A stretch of DNA of 64,000 nt, taken from NCBI RefSeq assembly GCF_000814845.2, contig NZ_CP010431.2, positions 2,170,001 through 2,234,000 of the forward strand. The letters run 5' to 3'. Positions 1 through 64,000 of the stretch are shown piece after piece. The notes below the pieces were generated by a model, which saw only the letters and a program-made list of their open reading frames with translations, was not told the DNA's origin and ran no database searches. This DNA is from Pandoraea sputorum. GTDB taxonomy: Bacteria > Pseudomonadota > Gammaproteobacteria > Burkholderiales > Burkholderiaceae. How positions within the stretch are numbered: position 1 is the stretch's first letter; every line of letters starts with the position of its first letter. The position numbers and the translations under genes were made by a program.

Positions 1-9
1 AAAGAACGC

Positions 10-16
10 GATTATA
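10..16 (-). promoter_or_regulatory. possible -10 element of a leftward gene outside the window
   Basis: Read on the minus strand, the first bases of the window contain TATAAT (complement of ATTATA). No matching -35 was found with confidence. If real, it would drive a gene beyond the left edge, divergent from the acyl-CoA synthetase. The remaining sequence up to the first gene shows no convincing coding region. Confidence 0.25.
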
Positions 17-269
17 GCAGAGCTTTTCGCGCGAAAGATAGGGGGCGTGCGCGTCGGGCGCATCTTTTTTTGCTCCGACCGAGCGCTCGCCGCATCAACT
101 CCTTGAATCGCTTCTGTTTTTCGCGCACGACCTTGCTCACGCATCGCGTCGTCAAGCATTCGCATGGCGTCCCGCATCCATGATGGTTATTCCGGATGTC
201 GTATTCGAAGGGCCTCACGATAATGGAATTCTGCCTAAATCCATCGCCCATGAGGCTCGGAGACAAGCG

Positions 270-1958
270 ATGCCGCACACCCAGGGATTCGGCGACGCAC
301 GCGACCTGCTGCTCGCGCAGCGCGCCCATTACGACGTGGCGTACCGTGATTTCCGTTGGCCTGTCCTCACCCATTTCAACTGGGCGCTGGATTTCTTCGA
401 TCCACAAGCGCAAGGCAACGACACCCCGGCCCTCTGGGTCGTAGAAGAAGACGGACGCGAAGCGCGTCTGTCGTTCGCCGAAATGTCGGCACGCTCCAAT
501 CGCGTCGCGAACTTCCTGCGGGCACAGGGCGTGGCGCGCGGTGACCGTGTCCTGCTCATGCTGCCCAATCAGGTCGAACTCTGGGACCTCATGCTTGCGT
601 GCATGAAGCTCGGCGCCGTCATGATTCCCGCCACTACGCTGCTCGTTGCCGGTGACCTCGCCGACCGGCTGGAGCGCGGCCGCGTGCGGCACGTCGTCAC
701 CACCGCGCGCGATGCCATCAAGTTCGATGACCTGCCCGGTGACTATCGACGCATCGCGGTCGGCGATCATCCGCCCGACGGCTGGACGTCGCTCACGCTC
801 GCCTACGAAGCCCCTGAACAGTTCGCACCCGACGGCGTCACGCTCGCGACCGATCCGCTGTTGCTGTACTTCACCTCAGGCACGACATCGCGTCCCAAAC
901 TCGTGCTCCATACGCATCAGAGCTACCCCGTCGGTCATCTCGCCACCATGTACTGGATCGGCCTTCAGCCGGGCGACGTGCACTGGAACATCAGCTCGCC
1001 GGGGTGGGCGAAGCACGCGTGGAGTTGCTTCTTCGCGCCATGGAATGCGGGCGCGACGATCTTCATTTACAACTTCTCGCGTTTCGACGCCCGCGCCGCG
1101 CTAGAGACGGCCGCGCGCTGCGAAGTGACGACGCTCTGCGCGCCGCCGACCGTCTGGCGCATGATGATTCAGGAAGACCTCGCGCGTCACGCGGTGAAGT
1201 TTCGCGAACTCATCGGCGCGGGCGAGCCGTTGAATCCCGAGGTCATCGATCAGGTGAAGCGGGCGTGGAACATCACGATTCGCGACGGCTACGGACAGAC
1301 GGAAACCTGCTGCCAGATCGGCAACTCGCCGGGACAGACCGTCAAGGCGGGGGCGATGGGGCGGCCGATGCCGGGCTACCGTGTCGTGCTGCTCGATCCG
1401 GACGGCGCGGAAGCCGACGAAGGCGAAGTCGCGCTGGTGCTGTCGCCGCGTCCCGCCGGACTGATGCAAGGATACGAAGACGACAGCGAGAAGACCGCCT
1501 ACGCAATGCGCGACGGCTACTACCACACCGGCGATGTCGCCATGCGCGACGACCGCGGCTACTTTACATACGTCGGGCGTGCCGACGATGTTTTCAAAGC
1601 GTCCGACTACCGCATCAGCCCGTTCGAGCTGGAGAGCGAACTCATCAAGCATCCCGCCGTGGCGGAAGCCGGTGTTGTGCCCAGTCCCGATCCGCTGCGT
1701 CTGGCTGTGCCAAAGGCGTTCATCACGTTGCGTTCGGGCTTTCAGGCAGATGACAAACTCGCGCTCGATATCCTGCGTTTCTGCCGCGACCATCTCGCAC
1801 CCTACAAGCGCATTCGTCGCATCGAATTCTGCGATTTGCCAAAGACGATCTCGGGCAAGATCAGGCGCGTCGAACTCCGTCGCACGGAAGAGGGGCGGAG
1901 TCTGGAAGCGCGTCGGGAAATGGAATTCTGGGACGTCGATTTCGCCGATCTGAAGTGA
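270..1958 (+). CDS. AMP-dependent acyl-CoA synthetase (ANL superfamily)
   Basis: The 562-residue protein should activate a carboxylic acid to its acyl-adenylate and then to the CoA thioester in the cytoplasm. The P-loop-like motif YFTSGTTSRPK lies near residue 200, followed by the acyl-binding region with NISSPGWAKHAW, the adenylate motif GYGQTE, the hinge region YHTGDVAMRD and GRADDVFK, and the C-terminal PKTISGKIRR, whose lysine is the adenylation catalytic residue in this superfamily. The pattern is closest to medium-chain or aromatic acyl-CoA ligases such as the ACSM group; the substrate cannot be read from sequence. An upstream in-frame ATG at 180 exists, but the ATG at 270 has GGAG seven bases before it and begins the conserved part, so it was chosen. 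It converges on the TauE/SafE gene with only 23 nt between the stops. Confidence 0.92.
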   Translation: MPHTQGFGDARDLLLAQRAHYDVAYRDFRWPVLTHFNWALDFFDPQAQGNDTPALWVVEEDGREARLSFAEMSARSNRVANFLRAQGVARGDRVLLMLPNQVELWDLMLACMKLGAVMIPATTLLVAGDLADRLERGRVRHVVTTARDAIKFDDLPGDYRRIAVGDHPPDGWTSLTLAYEAPEQFAPDGVTLATDPLLLYFTSGTTSRPKLVLHTHQSYPVGHLATMYWIGLQPGDVHWNISSPGWAKHAWSCFFAPWNAGATIFIYNFSRFDARAALETAARCEVTTLCAPPTVWRMMIQEDLARHAVKFRELIGAGEPLNPEVIDQVKRAWNITIRDGYGQTETCCQIGNSPGQTVKAGAMGRPMPGYRVVLLDPDGAEADEGEVALVLSPRPAGLMQGYEDDSEKTAYAMRDGYYHTGDVAMRDDRGYFTYVGRADDVFKASDYRISPFELESELIKHPAVAEAGVVPSPDPLRLAVPKAFITLRSGFQADDKLALDILRFCRDHLAPYKRIRRIEFCDLPKTISGKIRRVELRRTEEGRSLEARREMEFWDVDFADLK

Positions 1959-1981
1959 GGCGTGAACGTCGCAGGCCCTGC

Positions 1982-2755
1982 TCAGCGTATGTGCTGGATC
2001 ACAAGTTCGGCACCCAGCATGGCGAGGCCGATGAAGAAGCAGCGGCGGAACACCGGTGCGCTGACGCGGCTTCGCACCCACTGCCCGATGAACATGCCGC
2101 CCAGTGCGGGCGCCAGCGCCAGCAGCGACACGCCCATGGCCGGGCCGTGGAAGATGCCGTCGCGCGCCAGTCCGGCCGCCAGCGCAATCGTCGAGACGGT
2201 GAACGACAGGCCCATCGCCTGCACCAGATCGTCTTTGTCGAGATCGAGCGCCTGAACGAACGGCACACCCGGGATCACGAAGACGCCGGTTGCCGCCGTC
2301 ACCAATCCCGTTGCCACGCCGACGACGCCGCCCACCGCGCCTTCGCGTCTGGCCGTCCAGTGTTTCGGCACGTGCAGGCGAACCGCCGCCAGTCCGAGCA
2401 CGGAGTAGGCGAGCAACGCGACGCCCAGCGCCATCCCCGCGAGATTGCCACCGTTCGCCAGCCATCCGCTGCCAGCCCATGTGCCGACGCAGATGCCCAA
2501 GAGCATCGGCCACAGTCGCTTCGCCAGCGCGGCAAAGCGCGGCCCGGCCAGCAATTGCCAGATGTTGGTGACGAGTGACGGGACGATGAGCATCGCTGCA
2601 GCTTCGGCCGTCGGCATGGCCAGTCCGAGCAGGCCGATGGCCACCGTCGGCAGGCCCAGCCCGATCACGCCTTTGACGAAACCCGCGAGCAGGAAGGTGA
2701 CGAGGCCCAGCGCCAGCAAGGGGAGGAGGTCGGTGAGGTGTTGAATATTCATCAT
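1982..2755 (-). CDS. TauE/SafE-family (DUF81) membrane transporter
   Basis: This 257-residue protein is almost wholly hydrophobic, with about eight predicted membrane helices. It has the family's N-terminal GFVKGVIGLGLPTVAIGLL signature, and a related second half around GVVGVATGLVTAATGVFVIP. Members export or import sulfite, sulfoacetate or other organosulfur anions, but the specificity of most is unknown. The start at the MMNIQHL methionines (2755 or 2752) places the first helix correctly; a longer frame to 2812 adds a charged stretch that does not look like a membrane-protein N-terminus. The Shine-Dalgarno sequence is weak. No neighbouring gene indicates a substrate. Confidence 0.85.
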   Translation of the reverse strand: MMNIQHLTDLLPLLALGLVTFLLAGFVKGVIGLGLPTVAIGLLGLAMPTAEAAAMLIVPSLVTNIWQLLAGPRFAALAKRLWPMLLGICVGTWAGSGWLANGGNLAGMALGVALLAYSVLGLAAVRLHVPKHWTARREGAVGGVVGVATGLVTAATGVFVIPGVPFVQALDLDKDDLVQAMGLSFTVSTIALAAGLARDGIFHGPAMGVSLLALAPALGGMFIGQWVRSRVSAPVFRRCFFIGLAMLGAELVIQHIR

Positions 2756-3122
2756 GTCGCCAGTATCTGCGCGGTCTTTCGGGGCGCCAATGCGGCATTC
2801 GCGCAGGGGCACTCAGGCTGACGCTGAGGCTAATGCTGACCGTGCCGCTGAAGCTCACCCCAAGGCTCACACCAAAGCGCATTCCGAAGCTGGCCCGGAA
2901 GCCGAAAAGCCCTATTGAAGTGGCGGCCGACGCGGTTTGGCGTTTTCAGTTATGCTCAGGCCAAATTCGCGCCGTGCCGCGCATCGGGCGCGTCCTCCGG
3001 AATCCAGATTCCGGCGGTCGTGCCGCCGCCGTCGGCACCCCGTAGACCTCCGTATGTCGTTCGACGTCGAACCCCACGCCGATCATGACGCCTCGTCATG
3101 ACGGGCTTCGGCGTCGACAGCC
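2756..3122. other. intergenic region between divergent TauE/SafE gene and gshA
   Basis: This 367-nt gap must contain the promoters of both divergent genes, but no clear -35/-10 pair was found. Its left half holds a degenerate GCT-alternating repeat described separately. The remainder has no recognisable feature. Confidence 0.5.
2790..2918 (+). repeat. degenerate GCN-alternating low-complexity tract with a 42-codon reading frame
   Basis: From about 2817 every second codon is mostly GCT/GCC, so the frame starting at ATG 2790 reads as alternating alanine and charged residues (ADAEANADRAAEAH and onward) and stops at 2916-2918. There is no convincing ribosome binding site. It may be a degenerate hexanucleotide repeat, a remnant of an Ala-rich protein, or a tiny real peptide. 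The repeat pattern is directly visible; expression is unsupported. Confidence 0.3.
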
Positions 3123-4793
3123 ATGCCAAAGCAGTCCGCTTGCCCAGAGGGATGGAAGTTGGAAAACCAGAATCGTCAACACGAACACACCGCCGATGCC
3201 GCACTGCTCGACCAGCGTCTGGCGCTCATCATGCAACCCGCCCACCGCGACTTGCTCGGCCAGGGCTTGTCGGGCATCGAGCGTGAGACGCTGCGCGTCG
3301 AAAGCGACGGCGAACTTGCGCTGACGCCGCACCCGCACGCGCTTGGCTCGGCCCTGACCAACGACGAAATCACCACCGATTACTCCGAAGCGCTGCTCGA
3401 ATTCATCACGCCGCCGCAGCACGACGCGGCCGCCGTCATCGCCCGTCTCGACGAAATCCATCAGTTCGCCTATCGCAAGCTCGGCGCAGAATTGCTGTGG
3501 AGCGATTCGATGCCGCCCGCACTGCCGCCGGAAGACGTGATTCCGATTGCCGACTACGGCACCTCTCACATCGGCATGCTCAAGCATGTCTACCGTCGGG
3601 GCCTCGCGCTGCGCTACGGCAAGCCGATGCAATGCATCGCCGGTATTCACTACAACTTCTCGCTGGCCGAGCCGGTGTGGGAACTGCTGCGCGAAGCCGA
3701 AGGCTCGAAGGACAGCGCACGCGATTATCAGTCGGCGCGCTACGTCGCCCTCATCCGCAATTTCCGCCGCTACAGCTGGCTGCTGATGTACCTGTTCGGT
3801 GCGTCGCCGGTGCTGCATGCCGAGTTCCTGCGTGGACGTAATCACGGCCTCGATTCGTTCGACGAAGGAACGCTGGGCCTGCCGTACGCGACCAGCCTGC
3901 GCATGAGCGACCTCGGCTATCAGAACAGTGCGCAGTCGGAAGTCTCGCCTTGCTATGACTGCCTGCCGAGCTACATCGATGCGCTCACCCAAGCCGTCAG
4001 CCAGCCGCACCCGGCTTACGAGGCGCTGGGCACGAAGCGTGACGGCGAGTGGATTCAGCTCTCGACGAACCTGCTGCAAATCGAAAACGAGTTCTACGCG
4101 ACGATTCGCCCCAAGCGCGTAACGTACAGTGGCGAACGTCCGGTGCAGGCGCTGGCGCGCCGCGGGGTGCAATACGTCGAAGTGCGTTGTATCGACATCG
4201 ACCCGTTCCAGCCCGTCGGCATCGACGTCGATGCCGCACGGTTCATCGACGCCTTCCTGCTGTTCTGCGCGTTTGAGAATAGTCCGTCGTGCTCGAACGC
4301 CGAGAACATGGAGAATCGCGATAACTTCGCGCACGTCGTCAAGGAAGGCCGCAAGCCCGGACTTGTCCTGCATCGTGGCGGTGAAGCGATCACTTTGTTC
4401 GATTGGGCGGAAGACCTGCTCGATCGCATCGATCGCACGGCCGCGGCCTTCGACGCGCAACGCGGCGGCGCGCATTACGCGCACTCGATGGCGCTGCAAC
4501 GCGCGAAAGTGCAGGACGTGACGCTCACGCCGTCCGCCCGCGTGATGGCGGCACTCGAACCGCTGCGCGGCAGGAAGGGCGGCGCGTTTCAGGCGTTCGC
4601 GCTGGATCAGAGCAAGCGTCACGCACAGACGCTGCGCGACATGCCGCTCGATCCGGCGGTCGTCGATCACTTCGAGACACTGGCCCGTAAATCGCTCGAC
4701 ACGCAGGCTGAACTGGAACGCACGCAGGTCGGTGACTTCGACGCGTTCGTCGCTGCTTATCGTGCTGGCACGCTGGGTACCGTGTCAGTCTGA
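3123..4793 (+). CDS. gshA: glutamate-cysteine ligase
   Basis: This 556-residue cytoplasmic enzyme joins glutamate and cysteine with ATP, the first step of glutathione synthesis. It is the gammaproteobacterial-type (class 1) enzyme: the N-terminal [19 protein letters not shown] and [10 protein letters not shown] match the ATP/metal-binding start of the family, followed by [19 protein letters not shown] and [11 protein letters not shown]. The Escherichia coli protein has about 518 residues, so this one has a roughly 30-residue N-terminal extension if the ATG at 3123 is used. An in-frame TTG at 3159, preceded by GAGGG at a good distance, would remove twelve of these residues and is a real alternative. 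A bidirectional terminator follows the stop closely. Confidence 0.95.
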
Positions 4794-4810
4794 CGCCGCA
4801 TATTGCCGCA

Positions 4811-4839
4811 AAAAAAAGCGCCTTTCGGGGCGCTTTTTT
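4811..4839. terminator. bidirectional rho-independent terminator between gshA and azlD
   Basis: The stem AAGCGCC / GGCGCTT with a short TTTCGG loop is flanked by A8 on the left and T6 on the right. It can therefore end rightward gshA and leftward azlCD transcripts. Confidence 0.85.
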
Positions 4840-4874
4840 CTTTCGGCTTCGTTGTTTTCCTAACGATCCCGCCG

Positions 4875-5198
4875 CTATGCCAATACGCCCAGTTGCCAGG
4901 CGAAGAACACGGCCAGCCCTGCGCCGATGGTGAGCAATTGATGGCGTGTCGCCGCACAGACGGCGATGGCGACGAGGGCCGCCACGAGTTGTGGATTGCG
5001 CCACGTCAGTTCGAGACCGTTGCCATGGGGAGCTAACGTCATCGGGACAATGATCGCCGTGAGCACCGTCACCGGGACAAACGACAACGCTTCGCGCAAC
5101 CACTCCGGGAACCTTACGCGGTCGCCCAGCACGAAGATGCCCGCCTTGACCGCGAACGTGACCGTCGCCATGCCGAGAATCGCCAGGACGTAGTTCAT
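4875..5198 (-). CDS. azlD: AzlD-type small subunit of branched-chain amino acid exporter
   Basis: This 107-residue protein has three to four hydrophobic segments and the AzlD-typical arrangement: an N-terminal helix, then LREALSFVPVTVLTAIIVPM, then two C-terminal helices. AzlD pairs with AzlC to export branched-chain amino acids and analogues at the inner membrane. Its ATG overlaps the end of azlC by 4 nt (ATGA), so the two are translationally coupled. Confidence 0.88.
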   Translation of the reverse strand: MNYVLAILGMATVTFAVKAGIFVLGDRVRFPEWLREALSFVPVTVLTAIIVPMTLAPHGNGLELTWRNPQLVAALVAIAVCAATRHQLLTIGAGLAVFFAWQLGVLA

Positions 5199-5932
5199 TG
5201 GGCACCTCGCGTCGACGTCGGTTGCGCGCCGCCGCGACGCTTCGCGTGCAGTGCGAGCATGCCTGCCGCGATGCCCAGCGCTACCGCGACCAGCAGGCCG
5301 AGCTTATAGGGCAGCGACTGACAAAGATACGCTGCCGTGCCTGCGACGACCGTCGCCACGGCCCACGGCATGCGCGCCATCTGCGGCACGATGATGGCGA
5401 TAAAGGTCGCGACCATCGCGAAGTCGAGGCCCAGCGTTTGCAGACGTGGAAATGCAGCGCCGAACAAGAGGCCCGCGAGCGTCCACACTTGCCAGTTCAC
5501 GTACATCGACAGCGCTGAGCCGAGGAAGTACCAATGGCCCATCGGATCGTCGGGATGACGGTGGAAGTGGCTGCTCGTCACGGCGAACGTCTCGTCCGTC
5601 AACAGGAATCCCAACAGCGCGCGCCAACGCAGGTTCAGATGCTTCACCTGCGGCAGTAGATTCGCGGCATACAGCATATGGCGCAGGTTGACGATGAACG
5701 TCGTCGCCCACAGCACGGCGTAGCCTACGCCGGTCGCAAAAAGCCCTGCGGCAATGAACTGGCTCGATCCCGCGAACACGGTGAGCGACATCAGTTGACC
5801 GTGCCAGAGTGCTAGCGGCGTGGTGGCGACCAGGGCGCCGAAGATCAGGCCGAACGGGGCCGCGCCGACGATCATCGGCAACGTGTCGCGGGCGCCTGCG
5901 GCAAAGCTTGCCGTGCGGGACAGAACCGGCAT
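5195..5932 (-). CDS. azlC: AzlC-family branched-chain amino acid exporter, large subunit
   Basis: The 245-residue membrane protein has the family pattern FAAGARDTLPMIVGAAPFGL near the N-terminus, then SLTVFAGSSQFIAAGLF and a series of hydrophobic helices. The partner azlD overlaps its stop codon. The start at 5932 was chosen because AGGAA lies about nine bases upstream and the conserved sequence begins a few residues later; a longer frame up to 6085 adds a non-conserved polar stretch. The substrate in this organism is inferred only from the family. Confidence 0.88.
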   Translation of the reverse strand: MPVLSRTASFAAGARDTLPMIVGAAPFGLIFGALVATTPLALWHGQLMSLTVFAGSSQFIAAGLFATGVGYAVLWATTFIVNLRHMLYAANLLPQVKHLNLRWRALLGFLLTDETFAVTSSHFHRHPDDPMGHWYFLGSALSMYVNWQVWTLAGLLFGAAFPRLQTLGLDFAMVATFIAIIVPQMARMPWAVATVVAGTAAYLCQSLPYKLGLLVAVALGIAAGMLALHAKRRGGAQPTSTRGAQ

Positions 5933-6082
5933 GGTGAGACGTTCCTGTGGGTTGAGGTGTTGGGGTGAAGGGAAAAAAGGGCAAAAAGAGGCCTTCGATG
6001 CCCCGAGCATAACGTTTTGCACCGCGTGTCGGCTTGTACGTTCTTGCGCTTGTCGTCGCGTCGCGCGATAGGACAGTCGACG

Positions 6083-6109
6083 CAAAAACGGCCACCGTTC
6101 GGTGGCCGT
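6083..6109 (-). terminator. rho-independent terminator of the PBP1A gene
   Basis: A nine-bp stem (ACGGCCACC / GGTGGCCGT, loop GTTC) is followed on the minus strand by a run of five T. It lies 34 nt beyond the PBP1A stop codon. Confidence 0.8.
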
Positions 6110-6142
6110 CGTTGGTAAAGGCTTGCGGTGGCTAATGGAGGC

Positions 6143-8659
6143 TTAGGGATGCTTGAACATGTCCAGAATCCGGGCCTTTTCGCTGGCATCCGTGCCGCCG
6201 GGCGAAGGCGGTTGCGCGGCGGCCGGCGGCGGGGCGGCAGGTGAGGGCGAGCCGTTACCGAAGAACGGCAGCGAGAAGCCGCCGCTGTTGTCTTCGATGC
6301 CGATGCTCGCCACAAACCCGTTGCCCGGCAGCTTGTCCGTCTCGTACAACTCGCCGTTCACCACACTCACGCCGTCGGGCATGGCCATCTGCTGTTGCGG
6401 CACGCCGTTTAGCGCCACGCCCATGTATTTCGTCCACACTGGCAGCGCGAGTTGCGCACCGAATTCGCGGCTACCCAATGTCTTCGGCTGATCGAAACCG
6501 ATCCACGCGACGGCCACGAGCGAGTGCTGATAGCCAGCGAACCAGCCATCCAGCGCGTCGTTGGTCGTGCCTGTCTTGCCCGCCAGGTCGGAGCGCTTGA
6601 GCACGTTCGTGCCGGAGCCCGTTCCGCGCTGCGCCACCGTTTGCAGCAGGCTGTTCATGATGTATGCGTTCGGTGCGGAGATCGCACGGGCAGCGTTCAC
6701 GCCTGCCACGACCGGCGTCGCCTTGTTCAGGATGTTGCCGCGTGCATCGCGAATCTCGCTGATGAGATAGGGCGCGACACGGTAGCCGCCGTTCGCGAAC
6801 ACCGCATAGGCACCGGCGAGTTGCAGCGGCGTCGTCTGTCCGGCACCCAGCGCCATCGGTAGATACGGCGGCACCTTGTCCGCGTCGAAGCCGAAACGCG
6901 TGGCGTAATCCTGCGTGTATTGCGTGCCGGCGAACTGCAGCAGACGAATCGCTACGAGGTTCTTGGAGCGTTGCAGGCCCTCGCGCACGGTCATCGGACC
7001 GCTGAAGGCGTCGTCGTCGTGCGGATCCCACGCCTGACCGCCCGTCTGTGCGGGCGGCAGGTTCAGCGGGCCGTCCATCACCATCGTGGCGGGGCTCACG
7101 CCCTTCTCGATCGCTGCCGAGTACACGACCGGCTTGAACGTCGAGCCCGGCTGACGCCATGCCTGCGTCGCGCGGTTGAACTTGCTCTGGTTGAAGTCGA
7201 AGCCGCCGATCAGGGCGCGAATCGCGCCGTCGTCCGGCGAGAGCGAAACGAGTGAGCCTTGCACTTCGGGCAGTTGCGAGATGCGCCACTTGCCGCGCGC
7301 GTCCTTCATCACGCGGATGATCGAGCCGGGGCGGATGCGGACCTTCTCGCTGGCCTTGGCCGAGAGCGCCGACGCCGCGAAGCCGATGCCGTCGCCGTTG
7401 ATCACGGCGGCGTCGCCCGAGAGGGGAACCGCCGTCACTTGCGAGGTGCTTGCGGCCACGACCACAGCCGCCACGAGATCGCCGTTATCGGGGTGTTCGA
7501 GCAGCGTGTCTTCGATCAGTTGCTGACGATCGGGCATGGCCGCTGGCAGTTCCACGAAACCTTCCGGGCCGCGATAGCTATGGCGACGCTCGTAATCGAG
7601 CACGCCCGCGCGAACGGCTTCGTAAGCGGCCTGCTGCTTCCTGGAATCGAGCGTGGTGATGACGGTCAGGCCGCGCGTGTAGGCGTCGTCCTTGTACTCG
7701 TCGTACACCGCCTGACGCACCATTTCCGCCACATATTCGGCGTGGACGTTGTACTCGTTGCCGGACGTGCGCGTACGGATCGGTTCATGCAGGGCATCTT
7801 CGTACTGATTGCGCGAGATGTAGCCCAGATCGAGCATGCGCTTGAGGATGTATTCCTGACGAATCTTCGCGCGCTTCGGGTTGACGATCGGGTTGTAAGC
7901 GGAAGGCGCCTTGGGCAGTCCGGCAAGCATGGCGGCTTCGCCAAGCGTGATGTCCTTGAGGTCCTTTCCGAAATAAATGCGCGCGGCGCTGGCGAAGCCA
8001 TAAGCGCGCTGTCCCAGATAGATCTGGTTCATGTACAGCTCGAGAATCTTGTCCTTGGACAGCGCGGACTCGATCTTGTACGCGAGCAGCATTTCATAAA
8101 TCTTGCGGGTCGCCGTCTTCTCGCGGGAAAGGAAGAAGTTACGCGCGACCTGCATGGTGATCGTGCTGGCACCCTGTGCCGCACCGCCGTGCATGACGTC
8201 GGAGACACCCGCGCGCAGAATGCCGATGAAGTCGACCCCGCCGTGATCGTAGAAGCGGTAATCCTCGATCGCGAGGACCGCCTTCTTCATCACATCCGGA
8301 ATCTGATCGATGGTCACCAGGCTGCGACGCTCTTCGCCGAATTCGCCGATCAGCACGTTATCGGACGTGTAGACCCGCAGCGGCACCTTGGGCCGGTAGT
8401 CGGTGATGACGTCGAGCGCGGGCAGATTGGGGCGCATGACGATCAGCGCGTAGCCGACGATCAGGGCCGCGACCACGGCCAACCCTGCCAGCGTGGCAAG
8501 GATGACGGCAAGCGTGCCGAATCCGCGCTGACCGTGAGGGCGACGGTGGGGTGAAGGCGAGGCAGAGTGCGATGACTGCGCCTGAGGCGTGATGACGGGG
8601 GACTTACGGTGCGCGCGATGCGACGGCGCACGAGGCGGCAAACAATGCTTCAAGGACAT
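6143..8659 (-). CDS. mrcA: penicillin-binding protein 1A, bifunctional glycosyltransferase/transpeptidase
   Basis: This class A penicillin-binding protein of about 838 residues polymerises lipid II and crosslinks peptidoglycan in the periplasm. A basic, Ser/His-rich cytoplasmic tail of about 45 residues precedes one membrane anchor. The glycosyltransferase domain shows the catalytic-Glu motif AIEDYRFYDHGGVD, then QGASTITMQVARN and KILELYMNQIYLGQRAYG. The transpeptidase domain has GSTFKP (catalytic Ser and Lys), SKN and KTGTT. The C-terminus ends in a Pro/Ala/Ser-rich tail. The ATG at 8659 was chosen; a TTG two codons upstream is possible, and neither has a clear Shine-Dalgarno sequence. A terminator follows at 6083-6109. 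Confidence 0.96.
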   Translation of the reverse strand: MSLKHCLPPRAPSHRAHRKSPVITPQAQSSHSASPSPHRRPHGQRGFGTLAVILATLAGLAVVAALIVGYALIVMRPNLPALDVITDYRPKVPLRVYTSDNVLIGEFGEERRSLVTIDQIPDVMKKAVLAIEDYRFYDHGGVDFIGILRAGVSDVMHGGAAQGASTITMQVARNFFLSREKTATRKIYEMLLAYKIESALSKDKILELYMNQIYLGQRAYGFASAARIYFGKDLKDITLGEAAMLAGLPKAPSAYNPIVNPKRAKIRQEYILKRMLDLGYISRNQYEDALHEPIRTRTSGNEYNVHAEYVAEMVRQAVYDEYKDDAYTRGLTVITTLDSRKQQAAYEAVRAGVLDYERRHSYRGPEGFVELPAAMPDRQQLIEDTLLEHPDNGDLVAAVVVAASTSQVTAVPLSGDAAVINGDGIGFAASALSAKASEKVRIRPGSIIRVMKDARGKWRISQLPEVQGSLVSLSPDDGAIRALIGGFDFNQSKFNRATQAWRQPGSTFKPVVYSAAIEKGVSPATMVMDGPLNLPPAQTGGQAWDPHDDDAFSGPMTVREGLQRSKNLVAIRLLQFAGTQYTQDYATRFGFDADKVPPYLPMALGAGQTTPLQLAGAYAVFANGGYRVAPYLISEIRDARGNILNKATPVVAGVNAARAISAPNAYIMNSLLQTVAQRGTGSGTNVLKRSDLAGKTGTTNDALDGWFAGYQHSLVAVAWIGFDQPKTLGSREFGAQLALPVWTKYMGVALNGVPQQQMAMPDGVSVVNGELYETDKLPGNGFVASIGIEDNSGGFSLPFFGNGSPSPAAPPPAAAQPPSPGGTDASEKARILDMFKHP

Positions 8660-8867
8660 ACCCAACGAAGAATGCAGGATGGGAACAGGCCGGCCGGCCT
8701 AGCGCTGCGTGGATCCCCGCCGCGCGGCGAAATCGGTGCAGTATGCCACGCCCGGGGCGACACCCCCAAAAAAGTGGGGGGTGCGCCGCGGGGCAAACGG
8801 CAAAGGGTTAGAGCGACGTCCGCGTGCGGCGTTCGCCCGACGCCCGACTAAGCGGCATTACGTGTGC

Positions 8868-9500
8868 TCAGCGGCGTGCTTCGGTCGCCATGCGCAGCGC
8901 CAGTGCGCCGAGCACACCCCCCATGAGCCAGCGCTGGATGCGCAGCCATGCCGGGCGTTGACCGAGAAAACGCGAGATGGAGCCAGCGGACAGAGCGACC
9001 GAGGCGTTCACCGCCACGCTCACCACGATCTGCGTGAGGCCGAGTACCAGCGACTGAGTCAGCACGCTGCCGTGCTCCGGATGCACGAACTGGGGCAACA
9101 GCGCCAGATACAGCATCGCAATCTTAGGGTTGAGCACCGACGTGAACAAGCCCATCGTAAAGAGACGCCGGTTGCTGTCTTTGGGCAGCGTCGTCACTTC
9201 GAATGGCGAACGGCCACCCGGCTTGAGCGCTTGCCAGCACAGCCACAGCAAGTAGAGCGCACCGCCGAAGCGCAGCACGTCATACGCGTACGGCACGGCG
9301 AAGAGCAGGGCGGTGATACCGAAGGCGGCGCATAACATGTAGACGACGAAGCCAACTGCCACGCCGCCCAGCGACACGAGACCGGCCGCCGGTCCCTGAC
9401 ACAGCGAGCGTGAGATCAGGTACATCATGTTCGGCCCTGGCGTCAGGGCCATGCCGAAGGCGACCAGCGCGAAGGCCAGCCAGGTGGAGAGTGCGGGCAT
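8868..9500 (-). CDS. LysE/RhtB-family amino acid exporter
   Basis: The 210-residue inner-membrane protein has about six hydrophobic helices and the family signature FGMALTPGPNMMYLISRSL at the end of helix 1, followed by MGLFTSVLNPKIAMLYLALL. Length matches the LysE/RhtB family (about 205-210). Members export amino acids such as lysine, threonine or homoserine lactone; the substrate here is unknown. The start at 9500 begins directly before the first helix, whereas a longer frame to 9569 adds a non-hydrophobic leader. Confidence 0.9.
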   Translation of the reverse strand: MPALSTWLAFALVAFGMALTPGPNMMYLISRSLCQGPAAGLVSLGGVAVGFVVYMLCAAFGITALLFAVPYAYDVLRFGGALYLLWLCWQALKPGGRSPFEVTTLPKDSNRRLFTMGLFTSVLNPKIAMLYLALLPQFVHPEHGSVLTQSLVLGLTQIVVSVAVNASVALSAGSISRFLGQRPAWLRIQRWLMGGVLGALALRMATEARR

Positions 9501-9640
9501 AGTTGTGGTGGCTGGAACGTCGATGCGTCCGCGCCATATCTGAGGAGCAAGTCGCAAGATACCACGCACTCGGCACGCACGCCGGTTGCCTGAACCGTGC
9601 AGTCACATCGGGGTGAATTTCCCCTGGATTCCCCGAGAAA

Positions 9641-9946
9641 TCAGCCTAGCCGTTTGAGAAAGACGGTCATTTCCTTTTCGGCCTGACGGTCGCCGTGGGC
9701 CTGCGCAGCGGTAATGCCTTGCGTCCACGCGTCGCGCGCGCCATCGATGTCCCCAGCGCCCTGACGCGCTTTACCCAGCAGCTTCCACGCCGCGGTGTAC
9801 TTAGGGTCGAACGCGACGCAATGGGTCAAGTGATCGGCCGCGACCGCGAAGTTCTGCGCGTCGAGATACGCCTTGCCAAGGCCAAAGCGCAGCAGGGCGT
9901 TGTCTTTGCCAGCCGCCAACAGTTTCTCAAGTCCGTCAATCATCAT
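9641..9946 (-). CDS. small tetratricopeptide-repeat protein
   Basis: The 101-residue soluble protein consists of about two to three TPR helix pairs (for example LRFGLGKAYLDAQNFAVAAD and AAWKLLGKARQGAGDIDGAR), so it probably binds a partner protein. No enzymatic domain is present. The start has two adjacent ATG codons and no Shine-Dalgarno sequence; immediately upstream on its strand lies the AT-rich string TATATATACCGACGATATATT, so the mRNA leader may be very short. Function unknown. Confidence 0.75.
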   Translation of the reverse strand: MMIDGLEKLLAAGKDNALLRFGLGKAYLDAQNFAVAADHLTHCVAFDPKYTAAWKLLGKARQGAGDIDGARDAWTQGITAAQAHGDRQAEKEMTVFLKRLG

Positions 9947-10276
9947 TTGAATATATCGTCGGTATATATAAAAAACGTAATAAGATCGCGCTGACTCCCC
10001 CGGTCACCCGCAGCATTCTGCTGTCCTTGCGTGCCTGCCCGGTGTTCTTTTCGGTATTCCCTCGTTTTGATCCATAAGACGTCACGAGCGCCGAATGCCG
10101 GACGCCAGTCATTTGATATCGATCAATCCGACGCCGACCGATACCTTGGCGCACGGGCACGTAAACCCGCAGGATGCTCAAGTCTGGCGTGAGGCACGCC
10201 GATGTGACAAGTATGACCGGCCCAAAAGAGGCCGGACAGGGGTGAGCTACCCATCACGTAAGACGGAGACGACAGC
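9947..10276. other. intergenic region upstream of TPR gene and chemoreceptor
   Basis: This 330-nt region separates divergent genes. The left end is AT-rich (9948-9980) and probably carries the TPR promoter. The right half has no confident sigma-70 or sigma-28 promoter; a weak GCCGACCGATA string at about 10132 only partly fits the flagellar -10 consensus. Nothing else is seen. Confidence 0.4.
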
Positions 10277-11899
10277 ATGTTTCGGAGCTTTTCGATCAAG
10301 GCGCGCCTGGGCATCACCATGGCGCTGTTGGCTGTTTTGTTGATTCTGCTGGGCGCATTGGGCATTGCGGGTATGACACGCACCGGCGATGCGCTTCGCG
10401 AGACGTACGCCAATCACCTCGCCGCCACGGTGGCACTCGGTAAAGACAACGCCACACTTGCCCGCACCCGCGCGATTCTCGATCGCGTGGTGCTGCATCC
10501 CGAATCACCCGATGCCGACAAGGTGGCCGCGCGCGCGCGCAACATGATCAAGGACGCGAATGCTGCGTGGGCCGCGTATCAGGCCTTGCCGCACGGCGCC
10601 GAGGAGCAGCGTCTGGCGGACGATGTCGCGACACGCCGTGCGACCTTCTTCGATAAGGGCATGGATCCGATGCTGGCCGCCATCGATGCGCGCGACCGCA
10701 CCGCGATGGACGACATCACGATGAACGTGCTGCCCAAGCATTACGCGACACTGACCGCTGCGAGCGACGCGCTGGCGGCGTACAAGATGAAGCTCGGGCA
10801 AGACACGTACGAAGCCTCGATGGCGGAACTGACGGCATTCCGCTGGCTGAGTATCGGGGCGACGGTGCTGGGTGTGCTCATGGCCATCGCCTGCTACTTC
10901 TCGCTGCGAGGCGCGATCATGCGGCCGCTGGGCGAGGCGCTCGCGCACTTCGAAAATATTTCCGCTGGGCAACTCGACAATCCCGTGCAAGTGCGCGGCA
11001 AGGACGAAATGTCGATGCTCATGCGCGGGCTGGAGACGATGCAGGCGCGTCTGGCGGGCACCATTCGCGGCGTGCGTCACAGTTGTGATGCGATGGCGAC
11101 GGCCACGGCCGAGATTTCGGCGGGCAATACCGATCTGTCGGCGCGCACCGAGCAGCAGGCGGCCTCGCTGGAGGAGACCGCATCGTCGATGGAGCAACTG
11201 ACGGCGACCGTCAAACAGAACGCCGACAACGCGCGTCAGGCGAGCCAGTTGGCGGTGAACGCTTCGGACATCGCCGCGCGCGGTGGACAGGTCGTCGCGC
11301 GCGTGGTCGATACGATGCAGGGCATCTCGGCGAGTTCGTCGCAGGTCGTGGACATCATCGGGGTGATCGACGGCATTGCCTTCCAGACCAACATCCTGGC
11401 GCTCAATGCGGCGGTGGAAGCGGCGCGTGCGGGTGAGCAGGGGCGCGGTTTCGCTGTGGTGGCTGGCGAGGTGCGCACGTTGGCCCAACGAAGTGCTACG
11501 GCTGCACGCGAGATCAAGGGGTTGATCGAGGCGTCGGTGCAGAAGGTGTCGGACGGCTCGACGTTGGTGACCGAGGCTGGCCGAACGATGGACGAGATCC
11601 TGCAAGCTGTGCAACGTGTGACCGACATCATGGGAGAGATTTCGGCGGCGTCGGACGAGCAGAGCGGTGGCATCGAGCAGGTGAATCAGGCCGTCACCCA
11701 GATGGACACGGTCACGCAGCAGAACGCGGCGCTGGTGGAGCAAGCGGCTGCGGCGGCGGCCTCGCTGGAGGATCAGACGAACGCGCTGCGAGAGGAAATG
11801 GCGCGATTCCGGCTGGGCGACGAAGGCGTGTCATCGGCCGGGGCGCGGCGTGTTGCGCTGCATGCCGTGGAGGATGCGAGGCTCTCGCTGGCAGCGTGA
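10277..11899 (+). CDS. methyl-accepting chemotaxis protein
   Basis: The 540-residue inner-membrane receptor relays ligand binding to the CheA/CheW array. It has a transmembrane helix at about residues 11-33, a periplasmic four-helix-bundle (Tar-type) sensor domain to about residue 190, a second membrane helix at about 193-213, a HAMP domain, and a long cytoplasmic coiled coil. The highly conserved hairpin tip reads EAARAGEQGRGFAVVAGEVR and is preceded by NILALNAAVEA. The C-terminus ends in SLAA and has no NWETF-like CheR tether. GGAG sits seven bases before the ATG. The ligand cannot be inferred. Confidence 0.95.
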   Translation: MFRSFSIKARLGITMALLAVLLILLGALGIAGMTRTGDALRETYANHLAATVALGKDNATLARTRAILDRVVLHPESPDADKVAARARNMIKDANAAWAAYQALPHGAEEQRLADDVATRRATFFDKGMDPMLAAIDARDRTAMDDITMNVLPKHYATLTAASDALAAYKMKLGQDTYEASMAELTAFRWLSIGATVLGVLMAIACYFSLRGAIMRPLGEALAHFENISAGQLDNPVQVRGKDEMSMLMRGLETMQARLAGTIRGVRHSCDAMATATAEISAGNTDLSARTEQQAASLEETASSMEQLTATVKQNADNARQASQLAVNASDIAARGGQVVARVVDTMQGISASSSQVVDIIGVIDGIAFQTNILALNAAVEAARAGEQGRGFAVVAGEVRTLAQRSATAAREIKGLIEASVQKVSDGSTLVTEAGRTMDEILQAVQRVTDIMGEISAASDEQSGGIEQVNQAVTQMDTVTQQNAALVEQAAAAAASLEDQTNALREEMARFRLGDEGVSSAGARRVALHAVEDARLSLAA

Positions 11900-12011
11900 T
11901 GGCGGCCTGAGGGGCGACCGATGCGACTGTGCGAGATGGGCATGTTCATGGCGGTGATGCGCCGAACCGGGTAACATTGCCCATCTTTTGCTCAGTTGAG
12001 GGTGTCGAAGT

Positions 12012-12419
12012 ATGAAGCGAGTGGCGCTGATGGGGACGGTGGCCGTGCTGGCTGGCCTGATGGCAGGCTGTGGCCCGATCAACCAGATGAGCCGGCCCGA
12101 TCCGGCGACGGGTCGACTGATCGACCAGGGAACCAGTGCCGATCGTTTCATGGTGCTCAACTGCATCTATCACGGCTGGAGCGAGTTGTCGCAGAACGTC
12201 GATTCGACGTCGTATGCCCGTCAAGGGGCTGACCGGGTGCGCGTGTATCGCGGTCACGACAAGGACAACAACGCGATCTACAACCCGTACGTCGACATCC
12301 TGCAAGGCGGCTTCGGTGCACGCGTTCAGTACTTCGAAACCCCCGACAGCAATCTGTCGCGCGATTTCGAAAACACCGTCAAGCGCTGCATGGTGCCTTA
12401 CGCAGGCAGCAACGACTGA
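12012..12419 (+). CDS. small lipoprotein of unknown function
   Basis: This 135-residue protein starts with a lipoprotein signal peptide: basic start MKR, hydrophobic segment and lipobox LMAGC, with cysteine at about residue 20. The mature part is polar with no recognised domain; a second and third cysteine (LNCIY and KRCMV) could form a disulfide. A rho-independent terminator follows 25 nt after the stop, so it appears to be a monocistronic gene. Confidence 0.8.
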   Translation: MKRVALMGTVAVLAGLMAGCGPINQMSRPDPATGRLIDQGTSADRFMVLNCIYHGWSELSQNVDSTSYARQGADRVRVYRGHDKDNNAIYNPYVDILQGGFGARVQYFETPDSNLSRDFENTVKRCMVPYAGSND

Positions 12420-12444
12420 CATTGGTGGCATCGGCAAGAAAAAT

Positions 12445-12475
12445 AGCCCTGGCGCGAAAGTGCCGGGGCTTTTTT
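12445..12475 (+). terminator. rho-independent terminator after the small lipoprotein gene
   Basis: The stem AGCCCTGGC / GCCGGGGCT is closed by a GCGAAAGT loop and followed by six T. Confidence 0.8.
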
Positions 12476-12520
12476 GTTGGCTTAGCGAGGGGCGAAAAGG
12501 CGAATCCCTATTATTAGGAT

Positions 12521-14263
12521 TCAAGATTCGCTGCGTCCCTGACCGTGGAAATCTTCCCGGGCTTCGACGACTGCCGGGACGACGCCCTGACGCACAAGAA
12601 AATCGCCGAATGGCTCTCCGGGGGAGCGGTCTTGTGCATATCTCTGAAAAAGCGGCGTCAACTCGGCGACGATCTGGTCTTCGCTCAAGGACTCCTTGTG
12701 CAACTTGTTCAGACGCTGACCGTGAAAGCCCGCGCCGAGATACAGGTTGTACTTGCCCGCCGATTTGCCGACCAGACCGATCTCCGCGATGTACGGCCGC
12801 GCGCATCCGTTCGGGCAGCCCGTCATGCGAAGAGTGATCGGCTCGCCCGCCAGCCCCGCGTCGTCCAGCGCTTTCTCCAGACGTGTCACCAGACCGGGCA
12901 GGGCGCGCTCGCTCTCGGCCAGCGCCAGACCGCACGTCGGAAAGCCGACGCATGCCATGGAATTGATCCGTAAGGCGCTCTGGTGCTTGCCGTCGAGCAG
13001 GCCATACTCGCGCACCAGCGCTTCGATCTGCGGCTTCTTCGCTTCGCTCACCCGTCCCACGATCAGATTTTGATTGCCGGTGATGCGGATGTCGCCGTCG
13101 TGCACTTTCGCGATTTCACGCAATCCCGTCATCAACGGGTAGTCGTCCCAATCCTTCACACGGCCGTTCTGGATGAAAAGCGTGAGATGCCACCGGTCGT
13201 CCGCGCCTTTGAGCCAGCCGTACTGATCGCCGTTGGTTGAGAAGTGGAACGGCCGAGCGCTGTCCAGTTCCCAGCCGAGATAACGGTTCAGTTCCTCCCG
13301 GAACCACGCCACGCCACGGTCGTCGATGGTGTATTTGAGACGCGCATGCTTGCGGTTCGTCCGGTCGCCGAAGTCGCGCTGCACGAGCAGCACCTTCTCG
13401 GCCACGTCGACGATGCGCTCGGCCGGAATGTAGCCGATCACCGTGCCCGTGCGCGGATAGGTGGCAGCGTCGCCATGCGTCATACCCATGCCGCCGCCGA
13501 CCGCGACGTTGAAGCCTTCGAGCTTGCCGTCGTTACCTACGATGGCGATGAAGCCGAGATCGTTCGCGAAGAGGTCGACATCGTTGTTCGGCGGAATCGC
13601 AATGGCGATCTTGAACTTGCGCGGCAGATAGTGCTTGCCGTAAATCGGTTCGTGATCCTCCTTGCCTGCGCCAAGGCGCTTGTCGCCCAGCCATATCTCG
13701 CGATAGGCGGTCGTTTGCGGCAGCAGATGCCGGTCGATCTTCAGGCACCAGTCCAACGCTTCGGCGTGTGCGGGCGAGAGGTGAGGGTTATTCGACACGA
13801 GCGTGTTGCGGTTGACGTCGCCGCATGCCGCGATGCTCGTCATCGCCACTTCATCGATGCCCCGAATGAGCGGGCGCAACTGATGCTTGAGGACGTTGTG
13901 ATACTGCACCGTCTGACGCGTGGTGAGCCGGATCGTGTTACCGCCATACTTCTGTGCGAGCTCGTCGAGCCTGAGCCACTGCGCGGGCGTGCACACGCCG
14001 CCCGGCATGCGTAGACGGATCATGAACTGATACGCCGGTTCCAGTTTCTGCTTCTGCCGCTCCGCGCGAAGGTCGCGGTCGTCCTGCATGTACGAGCCGT
14101 GAAATTTGAGCAACTGGGCGTCCTTCTCGAAGATCGCGCCCGTGAGCGGATCGGCCAGCCCTTCGGCAATCGTGCCGCGCAGATACTGGCTCACGTCCTT
14201 GATCTTCTCGACTTCCGAGCGGGTTGCCGATGATGCGGCCCCGCTTGAGCTGGCTTGTGTCAT
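12521..14263 (-). CDS. cysI: sulfite reductase hemoprotein (beta subunit)
   Basis: The 580-residue enzyme carries siroheme and a [4Fe-4S] cluster and reduces sulfite to sulfide by six electrons in cysteine biosynthesis. The cluster/siroheme cysteines are in [15 protein letters not shown] and [16 protein letters not shown], and the duplicated ferredoxin-reductase fold shows [13 protein letters not shown] and [11 protein letters not shown]. It lies 19 nt downstream of cysJ, its electron donor, in the same operon. A weak hairpin (GAATCC / GGATTC, 12502-12522) overlaps the stop codon and could end the transcript. Confidence 0.95.
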
Positions 14264-14282
14264 GTGAGGTGCCTGTTCTGCA

Positions 14283-16142
14283 TCAATAGACGTCGCGCTG
14301 ATAGCGCTTTTCGCGTTGCAGCGTCTTCACGTATTCGGCGGCGGCTTCCTGCGACAGGTCGCCATGTTGTGCGATGACGTCGATCAGCGCCGTGTGGACG
14401 TCGCGCGCCATGTGCTCCGCGTCGCCGCAGACGTACAGATGCGCGCCTTCCTGCAGCCATTCGTACACCGCTTTGCCTTGCTCGCGAAGGCGGTGCTGCA
14501 CGTACACCTTGTCTTCGGTGTCGCGCGAAAAGGCGAGATCGATTTTCGTCAGCACGCCATCTTTCACATAGCGTTGCCACTCACGCTGATAGAGGAAGTC
14601 CGTGCGGAAATTACGGTCCCCGAAGAAAAGCCAGTTCTTGCCCGGCGCATCGAGCGCCTGACGCTCTTCCACGAATGCCCGGAACGGTGCAATGCCGGTG
14701 CCCGGCCCGATCATGATGACCGGCGCATGCCCGTCCTGCGGCAGCTTGAAGTTGCGATTTGCTTCGATGTAGACGGGCACTGACGCCCCGGTTCGGTCGA
14801 GATCGGCGAGATAAGTTGACGCCACCCCGCGACGCGCACGTCCGTGGCTGTCGTAGCGTACCGCGCCGACCGTGATGTGGACCGCCGCCGGGTTGGCTGC
14901 CAGACTCGACGCGATGGAATACAAACGCGGTTGAAGCGTGCGCAGCGTGCCGACGAATTCGGCGGCTTTGAGTTTGCGCGCCGGGAACTGCCGCACGACA
15001 TCTAGCACGTCGCGGCCATGCAGATAGTCGCGCAACGCCGCTTCATTGCCTGCCGAGAGTAACGTCCTGAGTTCGGTCGAATCGGTGAGAGCGGCGTATT
15101 TTTCGAGGAACGCGCGCGAGAGCGTGGTGATGTCGTAGGCGCCCAGGAACGCATCGCGCAGGCTGAGGGTGCGGTCGTGCGTGGTCGTCGTGGCCTGCGG
15201 GTCGAGCGCGAGGGTGTCGATCAGTTCGTCGACGAGAGACGCGTCGTTTTTCACGACGACGCCCAGCGCGTCGCCGGGTTCGTACGTCAGCCCCGAGCCT
15301 TCGAGCGAGAGTTCGAGGTGATGGACTTCCTTGGACGAACCGCGCCCTGACAGGGTGATGTTCTCCAGGACGGGCGCGTCGAACGGGGACTTTCGACTGT
15401 AGTGGGGCTCGGCCGTTGCCGTGGCGCCCACGCCTCCCGCCAGCGCGGCAAGCGTGAAGCTGTCCATCAGGTTGGCAGCCGCGCCGGTGGTCGATGCCTG
15501 TGATGCCGCTGCTTGTTTGAGGGGTTTGAGCAGTTTGAGCGTTTCGATCGCATCATCGATCCAGCGCTCGGCTGGCGTGTCGTAATCGACGTCGGAGTCC
15601 ACCCGGGAGACCAGACGCTCGGCACCGAGTGCTGCCAATCGGGTATCGAAGTCCTTTCCTGCCTGGCAGAACTTCTCGTAGCTGGAGTCGCCCAGCCCCA
15701 GCACGGCAAAGCGCGTGCCATCGAGCCGGGGGGCGTTGTCGCTATGGAGGAAATCGTAGAAGTCTCGGGCGTCGTCAGGCGGCTCGCCTTCGCCCTGCGT
15801 CGACACTGCGACGAGCAGCAGCTTGTCGTGCTTCAGGCGCGACGACTTGTAATCACCCATCGCAAACAGCTCGACCTTGAACCCGGCGGCCGTCGCACGT
15901 GCTTTCGCTTGTTCGGCGACTTCCTGCGCGTGGCCTGTCTGGGAGCCGTAGAGAATAGTGAGTTGTGGTGCGCTGGCGTTCCCGGTTGCGGCGACCGCCC
16001 CTGGCTGGCCGACCTGACGGACGGAGTGATTGATCCCGGCGAGAAATCCCCGCACCCAGGCCATCTGCTCGGCGGAAAGGCCATCGACCAGTTGGCTGAG
16101 CAACTGGACTTGCTGAAGGTTGAGCGGTGAAGTCTCTTGCAT
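14283..16142 (-). CDS. cysJ: NADPH-sulfite reductase flavoprotein (alpha subunit)
   Basis: The 619-residue flavoprotein moves electrons from NADPH through FAD and FMN to CysI. An N-terminal helical segment is followed by a flavodoxin domain ([16 protein letters not shown] near residue 75), a linker, the FAD-binding domain (RLYSIASSL) and the NADPH domain ([16 protein letters not shown]) ending in KRYQRDVY, the family's usual C-terminus. Together with cysI it forms a leftward operon with a good promoter at 16267-16295; control by CysB is expected from the pathway but its site was not identified. Confidence 0.95.
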
Positions 16143-16266
16143 GTCGGTTTGGGCTCCAGAGGCCGGACCGGCAGGGCGTTACGGCGGGGCAATCCCGTCC
16201 AGACGCCCCCGCAATGGACCGGCAAGGGATACTCATCACCCTATGCCTCAGGCTTTAGAAATTAAA

Positions 16267-16295
16267 ATAATAAAAATTAATTTTTATATATCCAA
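16267..16295 (-). promoter_or_regulatory. sigma-70 promoter of the cysJI operon
   Basis: On the minus strand TTGGAT (16295-16290) and TATTAT (16272-16267) are separated by exactly 17 bp inside an AT-rich block. Transcription would begin near 16260, giving a leader of about 118 nt before cysJ. Confidence 0.6.
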
Positions 16296-16554
16296 TTTCC
16301 ATATCGTCATATAGAGGTGGGGGAATAACGGGTCTCGGGTGCGTAATACGAATACGCGCGATGACGGCATGTTCGCGGTCAAATCGGGGGGAGGTGTTGC
16401 GAAATCGGGGTCGGATGTGCGCAGGATGTCGGCAATGCGAACGCGCGTTCGACAGGACGGACGAGGATGAACGACAGGGACGGGGACCCATGCGACGGGC
16501 ACCCCGCAAGTCCCCGTACGACGGCTTTCCGGGGCGGTGAGCGCCAAGAAAACG

Positions 16555-16563
16555 TGCTATGCT
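16555..16563 (+). promoter_or_regulatory. possible extended -10 promoter of odhA
   Basis: TGCTATGCT fits an extended -10 element (TGnTATnnT). No good -35 lies at 16-18 bp. The leader to the odhA start would be about 125 nt. Confidence 0.35.
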
Positions 16564-16694
16564 CCTCGCCGTGATTGATCAGGTCCTTCCAAGCACCACT
16601 TGATTCTCGCAATCCGCTAATCGGTCAGGCCGTGTCGCGGAAGGTTTCGTAACCCGCTATTTCTCGAGACACTCGTAGAAAAGGTGAGCGCAAA

Positions 16695-19559
16695 ATGAGT
16701 TTGATGGAACAATTCCAAGCGAACTCGTACCTCTTCGGCGGCAATGCCCCCTACGTCGAAGAACTGTACGAATCGTATCTTGATAATCCGGCTTCCGTGC
16801 CGGACAACTGGCGCCAGTATTTCGACGCGCTGCAAAACGTTCCCGCTGTTGATGGTTCCAACGCCAACGACGTGGCTCACGCCCCGATCGTGGAGTCGTT
16901 CGCCCAGCGCGCCAAGGCCAATGCCTTCGTGTCGCATGCCGGTGCCTCCGACCTGGCCGTTGCCCGCAAGCAGGTGCACGTGCAGTCGCTCGTCGCGGCC
17001 TACCGCTTCCTCGGCGCACGCTGGGCCAATCTGGACCCGCTCAAGCGTCAGGAACGCCCGGCGATTCCGGAACTGGAACCCGCGTTCTACGACCTGACCG
17101 AAGCCGACATGGACAGCGTGTACTCGGCTGAGAACACGTACTTCGGTTTCGAACAAGCCAGCCTGCGCGATCTGCTCAAGGCGCTGCGCGACACGTACTG
17201 CGGCTCGATCGCCGCCGAGTACATGTACATCAGCGATCCGGTGCAAAAGCGCTGGTGGCAAGAGCGTCTGGAGAAGGTGCGTGCAACGCCCAACTTCACC
17301 GCTGAAAAGAAGAAGCACATCCTCGAACGCCTGACGGCCGCTGAAGGCCTCGAGCGTTATCTGCACACCAAGTTCGTCGGCCAGAAGCGCTTCTCGCTCG
17401 AAGGCGGCGAATCGTTCATCGTGGCGATGGACGAGCTGGTGCATCACGCCGGCGCCAAGGGCGTGCAGGAAATCGTGATCGGCATGGCCCACCGTGGCCG
17501 TCTGAACGTGCTGGTCAACACCCTGGGCAAGATGCCGTCGGATCTGTTTGCCGAATTCGAAGGCAAGCACGTCGACGACCTGCCGGCAGGCGACGTGAAG
17601 TACCACAAGGGTTTCTCGAGCGACGTTTCGACGACGGGCGGCCCGGTCCACCTGTCGCTGGCGTTCAACCCGTCGCACCTTGAAATCGTGAACCCGGTGG
17701 TCGAAGGCTCGGCCAAGGCCCGTATGGACCGTCGCGGCGAAGCCGACGCGGCCAGCGTGCTGCCGGTGCAAGTTCACGGCGACGCCGCCTTCGCAGGTCA
17801 GGGCGTTGTCATGGAAACGCTGAACCTCGCGCAAACGCGTGGTTACGGCACGCACGGCACGGTGCACATCGTCATCAACAACCAGATCGGCTTCACGACG
17901 TCGGACCCGCGCGATGCGCGCTCGACGACGTACTGCTCGGACGTGGTCAAGATGATCGAAGCGCCGGTGCTGCACGTGAACGGCGACGATCCGGAAGCGG
18001 TCGTGCTGGCCATGCAACTGGCCCTCGAGTTCCGTCAGGAGTTCGCGAAGGATGCCGTCGTTGACATCGTTTGCTTCCGCAAACTGGGTCACAACGAGCA
18101 GGACACCCCGGCAGTGACGCAGCCGCTGATGTACAAGAAGATTGCCCAACACCCGGGCACGCGCGCTCTGTACGTCGAAAAGCTGGTCGCGCAAGGCGTG
18201 ATCACGGCCGAAGAAGGCGACGGTTTCGTCAAGGCCTACCGTTCGGCCATGGACGACGGCCACCACACCATCGATCCGGTGCTCTCGAACTACAAGAGCA
18301 AGTACGCGGTCGACTGGGTGCCGTTCCTGAACAAGAAGTACATCGACAAGGCCGATACGGCCGTGCCGCTCGCCGAGATCAAGCGTCTGGCCGAGCGCAT
18401 CACGACCATTCCGGCGAACTTCAAGGTTCACCCGCTCGTCGAGAAGGTCATCAACGACCGTCGCAAGATGGGTCTGGGCGAGCAGCCGCTCGACTGGGGC
18501 ATGGGCGAACACCTGGCGTATGCCTCGCTGGTTGCTTCGGGCTTCGCCGTTCGTCTGACGGGGCAGGACGCTGGCCGTGGCACGTTCACGCACCGCCACG
18601 CCGTGCTGCACGACCAGAACCGTGAGCGCTGGAACGACGGTACGTACGTCCCGCTGCAACACGTGGCAGACGGTCAGGCCACCTTCACGGTGATCGACTC
18701 GGTGCTGTCCGAAGAAGCCGTGCTGGGCTTCGAATACGGTTACTCGACCGCAGAGCCGAACACGATGGTGCTGTGGGAAGGCCAGTTCGGCGACTTCGCC
18801 AACGGTGCGCAGGTCGTGATCGACCAGTTCATCTCGAGCGGTGAAGTGAAGTGGGGCCGCGTCTCGGGCCTGACGATGCTGCTGCCGCACGGCTACGAAG
18901 GCCAGGGTCCGGAGCACTCGTCGGCACGTATGGAGCGCTACCTGCAACTGTGCGCCGATACGAACATGGAAGTGGTTCAGCCGACCACGCCGGCACAGAT
19001 CTTCCACGTGCTGCGTCGCCAGATGATCCGTCAGCAGCGCAAGCCGCTGATCGTGTTCACGCCGAAGTCGTTGCTGCGTCACAAGGAAGCGGTGAGCGAC
19101 CTGTCGGAACTCGTGAAGGGCGGTTTCCAGACCGTCATCGGCGAAACCGACGCCACGATCGACCCGAACAAGGTCAAGCGCGTTGTGGCCTGCTCGGGCC
19201 GCCTGTACTACGACCTGATTGCTCGCCGTCGCGAAGAGAAGTCGAACGACGTCGCGATCGTCCGTGTGGAACAGCTCTACCCGTTCCCGCACAAGGCGTT
19301 CGAGAACGAGCTGAAGAAGTACGAAAACCTCGCCGAAGTGGTGTGGGCCCAGGACGAGCCGCAAAACCAGGGTCCGTGGTTCTACATCGAACACCACCTG
19401 CTCGAAGCCATGAGCGCCGGTCAGAAGCTGGCCTACGCTGGCCGCCCGGCTTCGGCCTCGCCTGCTGTGGGCTACTACGCCAAGCACTACGAACAGCTCA
19501 AGTCGCTGCTCGATACGGCTTTCGGTCGCAGCCTCAAGGGCGCGACTGTGGTGCAGTAA
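16695..19559 (+). CDS. sucA: 2-oxoglutarate dehydrogenase E1 component
   Basis: The 954-residue thiamine-diphosphate enzyme (also called odhA in this group) decarboxylates 2-oxoglutarate and passes the succinyl group to the E2 lipoyl arm, a TCA-cycle step. The short N-terminal E2-binding segment has FGGNAPYVEELYESYL, the ThDP region includes GMAHRGRLNVLVN and the GD...NNQIGFT metal/diphosphate motif near residues 360-400, and the C-terminal transketolase-like part has MLLPHGYEGQGPEHSSAR. Length is typical (about 930-955). It is the first gene of an operon with odhB and lpd in the same direction with gaps of about 90 nt. Confidence 0.97.
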   Translation: MSLMEQFQANSYLFGGNAPYVEELYESYLDNPASVPDNWRQYFDALQNVPAVDGSNANDVAHAPIVESFAQRAKANAFVSHAGASDLAVARKQVHVQSLVAAYRFLGARWANLDPLKRQERPAIPELEPAFYDLTEADMDSVYSAENTYFGFEQASLRDLLKALRDTYCGSIAAEYMYISDPVQKRWWQERLEKVRATPNFTAEKKKHILERLTAAEGLERYLHTKFVGQKRFSLEGGESFIVAMDELVHHAGAKGVQEIVIGMAHRGRLNVLVNTLGKMPSDLFAEFEGKHVDDLPAGDVKYHKGFSSDVSTTGGPVHLSLAFNPSHLEIVNPVVEGSAKARMDRRGEADAASVLPVQVHGDAAFAGQGVVMETLNLAQTRGYGTHGTVHIVINNQIGFTTSDPRDARSTTYCSDVVKMIEAPVLHVNGDDPEAVVLAMQLALEFRQEFAKDAVVDIVCFRKLGHNEQDTPAVTQPLMYKKIAQHPGTRALYVEKLVAQGVITAEEGDGFVKAYRSAMDDGHHTIDPVLSNYKSKYAVDWVPFLNKKYIDKADTAVPLAEIKRLAERITTIPANFKVHPLVEKVINDRRKMGLGEQPLDWGMGEHLAYASLVASGFAVRLTGQDAGRGTFTHRHAVLHDQNRERWNDGTYVPLQHVADGQATFTVIDSVLSEEAVLGFEYGYSTAEPNTMVLWEGQFGDFANGAQVVIDQFISSGEVKWGRVSGLTMLLPHGYEGQGPEHSSARMERYLQLCADTNMEVVQPTTPAQIFHVLRRQMIRQQRKPLIVFTPKSLLRHKEAVSDLSELVKGGFQTVIGETDATIDPNKVKRVVACSGRLYYDLIARRREEKSNDVAIVRVEQLYPFPHKAFENELKKYENLAEVVWAQDEPQNQGPWFYIEHHLLEAMSAGQKLAYAGRPASASPAVGYYAKHYEQLKSLLDTAFGRSLKGATVVQ

Positions 19560-19648
19560 CCGGTTAGGTCTTACAGCGGTCGTCCTCCCCCAGGGACGGC
19601 CGCTGCCGTATTTCCGAATTGAACGTTTATCGAATCCAGGATCCAGAA

Positions 19649-20917
19649 ATGGCCATTGTTGAAGTCAAAGTCCCCCAGTTTTCCGAGTCGGTTTCCGAAG
19701 GCACGCTGCTCGACTGGAAGAAGAAAGTCGGCGAAGCATTCGCTCAGGACGAAACCATCATTGAAGTCGAGACCGACAAGGTCGTGCTCGAAGTGCCGGC
19801 ACCCGCTGCTGGCGTGCTCGTCGAAGTGACCGCCAACGCTGGCGACACCGTGACGTCCGAGCAGATCATCGCGAAGATCGACACCGAAGCCAAGGCTGGC
19901 GCTGCCGCCCCGGTCGCTGCCAAGCCGGCAGAAGCCGCCGCGCCTGCCGCCGCTGCTGCACCGGCCGCTGCCCCCGCAGCCGGTGGTGCTTCGGGCAACA
20001 TCGCCAGCCCGGCCGCTGCCAAGGTGCTGGCCGAGAAGAATCTGTCGGCCGGTGACGTCGCCGGTTCGGGCCGCGATGGCCGCGTGACCAAGGGCGACGC
20101 TCTGGCTGCTGGCGCCAAGCCGGCCGCTGCTGCCGCTTCGTCGATCCCGGCACCGGCACAACGTGCTGCACTGCCGTCGGTGTCCGCACCGGCTGGCCGC
20201 GACACGTCGCTGGAAGGTCGTCCGGAACAGCGCGTGCCGATGTCGCGTCTGCGCGCCCGTATCGCCGAGCGCCTGCTGCAATCGCAACAGACCAACGCCA
20301 TTCTGACCACGTTCAACGAAGTGGACATGAAGCCGGTGATGGACCTGCGCAACAAGTACAAGGACAAGTTCGAGAAGGAACACGGCGTGAAGCTGGGTTT
20401 CATGTCGTTCTTCGTCAAGGCCGCTGTCCACGCGCTCAAGAAGTACCCGGCCGTGAACGCTTCGATCGACGGTAACGACATCGTCTACCACGGCTACTTC
20501 GACATCGGTATCGCTGTCGGCTCGCCGCGTGGTCTGGTGGTGCCGATTCTGCGCAATGCCGACCAGATGAGCCTGGCCGACATCGAGAAGAAGATCGCCG
20601 AATACGGCAAGAAGGCTGCCGACGGCAAGCTGTCGATCGAAGAAATGACTGGCGGTACGTTCTCGATCTCGAACGGCGGTGTGTTCGGCTCGATGCTGTC
20701 GACCCCGATCATCAACCCGCCGCAGTCGGCCATTCTGGGCGTTCACGCCACGAAGGAGCGCGCTGTGGTGGTGAACGGCGAGATCGTCATTCGTCCGATG
20801 AACTATCTGGCCATGAGCTACGACCACCGTATCATCGACGGTCGCGAAGCCGTGCTGAGCCTCGTCGCCATGAAGGAAGCGCTGGAAGATCCGGCCCGCC
20901 TGCTGCTCGACCTGTAA
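19649..20917 (+). CDS. sucB: dihydrolipoyl succinyltransferase, E2 of 2-oxoglutarate dehydrogenase
   Basis: This 422-residue core protein (odhB) transfers succinyl groups from its lipoyl arm to CoA. One N-terminal lipoyl domain has the lipoylated lysine in [10 protein letters not shown] (Lys44). An Ala/Pro-rich linker, a peripheral subunit-binding domain ([23 protein letters not shown]), a second linker and the catalytic domain follow, ending with the active-site [13 protein letters not shown]. The ATG at 19649 has AGGA at a seven-base spacing; an in-frame ATG 30 nt upstream lacks this and was not used. Confidence 0.97.
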
Positions 20918-21011
20918 GCGTTAGCGCGCACTGCGTGGTGTCGCCCGGCCGTGTTTCTCATGGTCGGCGCGCCGCGCCTCCCCCTGCCGTCAACCTTCAC
21001 TGAGTCTCAAA

Positions 21012-22454
21012 ATGGCAAACAAAGAATTTGATGTAGTCGTTATCGGCGCCGGCCCCGGCGGTTATATCGCCGCGATCCGCGCTGCGCAACTCGGCTTCTC
21101 CGTCGCCTGCGTCGAGAAGTGGATCAACCCAGCCAAGAAGATGGTGCTGGGCGGCACGTGCCTGAACGTCGGTTGCATTCCGTCGAAGGCATTGCTCGCG
21201 TCGTCGGAAGAATTCGAAAAGGTCGGTCATCACCTGGCCGATCACGGCATCACCACGTCCGACGTGAAGATCGACATCGCCAAGATGCTCGAACGCAAGC
21301 AGAAGATCGTCGACAAGATGACCGGCGGTATCGAGTACCTGTTCAAGAAGAACAAGATCACGTGGCTCAAGGGTGAAGGCACGTTCGTTGCGAAGAGCGA
21401 CGGCGGCTACCAGATCGACGTGAAGCCGGTGCAGGAAGCCGACAAGCCGGAAACGGTCACGGCCAAGAACGTGATCATCGCCACGGGTTCGAAGGCGCGT
21501 CACCTGCCGGGTATGCCGGTCGACAACAAGCTCATCTCGGATAACGAAGGTGCGCTCTCGTTCGACACCGTGCCGAAGAAGCTGGGCGTGATCGGCGCTG
21601 GCGTGATCGGTCTGGAACTGGGTTCGGTGTGGCGTCGTCTGGGCTCGGAAGTGACCGTGCTCGAAGCCATGCCGGAATTCCTGGCTGCAGCCGATGCTGG
21701 TGTCGCGAAGGAAGCGATCAAGCAATTCGGCAAGCAAGGCCTGAACATCAACGTCGGCGTGAAGGTTGGCGAAGTGAAGGCTGGCAAGAACAACGTCACG
21801 GTCAACTACACGGACAAGGACGGCAAAGAGCAAGTGCTCGACGTCGATCGCCTGATCGTGTCGGTCGGTCGTGTGCCGAACACGGACAATCTGGGTCTGG
21901 GCAACATCGGTCTGGCGACCGACGAGCGTGGCTTCATCCCCGTGGACGACCACTGCCGTACCAAGCTGCCGAACGTGTACGCAATCGGCGACGTGGTGCG
22001 TGGCCCGATGCTCGCGCACAAGGCTGAAGACGAAGGCGTGCTGGTCGCCGAAGTCATCGCCGGTCAGAAGCCGCACATCGACTACAACTGCATTCCGTGG
22101 GTGATCTACACCTCGCCGGAAATCGCATGGGTCGGCAAGACCGAGCAGCAGCTCAAGGCCGAAGGCCGTGAGTTCAAGCCGGGTCAGTTCCCGTTCGCTG
22201 CTAACGGCCGCGCACTGGGCATGGGCTCGTCGGACGGTTTCGTGAAGGTGCTGGCCGATGCCAAGACCGACGAAATCCTCGGCGTGCACGTGATCGGCCT
22301 GAACGCTTCGGACCTGATCGCCGAAGCCGTGGTCGCGATGGAGTTCAAGGCGGCGTCGGAAGACATCGGCCGTATCTGCCATCCGCACCCGTCGCTGTCG
22401 GAAGTGATGCGTGAAGCCGCCCTCGATGTCGAGAAGCGTGCACTGAACAAGTAA
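21012..22454 (+). CDS. lpdA: dihydrolipoyl dehydrogenase, E3 component
   Basis: The 480-residue FAD enzyme reoxidises the dihydrolipoyl arm of E2 using NAD. It shows the N-terminal FAD dinucleotide fold ([15 protein letters not shown]), the redox disulfide [16 protein letters not shown], the NAD-binding fold ([16 protein letters not shown]), the second FAD contact [17 protein letters not shown] and the C-terminal catalytic HPHPSLSE. It is the third gene of the odh operon, closed by a strong terminator. Confidence 0.97.
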
Positions 22455-22479
22455 GCCGCTTTACGCTTACCTGTACGAA

Positions 22480-22508
22480 CAAAGGCGAGGCGACTCGCCT
22501 TTGTTTTT
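22480..22508 (+). terminator. rho-independent terminator of the odh operon
   Basis: A perfect nine-bp stem CAAAGGCGA / TCGCCTTTG is followed by six T, 26 nt after the lpd stop codon. Confidence 0.9.
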
Positions 22509-22574
22509 TCCCGCGATTTATCCCGATTTCCTTCGTTACTTTTGCCCCCCGGCGCCGGCTCGTCGCCGCACTGC

Positions 22575-23672
22575 ATGAACGTTCGCGAATACTACCAACA
22601 AGAATTGGCCGAGCGCGGCTACAAGCCCGACGAAGCGCAGGAGCGCGCCGTCGAGCGTCTGCAGCAATGCTACGACGAATGGGCGGCGTACAAGTCCAAG
22701 CGTTCGAACACCCTCAAGAAGTGGCTCGTGCATCCGGATCTGCCCAAGGGTGTCTATCTCTGGGGTGGCGTGGGACGTGGCAAGAGCTTCCTGATGGACA
22801 GCTTTTACTCGGTGGTGCCGCTGCAGCGCAAGACGCGTCTGCACTTCCACGAGTTCATGCGCGAAGTCCATCACCAGTTGCAGGCGCTCAAGGGGCTGCC
22901 TGATCCGCTGGACGAACTCGCCAAGCGCATCGCCAAGCGCTACCGGTTGATCTGCTTCGATGAGTTTCACGTCTCCGACGTGGCCGATGCCATGATCCTG
23001 CACCGCTTGCTGGCCGAACTCTTCAAGAACGGCGTGCAGTTCGTGATGACGTCGAACTATCGTCCCGACACGTTGTACCCGGACGGCCTGCACCGTGATC
23101 GCGTGCTGCCCGCGATCCGATTGCTCGAAGAGAAGCTCGACGTGCTTAATGTCGACGCTGGCATCGACTATCGCCGCCGTACGCTGGCGCAGGTGCAGGT
23201 TTATCACTACCCCCTGGGCAACGAAGCCAACCGTGCGCTGCGTGCAGCGTTCAGTGAGATTGCAGGCGTGCCGGACGAGAGTCCGCTGCTGCACATCGAA
23301 CAGCGCGAACTCAAGGCGCTGCGTCGTGCGGGCGGTGTTGTGTGGTTCGACTTCCATACGTTGTGCGGCGGTCCGCGCTCGCAAAACGACTATCTGGAAC
23401 TGGCCAACCGTTTTCACACCGTGGTGCTCTCGGACGTGCCGAAGATGACGCCGCGTATGGCCTCGGAAGCGCGTCGCTTCACGTGGCTGGTCGACGTCTT
23501 CTACGACCACAAGGTCAAGCTGCTGATGTCGGCGGAAGTCCCCGCGGAAGAGCTGTATACGGAAGGGACGCTTTCCAACGAGTTCACGCGCACCGTGTCG
23601 CGACTCGTGGAGATGCAGTCGCTGGAGTATCTGGAAGCGCCGCGTCGCGTAGTGGATACCTCGCTGACCTGA
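22575..23672 (+). CDS. zapE: cell division protein ZapE (AFG1-like ATPase)
   Basis: The 365-residue ATPase belongs to the AFG1/ZapE family, whose E. coli member acts at the constricting Z-ring. Walker A GGVGRGKSFLMD lies near residue 65 and Walker B ICFDEFHVSDVADA near residue 130; later family motifs include FVMTSNYRPDTLYPDG and RRFTWLVDVFYD. The start at 22575 (MNVREYY) fits the family; a longer frame to 22542 has no conserved residues. It follows the odh terminator and needs its own promoter. Confidence 0.94.
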   Translation: MNVREYYQQELAERGYKPDEAQERAVERLQQCYDEWAAYKSKRSNTLKKWLVHPDLPKGVYLWGGVGRGKSFLMDSFYSVVPLQRKTRLHFHEFMREVHHQLQALKGLPDPLDELAKRIAKRYRLICFDEFHVSDVADAMILHRLLAELFKNGVQFVMTSNYRPDTLYPDGLHRDRVLPAIRLLEEKLDVLNVDAGIDYRRRTLAQVQVYHYPLGNEANRALRAAFSEIAGVPDESPLLHIEQRELKALRRAGGVVWFDFHTLCGGPRSQNDYLELANRFHTVVLSDVPKMTPRMASEARRFTWLVDVFYDHKVKLLMSAEVPAEELYTEGTLSNEFTRTVSRLVEMQSLEYLEAPRRVVDTSLT

Positions 23673-23708
23673 CGTAGCCCGCCTGGTCGCAAACCGAGGG
23701 CGGGGCGC

Positions 23709-24026
23709 TTAGCGCCCCCGGTCCCCGCGATTGCGCTGGCGCGAGTCCTGCGATGGCGGCGGGGGAGGTGGTTGCCGCTGCTCGCGGATGTGGTTGTAGA
23801 TGTCGCCCCGCAGGTCGCCTTGCGGCCGGACTTCCTGCGGTTGTGGTCGGGACGGTCCAGGCCGTGCCCCGCCATGATTATCGCCGCGTCCGTTCGGACG
23901 ATCGGCAGCCTGCGCGAACCAGCCCTGGAAGAATCGGCCGTCCGGCGACGATTGGGCCGCAGCGCCCCACGACGCACCGGCCAGCATGACGAAACACAGT
24001 ATCCGGACAAGTCGGTTGTGACGCAT
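23709..24026 (-). CDS. secreted Pro/Arg-rich small protein, function unknown
   Basis: The 105-residue protein starts with a cleavable signal peptide (MRHNRLVR, hydrophobic core, likely cut after GAAA before QSS). The mature part is polar, rich in Pro, Arg, Gly and Asp, and contains six consecutive prolines near the C-terminus (EQRQPPPPPP). AAGGAGG precedes the ATG at an ideal distance, which fixes the start. It faces the TGTAA-repeat region shared with the DUF2939 gene, so both may be controlled together. No domain was recognised. Confidence 0.7.
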   Translation of the reverse strand: MRHNRLVRILCFVMLAGASWGAAAQSSPDGRFFQGWFAQAADRPNGRGDNHGGARPGPSRPQPQEVRPQGDLRGDIYNHIREQRQPPPPPPSQDSRQRNRGDRGR

Positions 24027-24171
24027 GGTGCCACCTCCTTGTCGGTTGAGCTGCCTTGATTGGCCGAAATCCCGTTTGTCGTGCCGATGCCATGCCAGCC
24101 GGGTAGGCTGGTTGGCACGCCACGGCAAATGCGGCTACGCTTCGAGAGTAAAAGCGTAACGGCCGACGTGC

Positions 24172-24220
24172 TGTAAAGATTTGTAAAGCAATGTAAGCCG
24201 ATGGGGGCCGCGCGTAATAC
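24172..24220 (+). promoter_or_regulatory. 10-bp-phased TGTAA repeats (OmpR/CpxR-like box) with promoter
   Basis: TGTAAAG (24172), TGTAAAG (24182) and TGTAAG (24192) recur with an exact 10-bp period, which fits GTAAA-N5-GTAAA, the known CpxR box and the general tandem-site pattern of OmpR-family regulators. The third copy occupies a -35 position relative to TAATAC (24215-24220) with a 17-bp spacer, 40 nt before the DUF2939 start. The repeats are directly visible; the identity of the regulator is inferred. Confidence 0.55.
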
Positions 24221-24260
24221 GTCGCCTACCATGCGCAGTTTTGAATGTCGGAGTCTTGCA

Positions 24261-24890
24261 ATGCGTAAGCTTTCTCTGGTTGTCGTGGCCCTGCTCGTCG
24301 TGCTGGGGCTGCTGTTCGGCACGCCGTATTACACCTTGTGGCGCGCGCGCGATGCCGCCAATGCCCGTGACGCCACCACGCTGTCGTCATACGTCGACTA
24401 TCCGGCGGTGCGTGAAAGTCTGAAATTGAGCCTTCACGACGAGCTTTCCCGTCAGATGGACAAACAGCGCAGCAATGCCTTTGGCGCGCTAGCACTGGCG
24501 TTGGGTGGCTGGGTGTCCGATCGCGTGGTGGAAGCGTTGCTGACGCCGGAGGCCGTTGCTGCGATGTTGCGCGGCGACAGTACGGGGCTGCCGCCGGTAC
24601 CCGGTGCGCCTGCGCCGCGCGATGTGGTACCGCCGCAAGCCGAATCGAGCGCGCCTCAAGCTGCACCTGTGACACCGCCGACGAATGGCGGCGCCAATGC
24701 GTCGGACGCTCCGGCTACCCCGGAAAATCAACCGCCGCGTACGACAACGCGTACCGAGTTTCAGGACTTCAACCACTTCCTCGTGCACGTTTCGCGCAGC
24801 GATCGCCCGGAGCGGGTCGTGACGTTTACGCTCACGCGCCGCAACGTCGTGCAGTGGCGATTGACAGCCATTGCGCTGCCGCCGCTCTGA
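24261..24890 (+). CDS. DUF2939-type membrane-anchored protein
   Basis: The 209-residue protein has one N-terminal hydrophobic helix (signal anchor or signal peptide, KLSLVVVALLVVLGLLFGTP) followed by the DUF2939 pattern YYTLWRARDAANARDATTLS and SYVDYPAVRESLKLSLHDEL. A Pro/Ala/Thr-rich linker separates it from a C-terminal beta-rich segment (VTFTLTRRNVVQWRLTAIAL). The start at 24261 has GGAG seven bases upstream; an in-frame upstream frame to 24201 reads through the promoter region. Function unknown; likely periplasmic. Confidence 0.8.
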   Translation: MRKLSLVVVALLVVLGLLFGTPYYTLWRARDAANARDATTLSSYVDYPAVRESLKLSLHDELSRQMDKQRSNAFGALALALGGWVSDRVVEALLTPEAVAAMLRGDSTGLPPVPGAPAPRDVVPPQAESSAPQAAPVTPPTNGGANASDAPATPENQPPRTTTRTEFQDFNHFLVHVSRSDRPERVVTFTLTRRNVVQWRLTAIALPPL

Positions 24891-24944
24891 TCCCTTCAAT
24901 CCGTCTCATCGACCCGCGCTTTCCGGTCAGTTGCGAACACCATC

Positions 24945-25418
24945 TTGAACTCGATTTTGAATGTGATGTCCTGGCGACGCCTGTGCGTCGCCGCCATGCT
25001 GACCGGCAACGCGCTCGTGGCCGCAGCCTCCGCCGATCCGTCGACGCCGGTCGGCGTGTGGCGCATTGTCGACGAGACGGGCGACCCGAAGGCCCTTATC
25101 ACCATTACCGAAAAAGACGGGGAGATCGTCGGTGCGCTGACCAAGAGCCTCGGTCGGCCGGACGGGCTGGAGCGCCGCTGCAACGAATGCACCGACGCAC
25201 GTCGCGGCAAGAAGCTTCAGGGCATGCAGATCATCCGTGGCCTGCACAAGGATCCCGATGGCGACGAGTACATCGGTGGGAAAATTCTTGATCCTGACAG
25301 CGGTAGCGAGTACGGCTGCAAGATGCGGGTCGTCGAAGGTGGCAAGAAACTCGAAGTTCGAGGCTATTTCGGCATCTCTTTGCTGGGCCGCACCCAGACG
25401 TGGATTCGCGAGCAGTAG
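24945..25418 (+). CDS. DUF2147 secreted protein, first copy
   Basis: This 157-residue protein has a signal peptide (about residues 1-30) and a DUF2147 domain beginning at PVGVWRIVDETGDPKALITI and ending with FGISLLGRTQTWIRE. The domain is a small beta-barrel-like periplasmic fold of unknown function. Three cysteines (RRCNECTD and YGCKM) are kept in the neighbouring paralogue and could form a disulfide or bind metal. It follows the DUF2939 gene by 54 nt and may be cotranscribed. Confidence 0.82.
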   Translation: MNSILNVMSWRRLCVAAMLTGNALVAAASADPSTPVGVWRIVDETGDPKALITITEKDGEIVGALTKSLGRPDGLERRCNECTDARRGKKLQGMQIIRGLHKDPDGDEYIGGKILDPDSGSEYGCKMRVVEGGKKLEVRGYFGISLLGRTQTWIREQ

Positions 25419-25657
25419 CGCCGCATCCCTCACATCCCCCACACCGCTTTCATCTCCCGGTAGATTGAGCGACGAAGATTTCGGTCGAGCACACGCACGA
25501 TGGCAAGACGCAGATGCGGGTCGGCTAGAGGACTTCCTCAGCACGAGGCCACGCCTTTGGCGTAATCTTCAAAGCGACTCACGCGTGATGTGCCGCATTC
25601 CCGGCGACGACGTCGAGTCCTACGACAATCAATTCCGTATCTGGGAGGATGACAATC

Positions 25658-26140
25658 ATGAAGCAGATTTCGAACGCGACGTCGTGGCGACGTCTGGGTG
25701 CGCATGCGCTCGTCGGAGTAGCGTTGCTGGGCGGTGTCGCGAAGGCGGCGCTCGCTGCCGACGACACGTCGCCGGTCGGTGTGTGGAAGACGATCGACGA
25801 CAGCACGGGCAAGCCGAAAGCGCTCGTCACGATCTCGGAGAAGGACGGCGAGTACGTCGGCGTGATCACGAAGGGGCTTGGCGAGAACGACGATCCGGCG
25901 CGCGTGTGCGACAAGTGCACCGACGAGCGCAAGGGCCAGAAGATGCTCGGCATGCAGATCATCCGCGGCATCAAGAAGGACGGTGATTCATACGGCGGCG
26001 GTTACATCCTCGACCCGGAGAACGGCAAGGACTACAAGTGCAAGATGACCGTGACGGACGGCGGCAAAAAGCTCGACGTTCGTGGCTTCATCGGCATTTC
26101 GCTGATCGGCCGTACTCAGACGTGGATTCGCGAGCAGTAA
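25658..26140 (+). CDS. DUF2147 secreted protein, second copy
   Basis: This 160-residue protein is a paralogue of the previous gene: both contain SWRRL in the leader, PVGVW, CxxCTD, GMQIIRG and a C-terminal GRTQTWIREQ. It has a signal peptide ending near ALAAD. Two ATG codons lie in frame (25649 and 25658); GGGAGG at 25643-25648 touches the first and is nine bases from the second, so 25658 is the real start. A 239-nt gap and its own terminator suggest it can be expressed separately from the first copy. Confidence 0.85.
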   Translation: MKQISNATSWRRLGAHALVGVALLGGVAKAALAADDTSPVGVWKTIDDSTGKPKALVTISEKDGEYVGVITKGLGENDDPARVCDKCTDERKGQKMLGMQIIRGIKKDGDSYGGGYILDPENGKDYKCKMTVTDGGKKLDVRGFIGISLIGRTQTWIREQ

Positions 26141-26177
26141 CGCCCACAAGCGCTACAAGCGCCATCGAGAGACGACA

Positions 26178-26209
26178 AGACCCGGACGACATTGCGCCGG
26201 GTCTTTTTT
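26178..26209 (+). terminator. rho-independent terminator after second DUF2147 gene
   Basis: The stem AGACCCGG / CCGGGTCT encloses an 11-nt loop and is followed by six T. Confidence 0.85.
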
Positions 26210-26226
26210 CGTTAATGGTGCAGGCG

Positions 26227-27663
26227 TTAAGGCGTCGGCGTGGCAGTGCGCATGCGGCGCGCCACATTGGGCAGGTCGTCGAATAACGAATAGATCATCT
26301 GCAATGTCGAATGCCGGGCGATAGCGCCCCGGATGCCCGAGGTGCTGCGCGCTGCGGGCGTTTCGTGCGACGCATGGCGGCCGCGATGATGCGTGGTGGC
26401 GGCCTCTGGCGGCAAGGCAACCGGCAAGGCGATGCGCGCGCCGATGGGGCGCGGGACCATGATTCGCGCGATCCACGACACCGCGTGCCCAATGAGCGGC
26501 ATGTGCGCCGCGAAATTGATACTGTTTTTCAACATCTCCTGAATCACCGAAAGTAGTTCTCCATCGACGTAATAAGACTTCACACGCGACCAGGCGGGAA
26601 CGGCGGCATGCCGAGCGACCGTCTTGTTATGAAGCCCGGCCGGGTCGAAAGTCACCGCAGTCGAATGTCTTACCACGGACGTTTGCGCCGATGCCAGTCC
26701 ACCTCCCAACGAATGACCTGTGAACACGAGCTGCCGCGGTGGGTAGCAGAGCGCCAGCGATTTGGCCCAGTCGATGGCCTCTTCGTACTGCCTGGAGCGT
26801 AACCCCAACGCCTGTCGGAAATTGTGTGTCCAGTCGACGAGGGCGCGTGCGGTAATGCCCATCTCTGTGCCCCGGTCCGCCGCGAGATAGCGCTCGCATA
26901 GCGTGTCCTCATACAGCGCACCGAAGAAGCCCGATTGCTTCGGTCCGTTGTCGTCATGCACGCTGATGCGACGTACGCGTGTCGGCAAAATCTGTGGGAC
27001 TGAGTGATCGAAATAGACGTCGTGATTCACTAAGGCGGCCGTGATGTCGTTGCGTTGTTCGATGATCGACGCGGGGAGGTACGCTCCGTCTTTTGCTGCG
27101 ATCAGCGTATCGAGTTCGTCGATGCGTTGCGCGACGGTGACGAGCTTCGCTGTCCGACACGCGGAATCGTGAGCGGCGCTGTCGCCGACGAGCGGCTGCA
27201 TTTGCGCGAACACGTTGTCGTAGGCCACCGATTCCAAGCAGCCGCAAGGGCGCGATGCCGAGTCGATGTCCTCAGCTGCTTTGCATGCGTGCGATCGCGC
27301 GCCGGACGCCCGTGCCTCCTGGACGGCTTCCCGCCAAGTCTGCACCAGCACACGCACACGCTCGGCCAGCAGATCGCTGGTCGTTTCACTCGTGCGGCGG
27401 GGACGTCTGATTTCTGCGCGTTCAAGCGTACTGGCCCGTTGCAGTGAGCGTCGCCGCTCGGCATCGAACGCGCGACGTTCCGTGGCAAAGTCGACCCATT
27501 GTGAAGGTGTGTCGGAAGCTACGTCGTGGTGAGATGCCGCTAGCGATGTAGTGCCTTTGGACGCGTCGGGTGGTTCGCTGCTGGTGCGTGTGTTCCGAGT
27601 GGCGAGCGTGGTGAGCGCGGCGGGGAAACGAGTAGGGCTTAAAGCGCCGGTCTGGATATGCAT
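26227..27663 (-). CDS. class-3 lipase-like alpha/beta hydrolase, possible secreted effector
   Basis: The 478-residue protein carries the nucleophile elbow FTGHSLGGGLASAQ with Ser318, in the position expected for class-3 lipases and phospholipases; FDPAGLHN about 25 residues later may hold the acidic residue. Residues 1 to about 130 are polar, rich in Ser, Thr, Arg and Ala, with no signal peptide or membrane helix at the N-terminus. Such an N-terminus is common in type III or type VI secretion substrates, but no secretion genes lie here and that role is only a hypothesis. A hydrophobic segment near residue 400 (AVSWIARIMVP) may contact membrane. No Shine-Dalgarno precedes the ATG, so the start is uncertain. 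Confidence 0.7.
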   Translation of the reverse strand: MHIQTGALSPTRFPAALTTLATRNTRTSSEPPDASKGTTSLAASHHDVASDTPSQWVDFATERRAFDAERRRSLQRASTLERAEIRRPRRTSETTSDLLAERVRVLVQTWREAVQEARASGARSHACKAAEDIDSASRPCGCLESVAYDNVFAQMQPLVGDSAAHDSACRTAKLVTVAQRIDELDTLIAAKDGAYLPASIIEQRNDITAALVNHDVYFDHSVPQILPTRVRRISVHDDNGPKQSGFFGALYEDTLCERYLAADRGTEMGITARALVDWTHNFRQALGLRSRQYEEAIDWAKSLALCYPPRQLVFTGHSLGGGLASAQTSVVRHSTAVTFDPAGLHNKTVARHAAVPAWSRVKSYYVDGELLSVIQEMLKNSINFAAHMPLIGHAVSWIARIMVPRPIGARIALPVALPPEAATTHHRGRHASHETPAARSTSGIRGAIARHSTLQMIYSLFDDLPNVARRMRTATPTP

Positions 27664-27818
27664 AGGGGGTTGGGAAACGGCTTGAAAGGCGAGCGATTCT
27701 GCGCGACGCCGTTGCCCCCGGAAATCAAGAATGGCTCATTTGAAAGTCGTCACTGCGCGTTTCATGAACATGCGAACGATCGGTTGCCGACAACGACGCG
27801 TTCGACCTCAGATACGAC

Positions 27819-27854
27819 AACGCCCGGGCAGTGTCGCTTCACTGTCCGGGCGTT
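27819..27854. terminator. 15-bp hairpin downstream of the lipoprotein cluster
   Basis: AACGCCCGGGCAGTG and CACTGTCCGGGCGTT form a 15-bp stem with one G-T wobble and a six-nt loop. There is no T-tract on either side. It lies 94 nt beyond the leftward lipoprotein gene and may be a terminator without U-tract or an mRNA 3' stabiliser. The rest of 27664-27947 shows no gene. Confidence 0.45.
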
Positions 27855-27947
27855 GCCGTCCTGCACCGTCGTCAGGGCCTGTACCCTGCGAACGGCTCCC
27901 CCTCGCGATCTTCCGGCGGGATCGATGTCCCGTCGATCCCGTCGTCT

Positions 27948-29246
27948 TTACTTGCTGCCCAGTCCCCCGAGCAAACCGGTCACCGGAGCGAGCAGACCAC
28001 CTGCGCCGCCGGTGCTCCCCGATGCGCCGCCGGCAATCGATGTCAGCGGTGAGGTCACCGAACTGAGCAACGTCGTGACGGGGGCGAGCGGATTACTTGC
28101 ACCGCTACCGCCCGCGCCGGTCGCACTTGTCACGCTGCCGAGCAGACCCGTGACAGGACTGAGCGGATTGCTGCCGGATGCGCTGCCACCTGCCACGCCG
28201 CCAAGCAGTCCCGTGAGCGAACCGAGCGGGTTAGCGGATGAACCTGATGCGCCACCCAGCCCACCCAACAATCCGGTGAGGGCGCCGAGCGGATTGTTGC
28301 CGCCGGCGGAGGTCGGTGTCACCGTCGTATTACCGACGTTCGCCAGCACGTTACCCAGCGCGTTTGCGCTGCTGCCGTTGGTACTGCCGGAGAGCAGACC
28401 GCCTGCGCTCGCGACCGTATTGCCCAGGGCCATTAGCGGATTGCCGAGACTCGCGACGACGGCGTTGGGCGCGGCTGCTTTGACCTGTGCGCCCGTCGAA
28501 TTCAATGCGCCGCCGAGCGTGCCGAGCAAACCTGCAACGGGTGTACCGAGGCCGCTGGCACCGCCTACGGTTTGCGTCGTCGTGACGAGCGTGTTCGTAA
28601 TCGGTGTGATGGCGGACGAGAGCGCCGAGGTTGCCTGAACGACTTGCGGGCTCGTGAGCGTCTGAGAGAGGGCCTGGCCGCCGGTGACGACGCCCTGGCC
28701 GACGGTAGTGACCGCCTGGCCCAGCACGCCCGTCAGCGAGCTGACAGGGGTGTTGGCGAGCGGTCCGCTGTTGCCGATGCCGGCCACGCCGCTACCGAGC
28801 GACTTGGTCGCGTTGCCGAGGTCCGAGACCACGCCACCGGTGCTCGCGAGTGTGGTGCCGACCGGATTCGCGCCGGACTTGCCGAGTTGACCGAGACCGT
28901 CGCCGACACCTTTGCCGAGATCGGAGACGGCGGTGCCCGTCTGCGAGATCGCCCCGCCGACGCCTTGCGTGACCTGCGGCGACACGCCGGGAATCGTGGT
29001 GCCCGACACCTGATCGCCGAGCGCGCTCACCACCGAGCCGACAGAACTCACGACACCGTTGCTGCTCGTGGTGGGGTTCGTCGGATTGACCGGGTTGGTT
29101 GGATTCGTCGGGTTATTGGGGTTCGTGGGGTTGGTCGGCGTGTTGGCCGTCGCGCCGCTGCCACCGCCCGAGCTGGAGCATCCGGTAATACCGACTACAC
29201 CCGCCACAAGTGCCGCGAACAACGTGGGACGCAGAATCTTCGACAT
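27948..29246 (-). CDS. Gly/Ser/Thr-rich repetitive lipoprotein, paralogue 1
   Basis: This 432-residue protein begins with a lipoprotein signal peptide (lipobox GITGC, then SSSGGGSG) and an Asn-Pro-Thr repeat linker. The body is Gly/Ser/Thr/Val/Leu-rich with shared blocks VVSALGDQV, TVGGASGLGTPVAGLLGTLG and repeated NPLAPVTTLL or NPLGSLTGLLGG units towards the C-terminus. Automatic annotation may call such proteins collagen-like, but there is no Gly-X-Y periodicity. Two paralogues lie upstream in the same direction with a MarR gene between. Likely an outer-membrane-anchored surface or matrix protein; this is inference. AAGGAG precedes the ATG. Confidence 0.8.
   Translation of the reverse strand: MSKILRPTLFAALVAGVVGITGCSSSGGGSGATANTPTNPTNPNNPTNPTNPVNPTNPTTSSNGVVSSVGSVVSALGDQVSGTTIPGVSPQVTQGVGGAISQTGTAVSDLGKGVGDGLGQLGKSGANPVGTTLASTGGVVSDLGNATKSLGSGVAGIGNSGPLANTPVSSLTGVLGQAVTTVGQGVVTGGQALSQTLTSPQVVQATSALSSAITPITNTLVTTTQTVGGASGLGTPVAGLLGTLGGALNSTGAQVKAAAPNAVVASLGNPLMALGNTVASAGGLLSGSTNGSSANALGNVLANVGNTTVTPTSAGGNNPLGALTGLLGGLGGASGSSANPLGSLTGLLGGVAGGSASGSNPLSPVTGLLGSVTSATGAGGSGASNPLAPVTTLLSSVTSPLTSIAGGASGSTGGAGGLLAPVTGLLGGLGSK
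29078..29150 (-). repeat. 9-bp-period repeat encoding Asn-Pro-Thr tract
   Basis: Degenerate nine-bp units encode NPTNPTNP-type repeats that link the lipid-anchored cysteine of paralogue 1 to its body. Length could vary between strains. Confidence 0.6.
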
Positions 29247-29349
29247 GACGTATCTCCTTTCGGTACGGCGCAGTCCGCTTCGATCTGCGTCGACGGGGGG
29301 GGCGGTCTTAGCGTTCGTGCGAACGCCATCCGCTCATCCGTTATTGGAC

Positions 29350-30093
29350 TTACGACTTCGATGCGTTGCCGCGTCCGTTCGATACCAGACCGGCGATGTC
29401 CTGGTCGGCTTCGAAGCGCAGACGGAAGGTCTCGCTCTTGAGGGTGCGAATGCTCTGCACCAGGAAGTCGTGGATCGCAGCGAGTTCGCTGTGGTCGTAC
29501 GCCGCGCTCACCGCGGTGAGTTCACGCGAGACGGACGACAGGAATTGTTCGATCTGCGCGCACTTTTCTTCGATGGGGTGAATCATCACCATGCGACGGT
29601 CGTGCGGATTCTTCTCGCGCTCGACAAAGCCTGCCCGCTCCAGTCGGTCGATAACGGTGGTGATACCGCCGGAGCTCACGCCCATGAGTTCGGCGAGCTG
29701 TCCTGCGGTGATCGATTCGAGTTCGAGAATCAGATCGAGCGCGTTCAGATCGGTGACGTTCAGGCCGAGTTGTTCGGCAAGGGCTGCGTGGTAGAGCGCC
29801 GTGTACACGGCCAGCCGGCGTCCGAGTGAGCGGACGATACCGGCGACGAGATCGTTGCGGTTCGTGTGTCGATCGCTCATGGTGCTGTTCGCTCCGTTCG
29901 TTGCATGCGTTCCATTGGAGCCGTGAGGCGAAGCGGTGCCGGACTCGGTACCGTATGTGTTGTGCGTTTGCGGGCCGGCATAGTGACTGCCGGAGTTTCC
30001 TGTGTCGCGCATCGCCAGAGGTTCTGCGCCTTGCGGGGCGGATTCGCCATGACCGCGCATCAGAACGCCGGTATCGGAGAGAAAGCGGGCCAT
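29350..30093 (-). CDS. MarR-family transcriptional regulator with low-complexity N-terminus
   Basis: The C-terminal 165 residues form a MarR winged-helix dimer: LNALDLILELESITAGQLAE, then recognition-helix region SSGGITTVIDRLERAGFVER and wing EKNPHDRRMVMIHP. The first 71 residues are low complexity, rich in Gly, Asn, Thr, Ser and His. Two starts are possible: ATG 30093 with AAGGAA five to six bases upstream, or ATG 29880 (MSDRHTNRN) with GGAG eleven bases upstream. The longer form has the better ribosome binding site. It sits between two lipoprotein paralogues in the same direction, so it probably controls this cluster; MarR proteins usually repress and release DNA upon ligand binding. Confidence 0.82.
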   Translation of the reverse strand: MARFLSDTGVLMRGHGESAPQGAEPLAMRDTGNSGSHYAGPQTHNTYGTESGTASPHGSNGTHATNGANSTMSDRHTNRNDLVAGIVRSLGRRLAVYTALYHAALAEQLGLNVTDLNALDLILELESITAGQLAELMGVSSGGITTVIDRLERAGFVEREKNPHDRRMVMIHPIEEKCAQIEQFLSSVSRELTAVSAAYDHSELAAIHDFLVQSIRTLKSETFRLRFEADQDIAGLVSNGRGNASKS

Positions 30094-30192
30094 GGCATTT
30101 CCTTATCGTTTGTTGTTGGTTGTGACGTGGCCGGCGCTACGGCTGCTGAACGTCTGTGCGCGCCGTGCCACGTCCTGAAGCGAGTGATGCAA

Positions 30193-31389
30193 TTACTTGC
30201 CGACGCTGGCGACGCTGCCCAGGAGGTTCGTCACCGGCTGGATCAGCACCAGCAGACCGCCCGTGCCACCCGTGCTGCCACCAGCGCTGCTCGTCACGCC
30301 CGAGAGCAGGCTCGTGACGGGGGCGAGCGGGTTGCTGCTGCCGCTGCTGCCACCGGACGCTGCGCCGCTCAAGCCACCGAGCAGGCTCGTGACAGGCGCC
30401 AGCGGGCTGCTGCTGCCACTCGTGCCACCCAGACCGCCGAGGCCGCCCAGCAGGCCGGTAACGGAGCCGAGCGGGTTGCCCGCGCTGCCGCCGCCGCCGG
30501 CGGCCGTGTTGCCGAGTCCGCCGAGCAGCGAGCCGAACGCGTTCGTCGAGCCATTCGACGTGGGACCGTTGACTACGCCGCCGAGCGTCGAGACCGTTTT
30601 CCCGGTGGCGTCCACCGTGTTGCCCAGTGCGACCACCACGCCGTTGTTCGACGTGCCGCCGATCGTCGTGCCGACCTTGCTGACGGCACCGCCCACGGTG
30701 GTGATCAGGTTGGACACCGGACCGCCGAGGCCTGTCGTGGTGCCTACGGTGCGCGTGGTGTCGGAGACCATGTTGGTGATCTGGTTGATCGGCTGTGACA
30801 GCGTCGAGGTCACTTGCCCGACCGGACCGGTCGTCGCGAGGGTCTGACCGAGGATCGCGCCGCCAGCAATGCCGCCCTGGCCGACCGACTGGACGATGCC
30901 GCCGACGCCGCTCACCAGCGTGTCGACCGGGGTGCCTTGCAGCGGATTGCCCTTGGTAATGCCCTGGATGCCGCTGCCGAGCGATACACCTGCGTGGCCG
31001 AGATCCGTCACGGCCGGGGCGACGCCAGCGAGCGTTACGCCCACGGTGTTCCCATTCGTGCCGGTCTGGCCGAGGCCGCTGCTGACGGCATTGCCGAGAT
31101 CGGTGACGGCGTTACCCGTGCTCTTGAGTGCGCCGCCCATGCCTTGCGACGTTTGCGACGACACCAGCGGCAGTTGCGTGCTGGCGACCTGATCGCCCAG
31201 TGCGCTGACCACGTTACCGGCCGAGCTGACCACACCGCCTGCACCGGCGGCCGTCGTGCCGACCGCGTTCGGGGTGCCGGTCGTGCCGGCCGAGGTTGCG
31301 CCGCTGCCGCCGCCGCTGGAGCAACCCGTGAGGGCGATGGCTGCGATGGCGGCCGAAGCCAGCAGAGTGCGTTGAAGTGCGTTGCTCAT
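30193..31389 (-). CDS. Gly/Ser/Thr-rich repetitive lipoprotein, paralogue 2
   Basis: This 398-residue protein has a signal peptide with lipobox ALTGC followed by SSGGGSG. It shares with its paralogues the blocks VVSALGDQV, LPLVSSQTSQG, TVGTTTGLGGPVSNLITTVG and C-terminal SSPLAPVTSLLGGL / SNPLAPVTSLLSGV units. The C-terminus reads QPVTNLLGSVASVGK. No enzymatic motif or Cys besides the lipidated one was seen. AAGGGAG precedes the ATG. It is followed, 99 nt downstream, by the MarR gene. Confidence 0.8.
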   Translation of the reverse strand: MSNALQRTLLASAAIAAIALTGCSSGGGSGATSAGTTGTPNAVGTTAAGAGGVVSSAGNVVSALGDQVASTQLPLVSSQTSQGMGGALKSTGNAVTDLGNAVSSGLGQTGTNGNTVGVTLAGVAPAVTDLGHAGVSLGSGIQGITKGNPLQGTPVDTLVSGVGGIVQSVGQGGIAGGAILGQTLATTGPVGQVTSTLSQPINQITNMVSDTTRTVGTTTGLGGPVSNLITTVGGAVSKVGTTIGGTSNNGVVVALGNTVDATGKTVSTLGGVVNGPTSNGSTNAFGSLLGGLGNTAAGGGGSAGNPLGSVTGLLGGLGGLGGTSGSSSPLAPVTSLLGGLSGAASGGSSGSSNPLAPVTSLLSGVTSSAGGSTGGTGGLLVLIQPVTNLLGSVASVGK

Positions 31390-31709
31390 GATGTCTATCT
31401 CCCTTGATCGTTCTGAATATCGGCTGGCGGGGGACCGCTCAATGACGCCGTGTGATGCCGCGAATTGCCTCTGGTGCTGCTATTTCCATTTGAGAAACCG
31501 TGGCCGCTCGCTGTGATGCCGTTGTGTGCGTGCGGCGTGTGGGGTGAGCCGGATCCGGCCCGGCCCGGTCCGGTGCGTGAGCATCGGTACGAGGGCCGGA
31601 TCGCGGCGGTCACAAGCTGGCGGTGGAATCGCGTGGGTCATGATCGGTCTGCCTCTCGTGAAGTCTGTGCGTTGAGCGATGTGTCGACGTTGCCGATCCA
31701 TGTGCTCGA
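31390..31709 (-). other. gap between lipoprotein paralogues with weak small reading frames
   Basis: This 320-nt interval could encode a 53-codon frame from ATG 31641 (MTHAIPPPACDRR, with GAGAGG nine bases upstream) to 31480, or a GTG-started 72-codon frame (31613-31395) rich in His, Asn, Gly and Ser. The second resembles in composition the N-terminal extension of the neighbouring MarR protein. Neither has a recognised domain and neither is confidently a gene. Confidence 0.3.
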
Positions 31710-33395
31710 TTACTTCTTGCCGCCGAGCAGACCGCCGAGCAGACCGGTCACCGGAGCGAGGGGGCCGCCGCTGTTGCTGCCGCCCGAAGTCGCACCACCG
31801 ACCGCACCTGTCACCGAGCCGAGCAGCGTCGTCACCGGGGCGAGCACACCGCCCGAAGCCGAGCCGCCAGCACCGGCCGAAGCACCGCCGGTTCCGGCAG
31901 AGCCGCCTGCGCCAGCCGTGAGCGTGCCGCCGAGGCCGCCCGTCAGACCGGAGACGAGGTTGGTGACCGGGGCGAGCGGGTTGCTGCCCGAAGCACCGCC
32001 CGTTGCGCCGCCGAGTGCGCCCGTCAGGCCGGAGACGAGGTTGGTGACCGGGGCGAGCGGGTTGCTGCCCGAAGCACCGCCCGTTGCGCCGCCGAGTGCG
32101 CCCGTCAGGCCGGAGACGAGGTTGGTGACCGGGGCGAGCGGGTTGTTACCCGAAGCACCGCCCGTTGCGCCGCCGAGTGCGCCCGTCAGGCCGGAGACGA
32201 GGTTGGTGACCGGGGCGAGCGGGTTGTTACCCGAAGCACCACCCGTCGCACCGCCGAGCGTGCCCGTGAGACCCGAGAGCAAGCCCGTGACCGGAGCCAG
32301 CGGGCCGGAGCCCGTGCCCGAGCCGACACCGACTACACCCGACAGGCCACCGAGCGCAGCGCTCAGCGGAGCGAGCGGGTTGGTGCTCGTCGGTGTGCCG
32401 TGGACGAGGCCACCCAGGCTGGCCACCGTGGTGCCCACACCGGCGACCACGCCGCCGAGGTCCTTCGCGACCGGGTTGTTGATCTGACCGCCGAGCTTGG
32501 TGCCCACACCGGCCAGACCACCGCCAACCGTGGCGAGCAGACCGGCGACCGGCGTACCGAGACCTGTGGCGTTACCGACCGTTTGCGTCGTGTTGGTCAC
32601 TACCGTCGTGATCGGGGTGATGGTCTTCGACAGGCCCGACGTCAGTTGCTGTACCGGTGCGCTGTTGACCGTGGTCGTCAACCCGTTGCCGAGTGCGACA
32701 CCGGCGTCGCCGACCGAGGTCACCACGCCGCCGAGCAGCCCGGTGACACCGTTCACCAGCGCCACGTTCTTGAGCGGACCGGTTTGACCCAGGCCTGCCA
32801 CAGCGCTACCCACTTGCTGACCGGCCTGACCGAGGTTGGTCACGGCACCCGTGACGCCGGTGAGCGTGGGGTTCAGTGCGTCGTTGCTCGAACCGAGCTT
32901 GCCGAGGCCGTTCGTGAGGCCGGTGCCGATCGACTGCACGGCGTCGCCCGTCTTCACGACAGCGCCAGACAGTCCGCCTTGCGTTTGCGAGCTGACGATC
33001 GGCAGGTTCGTGCTGCCAAGGGTCGTGCCCAGATCGCTGACCGTCTTGCCGACTTGCGTCACGACACCCGTGCTGGCAGTGGCAGCCACGACGCCGATTG
33101 GGTTGGTGGAGGCTCCCGTGCCGCCGTTGCCATTCCCGTTACCGTTGCCGTTGCCATTCCCGTTGCCATTGCCGTTACCGCTGCCATTCCCGTTGCCCGA
33201 GCCGTTACCCGAACCGTCCGGCACGGTGCCCGCGCCCGAGCCGCCACCGCTGCCGGTGCCAGCCGAGGTGCCGCTGCCGCCACCGTCGCCGAGCGAGCCA
33301 CTGGTGCCGCCCGAACCGGAGCTGGCGCAGCCGGTCATCGTGACGACGGCGAGAAGAACGGCAGAAGCGAGAAGGTTGCGTTGGATGTTTTTCAT
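31710..33395 (-). CDS. Gly/Ser/Thr-rich repetitive lipoprotein, paralogue 3, with tandem repeats
   Basis: The 561-residue protein is the largest paralogue. A lipobox (VTMTGC) is followed by a Gly/Ser linker and an alternating Gly-Asn tract (residues about 62-92). The body has VGKTVSDLG, LPIVSSQTQGG, ITPITTVVTNTTQTVG and NATGLGTPVAGLLATVGG, which align with the other two. The C-terminal third contains four copies of a 27-residue unit of the type NPLAPVTNLVSGLTGALGG, followed by degenerate units. It is presumably exported and lipid-anchored; surface exposure and function are inferred. A small gene lies 27 nt upstream in the same direction. Confidence 0.8.
   Translation of the reverse strand: MKNIQRNLLASAVLLAVVTMTGCASSGSGGTSGSLGDGGGSGTSAGTGSGGGSGAGTVPDGSGNGSGNGNGSGNGNGNGNGNGNGNGNGNGGTGASTNPIGVVAATASTGVVTQVGKTVSDLGTTLGSTNLPIVSSQTQGGLSGAVVKTGDAVQSIGTGLTNGLGKLGSSNDALNPTLTGVTGAVTNLGQAGQQVGSAVAGLGQTGPLKNVALVNGVTGLLGGVVTSVGDAGVALGNGLTTTVNSAPVQQLTSGLSKTITPITTVVTNTTQTVGNATGLGTPVAGLLATVGGGLAGVGTKLGGQINNPVAKDLGGVVAGVGTTVASLGGLVHGTPTSTNPLAPLSAALGGLSGVVGVGSGTGSGPLAPVTGLLSGLTGTLGGATGGASGNNPLAPVTNLVSGLTGALGGATGGASGNNPLAPVTNLVSGLTGALGGATGGASGSNPLAPVTNLVSGLTGALGGATGGASGSNPLAPVTNLVSGLTGGLGGTLTAGAGGSAGTGGASAGAGGSASGGVLAPVTTLLGSVTGAVGGATSGGSNSGGPLAPVTGLLGGLLGGKK
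31945..32262 (-). repeat. four 81-bp tandem repeats inside lipoprotein 3
   Basis: The string GAGACGAGGTTGGTGACC recurs at 31951, 32032, 32113 and 32194, a strict 81-bp period (27 codons). Copies 1-2 share GTTGCTGCCC and copies 3-4 share GTTGTTACCC, which suggests stepwise duplication. The last unit is diverged at its end. Confidence 0.95.
33122..33212 (-). repeat. hexanucleotide repeat encoding Gly-Asn tract
   Basis: Units of CCGTTG, CCATTC, CCGTTA and CCATTG repeat with a six-bp period and encode alternating Gly and Asn or Ser after the lipid anchor of paralogue 3. Confidence 0.85.
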
Positions 33396-33422
33396 GATGG
33401 TGTCCTCTGGTCTTTGTCGTAT

Positions 33423-33740
33423 TCAGGCGAGCACGTTTTGTGCTGCCAGTCGGTTGTTCATGCGTTGTGCGATGAGTGCGAACAGGAGCGCTGTTACGGT
33501 TGCGCTATCGGGGCCCGTCATCGCATGGGCCGAATTCGTGTTGCTGCTGCGAGCGTTCGCCATGTCGGTCGGTGTGGCGGTGGCGCGTGCGCCACCGCCT
33601 TCTTCACCGCCCCTCCCTGGGCTTGCGCCTCTACGACCGGTGTCGGCCACAGCCTCGCGCTGCTTCGCCGTGATGCGTTGACGCTCTGCCGAGATGGCTG
33701 CCGCGCCGTGCATCGTTTGTTTGGTATTGCCAACGATCAT
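33423..33740 (-). CDS. small hypothetical protein at the head of the lipoprotein cluster
   Basis: This 105-codon frame starts at ATG 33740 with GAGGG about six bases upstream and ends 27 nt before lipoprotein 3, so the two are probably cotranscribed. The middle is polar and Gly/Arg-rich (GRRGASPGRGGEEGGG), and the C-terminal 35 residues contain an amphipathic or hydrophobic helix (VTALLFALIAQRMNNRL). There is no signal peptide and no domain was recognised. It is a plausible small gene; coding status rests on the ribosome binding site and position only. Confidence 0.45.
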   Translation of the reverse strand: MIVGNTKQTMHGAAAISAERQRITAKQREAVADTGRRGASPGRGGEEGGGARATATPTDMANARSSNTNSAHAMTGPDSATVTALLFALIAQRMNNRLAAQNVLA

Positions 33741-34723
33741 GGTGTCCCTCGTGATCTTTAGCGTTGCGATGCAGGGATATCTGCAAGACGTGTGCCAACC
33801 ACAGACCAGGGGTTCGAATAAGCCTTCTAGTTTTTCCGGCAATCGGCTGAAAAGCCTGTATTTATTTGCGTTTCGGAAAACAAGAATCTTTTGGATCGAG
33901 ATATCTCGACGGCGCTGGGGGAGTAGGAAGTCAGGGTTAACGCCATCGGGAAATGGCGAATAAACGGGGAAACGACGTTCCCGTTACGGGGGGCGTTACG
34001 GGGAACGTAACGTAACGAAAGGGTTACGAAAGGCGTGTGGAAAGGCGTAGCGCAAACGAATGAAACGCAGCCGTGGAATTAAGGAGTAAAAGCAAATGCA
34101 TCAGAACACTGCGGAAGATATTCGGGTGCACCGGCGATTCGGGTAATGCCTGATCGAACCTAATAACTAGAAGGCCTTACTAATAGCTAAAGGCGCGATG
34201 CTGTGGGGCGGAAGGGAAGTGATAGGCGGGCGCTAAGTGCTGCGTGGCGTGGGCGTGTTCGCGTGTCGAAACGCGGCATGCCTACTTCGGAAAAGATGAA
34301 TAGTTATTAAATGCGTGCTGAAACCGCTGTTGAGGGTATTTCGCTAATGTGTGTGGCGTCGCACCAATCATGGTTTTCCCTCGCGCACGTTGTATTGCCT
34401 AGTTTTGGAGTATTGTTTGATCAACCTGAGTAACGTTTTCTTACATCCTTAGGGGTGATTGGAAGCAAGACTCTAGTTTTTGTGATTTAGTTTAAATTAG
34501 CATCAGAAAAAAATAGTACGCAGGTGCAAATGCTGTGCCAACAGCCAAGGAAATATTGGCGTACAACGTAAAAGAGGTTCGCGAGCCTTGCAGCACAACG
34601 AACCCGAGGCCGAAGTCAAGAGTTGATCTGCGATATGGCGGGATTCCGTCGTCAGACCTTAGGGTCGATGGCAGCCCTGCTGTGTGCCAACGGGCGCCTG
34701 GCGCCTTTTTGAGGGAGGGTGAT
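33741..34723. other. long non-coding divergent region between lipoprotein cluster and Tad island
   Basis: This 983-nt region has lower GC than its surroundings and no credible gene. It holds a cluster of CGTTACG elements at 33982-34029 and an AT-rich stretch at 34380-34520. A sigma-54 site (GG-N10-GC) was looked for by eye because a sigma-54 activator ends the Tad island; none was found. It presumably contains promoters of both divergent units. Confidence 0.6.
33982..34029. promoter_or_regulatory. cluster of CGTTACG / CGTAACG elements
   Basis: CGTTACG occurs at 33982 and 33994, its inverse CGTAACG at 34006 and 34011, and GTTACGA at 34023. The first three start exactly 12 bp apart, and 33994-34012 forms an inverted repeat with a five-nt centre (CGTTACG, five bases, CGTAACG). 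This is a candidate operator about 240-290 bp upstream of the lipoprotein cluster and about 700 bp before flp. Confidence 0.45.
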
Positions 34724-34909
34724 ATGAAACTCGGAAATCGTTTTCGTCTGTTTGCGCGCGACGAGCGCGGTGTAACGGCGCTTGAGTACGGCATCCTCGC
34801 CGCTATCGTCGCGGTGATCATCGGTGGCACCGTCTATACCAATCTGGGCACGACATTCGCCTCCGTGTTTTCGAAGATCCAGTCGGCGGTCACGGCAGCA
34901 GGCGCATAA
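34724..34909 (+). CDS. flp: Flp-type pilin, first copy
   Basis: The 61-residue prepilin has a short basic leader ending in RDERG, cleaved before VTALEYG by the Tad prepilin peptidase; the Glu at mature position 5 and Tyr at 6 are the family's hallmark. A hydrophobic helix (ILAAIVAVIIGGTVYTNLG) and a short tail follow. GAGGGAGGG lies directly upstream, which fixes the start; an upstream in-frame extension to 34535 is not real. It is the first gene of the Tad island. Confidence 0.93.
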   Translation: MKLGNRFRLFARDERGVTALEYGILAAIVAVIIGGTVYTNLGTTFASVFSKIQSAVTAAGA

Positions 34910-35087
34910 GATTCACGTAGTTCGTATCGGAACAACGGCGCTTTGGCGTCACAGAAGAAGTCGGCACAGGTTCCTCGCGTCTGCGTGTTGTAGCGAGGGA
35001 TCGTGCGGACCATAAGGGGAAGGGCGCGGGTTCACAGACAAGCGCCATCCGGGGTAGTGGGATGCTGTATTCGCGAGGAAGCGAATC

Positions 35088-35288
35088 ATGCGAGCAAATC
35101 GAGTTGGGGCAAGCCGCCGACAGCACAGACTGTCGCGGCAAAAGGGTGTGACCGCGCTGGAGTACGGCATTCTCGCGGCTATCGTGGCGGTCATCATCGG
35201 CGGCACGGTCTATACGAACATGAGCAGTGTGCTCTCGAGCGCATTCAGCACGGTGACGTCGGCGGCCACCTCGGCTGCATCGCATTAA
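35088..35288 (+). CDS. Flp-type pilin, second copy
   Basis: The 66-residue prepilin is identical to the first copy through GVTALEYGILAAIVAVIIGG and two further TVYTN residues, but has a different basic leader (MRANRVGASRRQHRLSRQK) and a Ser/Thr/Ala-rich tail. GAGGAAG precedes the ATG. Two pilins of this kind could be major and minor subunits or be used under different conditions. Confidence 0.92.
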   Translation: MRANRVGASRRQHRLSRQKGVTALEYGILAAIVAVIIGGTVYTNMSSVLSSAFSTVTSAATSAASH

Positions 35289-35359
35289 GACAGCATCGAC
35301 GCTGATATGTATAGGCGGTGTGATAGGCGGTTTTAGCGGAACCGGATGCGAGACCTCCT

Positions 35360-35839
35360 GTGCTGACATTGCTTTGGCTGTTATGTGTGCCGATCGTACT
35401 GACCGACCTGATCGCACGGCGTATCCCGAATATCTGGCTATTGTGTGTTGCTGCGCCCGCGCTGGTCTGGATTGCGTGGCAAGTGTGGCACACCGGACCT
35501 CGCGTGCTGTGGGTTCACGGACTGGGCGCACTTCTTGGATTGATCGTACTGCTACCTTTTTGGTGGCGAGGCGTGATGGCTGCAGGCGACGTCAAGCTGT
35601 TTGCGGTGATCGGGTTGGTAGCGGGTTATCCCGCGCTGTTGCCGGTGTGGTGTCTGGCCAGCGTGGCGACCGGAGTGCATGCGTTGGTGGTGCTTGCCGG
35701 TCGTATGAAATGGCTCGCACGATGGCGCGAACGTTGGATGGCGTCGAGCGTGTGGCAACGAATTCTGCAGTGGCGGGCGGGGCGCGTGGGTTTGCCTTAC
35801 GGGGCGTATCTGGCTGCCGCAGCGCTCGTGGTGCGATGA
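35360..35839 (+). CDS. cpaA: Tad prepilin peptidase (CpaA/TadV)
   Basis: The 159-residue A24-family aspartic peptidase cleaves Flp and TadE-type prepilins at the inner membrane. Catalytic aspartates are in LTDLIARRIPN and AAGDVKLFAVIGL; several hydrophobic helices surround them. The start is GTG at 35360; no ATG in frame precedes the first helix. It follows the pilin genes directly, the usual Tad order. Confidence 0.9.
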   Translation: MLTLLWLLCVPIVLTDLIARRIPNIWLLCVAAPALVWIAWQVWHTGPRVLWVHGLGALLGLIVLLPFWWRGVMAAGDVKLFAVIGLVAGYPALLPVWCLASVATGVHALVVLAGRMKWLARWRERWMASSVWQRILQWRAGRVGLPYGAYLAAAALVVR

Positions 35840-36049
35840 AGACAGTGAGCGGATGAAGGTGTGAGGGCACCGGCCTTAGGCAGTAGCAAGATCGCTGACC
35901 ATCGCAAAGTGGGGATGCATCGGAGGTCACGAGTGTTGGCGAAGTCAGCACCGTAATAATGGGAGGCGCGGGCGACGCCGCGCAAATTTGCAGGTTCATG
36001 CGTCGCCAGACACGGTCGAAAAGCGCCGTGCGCGACGGGGGGTATCGTC

Positions 36050-36535
36050 ATGAAGCGGTCTGGGGCACGGGCGAATTCTGGGTTGCGATGCGTACGGTCG
36101 ACACGACCGCGCGGTGTCGCTGCTCTGGAATTCATGCTCATCCTCATGATTCTGCTGCCTGCCTTCTACGTCGCCGTCGCGTTCTCCATCAACATTCTTG
36201 CCCGGCAAATGCTCACGCAGGCCGCCTCCGAAGCGGGGCGTGCGATGCTGCGCGCCGGCACCATGGCACAGCGTCAGGGCTACGCCACGACGGCCATCAA
36301 TACCACGCTGACATGGCCTTCGGCGTCTGCCGTCAGTGCGACGTTTCCGGCGGATGCCACATATCCCTGCCCGGCGTCGGGGACCGGCACGGTATCGCAA
36401 TGCATCGTGCACGTGACGCTGACGCTGAATCAGCCAATGACGGTCAACTGGCCGGGGCTGGGCGCGCTGGTGCCGCAAACCGTGATCGGTACGGCGGCCG
36501 TGACGCTGGACACGTCGACGCTCGGGGGCAGTTGA
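36050..36535 (+). CDS. tadE: TadE-like pseudopilin
   Basis: The 161-residue protein has a basic leader followed by RPRGVAALEF and a hydrophobic helix (MLILMILLPAFYVAVAF), the TadE signature with a prepilin cleavage site. The C-terminal part is a small periplasmic beta domain with two cysteines (YPCPASG and SQCIV). TadE is a minor subunit of the Tad pilus. GGGGGG lies seven bases before the ATG. Confidence 0.88.
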   Translation: MKRSGARANSGLRCVRSTRPRGVAALEFMLILMILLPAFYVAVAFSINILARQMLTQAASEAGRAMLRAGTMAQRQGYATTAINTTLTWPSASAVSATFPADATYPCPASGTGTVSQCIVHVTLTLNQPMTVNWPGLGALVPQTVIGTAAVTLDTSTLGGS

Positions 36536-36692
36536 GCGATGGTCTGGACGGGCAGCAAACACGCGAAACAATTACGAAGCTAGCAACAGGTAGGACCACG
36601 AGTGAGGTAACAGGAAGTCGCATCGGATTGATATGCCGCCGGTACGCCGGCGTCCCGCAAGTTGTGACTGAACGGCCGACAGGCCCCAAGCC

Positions 36693-37724
36693 ATGAACAA
36701 AGCCACCAAGATTCTTGCTGCTGTGCTGGTTATCGTCGGTGTCGCGCTGGCGCTCTTCGCATTGCGTCTGGGAACGAACAATGCCCCTGCGCCGAACGCC
36801 GCGCCCTCGGCGGTCACCCAAACGCTGACACAGCGCTTCCCGGCCGTGGTGGCGGCTAAGGCGCTCGCCCCGGGCAAGCCGATTACAGCGGACGACATCA
36901 AGATCGCGCAGTTCGATAGCCAAACGCCCAATGCCTTTGCCAACCCGGCCGATGTCGTGGGACGGGTGCCCCTCGTTGCACTCGCAGCGGGAGTGCCGGT
37001 CACGCAAAACACGCTGGCACGCGGCCTTGCGATGCAGCTCGCTCCCGGGGAGCGCGCCGTCGCCCTGCCCGTGACCGAGACGGTCGGCGTGAGCAACCGC
37101 ATTCGCCCCGGCGATTTCGTGGACGTCTTCTTTACGATGAAGACGAATCAACCCGCAGGCAGCCCGACGGTCGGCCTGGTAGACGACACGCAAGCGCGCT
37201 TGCTGGCGTCGCGTGTGCGGGTACTGACCTACGGCAATGCGTCGCTCGACGACATCACGCCGCCGCCCGCCGCGCCCAGCGTCGCGTCCACGGTCGCGGC
37301 AGCGACGGCCAGCGCGCCGCCACCTCAGCAAGCGGCTGCGCCGCAACCGCCGCCGATGCCCGCGACCTCGGCGGTCGTGGCTGTCCCCATCGAAGACGTC
37401 AACCGGCTCGTGCTCGGCGCACAGCAGGGCAAGATCACGCTCGCACTGCGCAACCCGGCTGACGACACGAAGCCCGATACCTCGCTGTTCCCGCCGACAC
37501 CGCCCGTACTCGTGAGCAAGGCCGGTCTCGCGGGCGACAACAAGGCTGCACTGAACTCGCCGGAGAACCTGGCCTATGCCGGTATCGCCACGACGGGACT
37601 GGCCGGCGAGCCGCCGCGACGCACGGCGGCGGCACCGGCACCGCGAGCGCCGGGGGGCGGCGGCGGTGGTGGCGGCACGGTCGAAGTCGTGCGCGGCGCC
37701 GAGCGATCTACCGCGTCCTTCTGA
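36693..37724 (+). CDS. cpaB: Flp pilus assembly protein CpaB (RcpC)
   Basis: The 343-residue protein starts with one membrane helix (ILAAVLVIVGVALALFALRL), followed by a SAF-type domain (VVAAKALAPGKPITADDIKI) and AIALPVTE-like RAVALPVTETVGVSNRIRPG, the CpaB/RcpC core. A Pro/Ala-rich insert and a Gly-rich tail (PGGGGGGGG) follow. CpaB is a periplasmic partner of the secretin. It lies immediately upstream of cpaC. Confidence 0.9.
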   Translation: MNKATKILAAVLVIVGVALALFALRLGTNNAPAPNAAPSAVTQTLTQRFPAVVAAKALAPGKPITADDIKIAQFDSQTPNAFANPADVVGRVPLVALAAGVPVTQNTLARGLAMQLAPGERAVALPVTETVGVSNRIRPGDFVDVFFTMKTNQPAGSPTVGLVDDTQARLLASRVRVLTYGNASLDDITPPPAAPSVASTVAAATASAPPPQQAAAPQPPPMPATSAVVAVPIEDVNRLVLGAQQGKITLALRNPADDTKPDTSLFPPTPPVLVSKAGLAGDNKAALNSPENLAYAGIATTGLAGEPPRRTAAAPAPRAPGGGGGGGGTVEVVRGAERSTASF

Positions 37725-37784
37725 GCCGAACGCATCGAAGCGATTTGAATTGAGTGAACTGAATTGAAGTGACGAGCAGATCCA

Positions 37785-39242
37785 GTGATGTTCGGGCGCG
37801 GGGGGCAACCAGTGCGACGAACACCACTTAACCGACACAGTGACCGATACAGCCACGCCATGATCAGAAGCCAGGTTCGCACTGCCAGACGAGAAACCAG
37901 ACGTGTCACGGGAATGCTGTTTTGTTTTGCTGCGCTGCTCGCATGTGGCGCGACGGTCGCGGTCCGGATGGCCGACGCTGCCGACACCGCACCTGGCGCA
38001 GGGGCTCGTTCGCTGACGCTCGCGGTGCACGAGCAGCGCGAATTACCGGTCTCGGGCACGCTGGAGCGCGTGGCCGTCGCTGATCCGGAGATCGCGGACA
38101 TCGTCGTGCTCAAGGGTTCCGGCGGTCGTCGCGGCTCGGTGTTGGTCGTCGGCAAGAAGGCTGGTACGACACAGGTATCGACGTGGCCGCGCGGTGGTGA
38201 GGCCACCCGTTGGGAGGTTCACGTGCAGGGCAACCTGCAAAGTGCATTGGGTGACACCGGTACGGCCAGCGTCGACGCGCGCGGCGGTGCGGCCGTCATC
38301 AAGGGACATACGAATACGCTGATCGAACACAGCGGCCTGCAAGCGGCGGCGGTCGATGCGTCGGGCAAGGGGGGGTGGTGGTGGACCGTTCGACGGTCGG
38401 GGACACCGGCGTCGTGCAGGTCGACGTCAAGATCGTCGAAGTGAACCGCAACATTCTGAATCAGCTGGGCGTGGACTTCACTGCGCAGCACAACTCGCCA
38501 TCGGGCGGATTCGGCGTGATTTCGACACTGGGGACGGCCGCGTTCGGCAGCGGCGGCACCTCGACGTCGAACTTCGGATCGTTCTTCGGCTCGATTACGC
38601 GAGGCGCATTCAACCTGTCGGCGAAGATCAATCTGCTGCAGTCGAACGGTTTGGGGCGCGTACTTGCCGCACCGTCGCTCGTCGCGTTGTCGGGCCAGAG
38701 CGCGAGCTTCCTCGCCGGTGGCGAGTTGCCGGTGCCGCAGTCGGGGGATTGGGAACGACGACCATTGTCTACAAGTCGTTCGGTGTGGGCCTGACGGTGA
38801 CGCCGACGATTCTGTCGCCGAACCGGATTGCACTGAAGGTCGCGCCGGAGGCGTCCGACCTCGACTACACGAATGCCGTAGTGATTGCGTCGACGCAGAT
38901 TCCCGCGATCACGACACGGCGCGCCGATACGACGGTCGAGCTGGGCGACGGCGAGAGTTTCATCATCGGCGGCCTGATTTCGCGCACGACGACCGCTGCC
39001 GTCGACAAAGTGCCGCTGTTGGGCGATTTGCCGCTCATCGGCTCGTTTTTCCGGAATCTGAAGTACAACAGTATCGAGAAGGAACTGGTCATCATCGTCA
39101 CACCTCACCTGGTCAAGCCGGTTTCCAGAGATGTGACGCTGCCGCTGCCGGGGACACCCGGGAGAAGCGGCCGGGGCCGGTGTGGGGCGAGTATTTGATG
39201 GGCGTGGCAAGCGACAGCGAACTGCCGGGCTTCTCGAAGTGA
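37785..39242 (+). pseudogene. cpaC: Tad secretin CpaC (RcpA), reading frame interrupted by three -1 shifts
   Basis: The secretin forms the outer-membrane channel of the Tad pilus. The N-domain (RSLTLAVHEQRELPVSGTLE, VAVADPEIADIVVL) is in the first frame, the early secretin domain (VVQVDVKIVEVNRNILNQLG) in a second, the core (VELGDGESFIIGGLISR, VPLLGDLPLIGSFFR) in a third, and the end (KRPGPVWGEYLMGVASDSEL) again in the first. Each change equals one missing base, and each lies in a G run: 38369-38375 (seven G), 38743-38747 (five G) and 39160-39162 (three G). Adding one G at each restores a single 486-residue CpaC. It may be true decay or homopolymer sequencing error. The start is uncertain; ATG 37860 is an alternative. 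Confidence 0.88.
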
Positions 39243-39345
39243 CCTAAGGGGCATTAGCGCCGAATCGAAGCAGGTTCGTCGGCGGCGTAGCGGTCTCGGG
39301 CGAAGTATCGGCGAAAGCCGGGTTGGGGTAGTAAGGAGTGCACAA

Positions 39346-40698
39346 ATGAACGCACCGACGCGAATTCTGGACACCATGACTGAGTTGCATCGCTTTCTTT
39401 TTTGCAGCGCACATGCCGGCCACGGACAGTGGCTCTCGGCAGCTTTGCGCGAAGAGGGCGTAGTGCTGCAGGAAGCCGGACGTCCGGCGCAGTTGCAGCA
39501 GCGCATCGGCGATCTCGATCCGCAGGTCGTGTTGCTCGACTTCTCGGGCGAGCCGACCGGTCATGCCGACGATCCGCCCGATGGCGGCATTGCACAGGCC
39601 GCCGAGCTCGCGCAGATGCTCAAACGCGTCGCGCCCAAACTACCGCTGGTCGCTGTGGGGTCGTTGGTGCGCGCCGACGGTATGAAGGCCGCGCTGCGCG
39701 CGGGCGTCCACGATTTCATCGACATGCACTCGACGCACGAAGAAGCGCTCGATGTCGTGCGTCGCGTGATCGATCACACGCCCACGGTGAGCGTGACGAC
39801 AGCCCCCCAGCGCCACGGCCGGTTCATCGTACTGCTCGGCGCCCGGATCGGTGTCGGATGCAGCACGCTTGCTGCACATCTCTCGCAACTGGGTCAGGAA
39901 ATGTCCGTCGGCACCGACCCGGACCGTGCGGAAAAGACCTCGAAGGCTGCCAAGGCCAACGCGAACAAGGACGACAAGTTCGACAGCTCGTTGCTCGGCC
40001 ACGTCGCGCTGCTCGATCTCGGACTGCCTTCCGGCGACGGTTTGCTGTATCTCAATACGCAAAGCCAGTTCAGCTTCGCCGAGGCCGTGCAGAACTTGCG
40101 CCGTTTCGACGAAACGCTTGTGCACACAGCCGTGTCGCACGCGCCGAGCGGTCTGGCCGTGCTGCCGCTGCCGCTCGATCTGGGCGACATGCGCAGCGTG
40201 GCGGCGGCCGACGCGCTCGCGCTCACCGACCGCCTGCGCGCGTTCTTCGATCTGATCGTGGCCGACCTCGGCGGCTTCTCGAATCCGGCCTTTGTGGCCA
40301 GCCTCGTGCGCGCCGCCGATGAAGTGTGGCTCGTGGTCGACCAGAGCGTGGGTGCGATTGTCTCGCTCGCGTCGATGCTGCGCGACCTGGAGGAGAAGAG
40401 CGTCGAGCGCAGCCATCTGCATCTCGTCCTCAATCGTTACGACCCGCGCTACGGCATGGCGGCCGACCAGATCGCCAAGCGGTTCGACGTGCCGCTGCTC
40501 GCCACGCTGCCCGACCGGCCGCTCGCCATGCTCTCGGCCACCAATCAGGGCAAGCTGATCATCGACACGGCGCGCAGCGACCCGTATGTGCGCGCCCTGC
40601 AACCGTTGGTGGAACGACTACTCTCCGCACAGCATGCGGGCGCCGCATCGCATCGCCAGTCGTCGGGCTGGCTGGGCCGATTCATGGGAAAGCACTGA
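39346..40698 (+). CDS. tadZ: Tad pilus localisation ATPase-like protein TadZ/CpaE
   Basis: The 450-residue protein combines an N-terminal atypical receiver domain (VVLLDFSGE near residue 65) with a MinD/ParA-type domain. The ParA P-loop, normally KGGVGKS/T, reads ARIGVGCSTLAAHLS here: the signature lysine before GVG and the P-loop lysine are replaced, so ATP hydrolysis is doubtful, as reported for several TadZ proteins. It probably places the pilus machine at the pole. AAGGAGTG precedes the ATG at 39346. Confidence 0.9.
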   Translation: MNAPTRILDTMTELHRFLFCSAHAGHGQWLSAALREEGVVLQEAGRPAQLQQRIGDLDPQVVLLDFSGEPTGHADDPPDGGIAQAAELAQMLKRVAPKLPLVAVGSLVRADGMKAALRAGVHDFIDMHSTHEEALDVVRRVIDHTPTVSVTTAPQRHGRFIVLLGARIGVGCSTLAAHLSQLGQEMSVGTDPDRAEKTSKAAKANANKDDKFDSSLLGHVALLDLGLPSGDGLLYLNTQSQFSFAEAVQNLRRFDETLVHTAVSHAPSGLAVLPLPLDLGDMRSVAAADALALTDRLRAFFDLIVADLGGFSNPAFVASLVRAADEVWLVVDQSVGAIVSLASMLRDLEEKSVERSHLHLVLNRYDPRYGMAADQIAKRFDVPLLATLPDRPLAMLSATNQGKLIIDTARSDPYVRALQPLVERLLSAQHAGAASHRQSSGWLGRFMGKH

Positions 40699-40699
40699 T

Positions 40700-42070
40700 A
40701 TGACTGACTCCATCGAATTCGCCGACGACAAGCGTGCGTTTGCCAATTCACAGCAGTTTCAGGACATCAAGACAGCTGCGCACGAACATCTGCTTGCGCG
40801 CATCGAAGAACTCGGCGCGGAATTCGGGCGCTGGAGCCGTAGTGCGATCCAGCAGTTCGTCGATCTGGAAATGGACGGCTTCGTGCGTCTGCGCCGCATC
40901 CCGATCAACGAGGCGGAGCTGCGCCAGATCTCCGATGCGCTGACCAAGGAGCTGGCAGGCTTCGGTCCGATCGAGGATTTGCTGGCCGACGCGGCAGTGG
41001 AAGACATTCTGATCAACGGCTACAACGACGTGTACGTCTCGCGTCGTGGTGTGCTGGCGCGCGAAGCGTTGCGCTTCTCGGACAATCAGCACCTGCTGCG
41101 TATCGTGCGCCGCATTCTCGCGCCCATCGGACGGCGTCTGGACGAATCGAACCCGATGGTCGACGCGCGTCTGCCCGATGGCGGACGCCTGAACGTGGTG
41201 ATCGAGCCGCTGGCCGTTGATGGCCCGGTCGTCTCGATTCGTAAGTTCCGCAAAGACCCGCTCAAGCCGTCGGACCTGCTGCAACTCGGCAGCTTCAACG
41301 AAGAGATCTACAACCTGCTCGAAGCAGCGGTGCGCTCGCGTTGCAACATCCTCGTCTCGGGGGGCACGAGCTCGGGCAAGACGTCGCTGCTCAACGCGCT
41401 GGCGAGTTTTATCCCGGCGACCGAGCGCGTGGTGACGGTGGAAGATACGGCCGAACTCTCGCTGAACCACCCGCACGTGGTGCGGCTGGAGTCGCGGCAG
41501 GGCGGCTTCGACGGTTCCGGGGAAGTGACGATTCGCGACCTGATTCGAAACAGTCTGCGGATGCGCCCCGACCGGATTATCGTGGGCGAAGTGCGCGGCT
41601 CCGAAGTGCTGGAAATGATGCAGGCGATGAACACGGGCCACGAAGGCTCGATGGCGACGATTCACGCCAACTCGCCGCGTGAATGTCTCTATCGTCTGGA
41701 GATGCTGGCGGGCTTCGCCGGGTTCCAGGGCAGCGAGAGTAGTCTGCGCCGTCAGATCACGAGCGCGCTGGACTTCATCGTGCAGATCGGCCGTCTATCG
41801 AGCGGACGCCGACGGATTCTGTCGATCACGGAAGTGACCGGTGTGTCCGATACCGTCATCTCTACGCAGGAGCTGTTCCGTCACGAATCGGTAGTCGGGC
41901 CGGACGGCGAGGAAAAAGACAAGTGGGTGTCGCTCGGGCTTCAACCGCATTCGCCCAAGCTGCAACGCTACAAAGAGCAGACGCGCAATGCGGCGGCGGC
42001 CGCGCAGGCACAGCAAGGCAATGTGCCGCCGGACTCGGGCGGTGGTGGCTTCTTCGGACGCCGTCGATGA
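40700..42070 (+). CDS. tadA: Tad pilus secretion ATPase TadA/CpaF
   Basis: The 456-residue type II/IV secretion ATPase powers assembly of Flp pili. It shows VEDILINGYNDVYVSRRG in the N-domain, Walker A SGGTSSGKTSLLNAL near residue 220, the Asp box VEDTAELSL, Walker B RPDRIIVGEVRG near residue 292 and the His box NTGHEGSMATIHANSP. The ATG at 40700 starts one base after the tadZ stop. The Gly-rich tail ends in GGGGFFGRRR, and the last bases overlap tadB (ATGA). Confidence 0.95.
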   Translation: MTDSIEFADDKRAFANSQQFQDIKTAAHEHLLARIEELGAEFGRWSRSAIQQFVDLEMDGFVRLRRIPINEAELRQISDALTKELAGFGPIEDLLADAAVEDILINGYNDVYVSRRGVLAREALRFSDNQHLLRIVRRILAPIGRRLDESNPMVDARLPDGGRLNVVIEPLAVDGPVVSIRKFRKDPLKPSDLLQLGSFNEEIYNLLEAAVRSRCNILVSGGTSSGKTSLLNALASFIPATERVVTVEDTAELSLNHPHVVRLESRQGGFDGSGEVTIRDLIRNSLRMRPDRIIVGEVRGSEVLEMMQAMNTGHEGSMATIHANSPRECLYRLEMLAGFAGFQGSESSLRRQITSALDFIVQIGRLSSGRRRILSITEVTGVSDTVISTQELFRHESVVGPDGEEKDKWVSLGLQPHSPKLQRYKEQTRNAAAAAQAQQGNVPPDSGGGGFFGRRR

Positions 42071-42990
42071 ACCCCCTCGTGCTGTGGGCCGCATGCATTG
42101 CACTGCTGCTGGTGGCAGCGGGGCTGGAGCTGTGGCGTCGCACACACCAGCGCGCACGCGAACAGGCGACCAGCGCGTTTCTTGAGCGTCAGCTGGCGCA
42201 GAACGCGCCGAAGTTCGGGGCTGCCGAGACGGGCGAAGTGCGCGCGCCGCGCCGCAAGTCGTTGCCGTGGGAGTTCTTCTTCGAGCGCGCAGGCGTGCAG
42301 CCCGATACGCCGTTCTATCTCATGCTGATCGTGCCCGGTCTCGTGCTGACGCTGGGGTTCTGGATGTGGCAGGGGCCGCTCTCGGCCATTGTGATTCTGA
42401 TCGTGTACGGGGTCGTCACGGTGCTGCGCTACTGGCTCAAGGCAGCGCGCCGACATCGCGACATCGTGCGTCAGTTGCCGATCTTTCTCGATGGCATGGT
42501 GCGTATGCTGACCGTCGGTAACAGTCTGCCCTCGGCGTTTCAGTCGGCCGCAGGCAACGCCGATCTGCCGCTGCGCGAGTTGCTGGAGCGTGCGGTGCGT
42601 CAGGTGCAGGCAGGCGTAGAGCTGGACGTCGCGCTTAAGCAGATTGCGCGCGTCTATCAGGTGGATGAGATTTATCTGTTCGCGTCGGTCGTCGATCTGT
42701 CGACGCGTTTCGGCGGACGCGCCGATCAGATTCTGGCGCGCATGTCGGGCTTCATGCGCGACCGCGAGCAGGCGCAGGCCGAGTTGTTCGCGCTGTCGTC
42801 CGAGACGCGCATGTCGGCGTGGGTGCTCGCGGCGCTGCCGATTGTGGTGAGTGCGTTGCTGATGTTGCTGAACCCGAAGTTCTTCGAGCCGATGTTCCAG
42901 GAGCCGACCGGCCAGAAGCTGCTGGCCATCGGACTGGGACTGGAGGTGTTCGGCGGTTTCGTGCTGTATCGGTTGGCCAAGTCGCTCTGA
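42067..42990 (+). CDS. tadB: Tad inner-membrane platform protein TadB
   Basis: The 307-residue protein has an N-terminal helix, two central helices and a C-terminal pair, flanking a GspF-like cytoplasmic domain (QLPIFLDGMVRMLTVGNSLP and ARMSGFMRDREQAQAELFAL). It forms the inner-membrane platform with TadC. The ATG overlaps the tadA stop by four bases. Confidence 0.93.
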   Translation: MNPLVLWAACIALLLVAAGLELWRRTHQRAREQATSAFLERQLAQNAPKFGAAETGEVRAPRRKSLPWEFFFERAGVQPDTPFYLMLIVPGLVLTLGFWMWQGPLSAIVILIVYGVVTVLRYWLKAARRHRDIVRQLPIFLDGMVRMLTVGNSLPSAFQSAAGNADLPLRELLERAVRQVQAGVELDVALKQIARVYQVDEIYLFASVVDLSTRFGGRADQILARMSGFMRDREQAQAELFALSSETRMSAWVLAALPIVVSALLMLLNPKFFEPMFQEPTGQKLLAIGLGLEVFGGFVLYRLAKSL

Positions 42991-43009
42991 GCGCGAAGGA
43001 CCCGCAGCC

Positions 43010-44047
43010 ATGAACTTCTCATCGTTCTCGACTGACTCGCACACCTGGATGATGCTCGGCCTGCTGATGGTCTCGGCCGGGCTGTTGCTCGCGGCGTCGG
43101 CGATCTTGCTGCGCGCCGTCCGACAGGGGCGTAGTGGCCGGATGATCGACCAGGTGCTGGCAAGCCGTCAGCAGCAGGCGCTCGCGGCATTGCGCGCGGC
43201 TACGTCCCCGGCGGGGTTACGTGCCAATGCCAATGGCGATGACGATGCGCAGGGCTTGGGCGAGGGTAAGCAGCGGGGCTGGCGCTCGCTGCTCGACCGT
43301 GCGGCGGCGCTCGGCAAGCAATGGTCGGAAACGCGCCTCGGACAGAACCTGATCGCGGCGGAAGATCGTCTGCTGCTCGCGCAGTGCGGCTATGACAGCG
43401 TGCGCGCCAAGTCGCTGTTCCTCTTCGCACGCGTGGCGCTCGCGGTGGTGCTGCCGCTGATTGTCTGGTTGTGGTTTCCGGGCGGTGGCGGACTCGGCAC
43501 GATCCTGCGTCTGATCGGCGCGGCAGGGGCGGGATTGCTGGCACCGAAGTTCTACGTGCAGCGCAAGGCGGGACAACGTCGCCGAGATCTGGTGGACGAA
43601 CTGCCGTTGCTCATCGACTTGTTGCGACTGCTGCAAGGCGTGGGGTTGTCGATGGACCAGAGTTTGTACGTGGTGGTGTCCGACTTCCGCGAAGTGCTGC
43701 CGATTCTGTCGAAGGAATTCGAGAACGCCAACCGTCAGTACGCTTCGGGGCGTGGCCGCGAGGCGTCGATGGGACGGCTGCGTGAGGTATACGACAACGA
43801 CGATCTGCGTGCGTTGGTGAGGCTCATCGTGCAGGTCGAGCAGCATGGCGGCGCAGTGCAGGAGCCGCTGCAACAGTTCAGCGATCGCTTGCGCGAACAG
43901 CGCCGTCAGACGATGAAGGAGCGCATCGGCAAGCTTACGGTGAAGATGACGCTGGCCATGATGCTCACGCTGCTGCCCGCGCTGATGCTCGTGGTTGCCG
44001 GACCGGCGCTACTGTCGCTGACTAAATCCATGGAGGCCATGAATTGA
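43010..44047 (+). CDS. tadC: Tad inner-membrane platform protein TadC
   Basis: The 345-residue GspF-domain protein pairs with TadB. It has an N-terminal helix (MLGLLMVSAGLLLAASAILL), two central helices, the conserved segment LVDELPLLIDLLRLLQGVGL, RLIVQVEQHGGAVQEPLQQF and a C-terminal helix pair. AAGGA precedes the ATG. Its stop overlaps the TTG start of tadD. Confidence 0.93.
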   Translation: MNFSSFSTDSHTWMMLGLLMVSAGLLLAASAILLRAVRQGRSGRMIDQVLASRQQQALAALRAATSPAGLRANANGDDDAQGLGEGKQRGWRSLLDRAAALGKQWSETRLGQNLIAAEDRLLLAQCGYDSVRAKSLFLFARVALAVVLPLIVWLWFPGGGGLGTILRLIGAAGAGLLAPKFYVQRKAGQRRRDLVDELPLLIDLLRLLQGVGLSMDQSLYVVVSDFREVLPILSKEFENANRQYASGRGREASMGRLREVYDNDDLRALVRLIVQVEQHGGAVQEPLQQFSDRLREQRRQTMKERIGKLTVKMTLAMMLTLLPALMLVVAGPALLSLTKSMEAMN

Positions 44048-45138
44048 CCATGCCAATCCAGACGCCAATCCCCGCACGTGAGCAGACGCGCCATGCCGGT
44101 GCGGTCGCTGCGTCCACTGTGGCCGTTGTGTTGTGTGCTGCACTGCTGGCCGGGTGCAGCAGCGGGCCGACGATGGGGGCTTACGGCGCGCCGTCGGCCG
44201 CCGCCCTGATGCAGGCGCAGCAGAACGACGAGGAAAAGGCGAAGCTTGCAAAGCCCGACACCCGTGAGTTGTATCTGTCGATGATTCGTCAGGTGCAGGA
44301 TCAGGGCTCGTACTTCGCGTCGCTCGCGCATATCGAACAATTCCGCATGCAGTTCGGCGCCGCGCCGGACGTCGACATTTTGCGTGCCGATGCCCTGCGC
44401 GAGACGGGGCAGCCCGACGCGGCAGAGCAGGCGTATCGCCAGTTGCTGGGCAGCACTGAAGCCGCTGCCGCCTGGCACGGTCTGGGACTGGTCGCCGCAC
44501 AGCGCAAGGATTACGCCGTGGCCACGCAAGCGTTGCGTGAGGCGGTGACACGCGCGCCGACACAAGCGTTCTATCTCAGCGATCTTGGCTTCGCGCTGCT
44601 GCGTAACGGTGAACCCGCCGCCGCGCGTGTACCGCTGGCGCAAGCGGCCGAGTTGCAGCCCGACAGTAAAAAAGTGCTCAGTAATCTTGCGGTATATCTG
44701 CTCGTGACCGGCGATCGATCGCGCGCCGACGCGATGATGACGAACGCCAAGATGTCGCCGTCCACGCGCGAAGCCATCGACAAGCTGGCTGCCGATATCC
44801 GGGCGCAGACCAAGGCGCGCAAGCAGGCCGCCGATGCCGCTGCAGCGCGGGCCGCAGCACAGGCGGCGGCAGCCATCGCACCGCAGGCCGCACCGGCCTT
44901 GGCATCGGCAACGGCATCGACGGAATCTGCTGCATCGGCCCGCGTGAGCGCAAGCAGCGAGGGGCCGGTCGTGGTACGACTGCCGCAGGCGAGTGCGCCG
45001 GACGGTGGGCAGAACAAGGGGCCGTCGAAGCCGTCTCAGGTCGCCTCGGCATCGGACGCCAAACTCGCGCGTGCCGGGGACGGACCGCGCAGCGACATGC
45101 CGACGTCGATGCTCGACCGATTCGCGCATTCGCAGTAA
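44044..45138 (+). CDS. tadD: Tad lipoprotein TadD with TPR domain
   Basis: The 364-residue protein has a lipoprotein signal (lipobox LLAGC near residue 38) followed by several TPR units (LRADALRETGQPDAAEQAYR, AWHGLGLVAAQRKDYAVATQ) and an Ala-rich tail. TadD is thought to be a pilotin-like factor for the secretin. TTG at 44044 overlaps the tadC stop and has GGAGG seven bases upstream; the ATG at 44050 is the alternative. Confidence 0.9.
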   Translation: MTMPIQTPIPAREQTRHAGAVAASTVAVVLCAALLAGCSSGPTMGAYGAPSAAALMQAQQNDEEKAKLAKPDTRELYLSMIRQVQDQGSYFASLAHIEQFRMQFGAAPDVDILRADALRETGQPDAAEQAYRQLLGSTEAAAAWHGLGLVAAQRKDYAVATQALREAVTRAPTQAFYLSDLGFALLRNGEPAAARVPLAQAAELQPDSKKVLSNLAVYLLVTGDRSRADAMMTNAKMSPSTREAIDKLAADIRAQTKARKQAADAAAARAAAQAAAAIAPQAAPALASATASTESAASARVSASSEGPVVVRLPQASAPDGGQNKGPSKPSQVASASDAKLARAGDGPRSDMPTSMLDRFAHSQ

Positions 45139-45172
45139 GAACGAACGCAGCAACATCAGGGGAGACGTGAAG

Positions 45173-45742
45173 ATGGCCATCCAGAAACTTAAGGGAACAC
45201 CGGGCGTTCGTTCGCTTCGTGCGGCGCAGCTCGGGCTTGCCGTGTTCACGCTTTGGGCCGGAGCGGCCGCAGCGCAAAGCAACGCACCTCTCACCGGCAC
45301 GATGGGCGGGGCGGACTCGCGCGCCGTCGCTACGACATCCGCCGCTCCGGTGGCGCAGCAAGCGCCTGTCGCAACCAATCCGCAGCAGGCACCCGTTGCA
45401 CAGAGCACGGCAGCGCCCTCGCAGCAGGCCGTCAGCATTCCGGCCAACGTGGTGCGCCGCACGTCGCCGCCGGTCGTGGGCGCTCCGGCGCGCGATGGCA
45501 TGCTCGGCGACGAGACCGAAGCGTTGCTCGCTGTGCAGTCGAATAACCTCGCCGCAGGCCCCGGCTTGCCGATGTTGGGGGCGACGGCGTCGCGCGCTTA
45601 TCGTCGCTATCTGGAGAGCTTCAACTACGCGATTCCCGCGTTCTTCACCACGATGGTCCAGAGCGATAGCGGCACGGGCGGTGGCGGCGGCAACGGTGGC
45701 GGTATGGCACCGGCGGCAGCGGGGGCTGGCGCGAGCCAGTGA
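45173..45742 (+). CDS. Tad-associated DUF3613 protein
   Basis: This 189-residue exported protein has a signal peptide (cleavage near AAAAQS), a long Ala/Gln/Pro-rich disordered region, and a DUF3613 core in the C-terminal third: GDETEALLAVQSNNLAAG, then MLGATASRAYRRYLESF. A Gly-rich tail ends the protein. DUF3613 genes commonly lie in Tad clusters of Burkholderiales; their role is unknown. GGGGAG precedes the ATG at 45173. Confidence 0.82.
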   Translation: MAIQKLKGTPGVRSLRAAQLGLAVFTLWAGAAAAQSNAPLTGTMGGADSRAVATTSAAPVAQQAPVATNPQQAPVAQSTAAPSQQAVSIPANVVRRTSPPVVGAPARDGMLGDETEALLAVQSNNLAAGPGLPMLGATASRAYRRYLESFNYAIPAFFTTMVQSDSGTGGGGGNGGGMAPAAAGAGASQ

Positions 45743-45748
45743 TGTCTC

Positions 45749-47854
45749 ATGACTCCGCGTGCGCGTGGGCGCTCAACGAATGACACGACTCGTGCAAAGC
45801 GTTCGGTGTGGTTTGCCGGACGCCAGCGCGGGTCGGTGCCGATCCTCGCCTTCATCTTCCTGACCGTCGTGCTGATTCTGGCGTTTTCCATCGACGCCGG
45901 TTTCGCCTTCATGAAGCGACGAGATTTGCAGCGTGCCGCCGACATGGCGGCGCTCGCCGGCGCGCAAACGCTGCCCGGGTGCGCCAATGCGACCTCGTAC
46001 GACACGGTCGCGCGGGCGAATATCGCGTCGAACCTCGGCAACAACGTTACAGGTCTGACGATCTCCACGTCTTGCGGGATCTGGACGTCGCCAGCGGCCA
46101 CGGCGACGACCCCGGGGACATTCGTGGCCGCGACGTCGGCCAATGCGGCGAGCGGCAACGCCGTCTCGGTGACGCTGACGCTCGGCGTGCCGTCGTTCTT
46201 CCAACTGGCCGGTACGCGCACGATCTCCGCCAACGCCGTCGCACGCAAGGCACCGGCCGTGGTGACGTTTACGGTCGATTCGGGGCTGCTCGCGCTCAAT
46301 GCGAACAATTCGGTCCTCGCACCGTTGCTCAATTCCGTGGGTATCTCGCCGGCGCTTTATGTAGGCGCGGCGCAGCAACTTGTGGGCGTGAACATCACGC
46401 CCAAGGGGCTGTTGCAGGCCCTTGGCGTGCCCGTGACAGGGGACGTGAGCGTAGCATCGCTCTCCGGGGTGGCGGCGGTGAAGAACCTCACGGTCGGCAC
46501 GCTGCTGAGCGCGACGAATACGGCACTCGCCACGCAGAACGGGGCGTTGTCGGCCTCCGTCACAGCGATGAACAACCTCATCAACGTGTTCGCCAACAGC
46601 CCGGTACTCAATCTGCCAATCAACCTGCTTGGCTCGGCAACGACGCCCGGCATCATCGCCAACATCGATGCGGCGGGGGTAAGTGCGGCGAACGCGCTGA
46701 ACGCTAACGTGGGCATCTCCGATCTGATCACGGCGGCCGTCGTCGGCGGCACGGGGAACAATGCCGTCGCGATTCCCTCGCTCAATATCCTCGGCGGCAC
46801 AGTGTCGGTGGTCGCGCGGGTAATCTCGCCGCCGCAGATCGGCGTGGGCGGGGTCGGTGCTACGGCGACGAATGCGCAGGTGCGATTGTTCCTGACGGTG
46901 AATTCGGCGGCATCCAGCGCCGGTCCGCTTGCCGGGATTCTGAGCGCCACGGGTACGACGCTCAACCTGCCGCTCGTGCTGGAAGTCGCGCAGTCGACGG
47001 CGACCGTCACCGCGCTGCAATGCGGAGCGACGCCGTCGACCACCTTGCAAGTCAACTCGGGACTGGTGAACGTCTGCGTGGGTGCGGCGGCCAGCGGCGT
47101 GAACGTCCAGACCGATCCGGCGAGCTGCACCACGCTCATGACGCAACGCACGAACATCGCGACGTTGCTCGGACTCATCAATGTCGGGGCGAACGTCAAC
47201 CTCTCGCTCGTGGCCAATTCGCCCGCGCCGATTACCTTCACGGGACCGTTCCCACAGAAGGTTGGGCCCATTGGATCGAATGTGAATTTGAGTCAGATTG
47301 TCTCGGCGCTGCTTACGGGCTTGTCACTTGACGTGAGTGCGGGTGGCGGCACATCGTCGTCTGGGAACGTTGCTGGCGGGCTGGTCAATAACGTCCCATC
47401 GGCGCAGTCTGCCGTAGCCATCTCTACCGTCAACTCGTTTCTCAGCACGGCGGCCAACGGGCTCAATCAAACGGCTAATGCGTTGGGCACCACCCTCGGC
47501 GGCGTGGCCACACTCAATCTGCCGCAAGTGCTCGGTGGTGTGGGAGGGCTGGTGACCGGGCTGGCCAACACCCTCGGCGGGATTGTGACCGGACTGCTGG
47601 GCGGGGTCTCTGACTTGCTTTGCACCCTGGGCGGCACGCAGTGCCGTATCAACGCCGTAGCGGCAACGCTTAGTACGTCCAATATTTCACCCGTCCTCGG
47701 CAGCGTGCTCTACACCTTGCTCAACCCGCTGCTCACGCCGCTCAGTAATGTACTGAACACGCTGCTGTCGTCGCTGGGCATCACGCTGGGCATGACGACG
47801 GTGACGGTCGACAGTATCAATTGTCAGAACGGGCTAGTACAGCTCGTGTATTAG
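45749..47854 (+). CDS. tadG: TadG-like pilus-associated protein
   Basis: The 701-residue protein begins with a basic leader and the TadE/G-type membrane helix: QRGSVPILAFIFLTVVLILA, then FSIDAGFAFMKRRDLQRAAD and MAALAGAQTLPG. The rest is a large extracytoplasmic domain rich in Thr, Asn, Val, Gly and Leu, with a C-terminal Gly/Leu-rich section (GGLVTGLANTLGGIVTGLLG) that resembles the repeats in the nearby lipoproteins. Six or so cysteines are spread over the domain. It follows the DUF3613 gene by six nt. Confidence 0.85.
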   Translation: MTPRARGRSTNDTTRAKRSVWFAGRQRGSVPILAFIFLTVVLILAFSIDAGFAFMKRRDLQRAADMAALAGAQTLPGCANATSYDTVARANIASNLGNNVTGLTISTSCGIWTSPAATATTPGTFVAATSANAASGNAVSVTLTLGVPSFFQLAGTRTISANAVARKAPAVVTFTVDSGLLALNANNSVLAPLLNSVGISPALYVGAAQQLVGVNITPKGLLQALGVPVTGDVSVASLSGVAAVKNLTVGTLLSATNTALATQNGALSASVTAMNNLINVFANSPVLNLPINLLGSATTPGIIANIDAAGVSAANALNANVGISDLITAAVVGGTGNNAVAIPSLNILGGTVSVVARVISPPQIGVGGVGATATNAQVRLFLTVNSAASSAGPLAGILSATGTTLNLPLVLEVAQSTATVTALQCGATPSTTLQVNSGLVNVCVGAAASGVNVQTDPASCTTLMTQRTNIATLLGLINVGANVNLSLVANSPAPITFTGPFPQKVGPIGSNVNLSQIVSALLTGLSLDVSAGGGTSSSGNVAGGLVNNVPSAQSAVAISTVNSFLSTAANGLNQTANALGTTLGGVATLNLPQVLGGVGGLVTGLANTLGGIVTGLLGGVSDLLCTLGGTQCRINAVAATLSTSNISPVLGSVLYTLLNPLLTPLSNVLNTLLSSLGITLGMTTVTVDSINCQNGLVQLVY

Positions 47855-47957
47855 CGAAGCTATCGGAACATGCCGCGACGCCTGAACCGGAGCCCGGGCG
47901 GCGCACCGAATTTCACCAGGACGAACGCCGGGGGCGTTCGTCAACGAGCAAATCAGC

Positions 47958-49364
47958 ATGAAAAGCAAGCCAGTACGTGAAGACCTCGATGTCTACGTGT
48001 GGGAAGGCAAGTCGGACATTGCCGACCGCGTGTCGCATTGCCTCGCAAGCTTCGATATGGAAGTGATTCGTGCGGACGGTATCGATCTGTCGCGCGAGCG
48101 CACGCGTGCGCGACCGTCCATTGCTGTGGTCAGCGTGTCGGTGATCGAAGGCGCGTCGACCAACGCGAACGAATGGCAACTCGGTCATGGCATGCCGGTG
48201 ATCTGGGTGGCCACGACGCCGCGCGAGAACGACCGGAGTGTCTTTCCGCCCGAGTACAGCAACATCCTCACGCTCGACTTTTCCGGCGCGGAACTGCGCA
48301 CGCTCATCTTCAAACTCTCCGGTGCGATTGCGGAAGCCGACCGTGCGCCCGTACCGTCCGACCCGCTCGTCGCCCAGTCGAGTGCAATGCTCGGCCTGCT
48401 CGCCGAAGTGGACGCCTTCGCCGACTGCGATTCGAACGTGCTGATTCACGGCGAAACCGGCGTGGGCAAGGAGCGGATTGCGCGTCTGCTGCACGACAAG
48501 CAGAGCCACTACGGACAGGGACCGTTCGTTGCCGTGAACTGCGGTGCGATTCCGGATGGCCTGTTCGAGTCGCACTTCTTCGGGCACGCCAAAGGGGCGT
48601 TCACCGGCGCGTTGTACTCGCACAAGGGGTACTTCGAGCAAGCCAACGACGGCACGCTGTTTCTCGACGAAATCGGCGATCTGCCGCTGTATCAGCAGGT
48701 CAAGTTGCTGCGGGTGCTGGAGGATAGTGCGGTGACGCGTCTGGGCTCGGCGCAGCCGGTGAAGCTCGACTTCCGGCTGGTGGCGGCGACGAACAAGAAC
48801 CTGAAGTCGATGGTGCGCGACGAATTGTTCCGCGCCGACTTGTTCTATCGTCTCGCCGTGATCGAGTTGCACATCCCCAGTCTCGAAGAGCGCGGACCGG
48901 TCGACAAGCTGGCCGTCTTCACGGCATATCTCGGCAAGGTGGTCGGCGATAGCGAAGTCGGCGCGCAAGTGCCGCCGTGGCTGCGCGAACTGGTCGAAGG
49001 CGGCGTGTTTCCCGGCAACGTCCGCGAAATGCGCAATATCGCCGAGCGTGTCGGCATCATCTACCGGCAACTCGGGGGCTGGGACGAGCGGCGAATCCGT
49101 CCGATCTTCGATGCATTGTCGATGGGCGCCACCGGGGCGGTGCCGCGCGCCGACGATCCGGCACGCAGTGGGGCACTGACCGACCGCGCACGCTGGGACG
49201 CCACCGAGCGCGCACGCATCGTTGCTGCGCTCGACGCCAACGGATGGCGGCGTCAGGACACGGCGAACGCGCTGGGTATCAGCCGCAAGGTGCTGTGGGA
49301 GAAGATGCGCAAATATCAGATCGTCGGAAACGACTCGGAACTGGCGAGCGAATACGAGGGATAA
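47958..49364 (+). CDS. sigma-54-dependent transcriptional activator
   Basis: The 468-residue protein has an N-terminal receiver-like domain (about residues 1-130) without an obvious phosphorylatable Asp, an AAA+ domain with Walker A GETGVGKE near residue 165, the sigma-54-contacting loop KGAFTGAL near residue 213, Walker [11 protein letters not shown], the arginine-finger region and a Fis-type helix-turn-helix at the C-terminus ([19 protein letters not shown]). This arrangement resembles VpsR/FleQ-like regulators. Its position at the end of the Tad island suggests it activates Tad or surface genes. The final codons lie next to a 12-bp duplication (ATACGAGGGATA at 49352 and 49371). Confidence 0.9.
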
Positions 49365-49717
49365 CGACGGATACGAGGGATATCCAGAGATAGGCACAGC
49401 GCCGCGTGTTGCGTGGGGAATGCCTCAATCGCACCTCGAATGACGGGATTTTTCTGACAAACAGTTTCTTCTGACCGGAAGTCTCGCGCCCCTTCAGTTG
49501 CGCGGTATCAACAGATGAAATCGCGGGGGCACAATAACGCATTCCCTGCTTGGAAGAGCGCGCCTCAATGGATAGAATTGTCGGCTATTGCGGGCATGCG
49601 GTTATCATTCCACAAATACGCAGGTCTCAGATCCTCGGGACGGAGTCCGGGGTGGCGAATGAATGCGACGAATAAGGGCCGTAAAACGGTCCGGTCGATA
49701 ACAGGAAAACAGATCAG
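49365..49717. other. intergenic region before the DUF2968 gene
   Basis: This 353-nt gap contains the second copy of the 12-bp duplication at 49371-49382 and no gene. TTGTCG at about 49577 and TATCAT about 19 bp later could be a poor promoter. Nothing else is seen. Confidence 0.4.
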
Positions 49718-50443
49718 ATGAAAATCAGTGATTGCCGGGGGCGGTTGTGGTTGGGCGTGGGGGTGGCATGCCTGGCAGCCTGGGGAACGTCAGCGATGGC
49801 TGCCGATGCGGTGCGCGACGTAACGGGTGCAACGCCTGCACAACTGGCAGCTCCGGCAGTGCCTGCGCAATCGGCGACGGCACCCGCAGCAGCGTCGGGC
49901 ACGATTCAGGAACTGCGCGATCGCATCCAGAACAAGGAAGTGACCGAACTGCGCACGACCTATAACGGTCGCTACGGCGCGAGCCTGTTGTTCTACCCGC
50001 AGACGCTGGGCTACTACGTCGCCCTGTTCCACGAAGGGCAGTTCTGGCGAGTAGTCAAGGTGAGCAACGAGAAGAAGGCCGAATCGCTGTACGCCGACTT
50101 CGTTCACCAGACGCAGGTGCTGGCCGATGTCGAAATCAACCGCATCAAGCTCGAAGCGCAGAAGGCGATGATCGAGCGTCAACTGGCCGAGAGCGAAACC
50201 CGCTTGAACGCCGTGCAGAACGACCTCAGCATTCAGCGTCAGCAAGAACAGGCACTGGCGCAGAATCAGCAGGCCGTGCGTGAGCAGGCCGCCGCGCTGG
50301 AAACCGAACGTAGCGCCGCGCGCATTCGCCTGACGGACGTTCAGGGCCAGATCCGCTCGCTGGAAGCTCAGCAGAACACGGTCGACTCGGAACTCGTGCG
50401 CTCGGTCAAGGGCTCGACCAAGAAGACCTCGCGTCGTCGCTGA
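49718..50443 (+). CDS. DUF2968 secreted coiled-coil protein
   Basis: The 241-residue protein has a signal peptide ending near AMAAD, an Ala-rich linker, and the DUF2968 core beginning IQELRDRIQNKEVTELRTTY and LFYPQTLGYYVALFHEGQFW. From about residue 140 it forms a long coiled coil (IERQLAESETRLNAVQNDLS) and ends in basic KGSTKKTSRRR. Function unknown; probably periplasmic. AGGAAAAC precedes the ATG and a terminator follows. Confidence 0.85.
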   Translation: MKISDCRGRLWLGVGVACLAAWGTSAMAADAVRDVTGATPAQLAAPAVPAQSATAPAAASGTIQELRDRIQNKEVTELRTTYNGRYGASLLFYPQTLGYYVALFHEGQFWRVVKVSNEKKAESLYADFVHQTQVLADVEINRIKLEAQKAMIERQLAESETRLNAVQNDLSIQRQQEQALAQNQQAVREQAAALETERSAARIRLTDVQGQIRSLEAQQNTVDSELVRSVKGSTKKTSRRR

Positions 50444-50889
50444 TCGATGCCGTATCCGCGCGTCGCTGGATGATGCTTCCGGTGTCTCAGGATGTAAGAA
50501 AGCCGCCTTCGGGCGGCTTTTTTCATGGGCGCGTCAAACGCCGGGCTTCACGCTGTCGGCGGGTGAAGTGAACGACAACGGGCAGGCGCAGGCGGCTGTC
50601 GCTACACGCAATTGCCGGGACTGTCGACACACGAATCGCGCATGTCGGGCATATGTCGCGCATTTGCAACTCGAAAAGCGGTGCCGCACCGGCGATCCTG
50701 CGTGCGCCCATGTCGGGCAAAACCCTTGCCGCGCGGGACTGGTCACGGCACGCGGCTCGTCATATCCTAGCGAGGCATGTCATGTAACAGGTCCGGCGCT
50801 CAGCATCTGCCCGGACTGGCGAGGGAACCGGCGCCCAGTTAGAATAGCGCCCATTTTGTGCAGCGCAATAAAGCGATTACCCAAACCTT
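50444..50889. other. intergenic region before kup
   Basis: The first part holds a terminator (50499-50523). The remaining 366 nt is GC-rich with no credible gene; TAGAAT at 50840-50845 is a possible -10 for kup without a clear -35. No riboswitch-like structure was recognised. Confidence 0.4.
50499..50523 (+). terminator. rho-independent terminator of the DUF2968 gene
   Basis: The stem AAAGCCGCC / GGGCGGCTTT with loop TTC is followed by T6. Confidence 0.88.
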
Positions 50890-52782
50890 ATGACGCAAAA
50901 CATTCGACACGGGCAGCGCCCTCAGGCCATGCCCGCGCTCATGGTGGCGGCCATCGGCGTGGTCTTCGGCGATATCGGCACCAGCCCGCTCTATGCGCTC
51001 AAGGAATGTTTCGATCCGCAGCACGGCATTCCGTTTAACCAGCAAGCCGTGTTCGGCATCATCTCGCTGCTGTTCTGGGCGCTGGTGATCGTCGTTTCCC
51101 TGAAGTATGTGTTGTTCGTGATGCGCGCCGACAACCGCGGTGAGGGCGGCGTGCTGGCGCTTATGGCGCTTAGCTTGCGCAGTGTACGGGCAGGCAGCCG
51201 ATGGGCCTCCGTTCTGATGATGCTGGGGATGTTCGGCGCCTGCATGTTCTACGGGGATGCGGTGATTACACCCGCCATCTCCGTGATGTCGGCGGTGGAG
51301 GGGTTGGAGATCGCAGCACCCTCGCTGACGCGCTTCGTGCTGCCGATTACCATCGTCATCCTGATCATTCTGTTCTCGATGCAGAAGTCGGGGACTGCCA
51401 AAGTCGGCCGTCTGTTCGGCCCTGTCATGGTGGTCTGGTTCGTGATTCTCGGCGTGCTTGGCGTGTACAACATGGTGCTCGCGCCCGAGATCATCAAAGC
51501 GATCAATCCCTACTACGGCATTCATTTCATTCGCACGCACGCGCTGCAGGCGTACATCGTGCTCGGCTCGGTGTTCCTGGTGCTGACCGGTGCAGAAGCG
51601 CTGTATGCGGATATGGGCCACTTCGGCATCCGTCCGATTCGTTTCGCGTGGTCGTTTCTCGTCTTCCCGGCACTGGCGCTGAATTACTTCGGTCAGGGCG
51701 CGTTGCTGCTGTCGAACCCGAAGGCCATCGAGAACCCGTTCTTCCTGCTCGCGCCGGACTGGGCGCTGCTGCCGCTGGTGATCGTGGCGACGGCCGCGAC
51801 GGTGATCGCGTCGCAGGCCGTGATCTCAGGGGCGTTCTCGCTCACCAGTCAGGCGATTCAGCTCGGCTACGTGCCGCGCATGAAGATTCTGCATACGTCG
51901 GATCGCGAGATCGGTCAGATCTACATGCCGGTCATCAACTGGTCGCTGCTGCTGGTCATCATCTGGATCGTGCTGGCGTTCAAGTCGTCGAGCAATCTGG
52001 CGGCGGCGTACGGGATTGCCGTGACGACGACCATGGTCATTACGACGATTCTCGCGTGCGTGGTCATGGTCAAGGTCTGGAACTGGAACAAGTTCCTGGT
52101 GGCGCTCATCATCACAGGCTTCCTTGTCGTCGACTTCGCGTTCTTCGGCGCGAACCTGATCAAGGTCGAAGAGGGGGGCTGGCTGCCGCTGGCGCTCGGC
52201 GCGTTCCTGTTCTTCATGCTGATGACCTGGCATAAGGGGCGTCAATTGCTGCGCGAGCGTACGGCCGCCGACGGGATTCCGCTCGGTCCGTTCCTGCAAG
52301 GTCTGCTGGCGCACCCGCCGCATCGCGTGGCTGGCACCGCCATTTATCTGACGGGCGGCAACACGCTGGTTCCGGTGAGCTTGTTGCACAACCTCAAGCA
52401 CAACCGCATCCTGCATGAGCGCACGATCTTCCTGACGTTCCGCACGCTTGACGTGCCTTACGCCGAAGACAGCAGCCGCATCGAGGTCAAGGACCACACC
52501 GGCGGGCTGTACAGCGTGGTTGCGACGTTCGGCTTCAACGAGACGCCGGACGTGAAGGAAGTGCTGCATCTGCTCGAAGAGAAGACGGACATGCACTTCG
52601 AACTGATGGATACGTCGTTCTTCCTCGCGCGCGAGACGGTCGTGCCGACGAAGCTGCCGGGGATGTCGATCTGGCGCGAACGTTTGTTTGCCTGGATGCA
52701 CCAGAACGCCGCCAAACCGACGGACTTCTTCAGTATTCCCGCCAACCGCGTGGTTGAATTGGGGACGAAGATCGAGATTTGA
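50890..52782 (+). CDS. kup: Kup-family potassium transporter
   Basis: The 630-residue inner-membrane protein imports K+ by symport with H+. The N-terminal [19 protein letters not shown] is the KUP signature; twelve helices follow, including [20 protein letters not shown] and [14 protein letters not shown] cytoplasmic C-terminal domain of about 170 residues contains [15 protein letters not shown]. Length is standard (about 620-630). The ATG has no strong Shine-Dalgarno sequence. Confidence 0.95.
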
Positions 52783-52805
52783 CGGTTAATCGACAGATCG
52801 GACGT

Positions 52806-52839
52806 AAAAAAAGCCCGCTCGAATTGAGCGGGCTTTTTC
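52806..52839. terminator. bidirectional terminator between kup and tex
   Basis: AAAAAGCCCGCTC and GAGCGGGCTTTTT form a perfect 13-bp stem with loop GAATT, flanked by A and T runs on both sides. It can end kup from the left and tex from the right. Confidence 0.92.
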
Positions 52840-52860
52840 TTTATGACACCGACATTGCGA

Positions 52861-55215
52861 TCAGCGCTTGAGCTTGGCGAATGCCGCTGCCATGGCGTTG
52901 ACCGTTTCCGGCTCGCGCTGACGGCCACCGCCGCCATTGCCGCCACGATGACCGCCACCGCTGGCACCACGTCCACCCGCGCCACCACCACCGCTGCTCG
53001 GGCGATCGCTCGCACCGGCCACCGGCAGATCGTCGTTCAGACGCATGGTGAGTGAAATACGCTGACGGCGCGGATCGACTTCGAGCACCTTGACTTTCAC
53101 GATATCGCCAGCCTTCACGACTTCGTGCGGGTCCTTGATGAACTTCGTCGACATGGCGGAGACGTGAACCAGACCGTCCTGATGCACGCCGATATCGATG
53201 AACGCGCCGAAGGCGGCCACGTTCGTCACCACGCCTTCGAGCTGCATGCCCGGCTTCAGGTCGGTCAGCTTCTCGACGCCGTCCTGGAACGTCGCAGTCT
53301 TGAACTCGGGGCGTGGGTCGCGGCCCGGCTTTTCGAGTTCGGTCAGGATGTCCTTGACCGTCGGCAGGCCGAAACGCTCATCGACGAATTCCGTCGGCGA
53401 CACACTGCGAACGACCGAACCGTTGCCCATCACATCGCCAATGGTCTTCTTGATCTTGGCGAGAATGCGCTCGACGACCGGGTACGCTTCCGGGTGAACC
53501 GACGAACGATCCAGCGGATTGTCGCCGCCGTTCACGCGCAGGAAACCTGCGGCCTGTTCGAACGTCTTGTCGCCCAGACGCGGCACCTTTTTGAGCGCTT
53601 CACGGTTGGCGAACGGGCCGTTGCTGTCGCGGAAGTCCACGATGTTCTTCGCGAGCGTGCTGTTCAGACCCGACACGCGGGCGAGCAGCGGCGCCGATGC
53701 CGTGTTGACGTCAACGCCCACCGCGTTCACGCAATCCTCGACGACGGCGTCCAGCATACGTGCCAGTTCGCGCTGGTTCACGTCGTGCTGATACTGGCCC
53801 ACACCGATGGCCTTCGGCTCGATCTTGACGAGTTCGGCCAATGGATCTTGCAGACGGCGGGCAATCGAGACGGCGCCGCGCAGCGACACGTCCAGTTCCG
53901 GGAATTCCTTCGCCGCGAATTCGGAGGCCGAGTACACCGAAGCGCCGGCTTCCGAAACCACGATCTTTTGCAGCTTCAGTTCGGGATGGCGCTTGATCAG
54001 TTCCTGCGCGAGCTTGTCGGTCTCACGCGAGGCCGTGCCGTTGCCGATGCTGACGAGTTGCGCGCCGGTCGCGGCGGCAATCTTCGACAGACGGGCAAGC
54101 GAGCCGTCCCAGTCGCGGCGCGGTTCGTGCGGATAGATCGTGTCGGTGCCGAGCAGCTTGCCGGTCGCATCGACCACGGCCACCTTCACGCCGGTACGCA
54201 GACCCGGGTCCAGACCGATCACGCCCTTCGGACCGGCGGGCGCGGCAAGCAGCAGCGCCTTGAGGTTGCGGGCGAACACGCGAATGGCTTCGCTCTCGGC
54301 GCTTTCGCGAATCTGCGTGAGCAGTTCCGACTCGAGGTGCGGCTGCACCTTCACGCGCCAGCTCCAGCGGCAGACGTCGCCCAGCCACTTGTCGGCTGCG
54401 CGGTTCTGCTGACGAATGCCGAAATGACCGGCGATCACGCCTTCGCACGGATGCGGGACCTGTGCGTCGAGTTCTTCGCCAAGGCCCAGCTTGACCATCA
54501 GAATGCCGAGGTTGCGACCGCGGAAGAGGGCGAGCGCGCGGTGCGACGGCACTGCAGCGAGCGGTTCGGCGTAGTCGTAGTAATCGCGGAATTTCTCGCC
54601 TTCTTCGCTTTCCTTGCCTTCGACGACTTTCGACGACACCACGCCCTGATTCCAGAGGTAGTCGCGCAGCTTGCCGAGGAGTTCGGCCGTCTCGCCGAAC
54701 TGTTCCGACAGGATGTCGCGTGCGCCATCGAGGGCCGCTTTCACGTCGGCTACGCCCTTTTCGGCGTCGACGAACTTGGCGGCTTCGACTTGCGGGTCGA
54801 GCGTCGGGTCGGCGAGCAGGGCCTGCGCGAGGGGCTCGAGGCCGGCTTCGCGGGCAATCTGCGCGCGGGTGCGGCGCTTTTGCTTGTACGGGAGGTAAAG
54901 GTCTTCGAGCGTCTGCTTCGTTTCCGCCGCCACGATGGCGGTGCGCAGTTCGTCGGTCAACTTGCCTTGCTCTTCGATGCTCGCGAGAATCGCGCCGCGG
55001 CGGTCTTCCAGTTCGCGCAGATACAGCAGGCGCTCTTCCAGATTACGCAGTTGCGTGTCGTCGAGGTTATCGGTCACTTCCTTACGATAGCGAGCGATGA
55101 AGGGCACGGTGGCGCCTTCGTCCAGCAGTTGCACGGCGGCGGCGACCTGACGCGGCTGCACGTTAAGTTCGTCGGCAATGCGTTGAACGATCTGAAGGGC
55201 TACGTTTTGCGTCAT
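52861..55215 (-). CDS. tex: RNA-binding transcription accessory protein Tex
   Basis: The 784-residue cytoplasmic nucleic-acid-binding protein has the Tex N-terminal helical domain ([20 protein letters not shown]), the YqgF-like RNase H fold ([20 protein letters not shown]), a helix-hairpin-helix region ([19 protein letters not shown]), and a C-terminal S1 domain ([20 protein letters not shown]). A Gly/Arg-rich tail follows the S1 domain. Tex proteins affect transcription and RNA/ribosome handling. Confidence 0.95.
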
Positions 55216-55320
55216 GAGTGTTGCGAGTTACCCAAGTGCCAGGAGCGGGGCATTTTGCCATAAACCGCGGGCGCGTCCGGGCAGGCAATGCTAAAATTTG
55301 GCATGACTCCGCACAACCTC

Positions 55321-56235
55321 ATGATTTCCTTCGAAAAATTGTTTTCGCGACTGAATCTGCACCAGGTTTCGCGCCGTCCCGCACGTGCAACGTTCTCCGC
55401 CGTCGGGCTGTTCGGCATCGTGACGGTCGCTGCCGTCGTGCCGATTGCCGCATCGGCACAGCAGGGGCTCTCGGCAGTCGAGGCCGCCGGGCGCACGACC
55501 GAACAGCTCCGGGTGCCCGTCAAGCCGTTCGATGCGACCGCGGACCGTATCCCGTCGTCGGCCAGTCAGGCCAGCGCGGCAGCCGCTGCCGCCGAGGACG
55601 ACAAACCCGTTCCCTATGACGATCAACTGGACATGCACCCGGCCGCCGACGATTTTGGCGGCCGTCGCGCCGTGCTCGATCGTCAGCGTGCATGGATCGA
55701 TTACCGGTTCGAAGAGGCCAAGTACGAGTGCGCGTCGAAGTTCTTCGTGAACTATTGCATCGACAACGCCCGTGACGAGCAGCGCGAAGCGCTCAAGGCT
55801 GTTCGCAGCCAGCGTCTGGTGCTGGAAGATCAGGAGCGCAAGGCGCGCGCGCAGGAGCGTGACGAGCGTCTGGCGGAAAAGCGGGCGCAAACGGCCGCCG
55901 AAGCACCGCAGCGTGCTGCCGAGCGTGCACAGAACGTCTCCGATTACGAAGCCAAGCAAGCCGAGTATCAGCAGCGGGTGACGGAGCGCACGGGACAGGC
56001 ACCTGAGCGAGCGGCGAATGCCGGGGCGTACAATGCCAAGCAGGCTGCGCAGCAGCAAAAGCTCGACGAGGCGAAGGCTTCGGCGGCGCAGAAGGCGGCC
56101 GAGCGCGAAGAGAACGTACGTAAGTACAACCAGAAGCAGCAGGAAGCCATCGAGCGTCAGCAGAAGTCGGATGCCCGTCGTAACGAATCGCAATCAGGCA
56201 GCTCGCCTGCGCAAAAGGCGATTCAAGGGCAGTGA
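55321..56235 (+). CDS. exported coiled-coil protein, function unknown
   Basis: The protein (304 residues from ATG 55321) has a long signal sequence (SAVGLFGIVTVAAVVPIAAS, cut before AQQG). Residues about 100-150 are the conserved-looking core (RRAVLDRQRAWIDYRFEEAK, then YECASKFFVNYCIDNARDEQ, with two Cys), and the rest is a highly charged Ala/Gln/Glu/Arg coiled coil with repeated YxAKQA units. An extended -10-like TGCTAAAAT (55288-55296) would start transcription near 55303, so the ATGs at 55288 and 55303 are less likely starts. No domain was recognised. Confidence 0.72.
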   Translation: MISFEKLFSRLNLHQVSRRPARATFSAVGLFGIVTVAAVVPIAASAQQGLSAVEAAGRTTEQLRVPVKPFDATADRIPSSASQASAAAAAAEDDKPVPYDDQLDMHPAADDFGGRRAVLDRQRAWIDYRFEEAKYECASKFFVNYCIDNARDEQREALKAVRSQRLVLEDQERKARAQERDERLAEKRAQTAAEAPQRAAERAQNVSDYEAKQAEYQQRVTERTGQAPERAANAGAYNAKQAAQQQKLDEAKASAAQKAAEREENVRKYNQKQQEAIERQQKSDARRNESQSGSSPAQKAIQGQ

Positions 56236-56370
56236 GCGACGTCGCCCGGATTGGGCGGGCTGGGTTGGTTGAGTCGGTCGAGGTGCTCAAGTCGCTTAAG
56301 TCGCATAGGTGGATTAAGTCGATTTAGTCCGGAACCGGAATCACTTGAGAGTTGCAGGAGAGTCGCCACG

Positions 56371-56574
56371 ATGCAGCAAGATCTTCACTCCGTTGGACGT
56401 CGCATCATCGAGTTGCAGATCGAACACCGCGATCTGGACTACCTGATCGACAAGTTGCTGACGGAGCCGACGTACGACGAACTTCAGGTCTCCCGGCTCA
56501 AGAAGCGCCGTCTGAAGATCAAAGACACGATCACCCTGCTGCAAGTGCAACAAACGCCGGATCAGCCCGCCTGA
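56371..56574 (+). CDS. DUF465 (YdcH-like) small protein
   Basis: The 67-residue protein is one helical hairpin with the DUF465 pattern: LQIEHRDLDYLIDKL, then LQVSRLKKRRLKIKDTITLL. These proteins are short cytoplasmic coiled coils of unknown function. AGGAG lies about ten bases before the ATG at 56371; an upstream extension to 56251 has no conserved residues. Confidence 0.85.
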   Translation: MQQDLHSVGRRIIELQIEHRDLDYLIDKLLTEPTYDELQVSRLKKRRLKIKDTITLLQVQQTPDQPA

Positions 56575-56724
56575 GCGGGACGATCAGCAGATCCGCGAGA
56601 CGTCGGCGACTATCGTTCGAATTTGTCCGAATTTGTCCGAATCGTTTGCGCGGGTATTTTTTCATTGCGGCGCCGCGAATCTCCGTGAGGGGAATCGCGG
56701 CGCCTTCGAGTTTTCTGAGCCGTT

Positions 56725-58956
56725 TTGACCGATTCCGCCGCATCCAGCGATTCCTCCGATCTCTCCCGAAGCCCCGATAGTCCGGACGCGCCGACGTTCC
56801 ACGGACTCAAGCCGCTCGCGCCCAAGCGCGAACGCGAACTGGAGGAGATCTTCGGCGACGGCGGCATGCTCGCCCGCGCCATCGATGGCTACCGCTCGCG
56901 CGAGCCGCAGACCGAGATGGCGCGCGCCGTGGCAGCCGCCATGGACACACACGACTCGCTGATCGCCGAAGCAGGCACCGGCACGGGCAAGACCTACGCT
57001 TATCTCGTGCCCGCCATGCTGTGGGGCGGCAAGACGATCATCTCGACCGGCACCAAGCATTTGCAGGATCAGATCTTCGCGCGCGACATCCCCACCGTGC
57101 GCAAGGCGCTCGCCGTGCCCGTGACCGTGGCCATGCTCAAGGGGCGCGCGAACTACCTCTGCCACTACTATCTGGAGCGCGCACAGCAGGAAGGGCGCTT
57201 CGCGTCACGTCACGAGGCGGCGCAACTGCGCGAAATCACCACGTTCGCGCAGATCACGCACAGCGGCGACAAGGCGGAACTGGCGTCCGTTCCCGAGAAC
57301 GCGCCGATCTGGGCGCAGGTGACCTCTACTCGCGATAACTGCCTGGGTCAGGATTGCCCGCGCTACAAAGACTGTTTCGTGATGCAGGCGCGTAAGGAAG
57401 CCCAGCAGGCGGATCTGGTCGTCGTCAATCACCATCTGTTCTTCGCGGATGTCATGCTGCGCGACACGGGCATGGCCGAACTGCTGCCCAGTGCGAACAC
57501 CGTCATCTTCGACGAAGCGCATCAGTTGCCCGAGACAGCGACGCTCTTTTTCGGCGAGACGGTCTCGACCACGCAGTTGCTCGAACTGGCGCGCGATTGC
57601 GTAGCCGAAGGGCTGATTCATGCGCGCGACGCGGCCGATTGGGTCAAGCTCGGCGCGAGTCTCGAGCGCGCAGCGCGCGATGTGCGTCTGACGTTCGGTC
57701 AGGACAATGCGCGTATGTCCGTCACGCAATTGCCGGACGATCACGAACTGTTCGGCGCGCTCGAAAGCGTGGACCTCGCGCTGCAAGACCTGATCGAGAC
57801 GCTTCAACATCAGGCCGAACGTGCGGAAGCGTTGGGCGCGTGCCTGCGCCGTGCACTGGAATTGCACGAGCAGCTGGAGCGTTGGCAGATGGGCGTGACG
57901 CCGCCGACGCCGGGCGAACAGCCGCTGCCGTTGCTCGATCCCGACGCGCCGCGTGTGACCGACGGCAAGCGAGAGAAGGCGGCCAAGGCACGCGAGGCGG
58001 AAGCTGCGCGGCTTGCTGCCGAAGCGAAGGCCGCGGACGACGGCGACGGGAAATCGGAAAAGTCTGAAAAGACGTACACGCCGCCGGAAACCGTCCGCTG
58101 GATCGAAGTGTTTTCGCAGGCAGTGCAGTTGCATCAGACACCGCTTTCGATTGCGCCGATCTTCGCAAAGCAGCGCGCCGGTGCGCCGCGCGCGTGGATC
58201 TTCACGTCGGCCACGCTGTCGGTGAAGGGCAACTTCATGCACTACGCCGCGCAGCTAGGCTTGGATGCTGGCAAGTCGCTCACGCTGGCCAGTCCGTTCG
58301 ACTATCAGAACCAGAGCCTGCTGTACGTGCCGCGTGGCTTGCCGCAACCTTCCGCGCCGAATTTCACCGATGCCGTGCTCGACGCCGCGTTGCCCGTCCT
58401 TGAAGTGAGTGGCGGCCGGGCATTCGTGCTGTGTACCACGCTGCGTGCGGTGAACCGCGCAGCGGAGCGTCTGCGCGAGGAGTTCGAGCGTCGCGGTTGG
58501 CCTTACCCGTTGCTGGTGCAGGGCGAAGCCAGCCGTACCGAACTGCTCGACCGATTCCGCGCGCTGGGTAACGCGGTGCTCATTGGCAGCCAGAGTTTCT
58601 GGGAAGGTGTGGACGTGCGCGGCGAAGCGCTCTCGCTCGTCATCATCGACAAGTTGCCGTTCGCGCCGCCGGACGACCCGGTGCTTGCCGCGCGTCTCGA
58701 CGCGCTGACGAAAAAGGGGCTGAGTCCGTTCGCCATCCATCAGTTGCCTCAGGCGGTGATTACGCTGAAGCAGGGCGCGGGACGATTGATTCGCTCTGAG
58801 GCGGACCGCGGCGTGCTGATGATTTGCGATCCGCGTCTGGTGGATAAGCCTTATGGGCGTCGGATCTGGCAGAGTCTGCCGCCGTTCAAGCGCACGCGGG
58901 AGCTGCCGATTGTGCGCGGTTTCTTCGACGAATTGGCGGCGGAGGCCGGAGGCTGA
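56725..58956 (+). CDS. DinG-type ATP-dependent DNA helicase
   Basis: The 743-residue superfamily-2 helicase of the XPD/DinG/YoaA group has motif I AEAGTGTGKTYAYLVP near residue 85, an Fe-S cluster domain with cysteines in NYLCHYY, CLGQDCPRYKDCF, the DEAH-type motif VIFDEAHQLPETA, and C-terminal motifs GSQSFWEGVDVRGEAL and QGAGRLIRSEADRG (motif VI). A charged low-complexity insert (ADDGDGKSEKSEKT) lies near residue 440. The start is taken as TTG at 56725, with a weak ribosome binding site; the first 30 residues are disordered. It probably unwinds damaged or R-loop DNA. Confidence 0.92.
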   Translation: MTDSAASSDSSDLSRSPDSPDAPTFHGLKPLAPKRERELEEIFGDGGMLARAIDGYRSREPQTEMARAVAAAMDTHDSLIAEAGTGTGKTYAYLVPAMLWGGKTIISTGTKHLQDQIFARDIPTVRKALAVPVTVAMLKGRANYLCHYYLERAQQEGRFASRHEAAQLREITTFAQITHSGDKAELASVPENAPIWAQVTSTRDNCLGQDCPRYKDCFVMQARKEAQQADLVVVNHHLFFADVMLRDTGMAELLPSANTVIFDEAHQLPETATLFFGETVSTTQLLELARDCVAEGLIHARDAADWVKLGASLERAARDVRLTFGQDNARMSVTQLPDDHELFGALESVDLALQDLIETLQHQAERAEALGACLRRALELHEQLERWQMGVTPPTPGEQPLPLLDPDAPRVTDGKREKAAKAREAEAARLAAEAKAADDGDGKSEKSEKTYTPPETVRWIEVFSQAVQLHQTPLSIAPIFAKQRAGAPRAWIFTSATLSVKGNFMHYAAQLGLDAGKSLTLASPFDYQNQSLLYVPRGLPQPSAPNFTDAVLDAALPVLEVSGGRAFVLCTTLRAVNRAAERLREEFERRGWPYPLLVQGEASRTELLDRFRALGNAVLIGSQSFWEGVDVRGEALSLVIIDKLPFAPPDDPVLAARLDALTKKGLSPFAIHQLPQAVITLKQGAGRLIRSEADRGVLMICDPRLVDKPYGRRIWQSLPPFKRTRELPIVRGFFDELAAEAGG

Positions 58957-58982
58957 CGTTTATCTGCCGCGAGAGTGAAACG

Positions 58983-59016
58983 AAAAAGCCAGACGCCGAT
59001 GCGTCTGGCTTTTTTG
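58983..59016. terminator. bidirectional terminator after the dinG-like gene
   Basis: AAAAAGCCAGACGC and GCGTCTGGCTTTTTT form a long perfect stem with loop CGAT; T runs on both strands let it serve the two converging genes. Confidence 0.9.
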
Positions 59017-59041
59017 TAGCGGAAGCCGGGCCGCGCTTGCG

Positions 59042-59761
59042 TTAGCCGGGAAGGGCATCCAGCCACCGCCCGATGACGGCCGGCGCGACTTCCGACAGGC
59101 GAGCGTGATGCACGCGGGCATCGTTGCGCAACGTAGTCGGGTCGATTTTGGCAGTGCCGAGTTCGCAGGCGTGGCCGACGAGCCAGGACTCGATGCTCGC
59201 GGCGTCGGCTTCTAGGTGGAATTGCAGTCCGAGCGCATGGTCGCCCATCGCAAAGGCCTGATTTTCACCAATCGCAGTGCGGGCCAGATGCGTCGCGCCT
59301 GGCGGGATGTCGAACTGATCGCCGTGCCAGTGCAGCACGCTGGCGTTGCCGAGGGCGGCCAGGGGCGACGATTGCCCGGCTTCGGTGAGCGTCAGCGGCG
59401 CGTAGCCGATTTCCTTCACGCCCAGCGGATAGACTTTCGCGCCCAATGCGCGTGCCATCAATTGCGCACCGAGACAAATACCTAGAATCGGCTTGTTCGC
59501 GCTCAGGCGTGCTCTCACCAGTGCAAGTTCATTCGCGATAAACGGATGGATGACGTCATCGAAGGCGCCGATCGGTCCGCCGAGCACGACCACCATGTCG
59601 GGCGCGAGGACGTCGATGGCGCGAAGGTCGGCAAGCGGGGCGTCGACATAGTCGATGCGATAACCGCGCTGGGCGAAGTACGGTGCCAGCGTGCCGAGGT
59701 CTTCGAAGTGCACGTGACGCAAGGCGAGCAGTGTCTTGTCGGGGGCGGGGGGGGTGCTCAC
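59042..59761 (-). CDS. class-I glutamine amidotransferase-like protein
   Basis: The 239-residue protein has the triad Cys in LGICLGAQLMARALG, the histidine in LGLQFHLEADAA and the oxyanion region VVLGGPIGAFDD, matching stand-alone GATase1 proteins annotated as GMP synthase-like. It may hydrolyse glutamine or a gamma-glutamyl compound; the acceptor is unknown. The start is GTG at 59761, with AGGAG eight to nine bases upstream; a longer ORF to 59845 runs through the bamD terminator and is rejected. Confidence 0.87.
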   Translation of the reverse strand: MSTPPAPDKTLLALRHVHFEDLGTLAPYFAQRGYRIDYVDAPLADLRAIDVLAPDMVVVLGGPIGAFDDVIHPFIANELALVRARLSANKPILGICLGAQLMARALGAKVYPLGVKEIGYAPLTLTEAGQSSPLAALGNASVLHWHGDQFDIPPGATHLARTAIGENQAFAMGDHALGLQFHLEADAASIESWLVGHACELGTAKIDPTTLRNDARVHHARLSEVAPAVIGRWLDALPG

Positions 59762-59803
59762 AAAACGAACTCCTGTCGAGGGATCGTCATGACGACGGGA
59801 AAC

Positions 59804-59832
59804 AAAAAACCCCCGCAAAGGCGAGGGCTTTT
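59804..59832 (-). terminator. rho-independent terminator of bamD
   Basis: On the minus strand GCCCTCGC and GCGGGGG pair around CTTT with one mismatch, followed by TTTTTT. It lies 25 nt after the bamD stop. Confidence 0.75.
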
Positions 59833-59857
59833 CGATGCATTCCAACCGGCAACTGGC

Positions 59858-60685
59858 TTAACGCCAGATCTGCCACCAGGACTTCTTGTCGCCCGGGTTG
59901 TTGTCGATGCGACGGCCGACCGTGAGGTAGCCGCTGTTCGGGTAGGTCTTTTCCATCACGCGGCGGGCGTCGTCACGCAGTTCGGTCATGCCAAGTTTGT
60001 CGTACGACTTGATCATGATGCCGAGGGCGTCTTCGAGCGCCGGTGCCTGATCGTAGTCCTGCAGGGCGGTTTGCGCGCGGTTCACGGCGGCGAGATACGC
60101 GCCACGGCGATAGTAGTACTCGGCGGCGTGCACTTCGTGGGCGGCCATCGCGTTCACGGCGTAACGCATGCGCAGGGCGGCGTCGTTCGCGTACTTGCTC
60201 GTCGGGTAGTGCTCGACCAGGTACTTGAAGCTGTCATACGCTGCGCGCAGCGCCTTCGGATCGCGTTCGCTCAGATCCTGACCCGAGAAACGGCCGAACA
60301 GACCGAGGTCGTCGTTGAAGTTGATCAGGCCCTTGAGGTAATAGGCGTAATCGATCGACGGGCTGTCCGGATGCAGACGAATGAATCGGTCGACGGCCGT
60401 GAGCGCCTGAGCCGGCTCGTTGTCCTTGTAATAGGAGTAGGCCGTGTTGATCTGGGCCTGTTGAGCGTGCGGGCCGAACGGGTCGCGCCCTTCGAGCAAC
60501 TCGTAGTACTTGGCGGCTTTCGTATAGTCGCCGCCGTCGAAGCTATCCTTGGCTTCCGAGTATAATTTGTTCGTCGACCAGCTGGCCGTTTCGTCGACCT
60601 TCTCCGGCAGAATGCCACAGGCGGCCATGCTGCCGACCACAATCGCGGCCAGCGTCAGATGTTTGACAAGTTTCAGGGCTTGCAT
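59858..60685 (-). CDS. bamD: outer membrane assembly lipoprotein BamD
   Basis: The 275-residue lipoprotein is an essential part of the BAM complex that inserts beta-barrel proteins in the outer membrane. The signal peptide ends in the lipobox MAACG, and five TPR-type repeats follow ([66 protein letters not shown]). Length is typical (about 245-280). ATG 60685 was chosen; a GTG five codons upstream is possible. Its promoter overlaps the start of divergent rluD. Confidence 0.95.
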
Positions 60686-60706
60686 GCTCGTTGGCTTCAC
60701 TTCTCG

Positions 60707-61867
60707 ATGACCCGTTCAATAGTGCCGGATTATAGCGTAACCGCCTCATTTGCCACGGAAAATGCGGAGGATTCGTCGGACGACGATTTCGACTCGCTTC
60801 CGGGGGCTTTCTCAGACTCCATCGATAACGCCGTTACAGGCGCCACTTCTTCGACTTCCGCTTCACCCGACACCGCGTCTTGCGCCGCGCCGCTCGTCGC
60901 GACATTGCCCGACGCACTTGCAGGCGAGCGCCTCGACAAAGCGTTGGCGCAGTGTTTTCCGGAATACTCCCGCAGTCGTCTTCAGGCCTGGGTCGAAGAC
61001 GGCCGCGTCACGCTCGACGGCGAACCCGCCAAAGTGCGCCAGAAAGTGGCGGGCGGCGAAGCGGTGGTCATCACGCCCGCAGCGCTCCCCGAGCAACTGG
61101 CGTTCGCGCCGGAGCCGGTGCCGCTCGATGCCGTTTATGAGGACGCGACACTCGCCGTTTTCAACAAACCTGCTGGCCTCGTCGTTCATCCGGCGGCAGG
61201 CAACTGGTCCGGTACGTTGCTCAACGGCCTGCTGCATCGTTACGGACAGGCGGCCGCCGATCTGCCGCGCGCGGGCATCGTCCACCGGCTGGACAAGGAA
61301 ACCTCCGGCCTGATGGTGGTCGCGCGCACGCTGGTCGCCCAGACCGATCTGGTACGTCAGTTGCAGGCACGCTCCGTCAAACGGCATTACGCAGCGCTGG
61401 TTTGGGGACGTCCGCCGCAGCGCACCGTCGTGGATGCGCCGATCGGCCGCGATCCGCGCGAACGTACGCGCATGGCGGTCGTGCAGGGGCAGGGCGGCAA
61501 GCCAGCGCGCACCCGGGTGGTAACGGTGGCCAGCGCAGAATGGGAAGGATCCCCGGTTTCGCTGGTGCTTTGCTCGCTGGACACGGGGCGTACGCACCAG
61601 ATCCGCGTCCATCTTTCCCATCTTGGGCATTCGCTGCTGGGCGATCCGCTATATAAGCCGCGTCACAAGCGTCCGGCGCTACCGGGCGGCTTTGCTCGAC
61701 AGGCCTTGCACGCATGGCGTCTGGGGCTGATCCATCCCGAGGACGATGCCGCCATGCACTGGCAAGCGCCACTGCCGGACGACATGCGTGAACTCATGCA
61801 CGCGCTCGGCCTCGAATTCGACTTCACCACGCTCCCCGATTCGCTCGATGACTTCTTCCCTGCCTGA
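60707..61867 (+). CDS. rluD: 23S rRNA pseudouridine synthase RluD
   Basis: This protein converts uridines in helix 69 of 23S rRNA to pseudouridine. It has an S4 domain ([20 protein letters not shown]) and the catalytic motif [18 protein letters not shown] with the active-site Asp, then [20 protein letters not shown]. The first about 65 residues are acidic, Ser/Thr-rich and disordered. The ATG at 60707 lies only 21 nt from bamD on the other strand and inside the bamD promoter, so a GTG at 60722 or a later start cannot be excluded. Confidence 0.94.
60729..60734 (-). promoter_or_regulatory. -10 element of the bamD promoter
   Basis: Perfect TATAAT is read on the minus strand and would start transcription near 60722, about 37 nt before the bamD ATG. 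The -35 (GTGGCA or nearby) is weak. The site lies inside the N-terminal codons of rluD. Confidence 0.45.
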
Positions 61868-62699
61868 GCAAGACAGCAAGTTCGATACCGCGGATAACAC
61901 GATGCCTGAGGACTGGATCGTCCCCGAATGGCCTGCCCCGGCGAACGTTCGTGCCGTGTTCACGACGCGCGCGGGCGGCGTCAGCCAAGGCCCGCAGGCC
62001 ACGTTCAACCTTGGTTACAAGGCGGACGACGATCCCGAAGCCGTCCGTACGAATCGTGCCTTGCTGGCGACGAGAACGGGCGTGCCGTCGGCGTGGGTCG
62101 CTCAGGTTCACGGTCCGCGTGTGGTCGATGCGCAGGCCGCGTTCGATGCCGTGAATGCTGGCGAGCCGCTTCAGGCGGACGCCAGTGCGACCAACGCCAT
62201 TGGACTCGCGAGCACGATCATGGTGGCGGACTGCCTGCCGGTGCTGCTATGCGACGTGCAAGGGCACGCAGTGGCGGCCGCACACGCGGGCTGGCGCGGG
62301 CTTTGCGCCGGTGTCATCGAACAGACGGTACAGGCGCTGCGGGCACGGTTGCCGAAATCCTCGGCGAACGACGACGCGCAGGTCATCGCATGGCTCGGCC
62401 CGTGTATCGGACCGACGGCGTTCGAGGTGGGGCCGGAAGTGCGCGAAGCCTTCCTCGACGCGGCGATTCCGCAGGAGCGAGACGCAACGTCAGCTGCGTT
62501 CGTCCCGCACGGCGATCCCGACGTTGGGAAATCACTGGCGGATCTGTGTGCGCTGGCGCGCTTGCGGCTCGCACGCGAGGGAGTAACGAACGTTTCCGGC
62601 GGCACGTGGTGCACCGTCGGTGATTCGGCACGTTTTTATTCCTATCGTCGCGACCGGACAACGGGGCGCATGGCCGCACTGGTCTGGCGCGTTAGCTGA
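61848..62699 (+). CDS. pgeF: peptidoglycan editing factor PgeF (YfiH/DUF152, laccase-domain protein)
   Basis: The protein of up to 283 residues has the metal/active-site motifs of the family: [16 protein letters not shown] and AAHAGWRGL, then [14 protein letters not shown] and [11 protein letters not shown]. Members were described as multicopper oxidases and purine nucleosidases; the E. coli protein removes mis-incorporated L-Ser from cell-wall precursors. The start at 61848 overlaps the rluD stop by 20 nt; ATG 61902 (MPEDWIV) fits homolog N-termini equally well. It is cotranscribed with rluD. Confidence 0.93.
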
Positions 62700-62704
62700 G
62701 ACGG

Positions 62705-62917
62705 TTATTCTGCGTCATCGGGTCGCAGCGCGCGTGTGCGCCGCGCGCGGCTTCCCGCGATGTACAGGATGAGGAGCGCCGGTCCGATACCGCCGAACAG
62801 GAAGATGGCGATGCCCAGCCACGCAAACGGCGCGGTGATGGCGACCATGCCAATGACGTAGAGCCAGCCGAGAAGAACAATGATCATCGGGACAAGTCGG
62901 GGCAAACGCGCATTCAA
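62705..62917 (-). CDS. small two-helix membrane protein
   Basis: This 70-residue reading frame encodes two hydrophobic segments (MIIVLLGWLYVIGMVAITAP and LGIAIFLFGGIGPALLILYI) and a basic/acidic cytoplasmic tail. It converges with pgeF, leaving only five nt between stops. The start is TTG 62917 or ATG 62887; neither has a strong ribosome binding site. The clear membrane topology argues that it is a real gene. Confidence 0.6.
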   Translation of the reverse strand: MNARLPRLVPMIIVLLGWLYVIGMVAITAPFAWLGIAIFLFGGIGPALLILYIAGSRARRTRALRPDDAE

Positions 62918-63090
62918 AAATGGGTATGGCGACGGGACAATGCACTCAGGACGTTCGCCACAAAGATTGACACGCCTGCGCCCGCACGCAAGAATGCTTC
63001 ACAGGCGGGGCGCATCGCTCATAAAGTGAAGCACGCCGCCGCGTTTCGGGCGCCGGCCCTGAACGCAACGGACGTGACACTCAGGCTACC

Positions 63091-64000
63091 ATGAATCGCG
63101 CCAGTGCCAACTTCGATCCGGCCTCGTTTGCCGCCTCGTTTGCCCAGCAGTTTCCCTCCGCTTCGCTCTCCGCTCAGGACATGTCGCAGTGGTTCAAGGC
63201 CGCCCAACAACTGTTCGGCGCGTTGCCGGGATCTGCTGGCCCGTCATCTTTCGCTGCGAATGGTGCAGCGGCTGCCGCGAACCCGTTCGCGGGGCTTTTC
63301 GAACTTTTTGGTAAATCAGGCGCGATGCCGCAGCCGACGTCGTTGCACGTCGATCCTGCGCGACTGAACGAACTTCAGTCTGAATACGCACGCGAATTTG
63401 CCGAACTCGTCGCCAGTTTCAATCAACCCGGTCTCGATACGGCCCCTGCACTCGGCGATCGTCGCTTTGCCGGAGAGGGCTGGCGCAATCCGTTCTACGC
63501 GTTGCCCGCCGCGCTTTATCTGCTCAACGGCCGCTTCCTGATGCGCATGGCCGAACTGGTCGATGCCGATGCAAAGACGCGCGAGCGGATTCGCTTCGCC
63601 GTCGAGCAATGGGTTGCCGCGAGTTCGCCTGCGAATTTCATCGCCACGAACCCGGATGCACAGCAGCGCCTCGTACAGACGCACGGCGATAGCCTGCTGG
63701 CGGGCATGCAGCATCTGCTCGTTGACATGGGTAAGGGCAAGGTGTCGCAGACCGACGAGGCGGCCTTCGAAGTCGGACGCAATGTCGCGACGACCGAAGG
63801 CGCCGTGGTCTTCGAGAACGACCTGATCCAGCTCATTCAGTACAAAGCGCTCACGCCGACGGTGCACCAACGCCCGTTGCTGATCGTGCCGCCCTGCATC
63901 AATAAGTTCTACATCCTCGATCTGCAGCCCGAGAATTCGCTGGTGCGTTACGCCGTCGAGCAGGGTCATACAGTGTTCGTCGTGTCGTGGCGCAACCCCG
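63091..64000 (+). CDS. phaC: poly(3-hydroxyalkanoate) synthase class I, 5' part (cut by window end)
   Basis: The first 303 codons of a class I PHA synthase are visible, in an open frame to the window edge. It has the Ala-rich N-terminal region, EGWRNPFYALPAALYLLNG, GKGKVSQTDEAAFEVGRNVA, FENDLIQLIQYK, the VPPCINKFYILDL strand-turn and VSWRNP. The catalytic Cys/Asp/His triad lies beyond the edge. The enzyme polymerises 3-hydroxyacyl-CoA into storage granules. The gap 62918-63090 contains nothing recognised; the ATG at 63091 begins the family's N-terminus. Confidence 0.93.
   Translation, partial: MNRASANFDPASFAASFAQQFPSASLSAQDMSQWFKAAQQLFGALPGSAGPSSFAANGAAAAANPFAGLFELFGKSGAMPQPTSLHVDPARLNELQSEYAREFAELVASFNQPGLDTAPALGDRRFAGEGWRNPFYALPAALYLLNGRFLMRMAELVDADAKTRERIRFAVEQWVAASSPANFIATNPDAQQRLVQTHGDSLLAGMQHLLVDMGKGKVSQTDEAAFEVGRNVATTEGAVVFENDLIQLIQYKALTPTVHQRPLLIVPPCINKFYILDLQPENSLVRYAVEQGHTVFVVSWRNP

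What the first reader, a model, noticed from the sequence alone, without database searches (positions are those of the whole stretch)
27948..33740. Three paralogous Gly/Ser/Thr-rich lipoproteins with an embedded MarR regulator next to the Tad island
Three lipidated proteins (432, 398 and 561 residues) share an anchor, a low-complexity linker (NPT, GS or GN repeats), a central block with GLGTPVAGLL and a C-terminal array of NPLAPVT units. They lie in one direction with a MarR gene between them. They have no collagen Gly-X-Y pattern, so an automatic collagen-like label would be misleading. They may be a variable, repeat-built surface coat or pilus-associated matrix protein family.
Basis: partly seen in the sequence, partly recalled or inferred. 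Interest (0 to 1): 0.75.

Follow-up and report, generated by a model that had tools for sequence, protein, structure and literature searches.

The report
Tad-linked Collagen_mid lipoproteins with sigma-54 control
Three related surface-type lipoproteins beside a pilus gene cluster in Pandoraea belong to a known but misnamed 'bacterial collagen' family that is predicted to be helical rather than collagen, and they appear to be switched on by a regulator encoded at the other end of the same pilus cluster.

Summary
Three same-strand lipoprotein genes (561, 398, 432 aa; here colA, colB, colC) with a MarR gene between colB and colC lie beside a Tad/Flp locus in a Pandoraea genome. All belong to Pfam PF15984 'Collagen_mid', described in Burkholderia as Bcc-CLPs; BCAL1523/1524 lie beside flp there, and deleting BCAL1524 lowers autoaggregation (PMC10303873). 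For these three the collagen label misleads: G-X-Y runs do not exceed shuffles and AlphaFold predicts helices. The NPLAPVT unit and the GLGTPVAGLL block look like versions of one helical unit. In a 300-genome order sample all 9 genomes over the family cut-off have a copy within 5 kb of cpaB. New here: a sigma-54 -24/-12-like site precedes colA in 27 of 27 Pandoraea loci and 11 of 22 non-Pandoraea genes (0.4 expected); the enhancer-binding protein ending the Tad locus, a GtrR homologue, occurs in those 9 genomes and one more. Best reading: GtrR/RpoN-controlled lipoproteins for cell aggregation alongside Flp pili. A 66-nt leader block is constrained at nucleotide level. Surface exposure, MarR's role and the adhesion mechanism are inferred.

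The parts
31710..33395 (-). colA: 561-aa lipoprotein, Collagen_mid residues 131-333, C-terminal array of about 7 PLAPVT-type helical units
30193..31389 (-). colB: 398-aa lipoprotein, Collagen_mid residues 73-275, about 3 C-terminal units
29350..30093 (-). MarR-family regulator between colB and colC (the listed start may be too far upstream)
27948..29246 (-). colC: 432-aa lipoprotein, Collagen_mid residues 85-287, about 4 C-terminal units
33782..33797 (-). sigma-54 -24/-12-like site (TGGCAC..TTGC) 386 bp upstream of the colA ATG; present in 27 of 27 Pandoraea colA loci examined
33423..33740 (-). 105-codon leader ORF starting 41 bp after the site; an ORF of 95-106 codons starts 38-48 bp after the site in 27 of 27 loci (in one, L112, in another frame at first)
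33570..33635 (-). 66-nt leader block conserved at nucleotide level, with an invariant 10-bp hairpin; one copy in the genome
34525..34540 (-). second exact sigma-54-like site in the colA-flp intergenic region, exact in 8 of 25 Pandoraea loci
34724..34909 (+). Flp pilin gene, divergent from colA, first gene of the Tad locus; no sigma-54-like site of its own
36693..37724 (+). CpaB, used as the Tad marker in the co-occurrence counts
37785..39198 (+). Tad secretin region, not in a single frame in this genome
39346..47854 (+). rest of the Tad locus: TadZ_N-like (just under its cut-off), T2SSE ATPase, two T2SSF proteins, TPR protein, TadE/G-like protein
47958..49364 (+). sigma-54 enhancer-binding protein, GtrR homologue, at the far end of the Tad locus

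Best explanation
This is a Tad-linked operon of outer-membrane-type lipoproteins of the Collagen_mid (PF15984) family. The Tad locus ends with a sigma-54 enhancer-binding protein homologous to GtrR. It most likely activates RpoN polymerase at the conserved -24/-12 site upstream of colA and so turns on the lipoprotein operon, while flp, the first Tad gene, uses another kind of promoter. The products are anchored by lipid, spaced by a disordered linker, and carry an all-helical middle domain followed by a variable number of short helices joined by Gly/Ser linkers. They promote cell-cell aggregation under the conditions in which Flp pili are made. In Pandoraea a MarR regulator and a long leader with a nucleotide-constrained block add further control. 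Shown here by computation: family membership, lipobox, Tad and GtrR-homologue linkage, conserved site, predicted helical fold, likeness of the repeat unit to parts of the middle domain. Shown by others for one homologue: presence in vesicles, aggregation. Inferred: one transcript, activation by GtrR and RpoN, sorting to the outer membrane (Ser or Ala after the lipid cysteine; rule recalled), surface exposure, homotypic contact, MarR function.
For: PF15984 hits. Tad adjacency in 9 of 9 genomes over the cut-off in the order sample, nearest match 1.9-4.8 kb from cpaB, and in 27 of 29 genus genomes. In G014 most of colC, and colB, colA and the whole Tad locus, are missing through separate gaps against the window, and no Collagen_mid copy is left. 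Sigma-54-like site: 27 of 27 Pandoraea colA loci; 11 of 22 non-Pandoraea genes at score 10 or more of 12 within 200 bp, 0.42 expected from random pieces; 16 of 309 control ORF upstream regions. GtrR-type activator at E 1e-95 in 10 of 300 genomes: the 9 Collagen_mid genomes plus G124 (Fisher p 2e-16, not corrected for relatedness). No homologue of the activator in the two f55 loci, whose genes also lack a site. The G315 activator has 463 aa, the published length of GtrR, and a 3' end identical to the published gtrR primer. BCAL1524: vesicles and autoaggregation; flp genes and BCAL1520, 1523 and 1524 induced together on contact with host membrane vesicles.
Against: 11 of 22 non-Pandoraea genes lack a site at score 10 or more (4 of them reach 9), among them L133, whose locus does have the activator. 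With one mismatch allowed the pattern is no commoner in the window than chance (12 against 8.4), so the case rests on position and conservation. Among 16 Collagen_mid genomes (own included) 3 carry the gene away from Tad and 1 has no CpaB over the cut-off. Several Burkholderiaceae have extra copies elsewhere. G124 has the activator without PF15984. No passage read here reports RpoN or GtrR control of these genes; two RpoN papers gave no match for Flp or collagen in their main text. Whether Pandoraea encodes RpfR was not tested. Vesicle presence does not exclude the periplasmic face.
Confidence: 0.58

Rival explanations
1. The proteins are periplasmic parts or helpers of the Tad machine, for instance secretin pilotins or scaffolds, and do not reach the surface.
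For: Tad neighbourhood in 9 of 9 genomes over the cut-off in the order sample; lipobox; loss together with Tad in G014.
Against: 66 of 75 genomes with CpaB over the cut-off in the order sample lack the family; copies occur away from Tad; long low-complexity linkers and variable repeats are unusual for assembly factors (general knowledge); the BCAL1524 deletion has an aggregation phenotype.
Confidence: 0.17
2. Collagen-like adhesins that form triple helices, as the family name and automatic annotation say.
For: Name of PF15984; high Gly+Ser+Thr content (0.46-0.49); PMC10303873 describes BCAL1524 in these terms; some relatives have long GTS triplet runs (BCAM0695: 83 triplets) and one B. gladioli gene is listed with both PF01391 and PF15984 (PMC12724388, passage).
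Against: In the three window proteins G-X-Y runs are no longer than in shuffles and proline is 4-6%; no Pfam collagen-repeat hit; all-helical prediction of the middle domain in two models. PMC10224339 also doubts the label.
Confidence: 0.03
3. RpoN and GtrR control the proteins, but their role is envelope protection or remodelling under quorum or c-di-GMP control, and the Tad neighbourhood reflects shared regulation rather than shared function.
For: Sites also upstream of copies away from Tad (L144, L148, L149); GtrR is described as a global regulator; few charged residues (11-18 per protein).
Against: Order-wide Tad adjacency; loss with Tad in G014, where most of the activator gene remains.
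Confidence: 0.15
4. The conserved 66-nt leader block is only a coding constraint on a real leader protein.
For: An ORF starts 38-48 bp after the site in 27 of 27 loci, with a G-rich ribosome-binding-like stretch before the ATG.
Against: Third codon positions are as conserved as first and second inside the block (0.959 against 0.967 and 0.965) and less so outside it (0.771 against 0.820 and 0.823). Over the ORF, codon differences are mostly amino-acid changing (727 against 227; this includes the shifted part of L112 and the divergent L118 and L124). The hairpin pairs are invariant, so covariation neither supports nor refutes RNA structure.
Confidence: 0.25

Closest known systems
Bcc-CLPs of Burkholderia cenocepacia (BCAL1523, BCAL1524, BCAL2397, BCAM0695, BCAM1598), Pfam PF15984
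   Same: Same Pfam family, lipoproteins, low-complexity regions; BCAL1524 is divergent from flp (BCAL1525), as colA is here.
   Different: Two copies at the Tad locus instead of three. In the Burkholderia-like locus G315 (L131): no MarR homologue found, site 78 bp from the ATG instead of 386, no leader block match.
Bacterial collagen-like proteins with G-X-Y triple helices
   Same: Glycine-rich, adhesion function claimed.
   Different: No G-X-Y array beyond chance in the three window proteins and a predicted helical middle domain.
RpfR-GtrR (BDSF / c-di-GMP) regulation in Burkholderia cenocepacia
   Same: The activator at the Tad end is a GtrR homologue: the G315 gene has 463 aa and an identical primer site at its 3' end; the window protein is 60-62% identical to it.
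   Different: Control of Collagen_mid genes by GtrR and RpoN is predicted here from sequence; RpfR was not looked for in Pandoraea.
RpoN-dependent PEP-CTERM gene in floc formation (PMC9850573, title and start of abstract in a search listing only)
   Same: RpoN control of an aggregation protein, as the title states.
   Different: Different protein family by name; not compared by sequence.

Membership tests
PF15984 Collagen_mid / Bcc-CLP family | Match to the Collagen_mid profile over its curated cut-off | tested here: met
   142-162 bits against 31.1 for all three, profile positions 1-198
PF15984 Collagen_mid / Bcc-CLP family | Lipoprotein signal | tested here: met
   Lipobox in all three; 103 of 110 extracted homologous ORFs passed the filter; of the 7 others, 2 lack their N-terminus, 4 show a lipobox on reading that the filter missed, 1 (L120) has none
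PF15984 Collagen_mid / Bcc-CLP family | Low-complexity repeat regions flanking the middle domain | tested here: met
   alignment of 44 of the 103 proteins
Collagen-like (triple-helical) proteins | Continuous G-X-Y triplets | tested here: not met
   6, 4 and 4 triplets; shuffled maxima 8, 9 and 9; tested on the three window proteins only
Collagen-like (triple-helical) proteins | Triple-helical structure | not testable with these tools
   Single-chain models are all-helical; no convincing solved relative (best E 0.004, a 58-residue viral protein)
GtrR (BCAL1536) orthologue | Sigma-54 interaction domain and Fis-type HTH | tested here: met
   PF00158 E 1.5e-63, PF02954 E 4.7e-12
GtrR (BCAL1536) orthologue | Position at the end of the Flp locus and sequence match to Burkholderia gtrR | tested here: met
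   9 of 9 non-Pandoraea Burkholderiales Tad loci fetched (L196-L204) carry it, 54-64% identity; the G315 gene fits the published gtrR length and 3' primer (0 of 20 mismatches); its 5' primer match (5 of 20) is no better than chance hits in other loci. BCAL1536 itself was not fetched
GtrR (BCAL1536) orthologue | Complex with RpfR, response to c-di-GMP and BDSF | not tested
   Described for B. cenocepacia; RpfR was not searched in this genome
Tad/Flp pilus locus | Flp pilin, prepilin peptidase, CpaB, secretin, ATPase, two T2SSF proteins, TadE/G | tested here: met
   the secretin is not in one frame in this genome
Known Rfam cis-regulatory RNA (leader block) | Match over the gathering score | tested here: not met
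   0 matches in 20000-50000; in 33380-34740 up to E 1 only one sub-threshold match, outside the leader

The most novel reading that the evidence does not exclude
The C-terminal PLAPVT units are tethered copies of helices of the middle bundle (matches at two main fixed places in the bundle; 73 of 102 domains, many from closely related species, above the shuffled 99th percentile). They could swap into the bundles of neighbouring lipoproteins on the same or another cell, a helical counterpart of donor-strand exchange. Adhesion would then be a homotypic velcro whose strength is set by unit number, and the whole system would be switched by BDSF and c-di-GMP through RpfR-GtrR and RpoN from inside the Tad locus.
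Probability: 0.1. Interest if true: 0.8.

Novelty: new variant of a known kind. Interest (0 to 1): 0.52.

Why it matters
The family has a misleading name and no established mechanism, yet one member affects aggregation and infection of insect larvae. The near one-to-one occurrence of a GtrR-type activator and these genes next to Tad, with a sigma-54-like site upstream of many of them, gives a directly testable circuit. It would tie a known c-di-GMP/quorum regulator, whose gene lies in the Flp locus, to a concrete surface product, and could help explain why Flp and lipoprotein genes are induced together on contact. The likeness of the repeat unit to parts of the middle domain gives a first structural idea of how the proteins might work.
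Full report
What is there. The window lies in a single-contig 5.74-Mb genome of the genus Pandoraea: the first named colA relatives are P. anapnoica, P. aquatica and P. commovens, 98, 91 and 87% identical in the best segment (records very near the window may be left out of that list), and the P. anapnoica contig has the same length as that of G001 of the genus search. Reading leftwards from the Tad locus the order is: sigma-54-like site (33782-33797), a 105-codon ORF (33423-33740), colA (31710-33395), colB (30193-31389), marR (29350-30093), colC (27948-29246), all on the minus strand. Rightwards from the same intergenic region runs the Tad locus with Flp pilin, prepilin peptidase, CpaB, secretin, TadZ-like protein, ATPase, two T2SSF proteins, TPR protein and TadE/G-like protein, followed by a sigma-54 enhancer-binding protein at 47958-49364.

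Family. All three lipoproteins match PF15984 'Bacterial collagen, middle region' end to end. The family was described for Burkholderia as Bcc-CLPs in PMC10224339 (outline with abstract, passages, most of section 3 and the figures-and-tables section seen). There BCAL1523 and BCAL1524 lie next to the flp operon on the other strand. PMC10303873 (passages) reports BCAL1524 in outer-membrane vesicles, reduced autoaggregation of the deletion (17.7% residual OD against 11.9%) and a role in Galleria infection. PMC7970998 (passages) reports joint induction of flp genes and BCAL1520, 1523 and 1524 on contact with host membrane vesicles; PMC2753556 (passages) names two operons, BCAL1524-1520 and BCAL1525-1537, with several genes lowered in a cepR mutant (BCAL1520 among them; BCAL1523 and 1524 are not in the table shown). 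So the proteins and their Tad neighbourhood are not new in kind.

Not collagen. Longest G-X-Y runs in the three proteins are 6, 4 and 4 triplets, within shuffles; proline is 4-6%. This does not hold for every relative: Bcc-CLPs can have many GTS triplets and one B. gladioli gene is listed with PF01391 as well. AlphaFold with 44 sequences gives seven long helices over residues 99-332 with block pLDDT of 70-96, then eight short helices of 12-16 residues, roughly one per PLAPVT unit, separated by low-confidence Gly/Ser linkers (whole model: mean pLDDT 66.4, pTM 0.48). The middle domain alone (42 sequences) is again all-helical, at lower confidence (mean pLDDT 73.8, pTM 0.60). Comparisons with solved structures gave only generic helical bundles and no convincing solved relative was found by sequence.

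One unit, two places. A position matrix from 281 distinct C-terminal units (consensus PLAPVTGLLGGLTGGLGG) was scanned over 102 middle domains. 73 of 102 score above the 99th percentile of shuffled domains; of these 24 start at alignment column 85-89, 47 at 155-159 and 2 near 195. Many domains come from close relatives, so the 73 are not independent. In Burkholderia-like proteins the first place reads almost like a C-terminal unit (PLAPVTGAVGGLVSQVGN in L131). Of the window's own proteins colB and colC exceed the threshold and colA falls just short. The simplest reading is that the C-terminal array grew from a helix of the bundle.

Paralogue history. A tree of 62 of the 102 middle domains puts colA, colB and colC of Pandoraea each on one side of one branch (support 100/94, 100/95, 100/98; rows outside the three groups not counted); colB and colC are sisters (99/98), and two Pandoraea (G024, G030) have a colA-like gene and one gene outside the colB-colC pair. 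29 of 32 genus genomes have the family, by my count of the rows 24 of them with three or more full matches and 5 with two. A MarR homologue was found in 30 of 32; by the coordinates it lies between colB and colC in 25 of 25 genomes with both on one contig. A MarR gene also directly follows a Collagen_mid gene in two loci of another family, f4 (L134, 33%; L135, 39% identity), and in G237 (L134) a further Collagen_mid match lies on its other side, the same order as in Pandoraea. No MarR homologue was found at E 1e-5 in the other non-Pandoraea loci searched (L128-L133, L136-L149 and L196-L206). Common descent of the two MarR arrangements was not tested.

Tad link. Order sample of 300 genomes: PF15984 over the cut-off in 9 (a tenth, G089, has only a weak match under it), CpaB over the cut-off in 75; all 9 are among the 75 and all 9 have a copy 1.9-4.8 kb from cpaB. 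In a phylum sample of 398 genomes 13 were over the cut-off and 5 more had weak matches under it: six already in the order sample, G634 (adjacent), two f55 genomes with adjacency (G598, G649), three f55 genomes with CpaB elsewhere (G386, G390, G471) and one without CpaB over the cut-off (G676). Altogether 12 of 16 genomes over the cut-off have adjacency, 15 of 16 have CpaB. Of the three Pandoraea genomes without the family, G018 has no CpaB match and a 1.2-Mb genome, G014 has lost this Tad locus but has another, and in G026 the contig ends just beyond this type of cpaB, so it is undecided. In G014 blastn against the window shows the flanks preserved with gaps at 26212-27809 (the lipase-like gene), 27909-29101 (most of colC) and 29776-47922 (start of marR, colB, colA, all Tad genes); the first 352 of 468 residues of the activator align at 93%.

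Sigma-54. Only three exact matches to TGGYRYRNNNNTTGCW lie in the 64-kb window, two of them in the colA-flp intergenic region. With up to one mismatch the count in the whole window (12) is not above chance (mean 8.4), so the case rests on position and conservation. In 31 Pandoraea loci and the window, 14 of 15 exact matches fall in intergenic regions between colA and flp. The best site before colA scores 9-11 of 12 in 27 of 27 loci, 355-395 bp from the ATG, and is aligned in the 25 loci whose flp was recognised. Of 22 non-Pandoraea genes 11 have a score of 10 or more within 200 bp upstream and 4 more have 9; 0.42 and 1.8 expected from random pieces at 10 or more and 9 or more. 16 of 309 control ORF upstream regions from the same loci, which still include the Collagen_mid genes, reach 10. 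The BCAL1524-like gene of G315 has 12 of 12 at 78 bp. Three of the 11 are copies away from Tad (L144, L148, L149). The Flp pilin genes opening the Tad locus, where recognised, have no such site.

Activator. The enhancer-binding protein at the end of the Tad locus has a homologue of 54-64% identity at the same place in 9 of 9 non-Pandoraea Burkholderiales loci fetched, and none in the two f55 loci, whose Collagen_mid genes also lack a site. At E 1e-95 it occurs in 10 of 300 order genomes: the 9 Collagen_mid genomes and G124 (at most five candidates scored per genome; Fisher p 2e-16 without correction for relatedness). In G124 a different, very long G/L-rich repeat protein lies about 10 kb upstream of cpaB. 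The B. cenocepacia gene that fits this place is BCAL1536, GtrR: the Flp operon is BCAL1525-1537; PMC5295037 (passage) lists BCAL1536 as a predicted RpoN enhancer-binding protein; PMC12838280 (passages) describes RpfR-GtrR as activated by BDSF and inhibited by c-di-GMP; PMC8174753 (passages) gives 463 aa and primers. The G315 gene has 463 aa and matches the 3' primer with 0 of 20 mismatches; its 5' primer match, 5 of 20, is no better than chance hits elsewhere.

Leader. In Pandoraea about 345 bp separate the leader start codon from the colA ATG (345 in the window). A 66-nt block (33570-33635) is nearly invariant in 22 loci, its third codon positions as conserved as the others, unlike the rest of the ORF, and contains an invariant 10-bp hairpin. 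It is unique in the genome (up to 3 mismatches over 23 bases) and was found only in Pandoraea among 249 genomes of the family. Since the pairs do not vary, structure is not proven; the constraint on the nucleotides is well supported.

Judgement. The family is known. What goes beyond print, as far as the searches named under Tried and rejected reach, is the sigma-54-like site, the GtrR-type activator as its near one-to-one companion, the shared helical unit, and the MarR and leader of Pandoraea.

Noticed in passing
37785-39198 +: The Tad secretin of this genome is spread over three reading frames (N-terminal domain, middle, Secretin domain), while relatives L196, L207, L208 and L209 have one frame of 464-490 codons. 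Either a real defect or a sequence error; not resolved and not mended.
   Followed up: partly
33570-33635 -: 66-nt leader block with nucleotide-level constraint and an invariant GC hairpin, no Rfam match, found only in Pandoraea; a candidate regulatory RNA or DNA element.
   Followed up: partly
34525-34540 -: A second exact sigma-54-like site pointing away from flp with no long ORF close behind it; exact in 8 of 25 Pandoraea loci.
   Followed up: partly
L233:222-2927 (G124): In the one order-sample genome with the GtrR-type activator but no Collagen_mid, a roughly 900-residue protein of G/L-rich repeats with no Pfam hit lies about 10 kb upstream of cpaB, followed by a lipobox ORF; a possible functional substitute.
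   Followed up: no
L127 (G014): Pandoraea genome with separate gaps against the window that removed the lipase-like gene, most of colC, and colB-colA-Tad while keeping a MarR remnant and much of the activator gene.
   Followed up: yes
L134 (G237): A MarR gene between Collagen_mid genes in another family, the same order as in Pandoraea.
   Followed up: partly
24945-25418 + and 25649-26140 +: Two tandem DUF2147 proteins near the cluster.
   Followed up: no
26227-27663 -: Lipase_3-like protein (E 2e-4, just under the Pfam cut-off) downstream of colC; missing in G014.
   Followed up: no
L120 (G025:C942): An extra, divergent Collagen_mid ORF in one Pandoraea with a plain signal-peptide-like start instead of a lipobox.
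   Followed up: no
35088-35288 +: A second Flp-like pilin directly after the first, also seen in many other Pandoraea loci.
   Followed up: no
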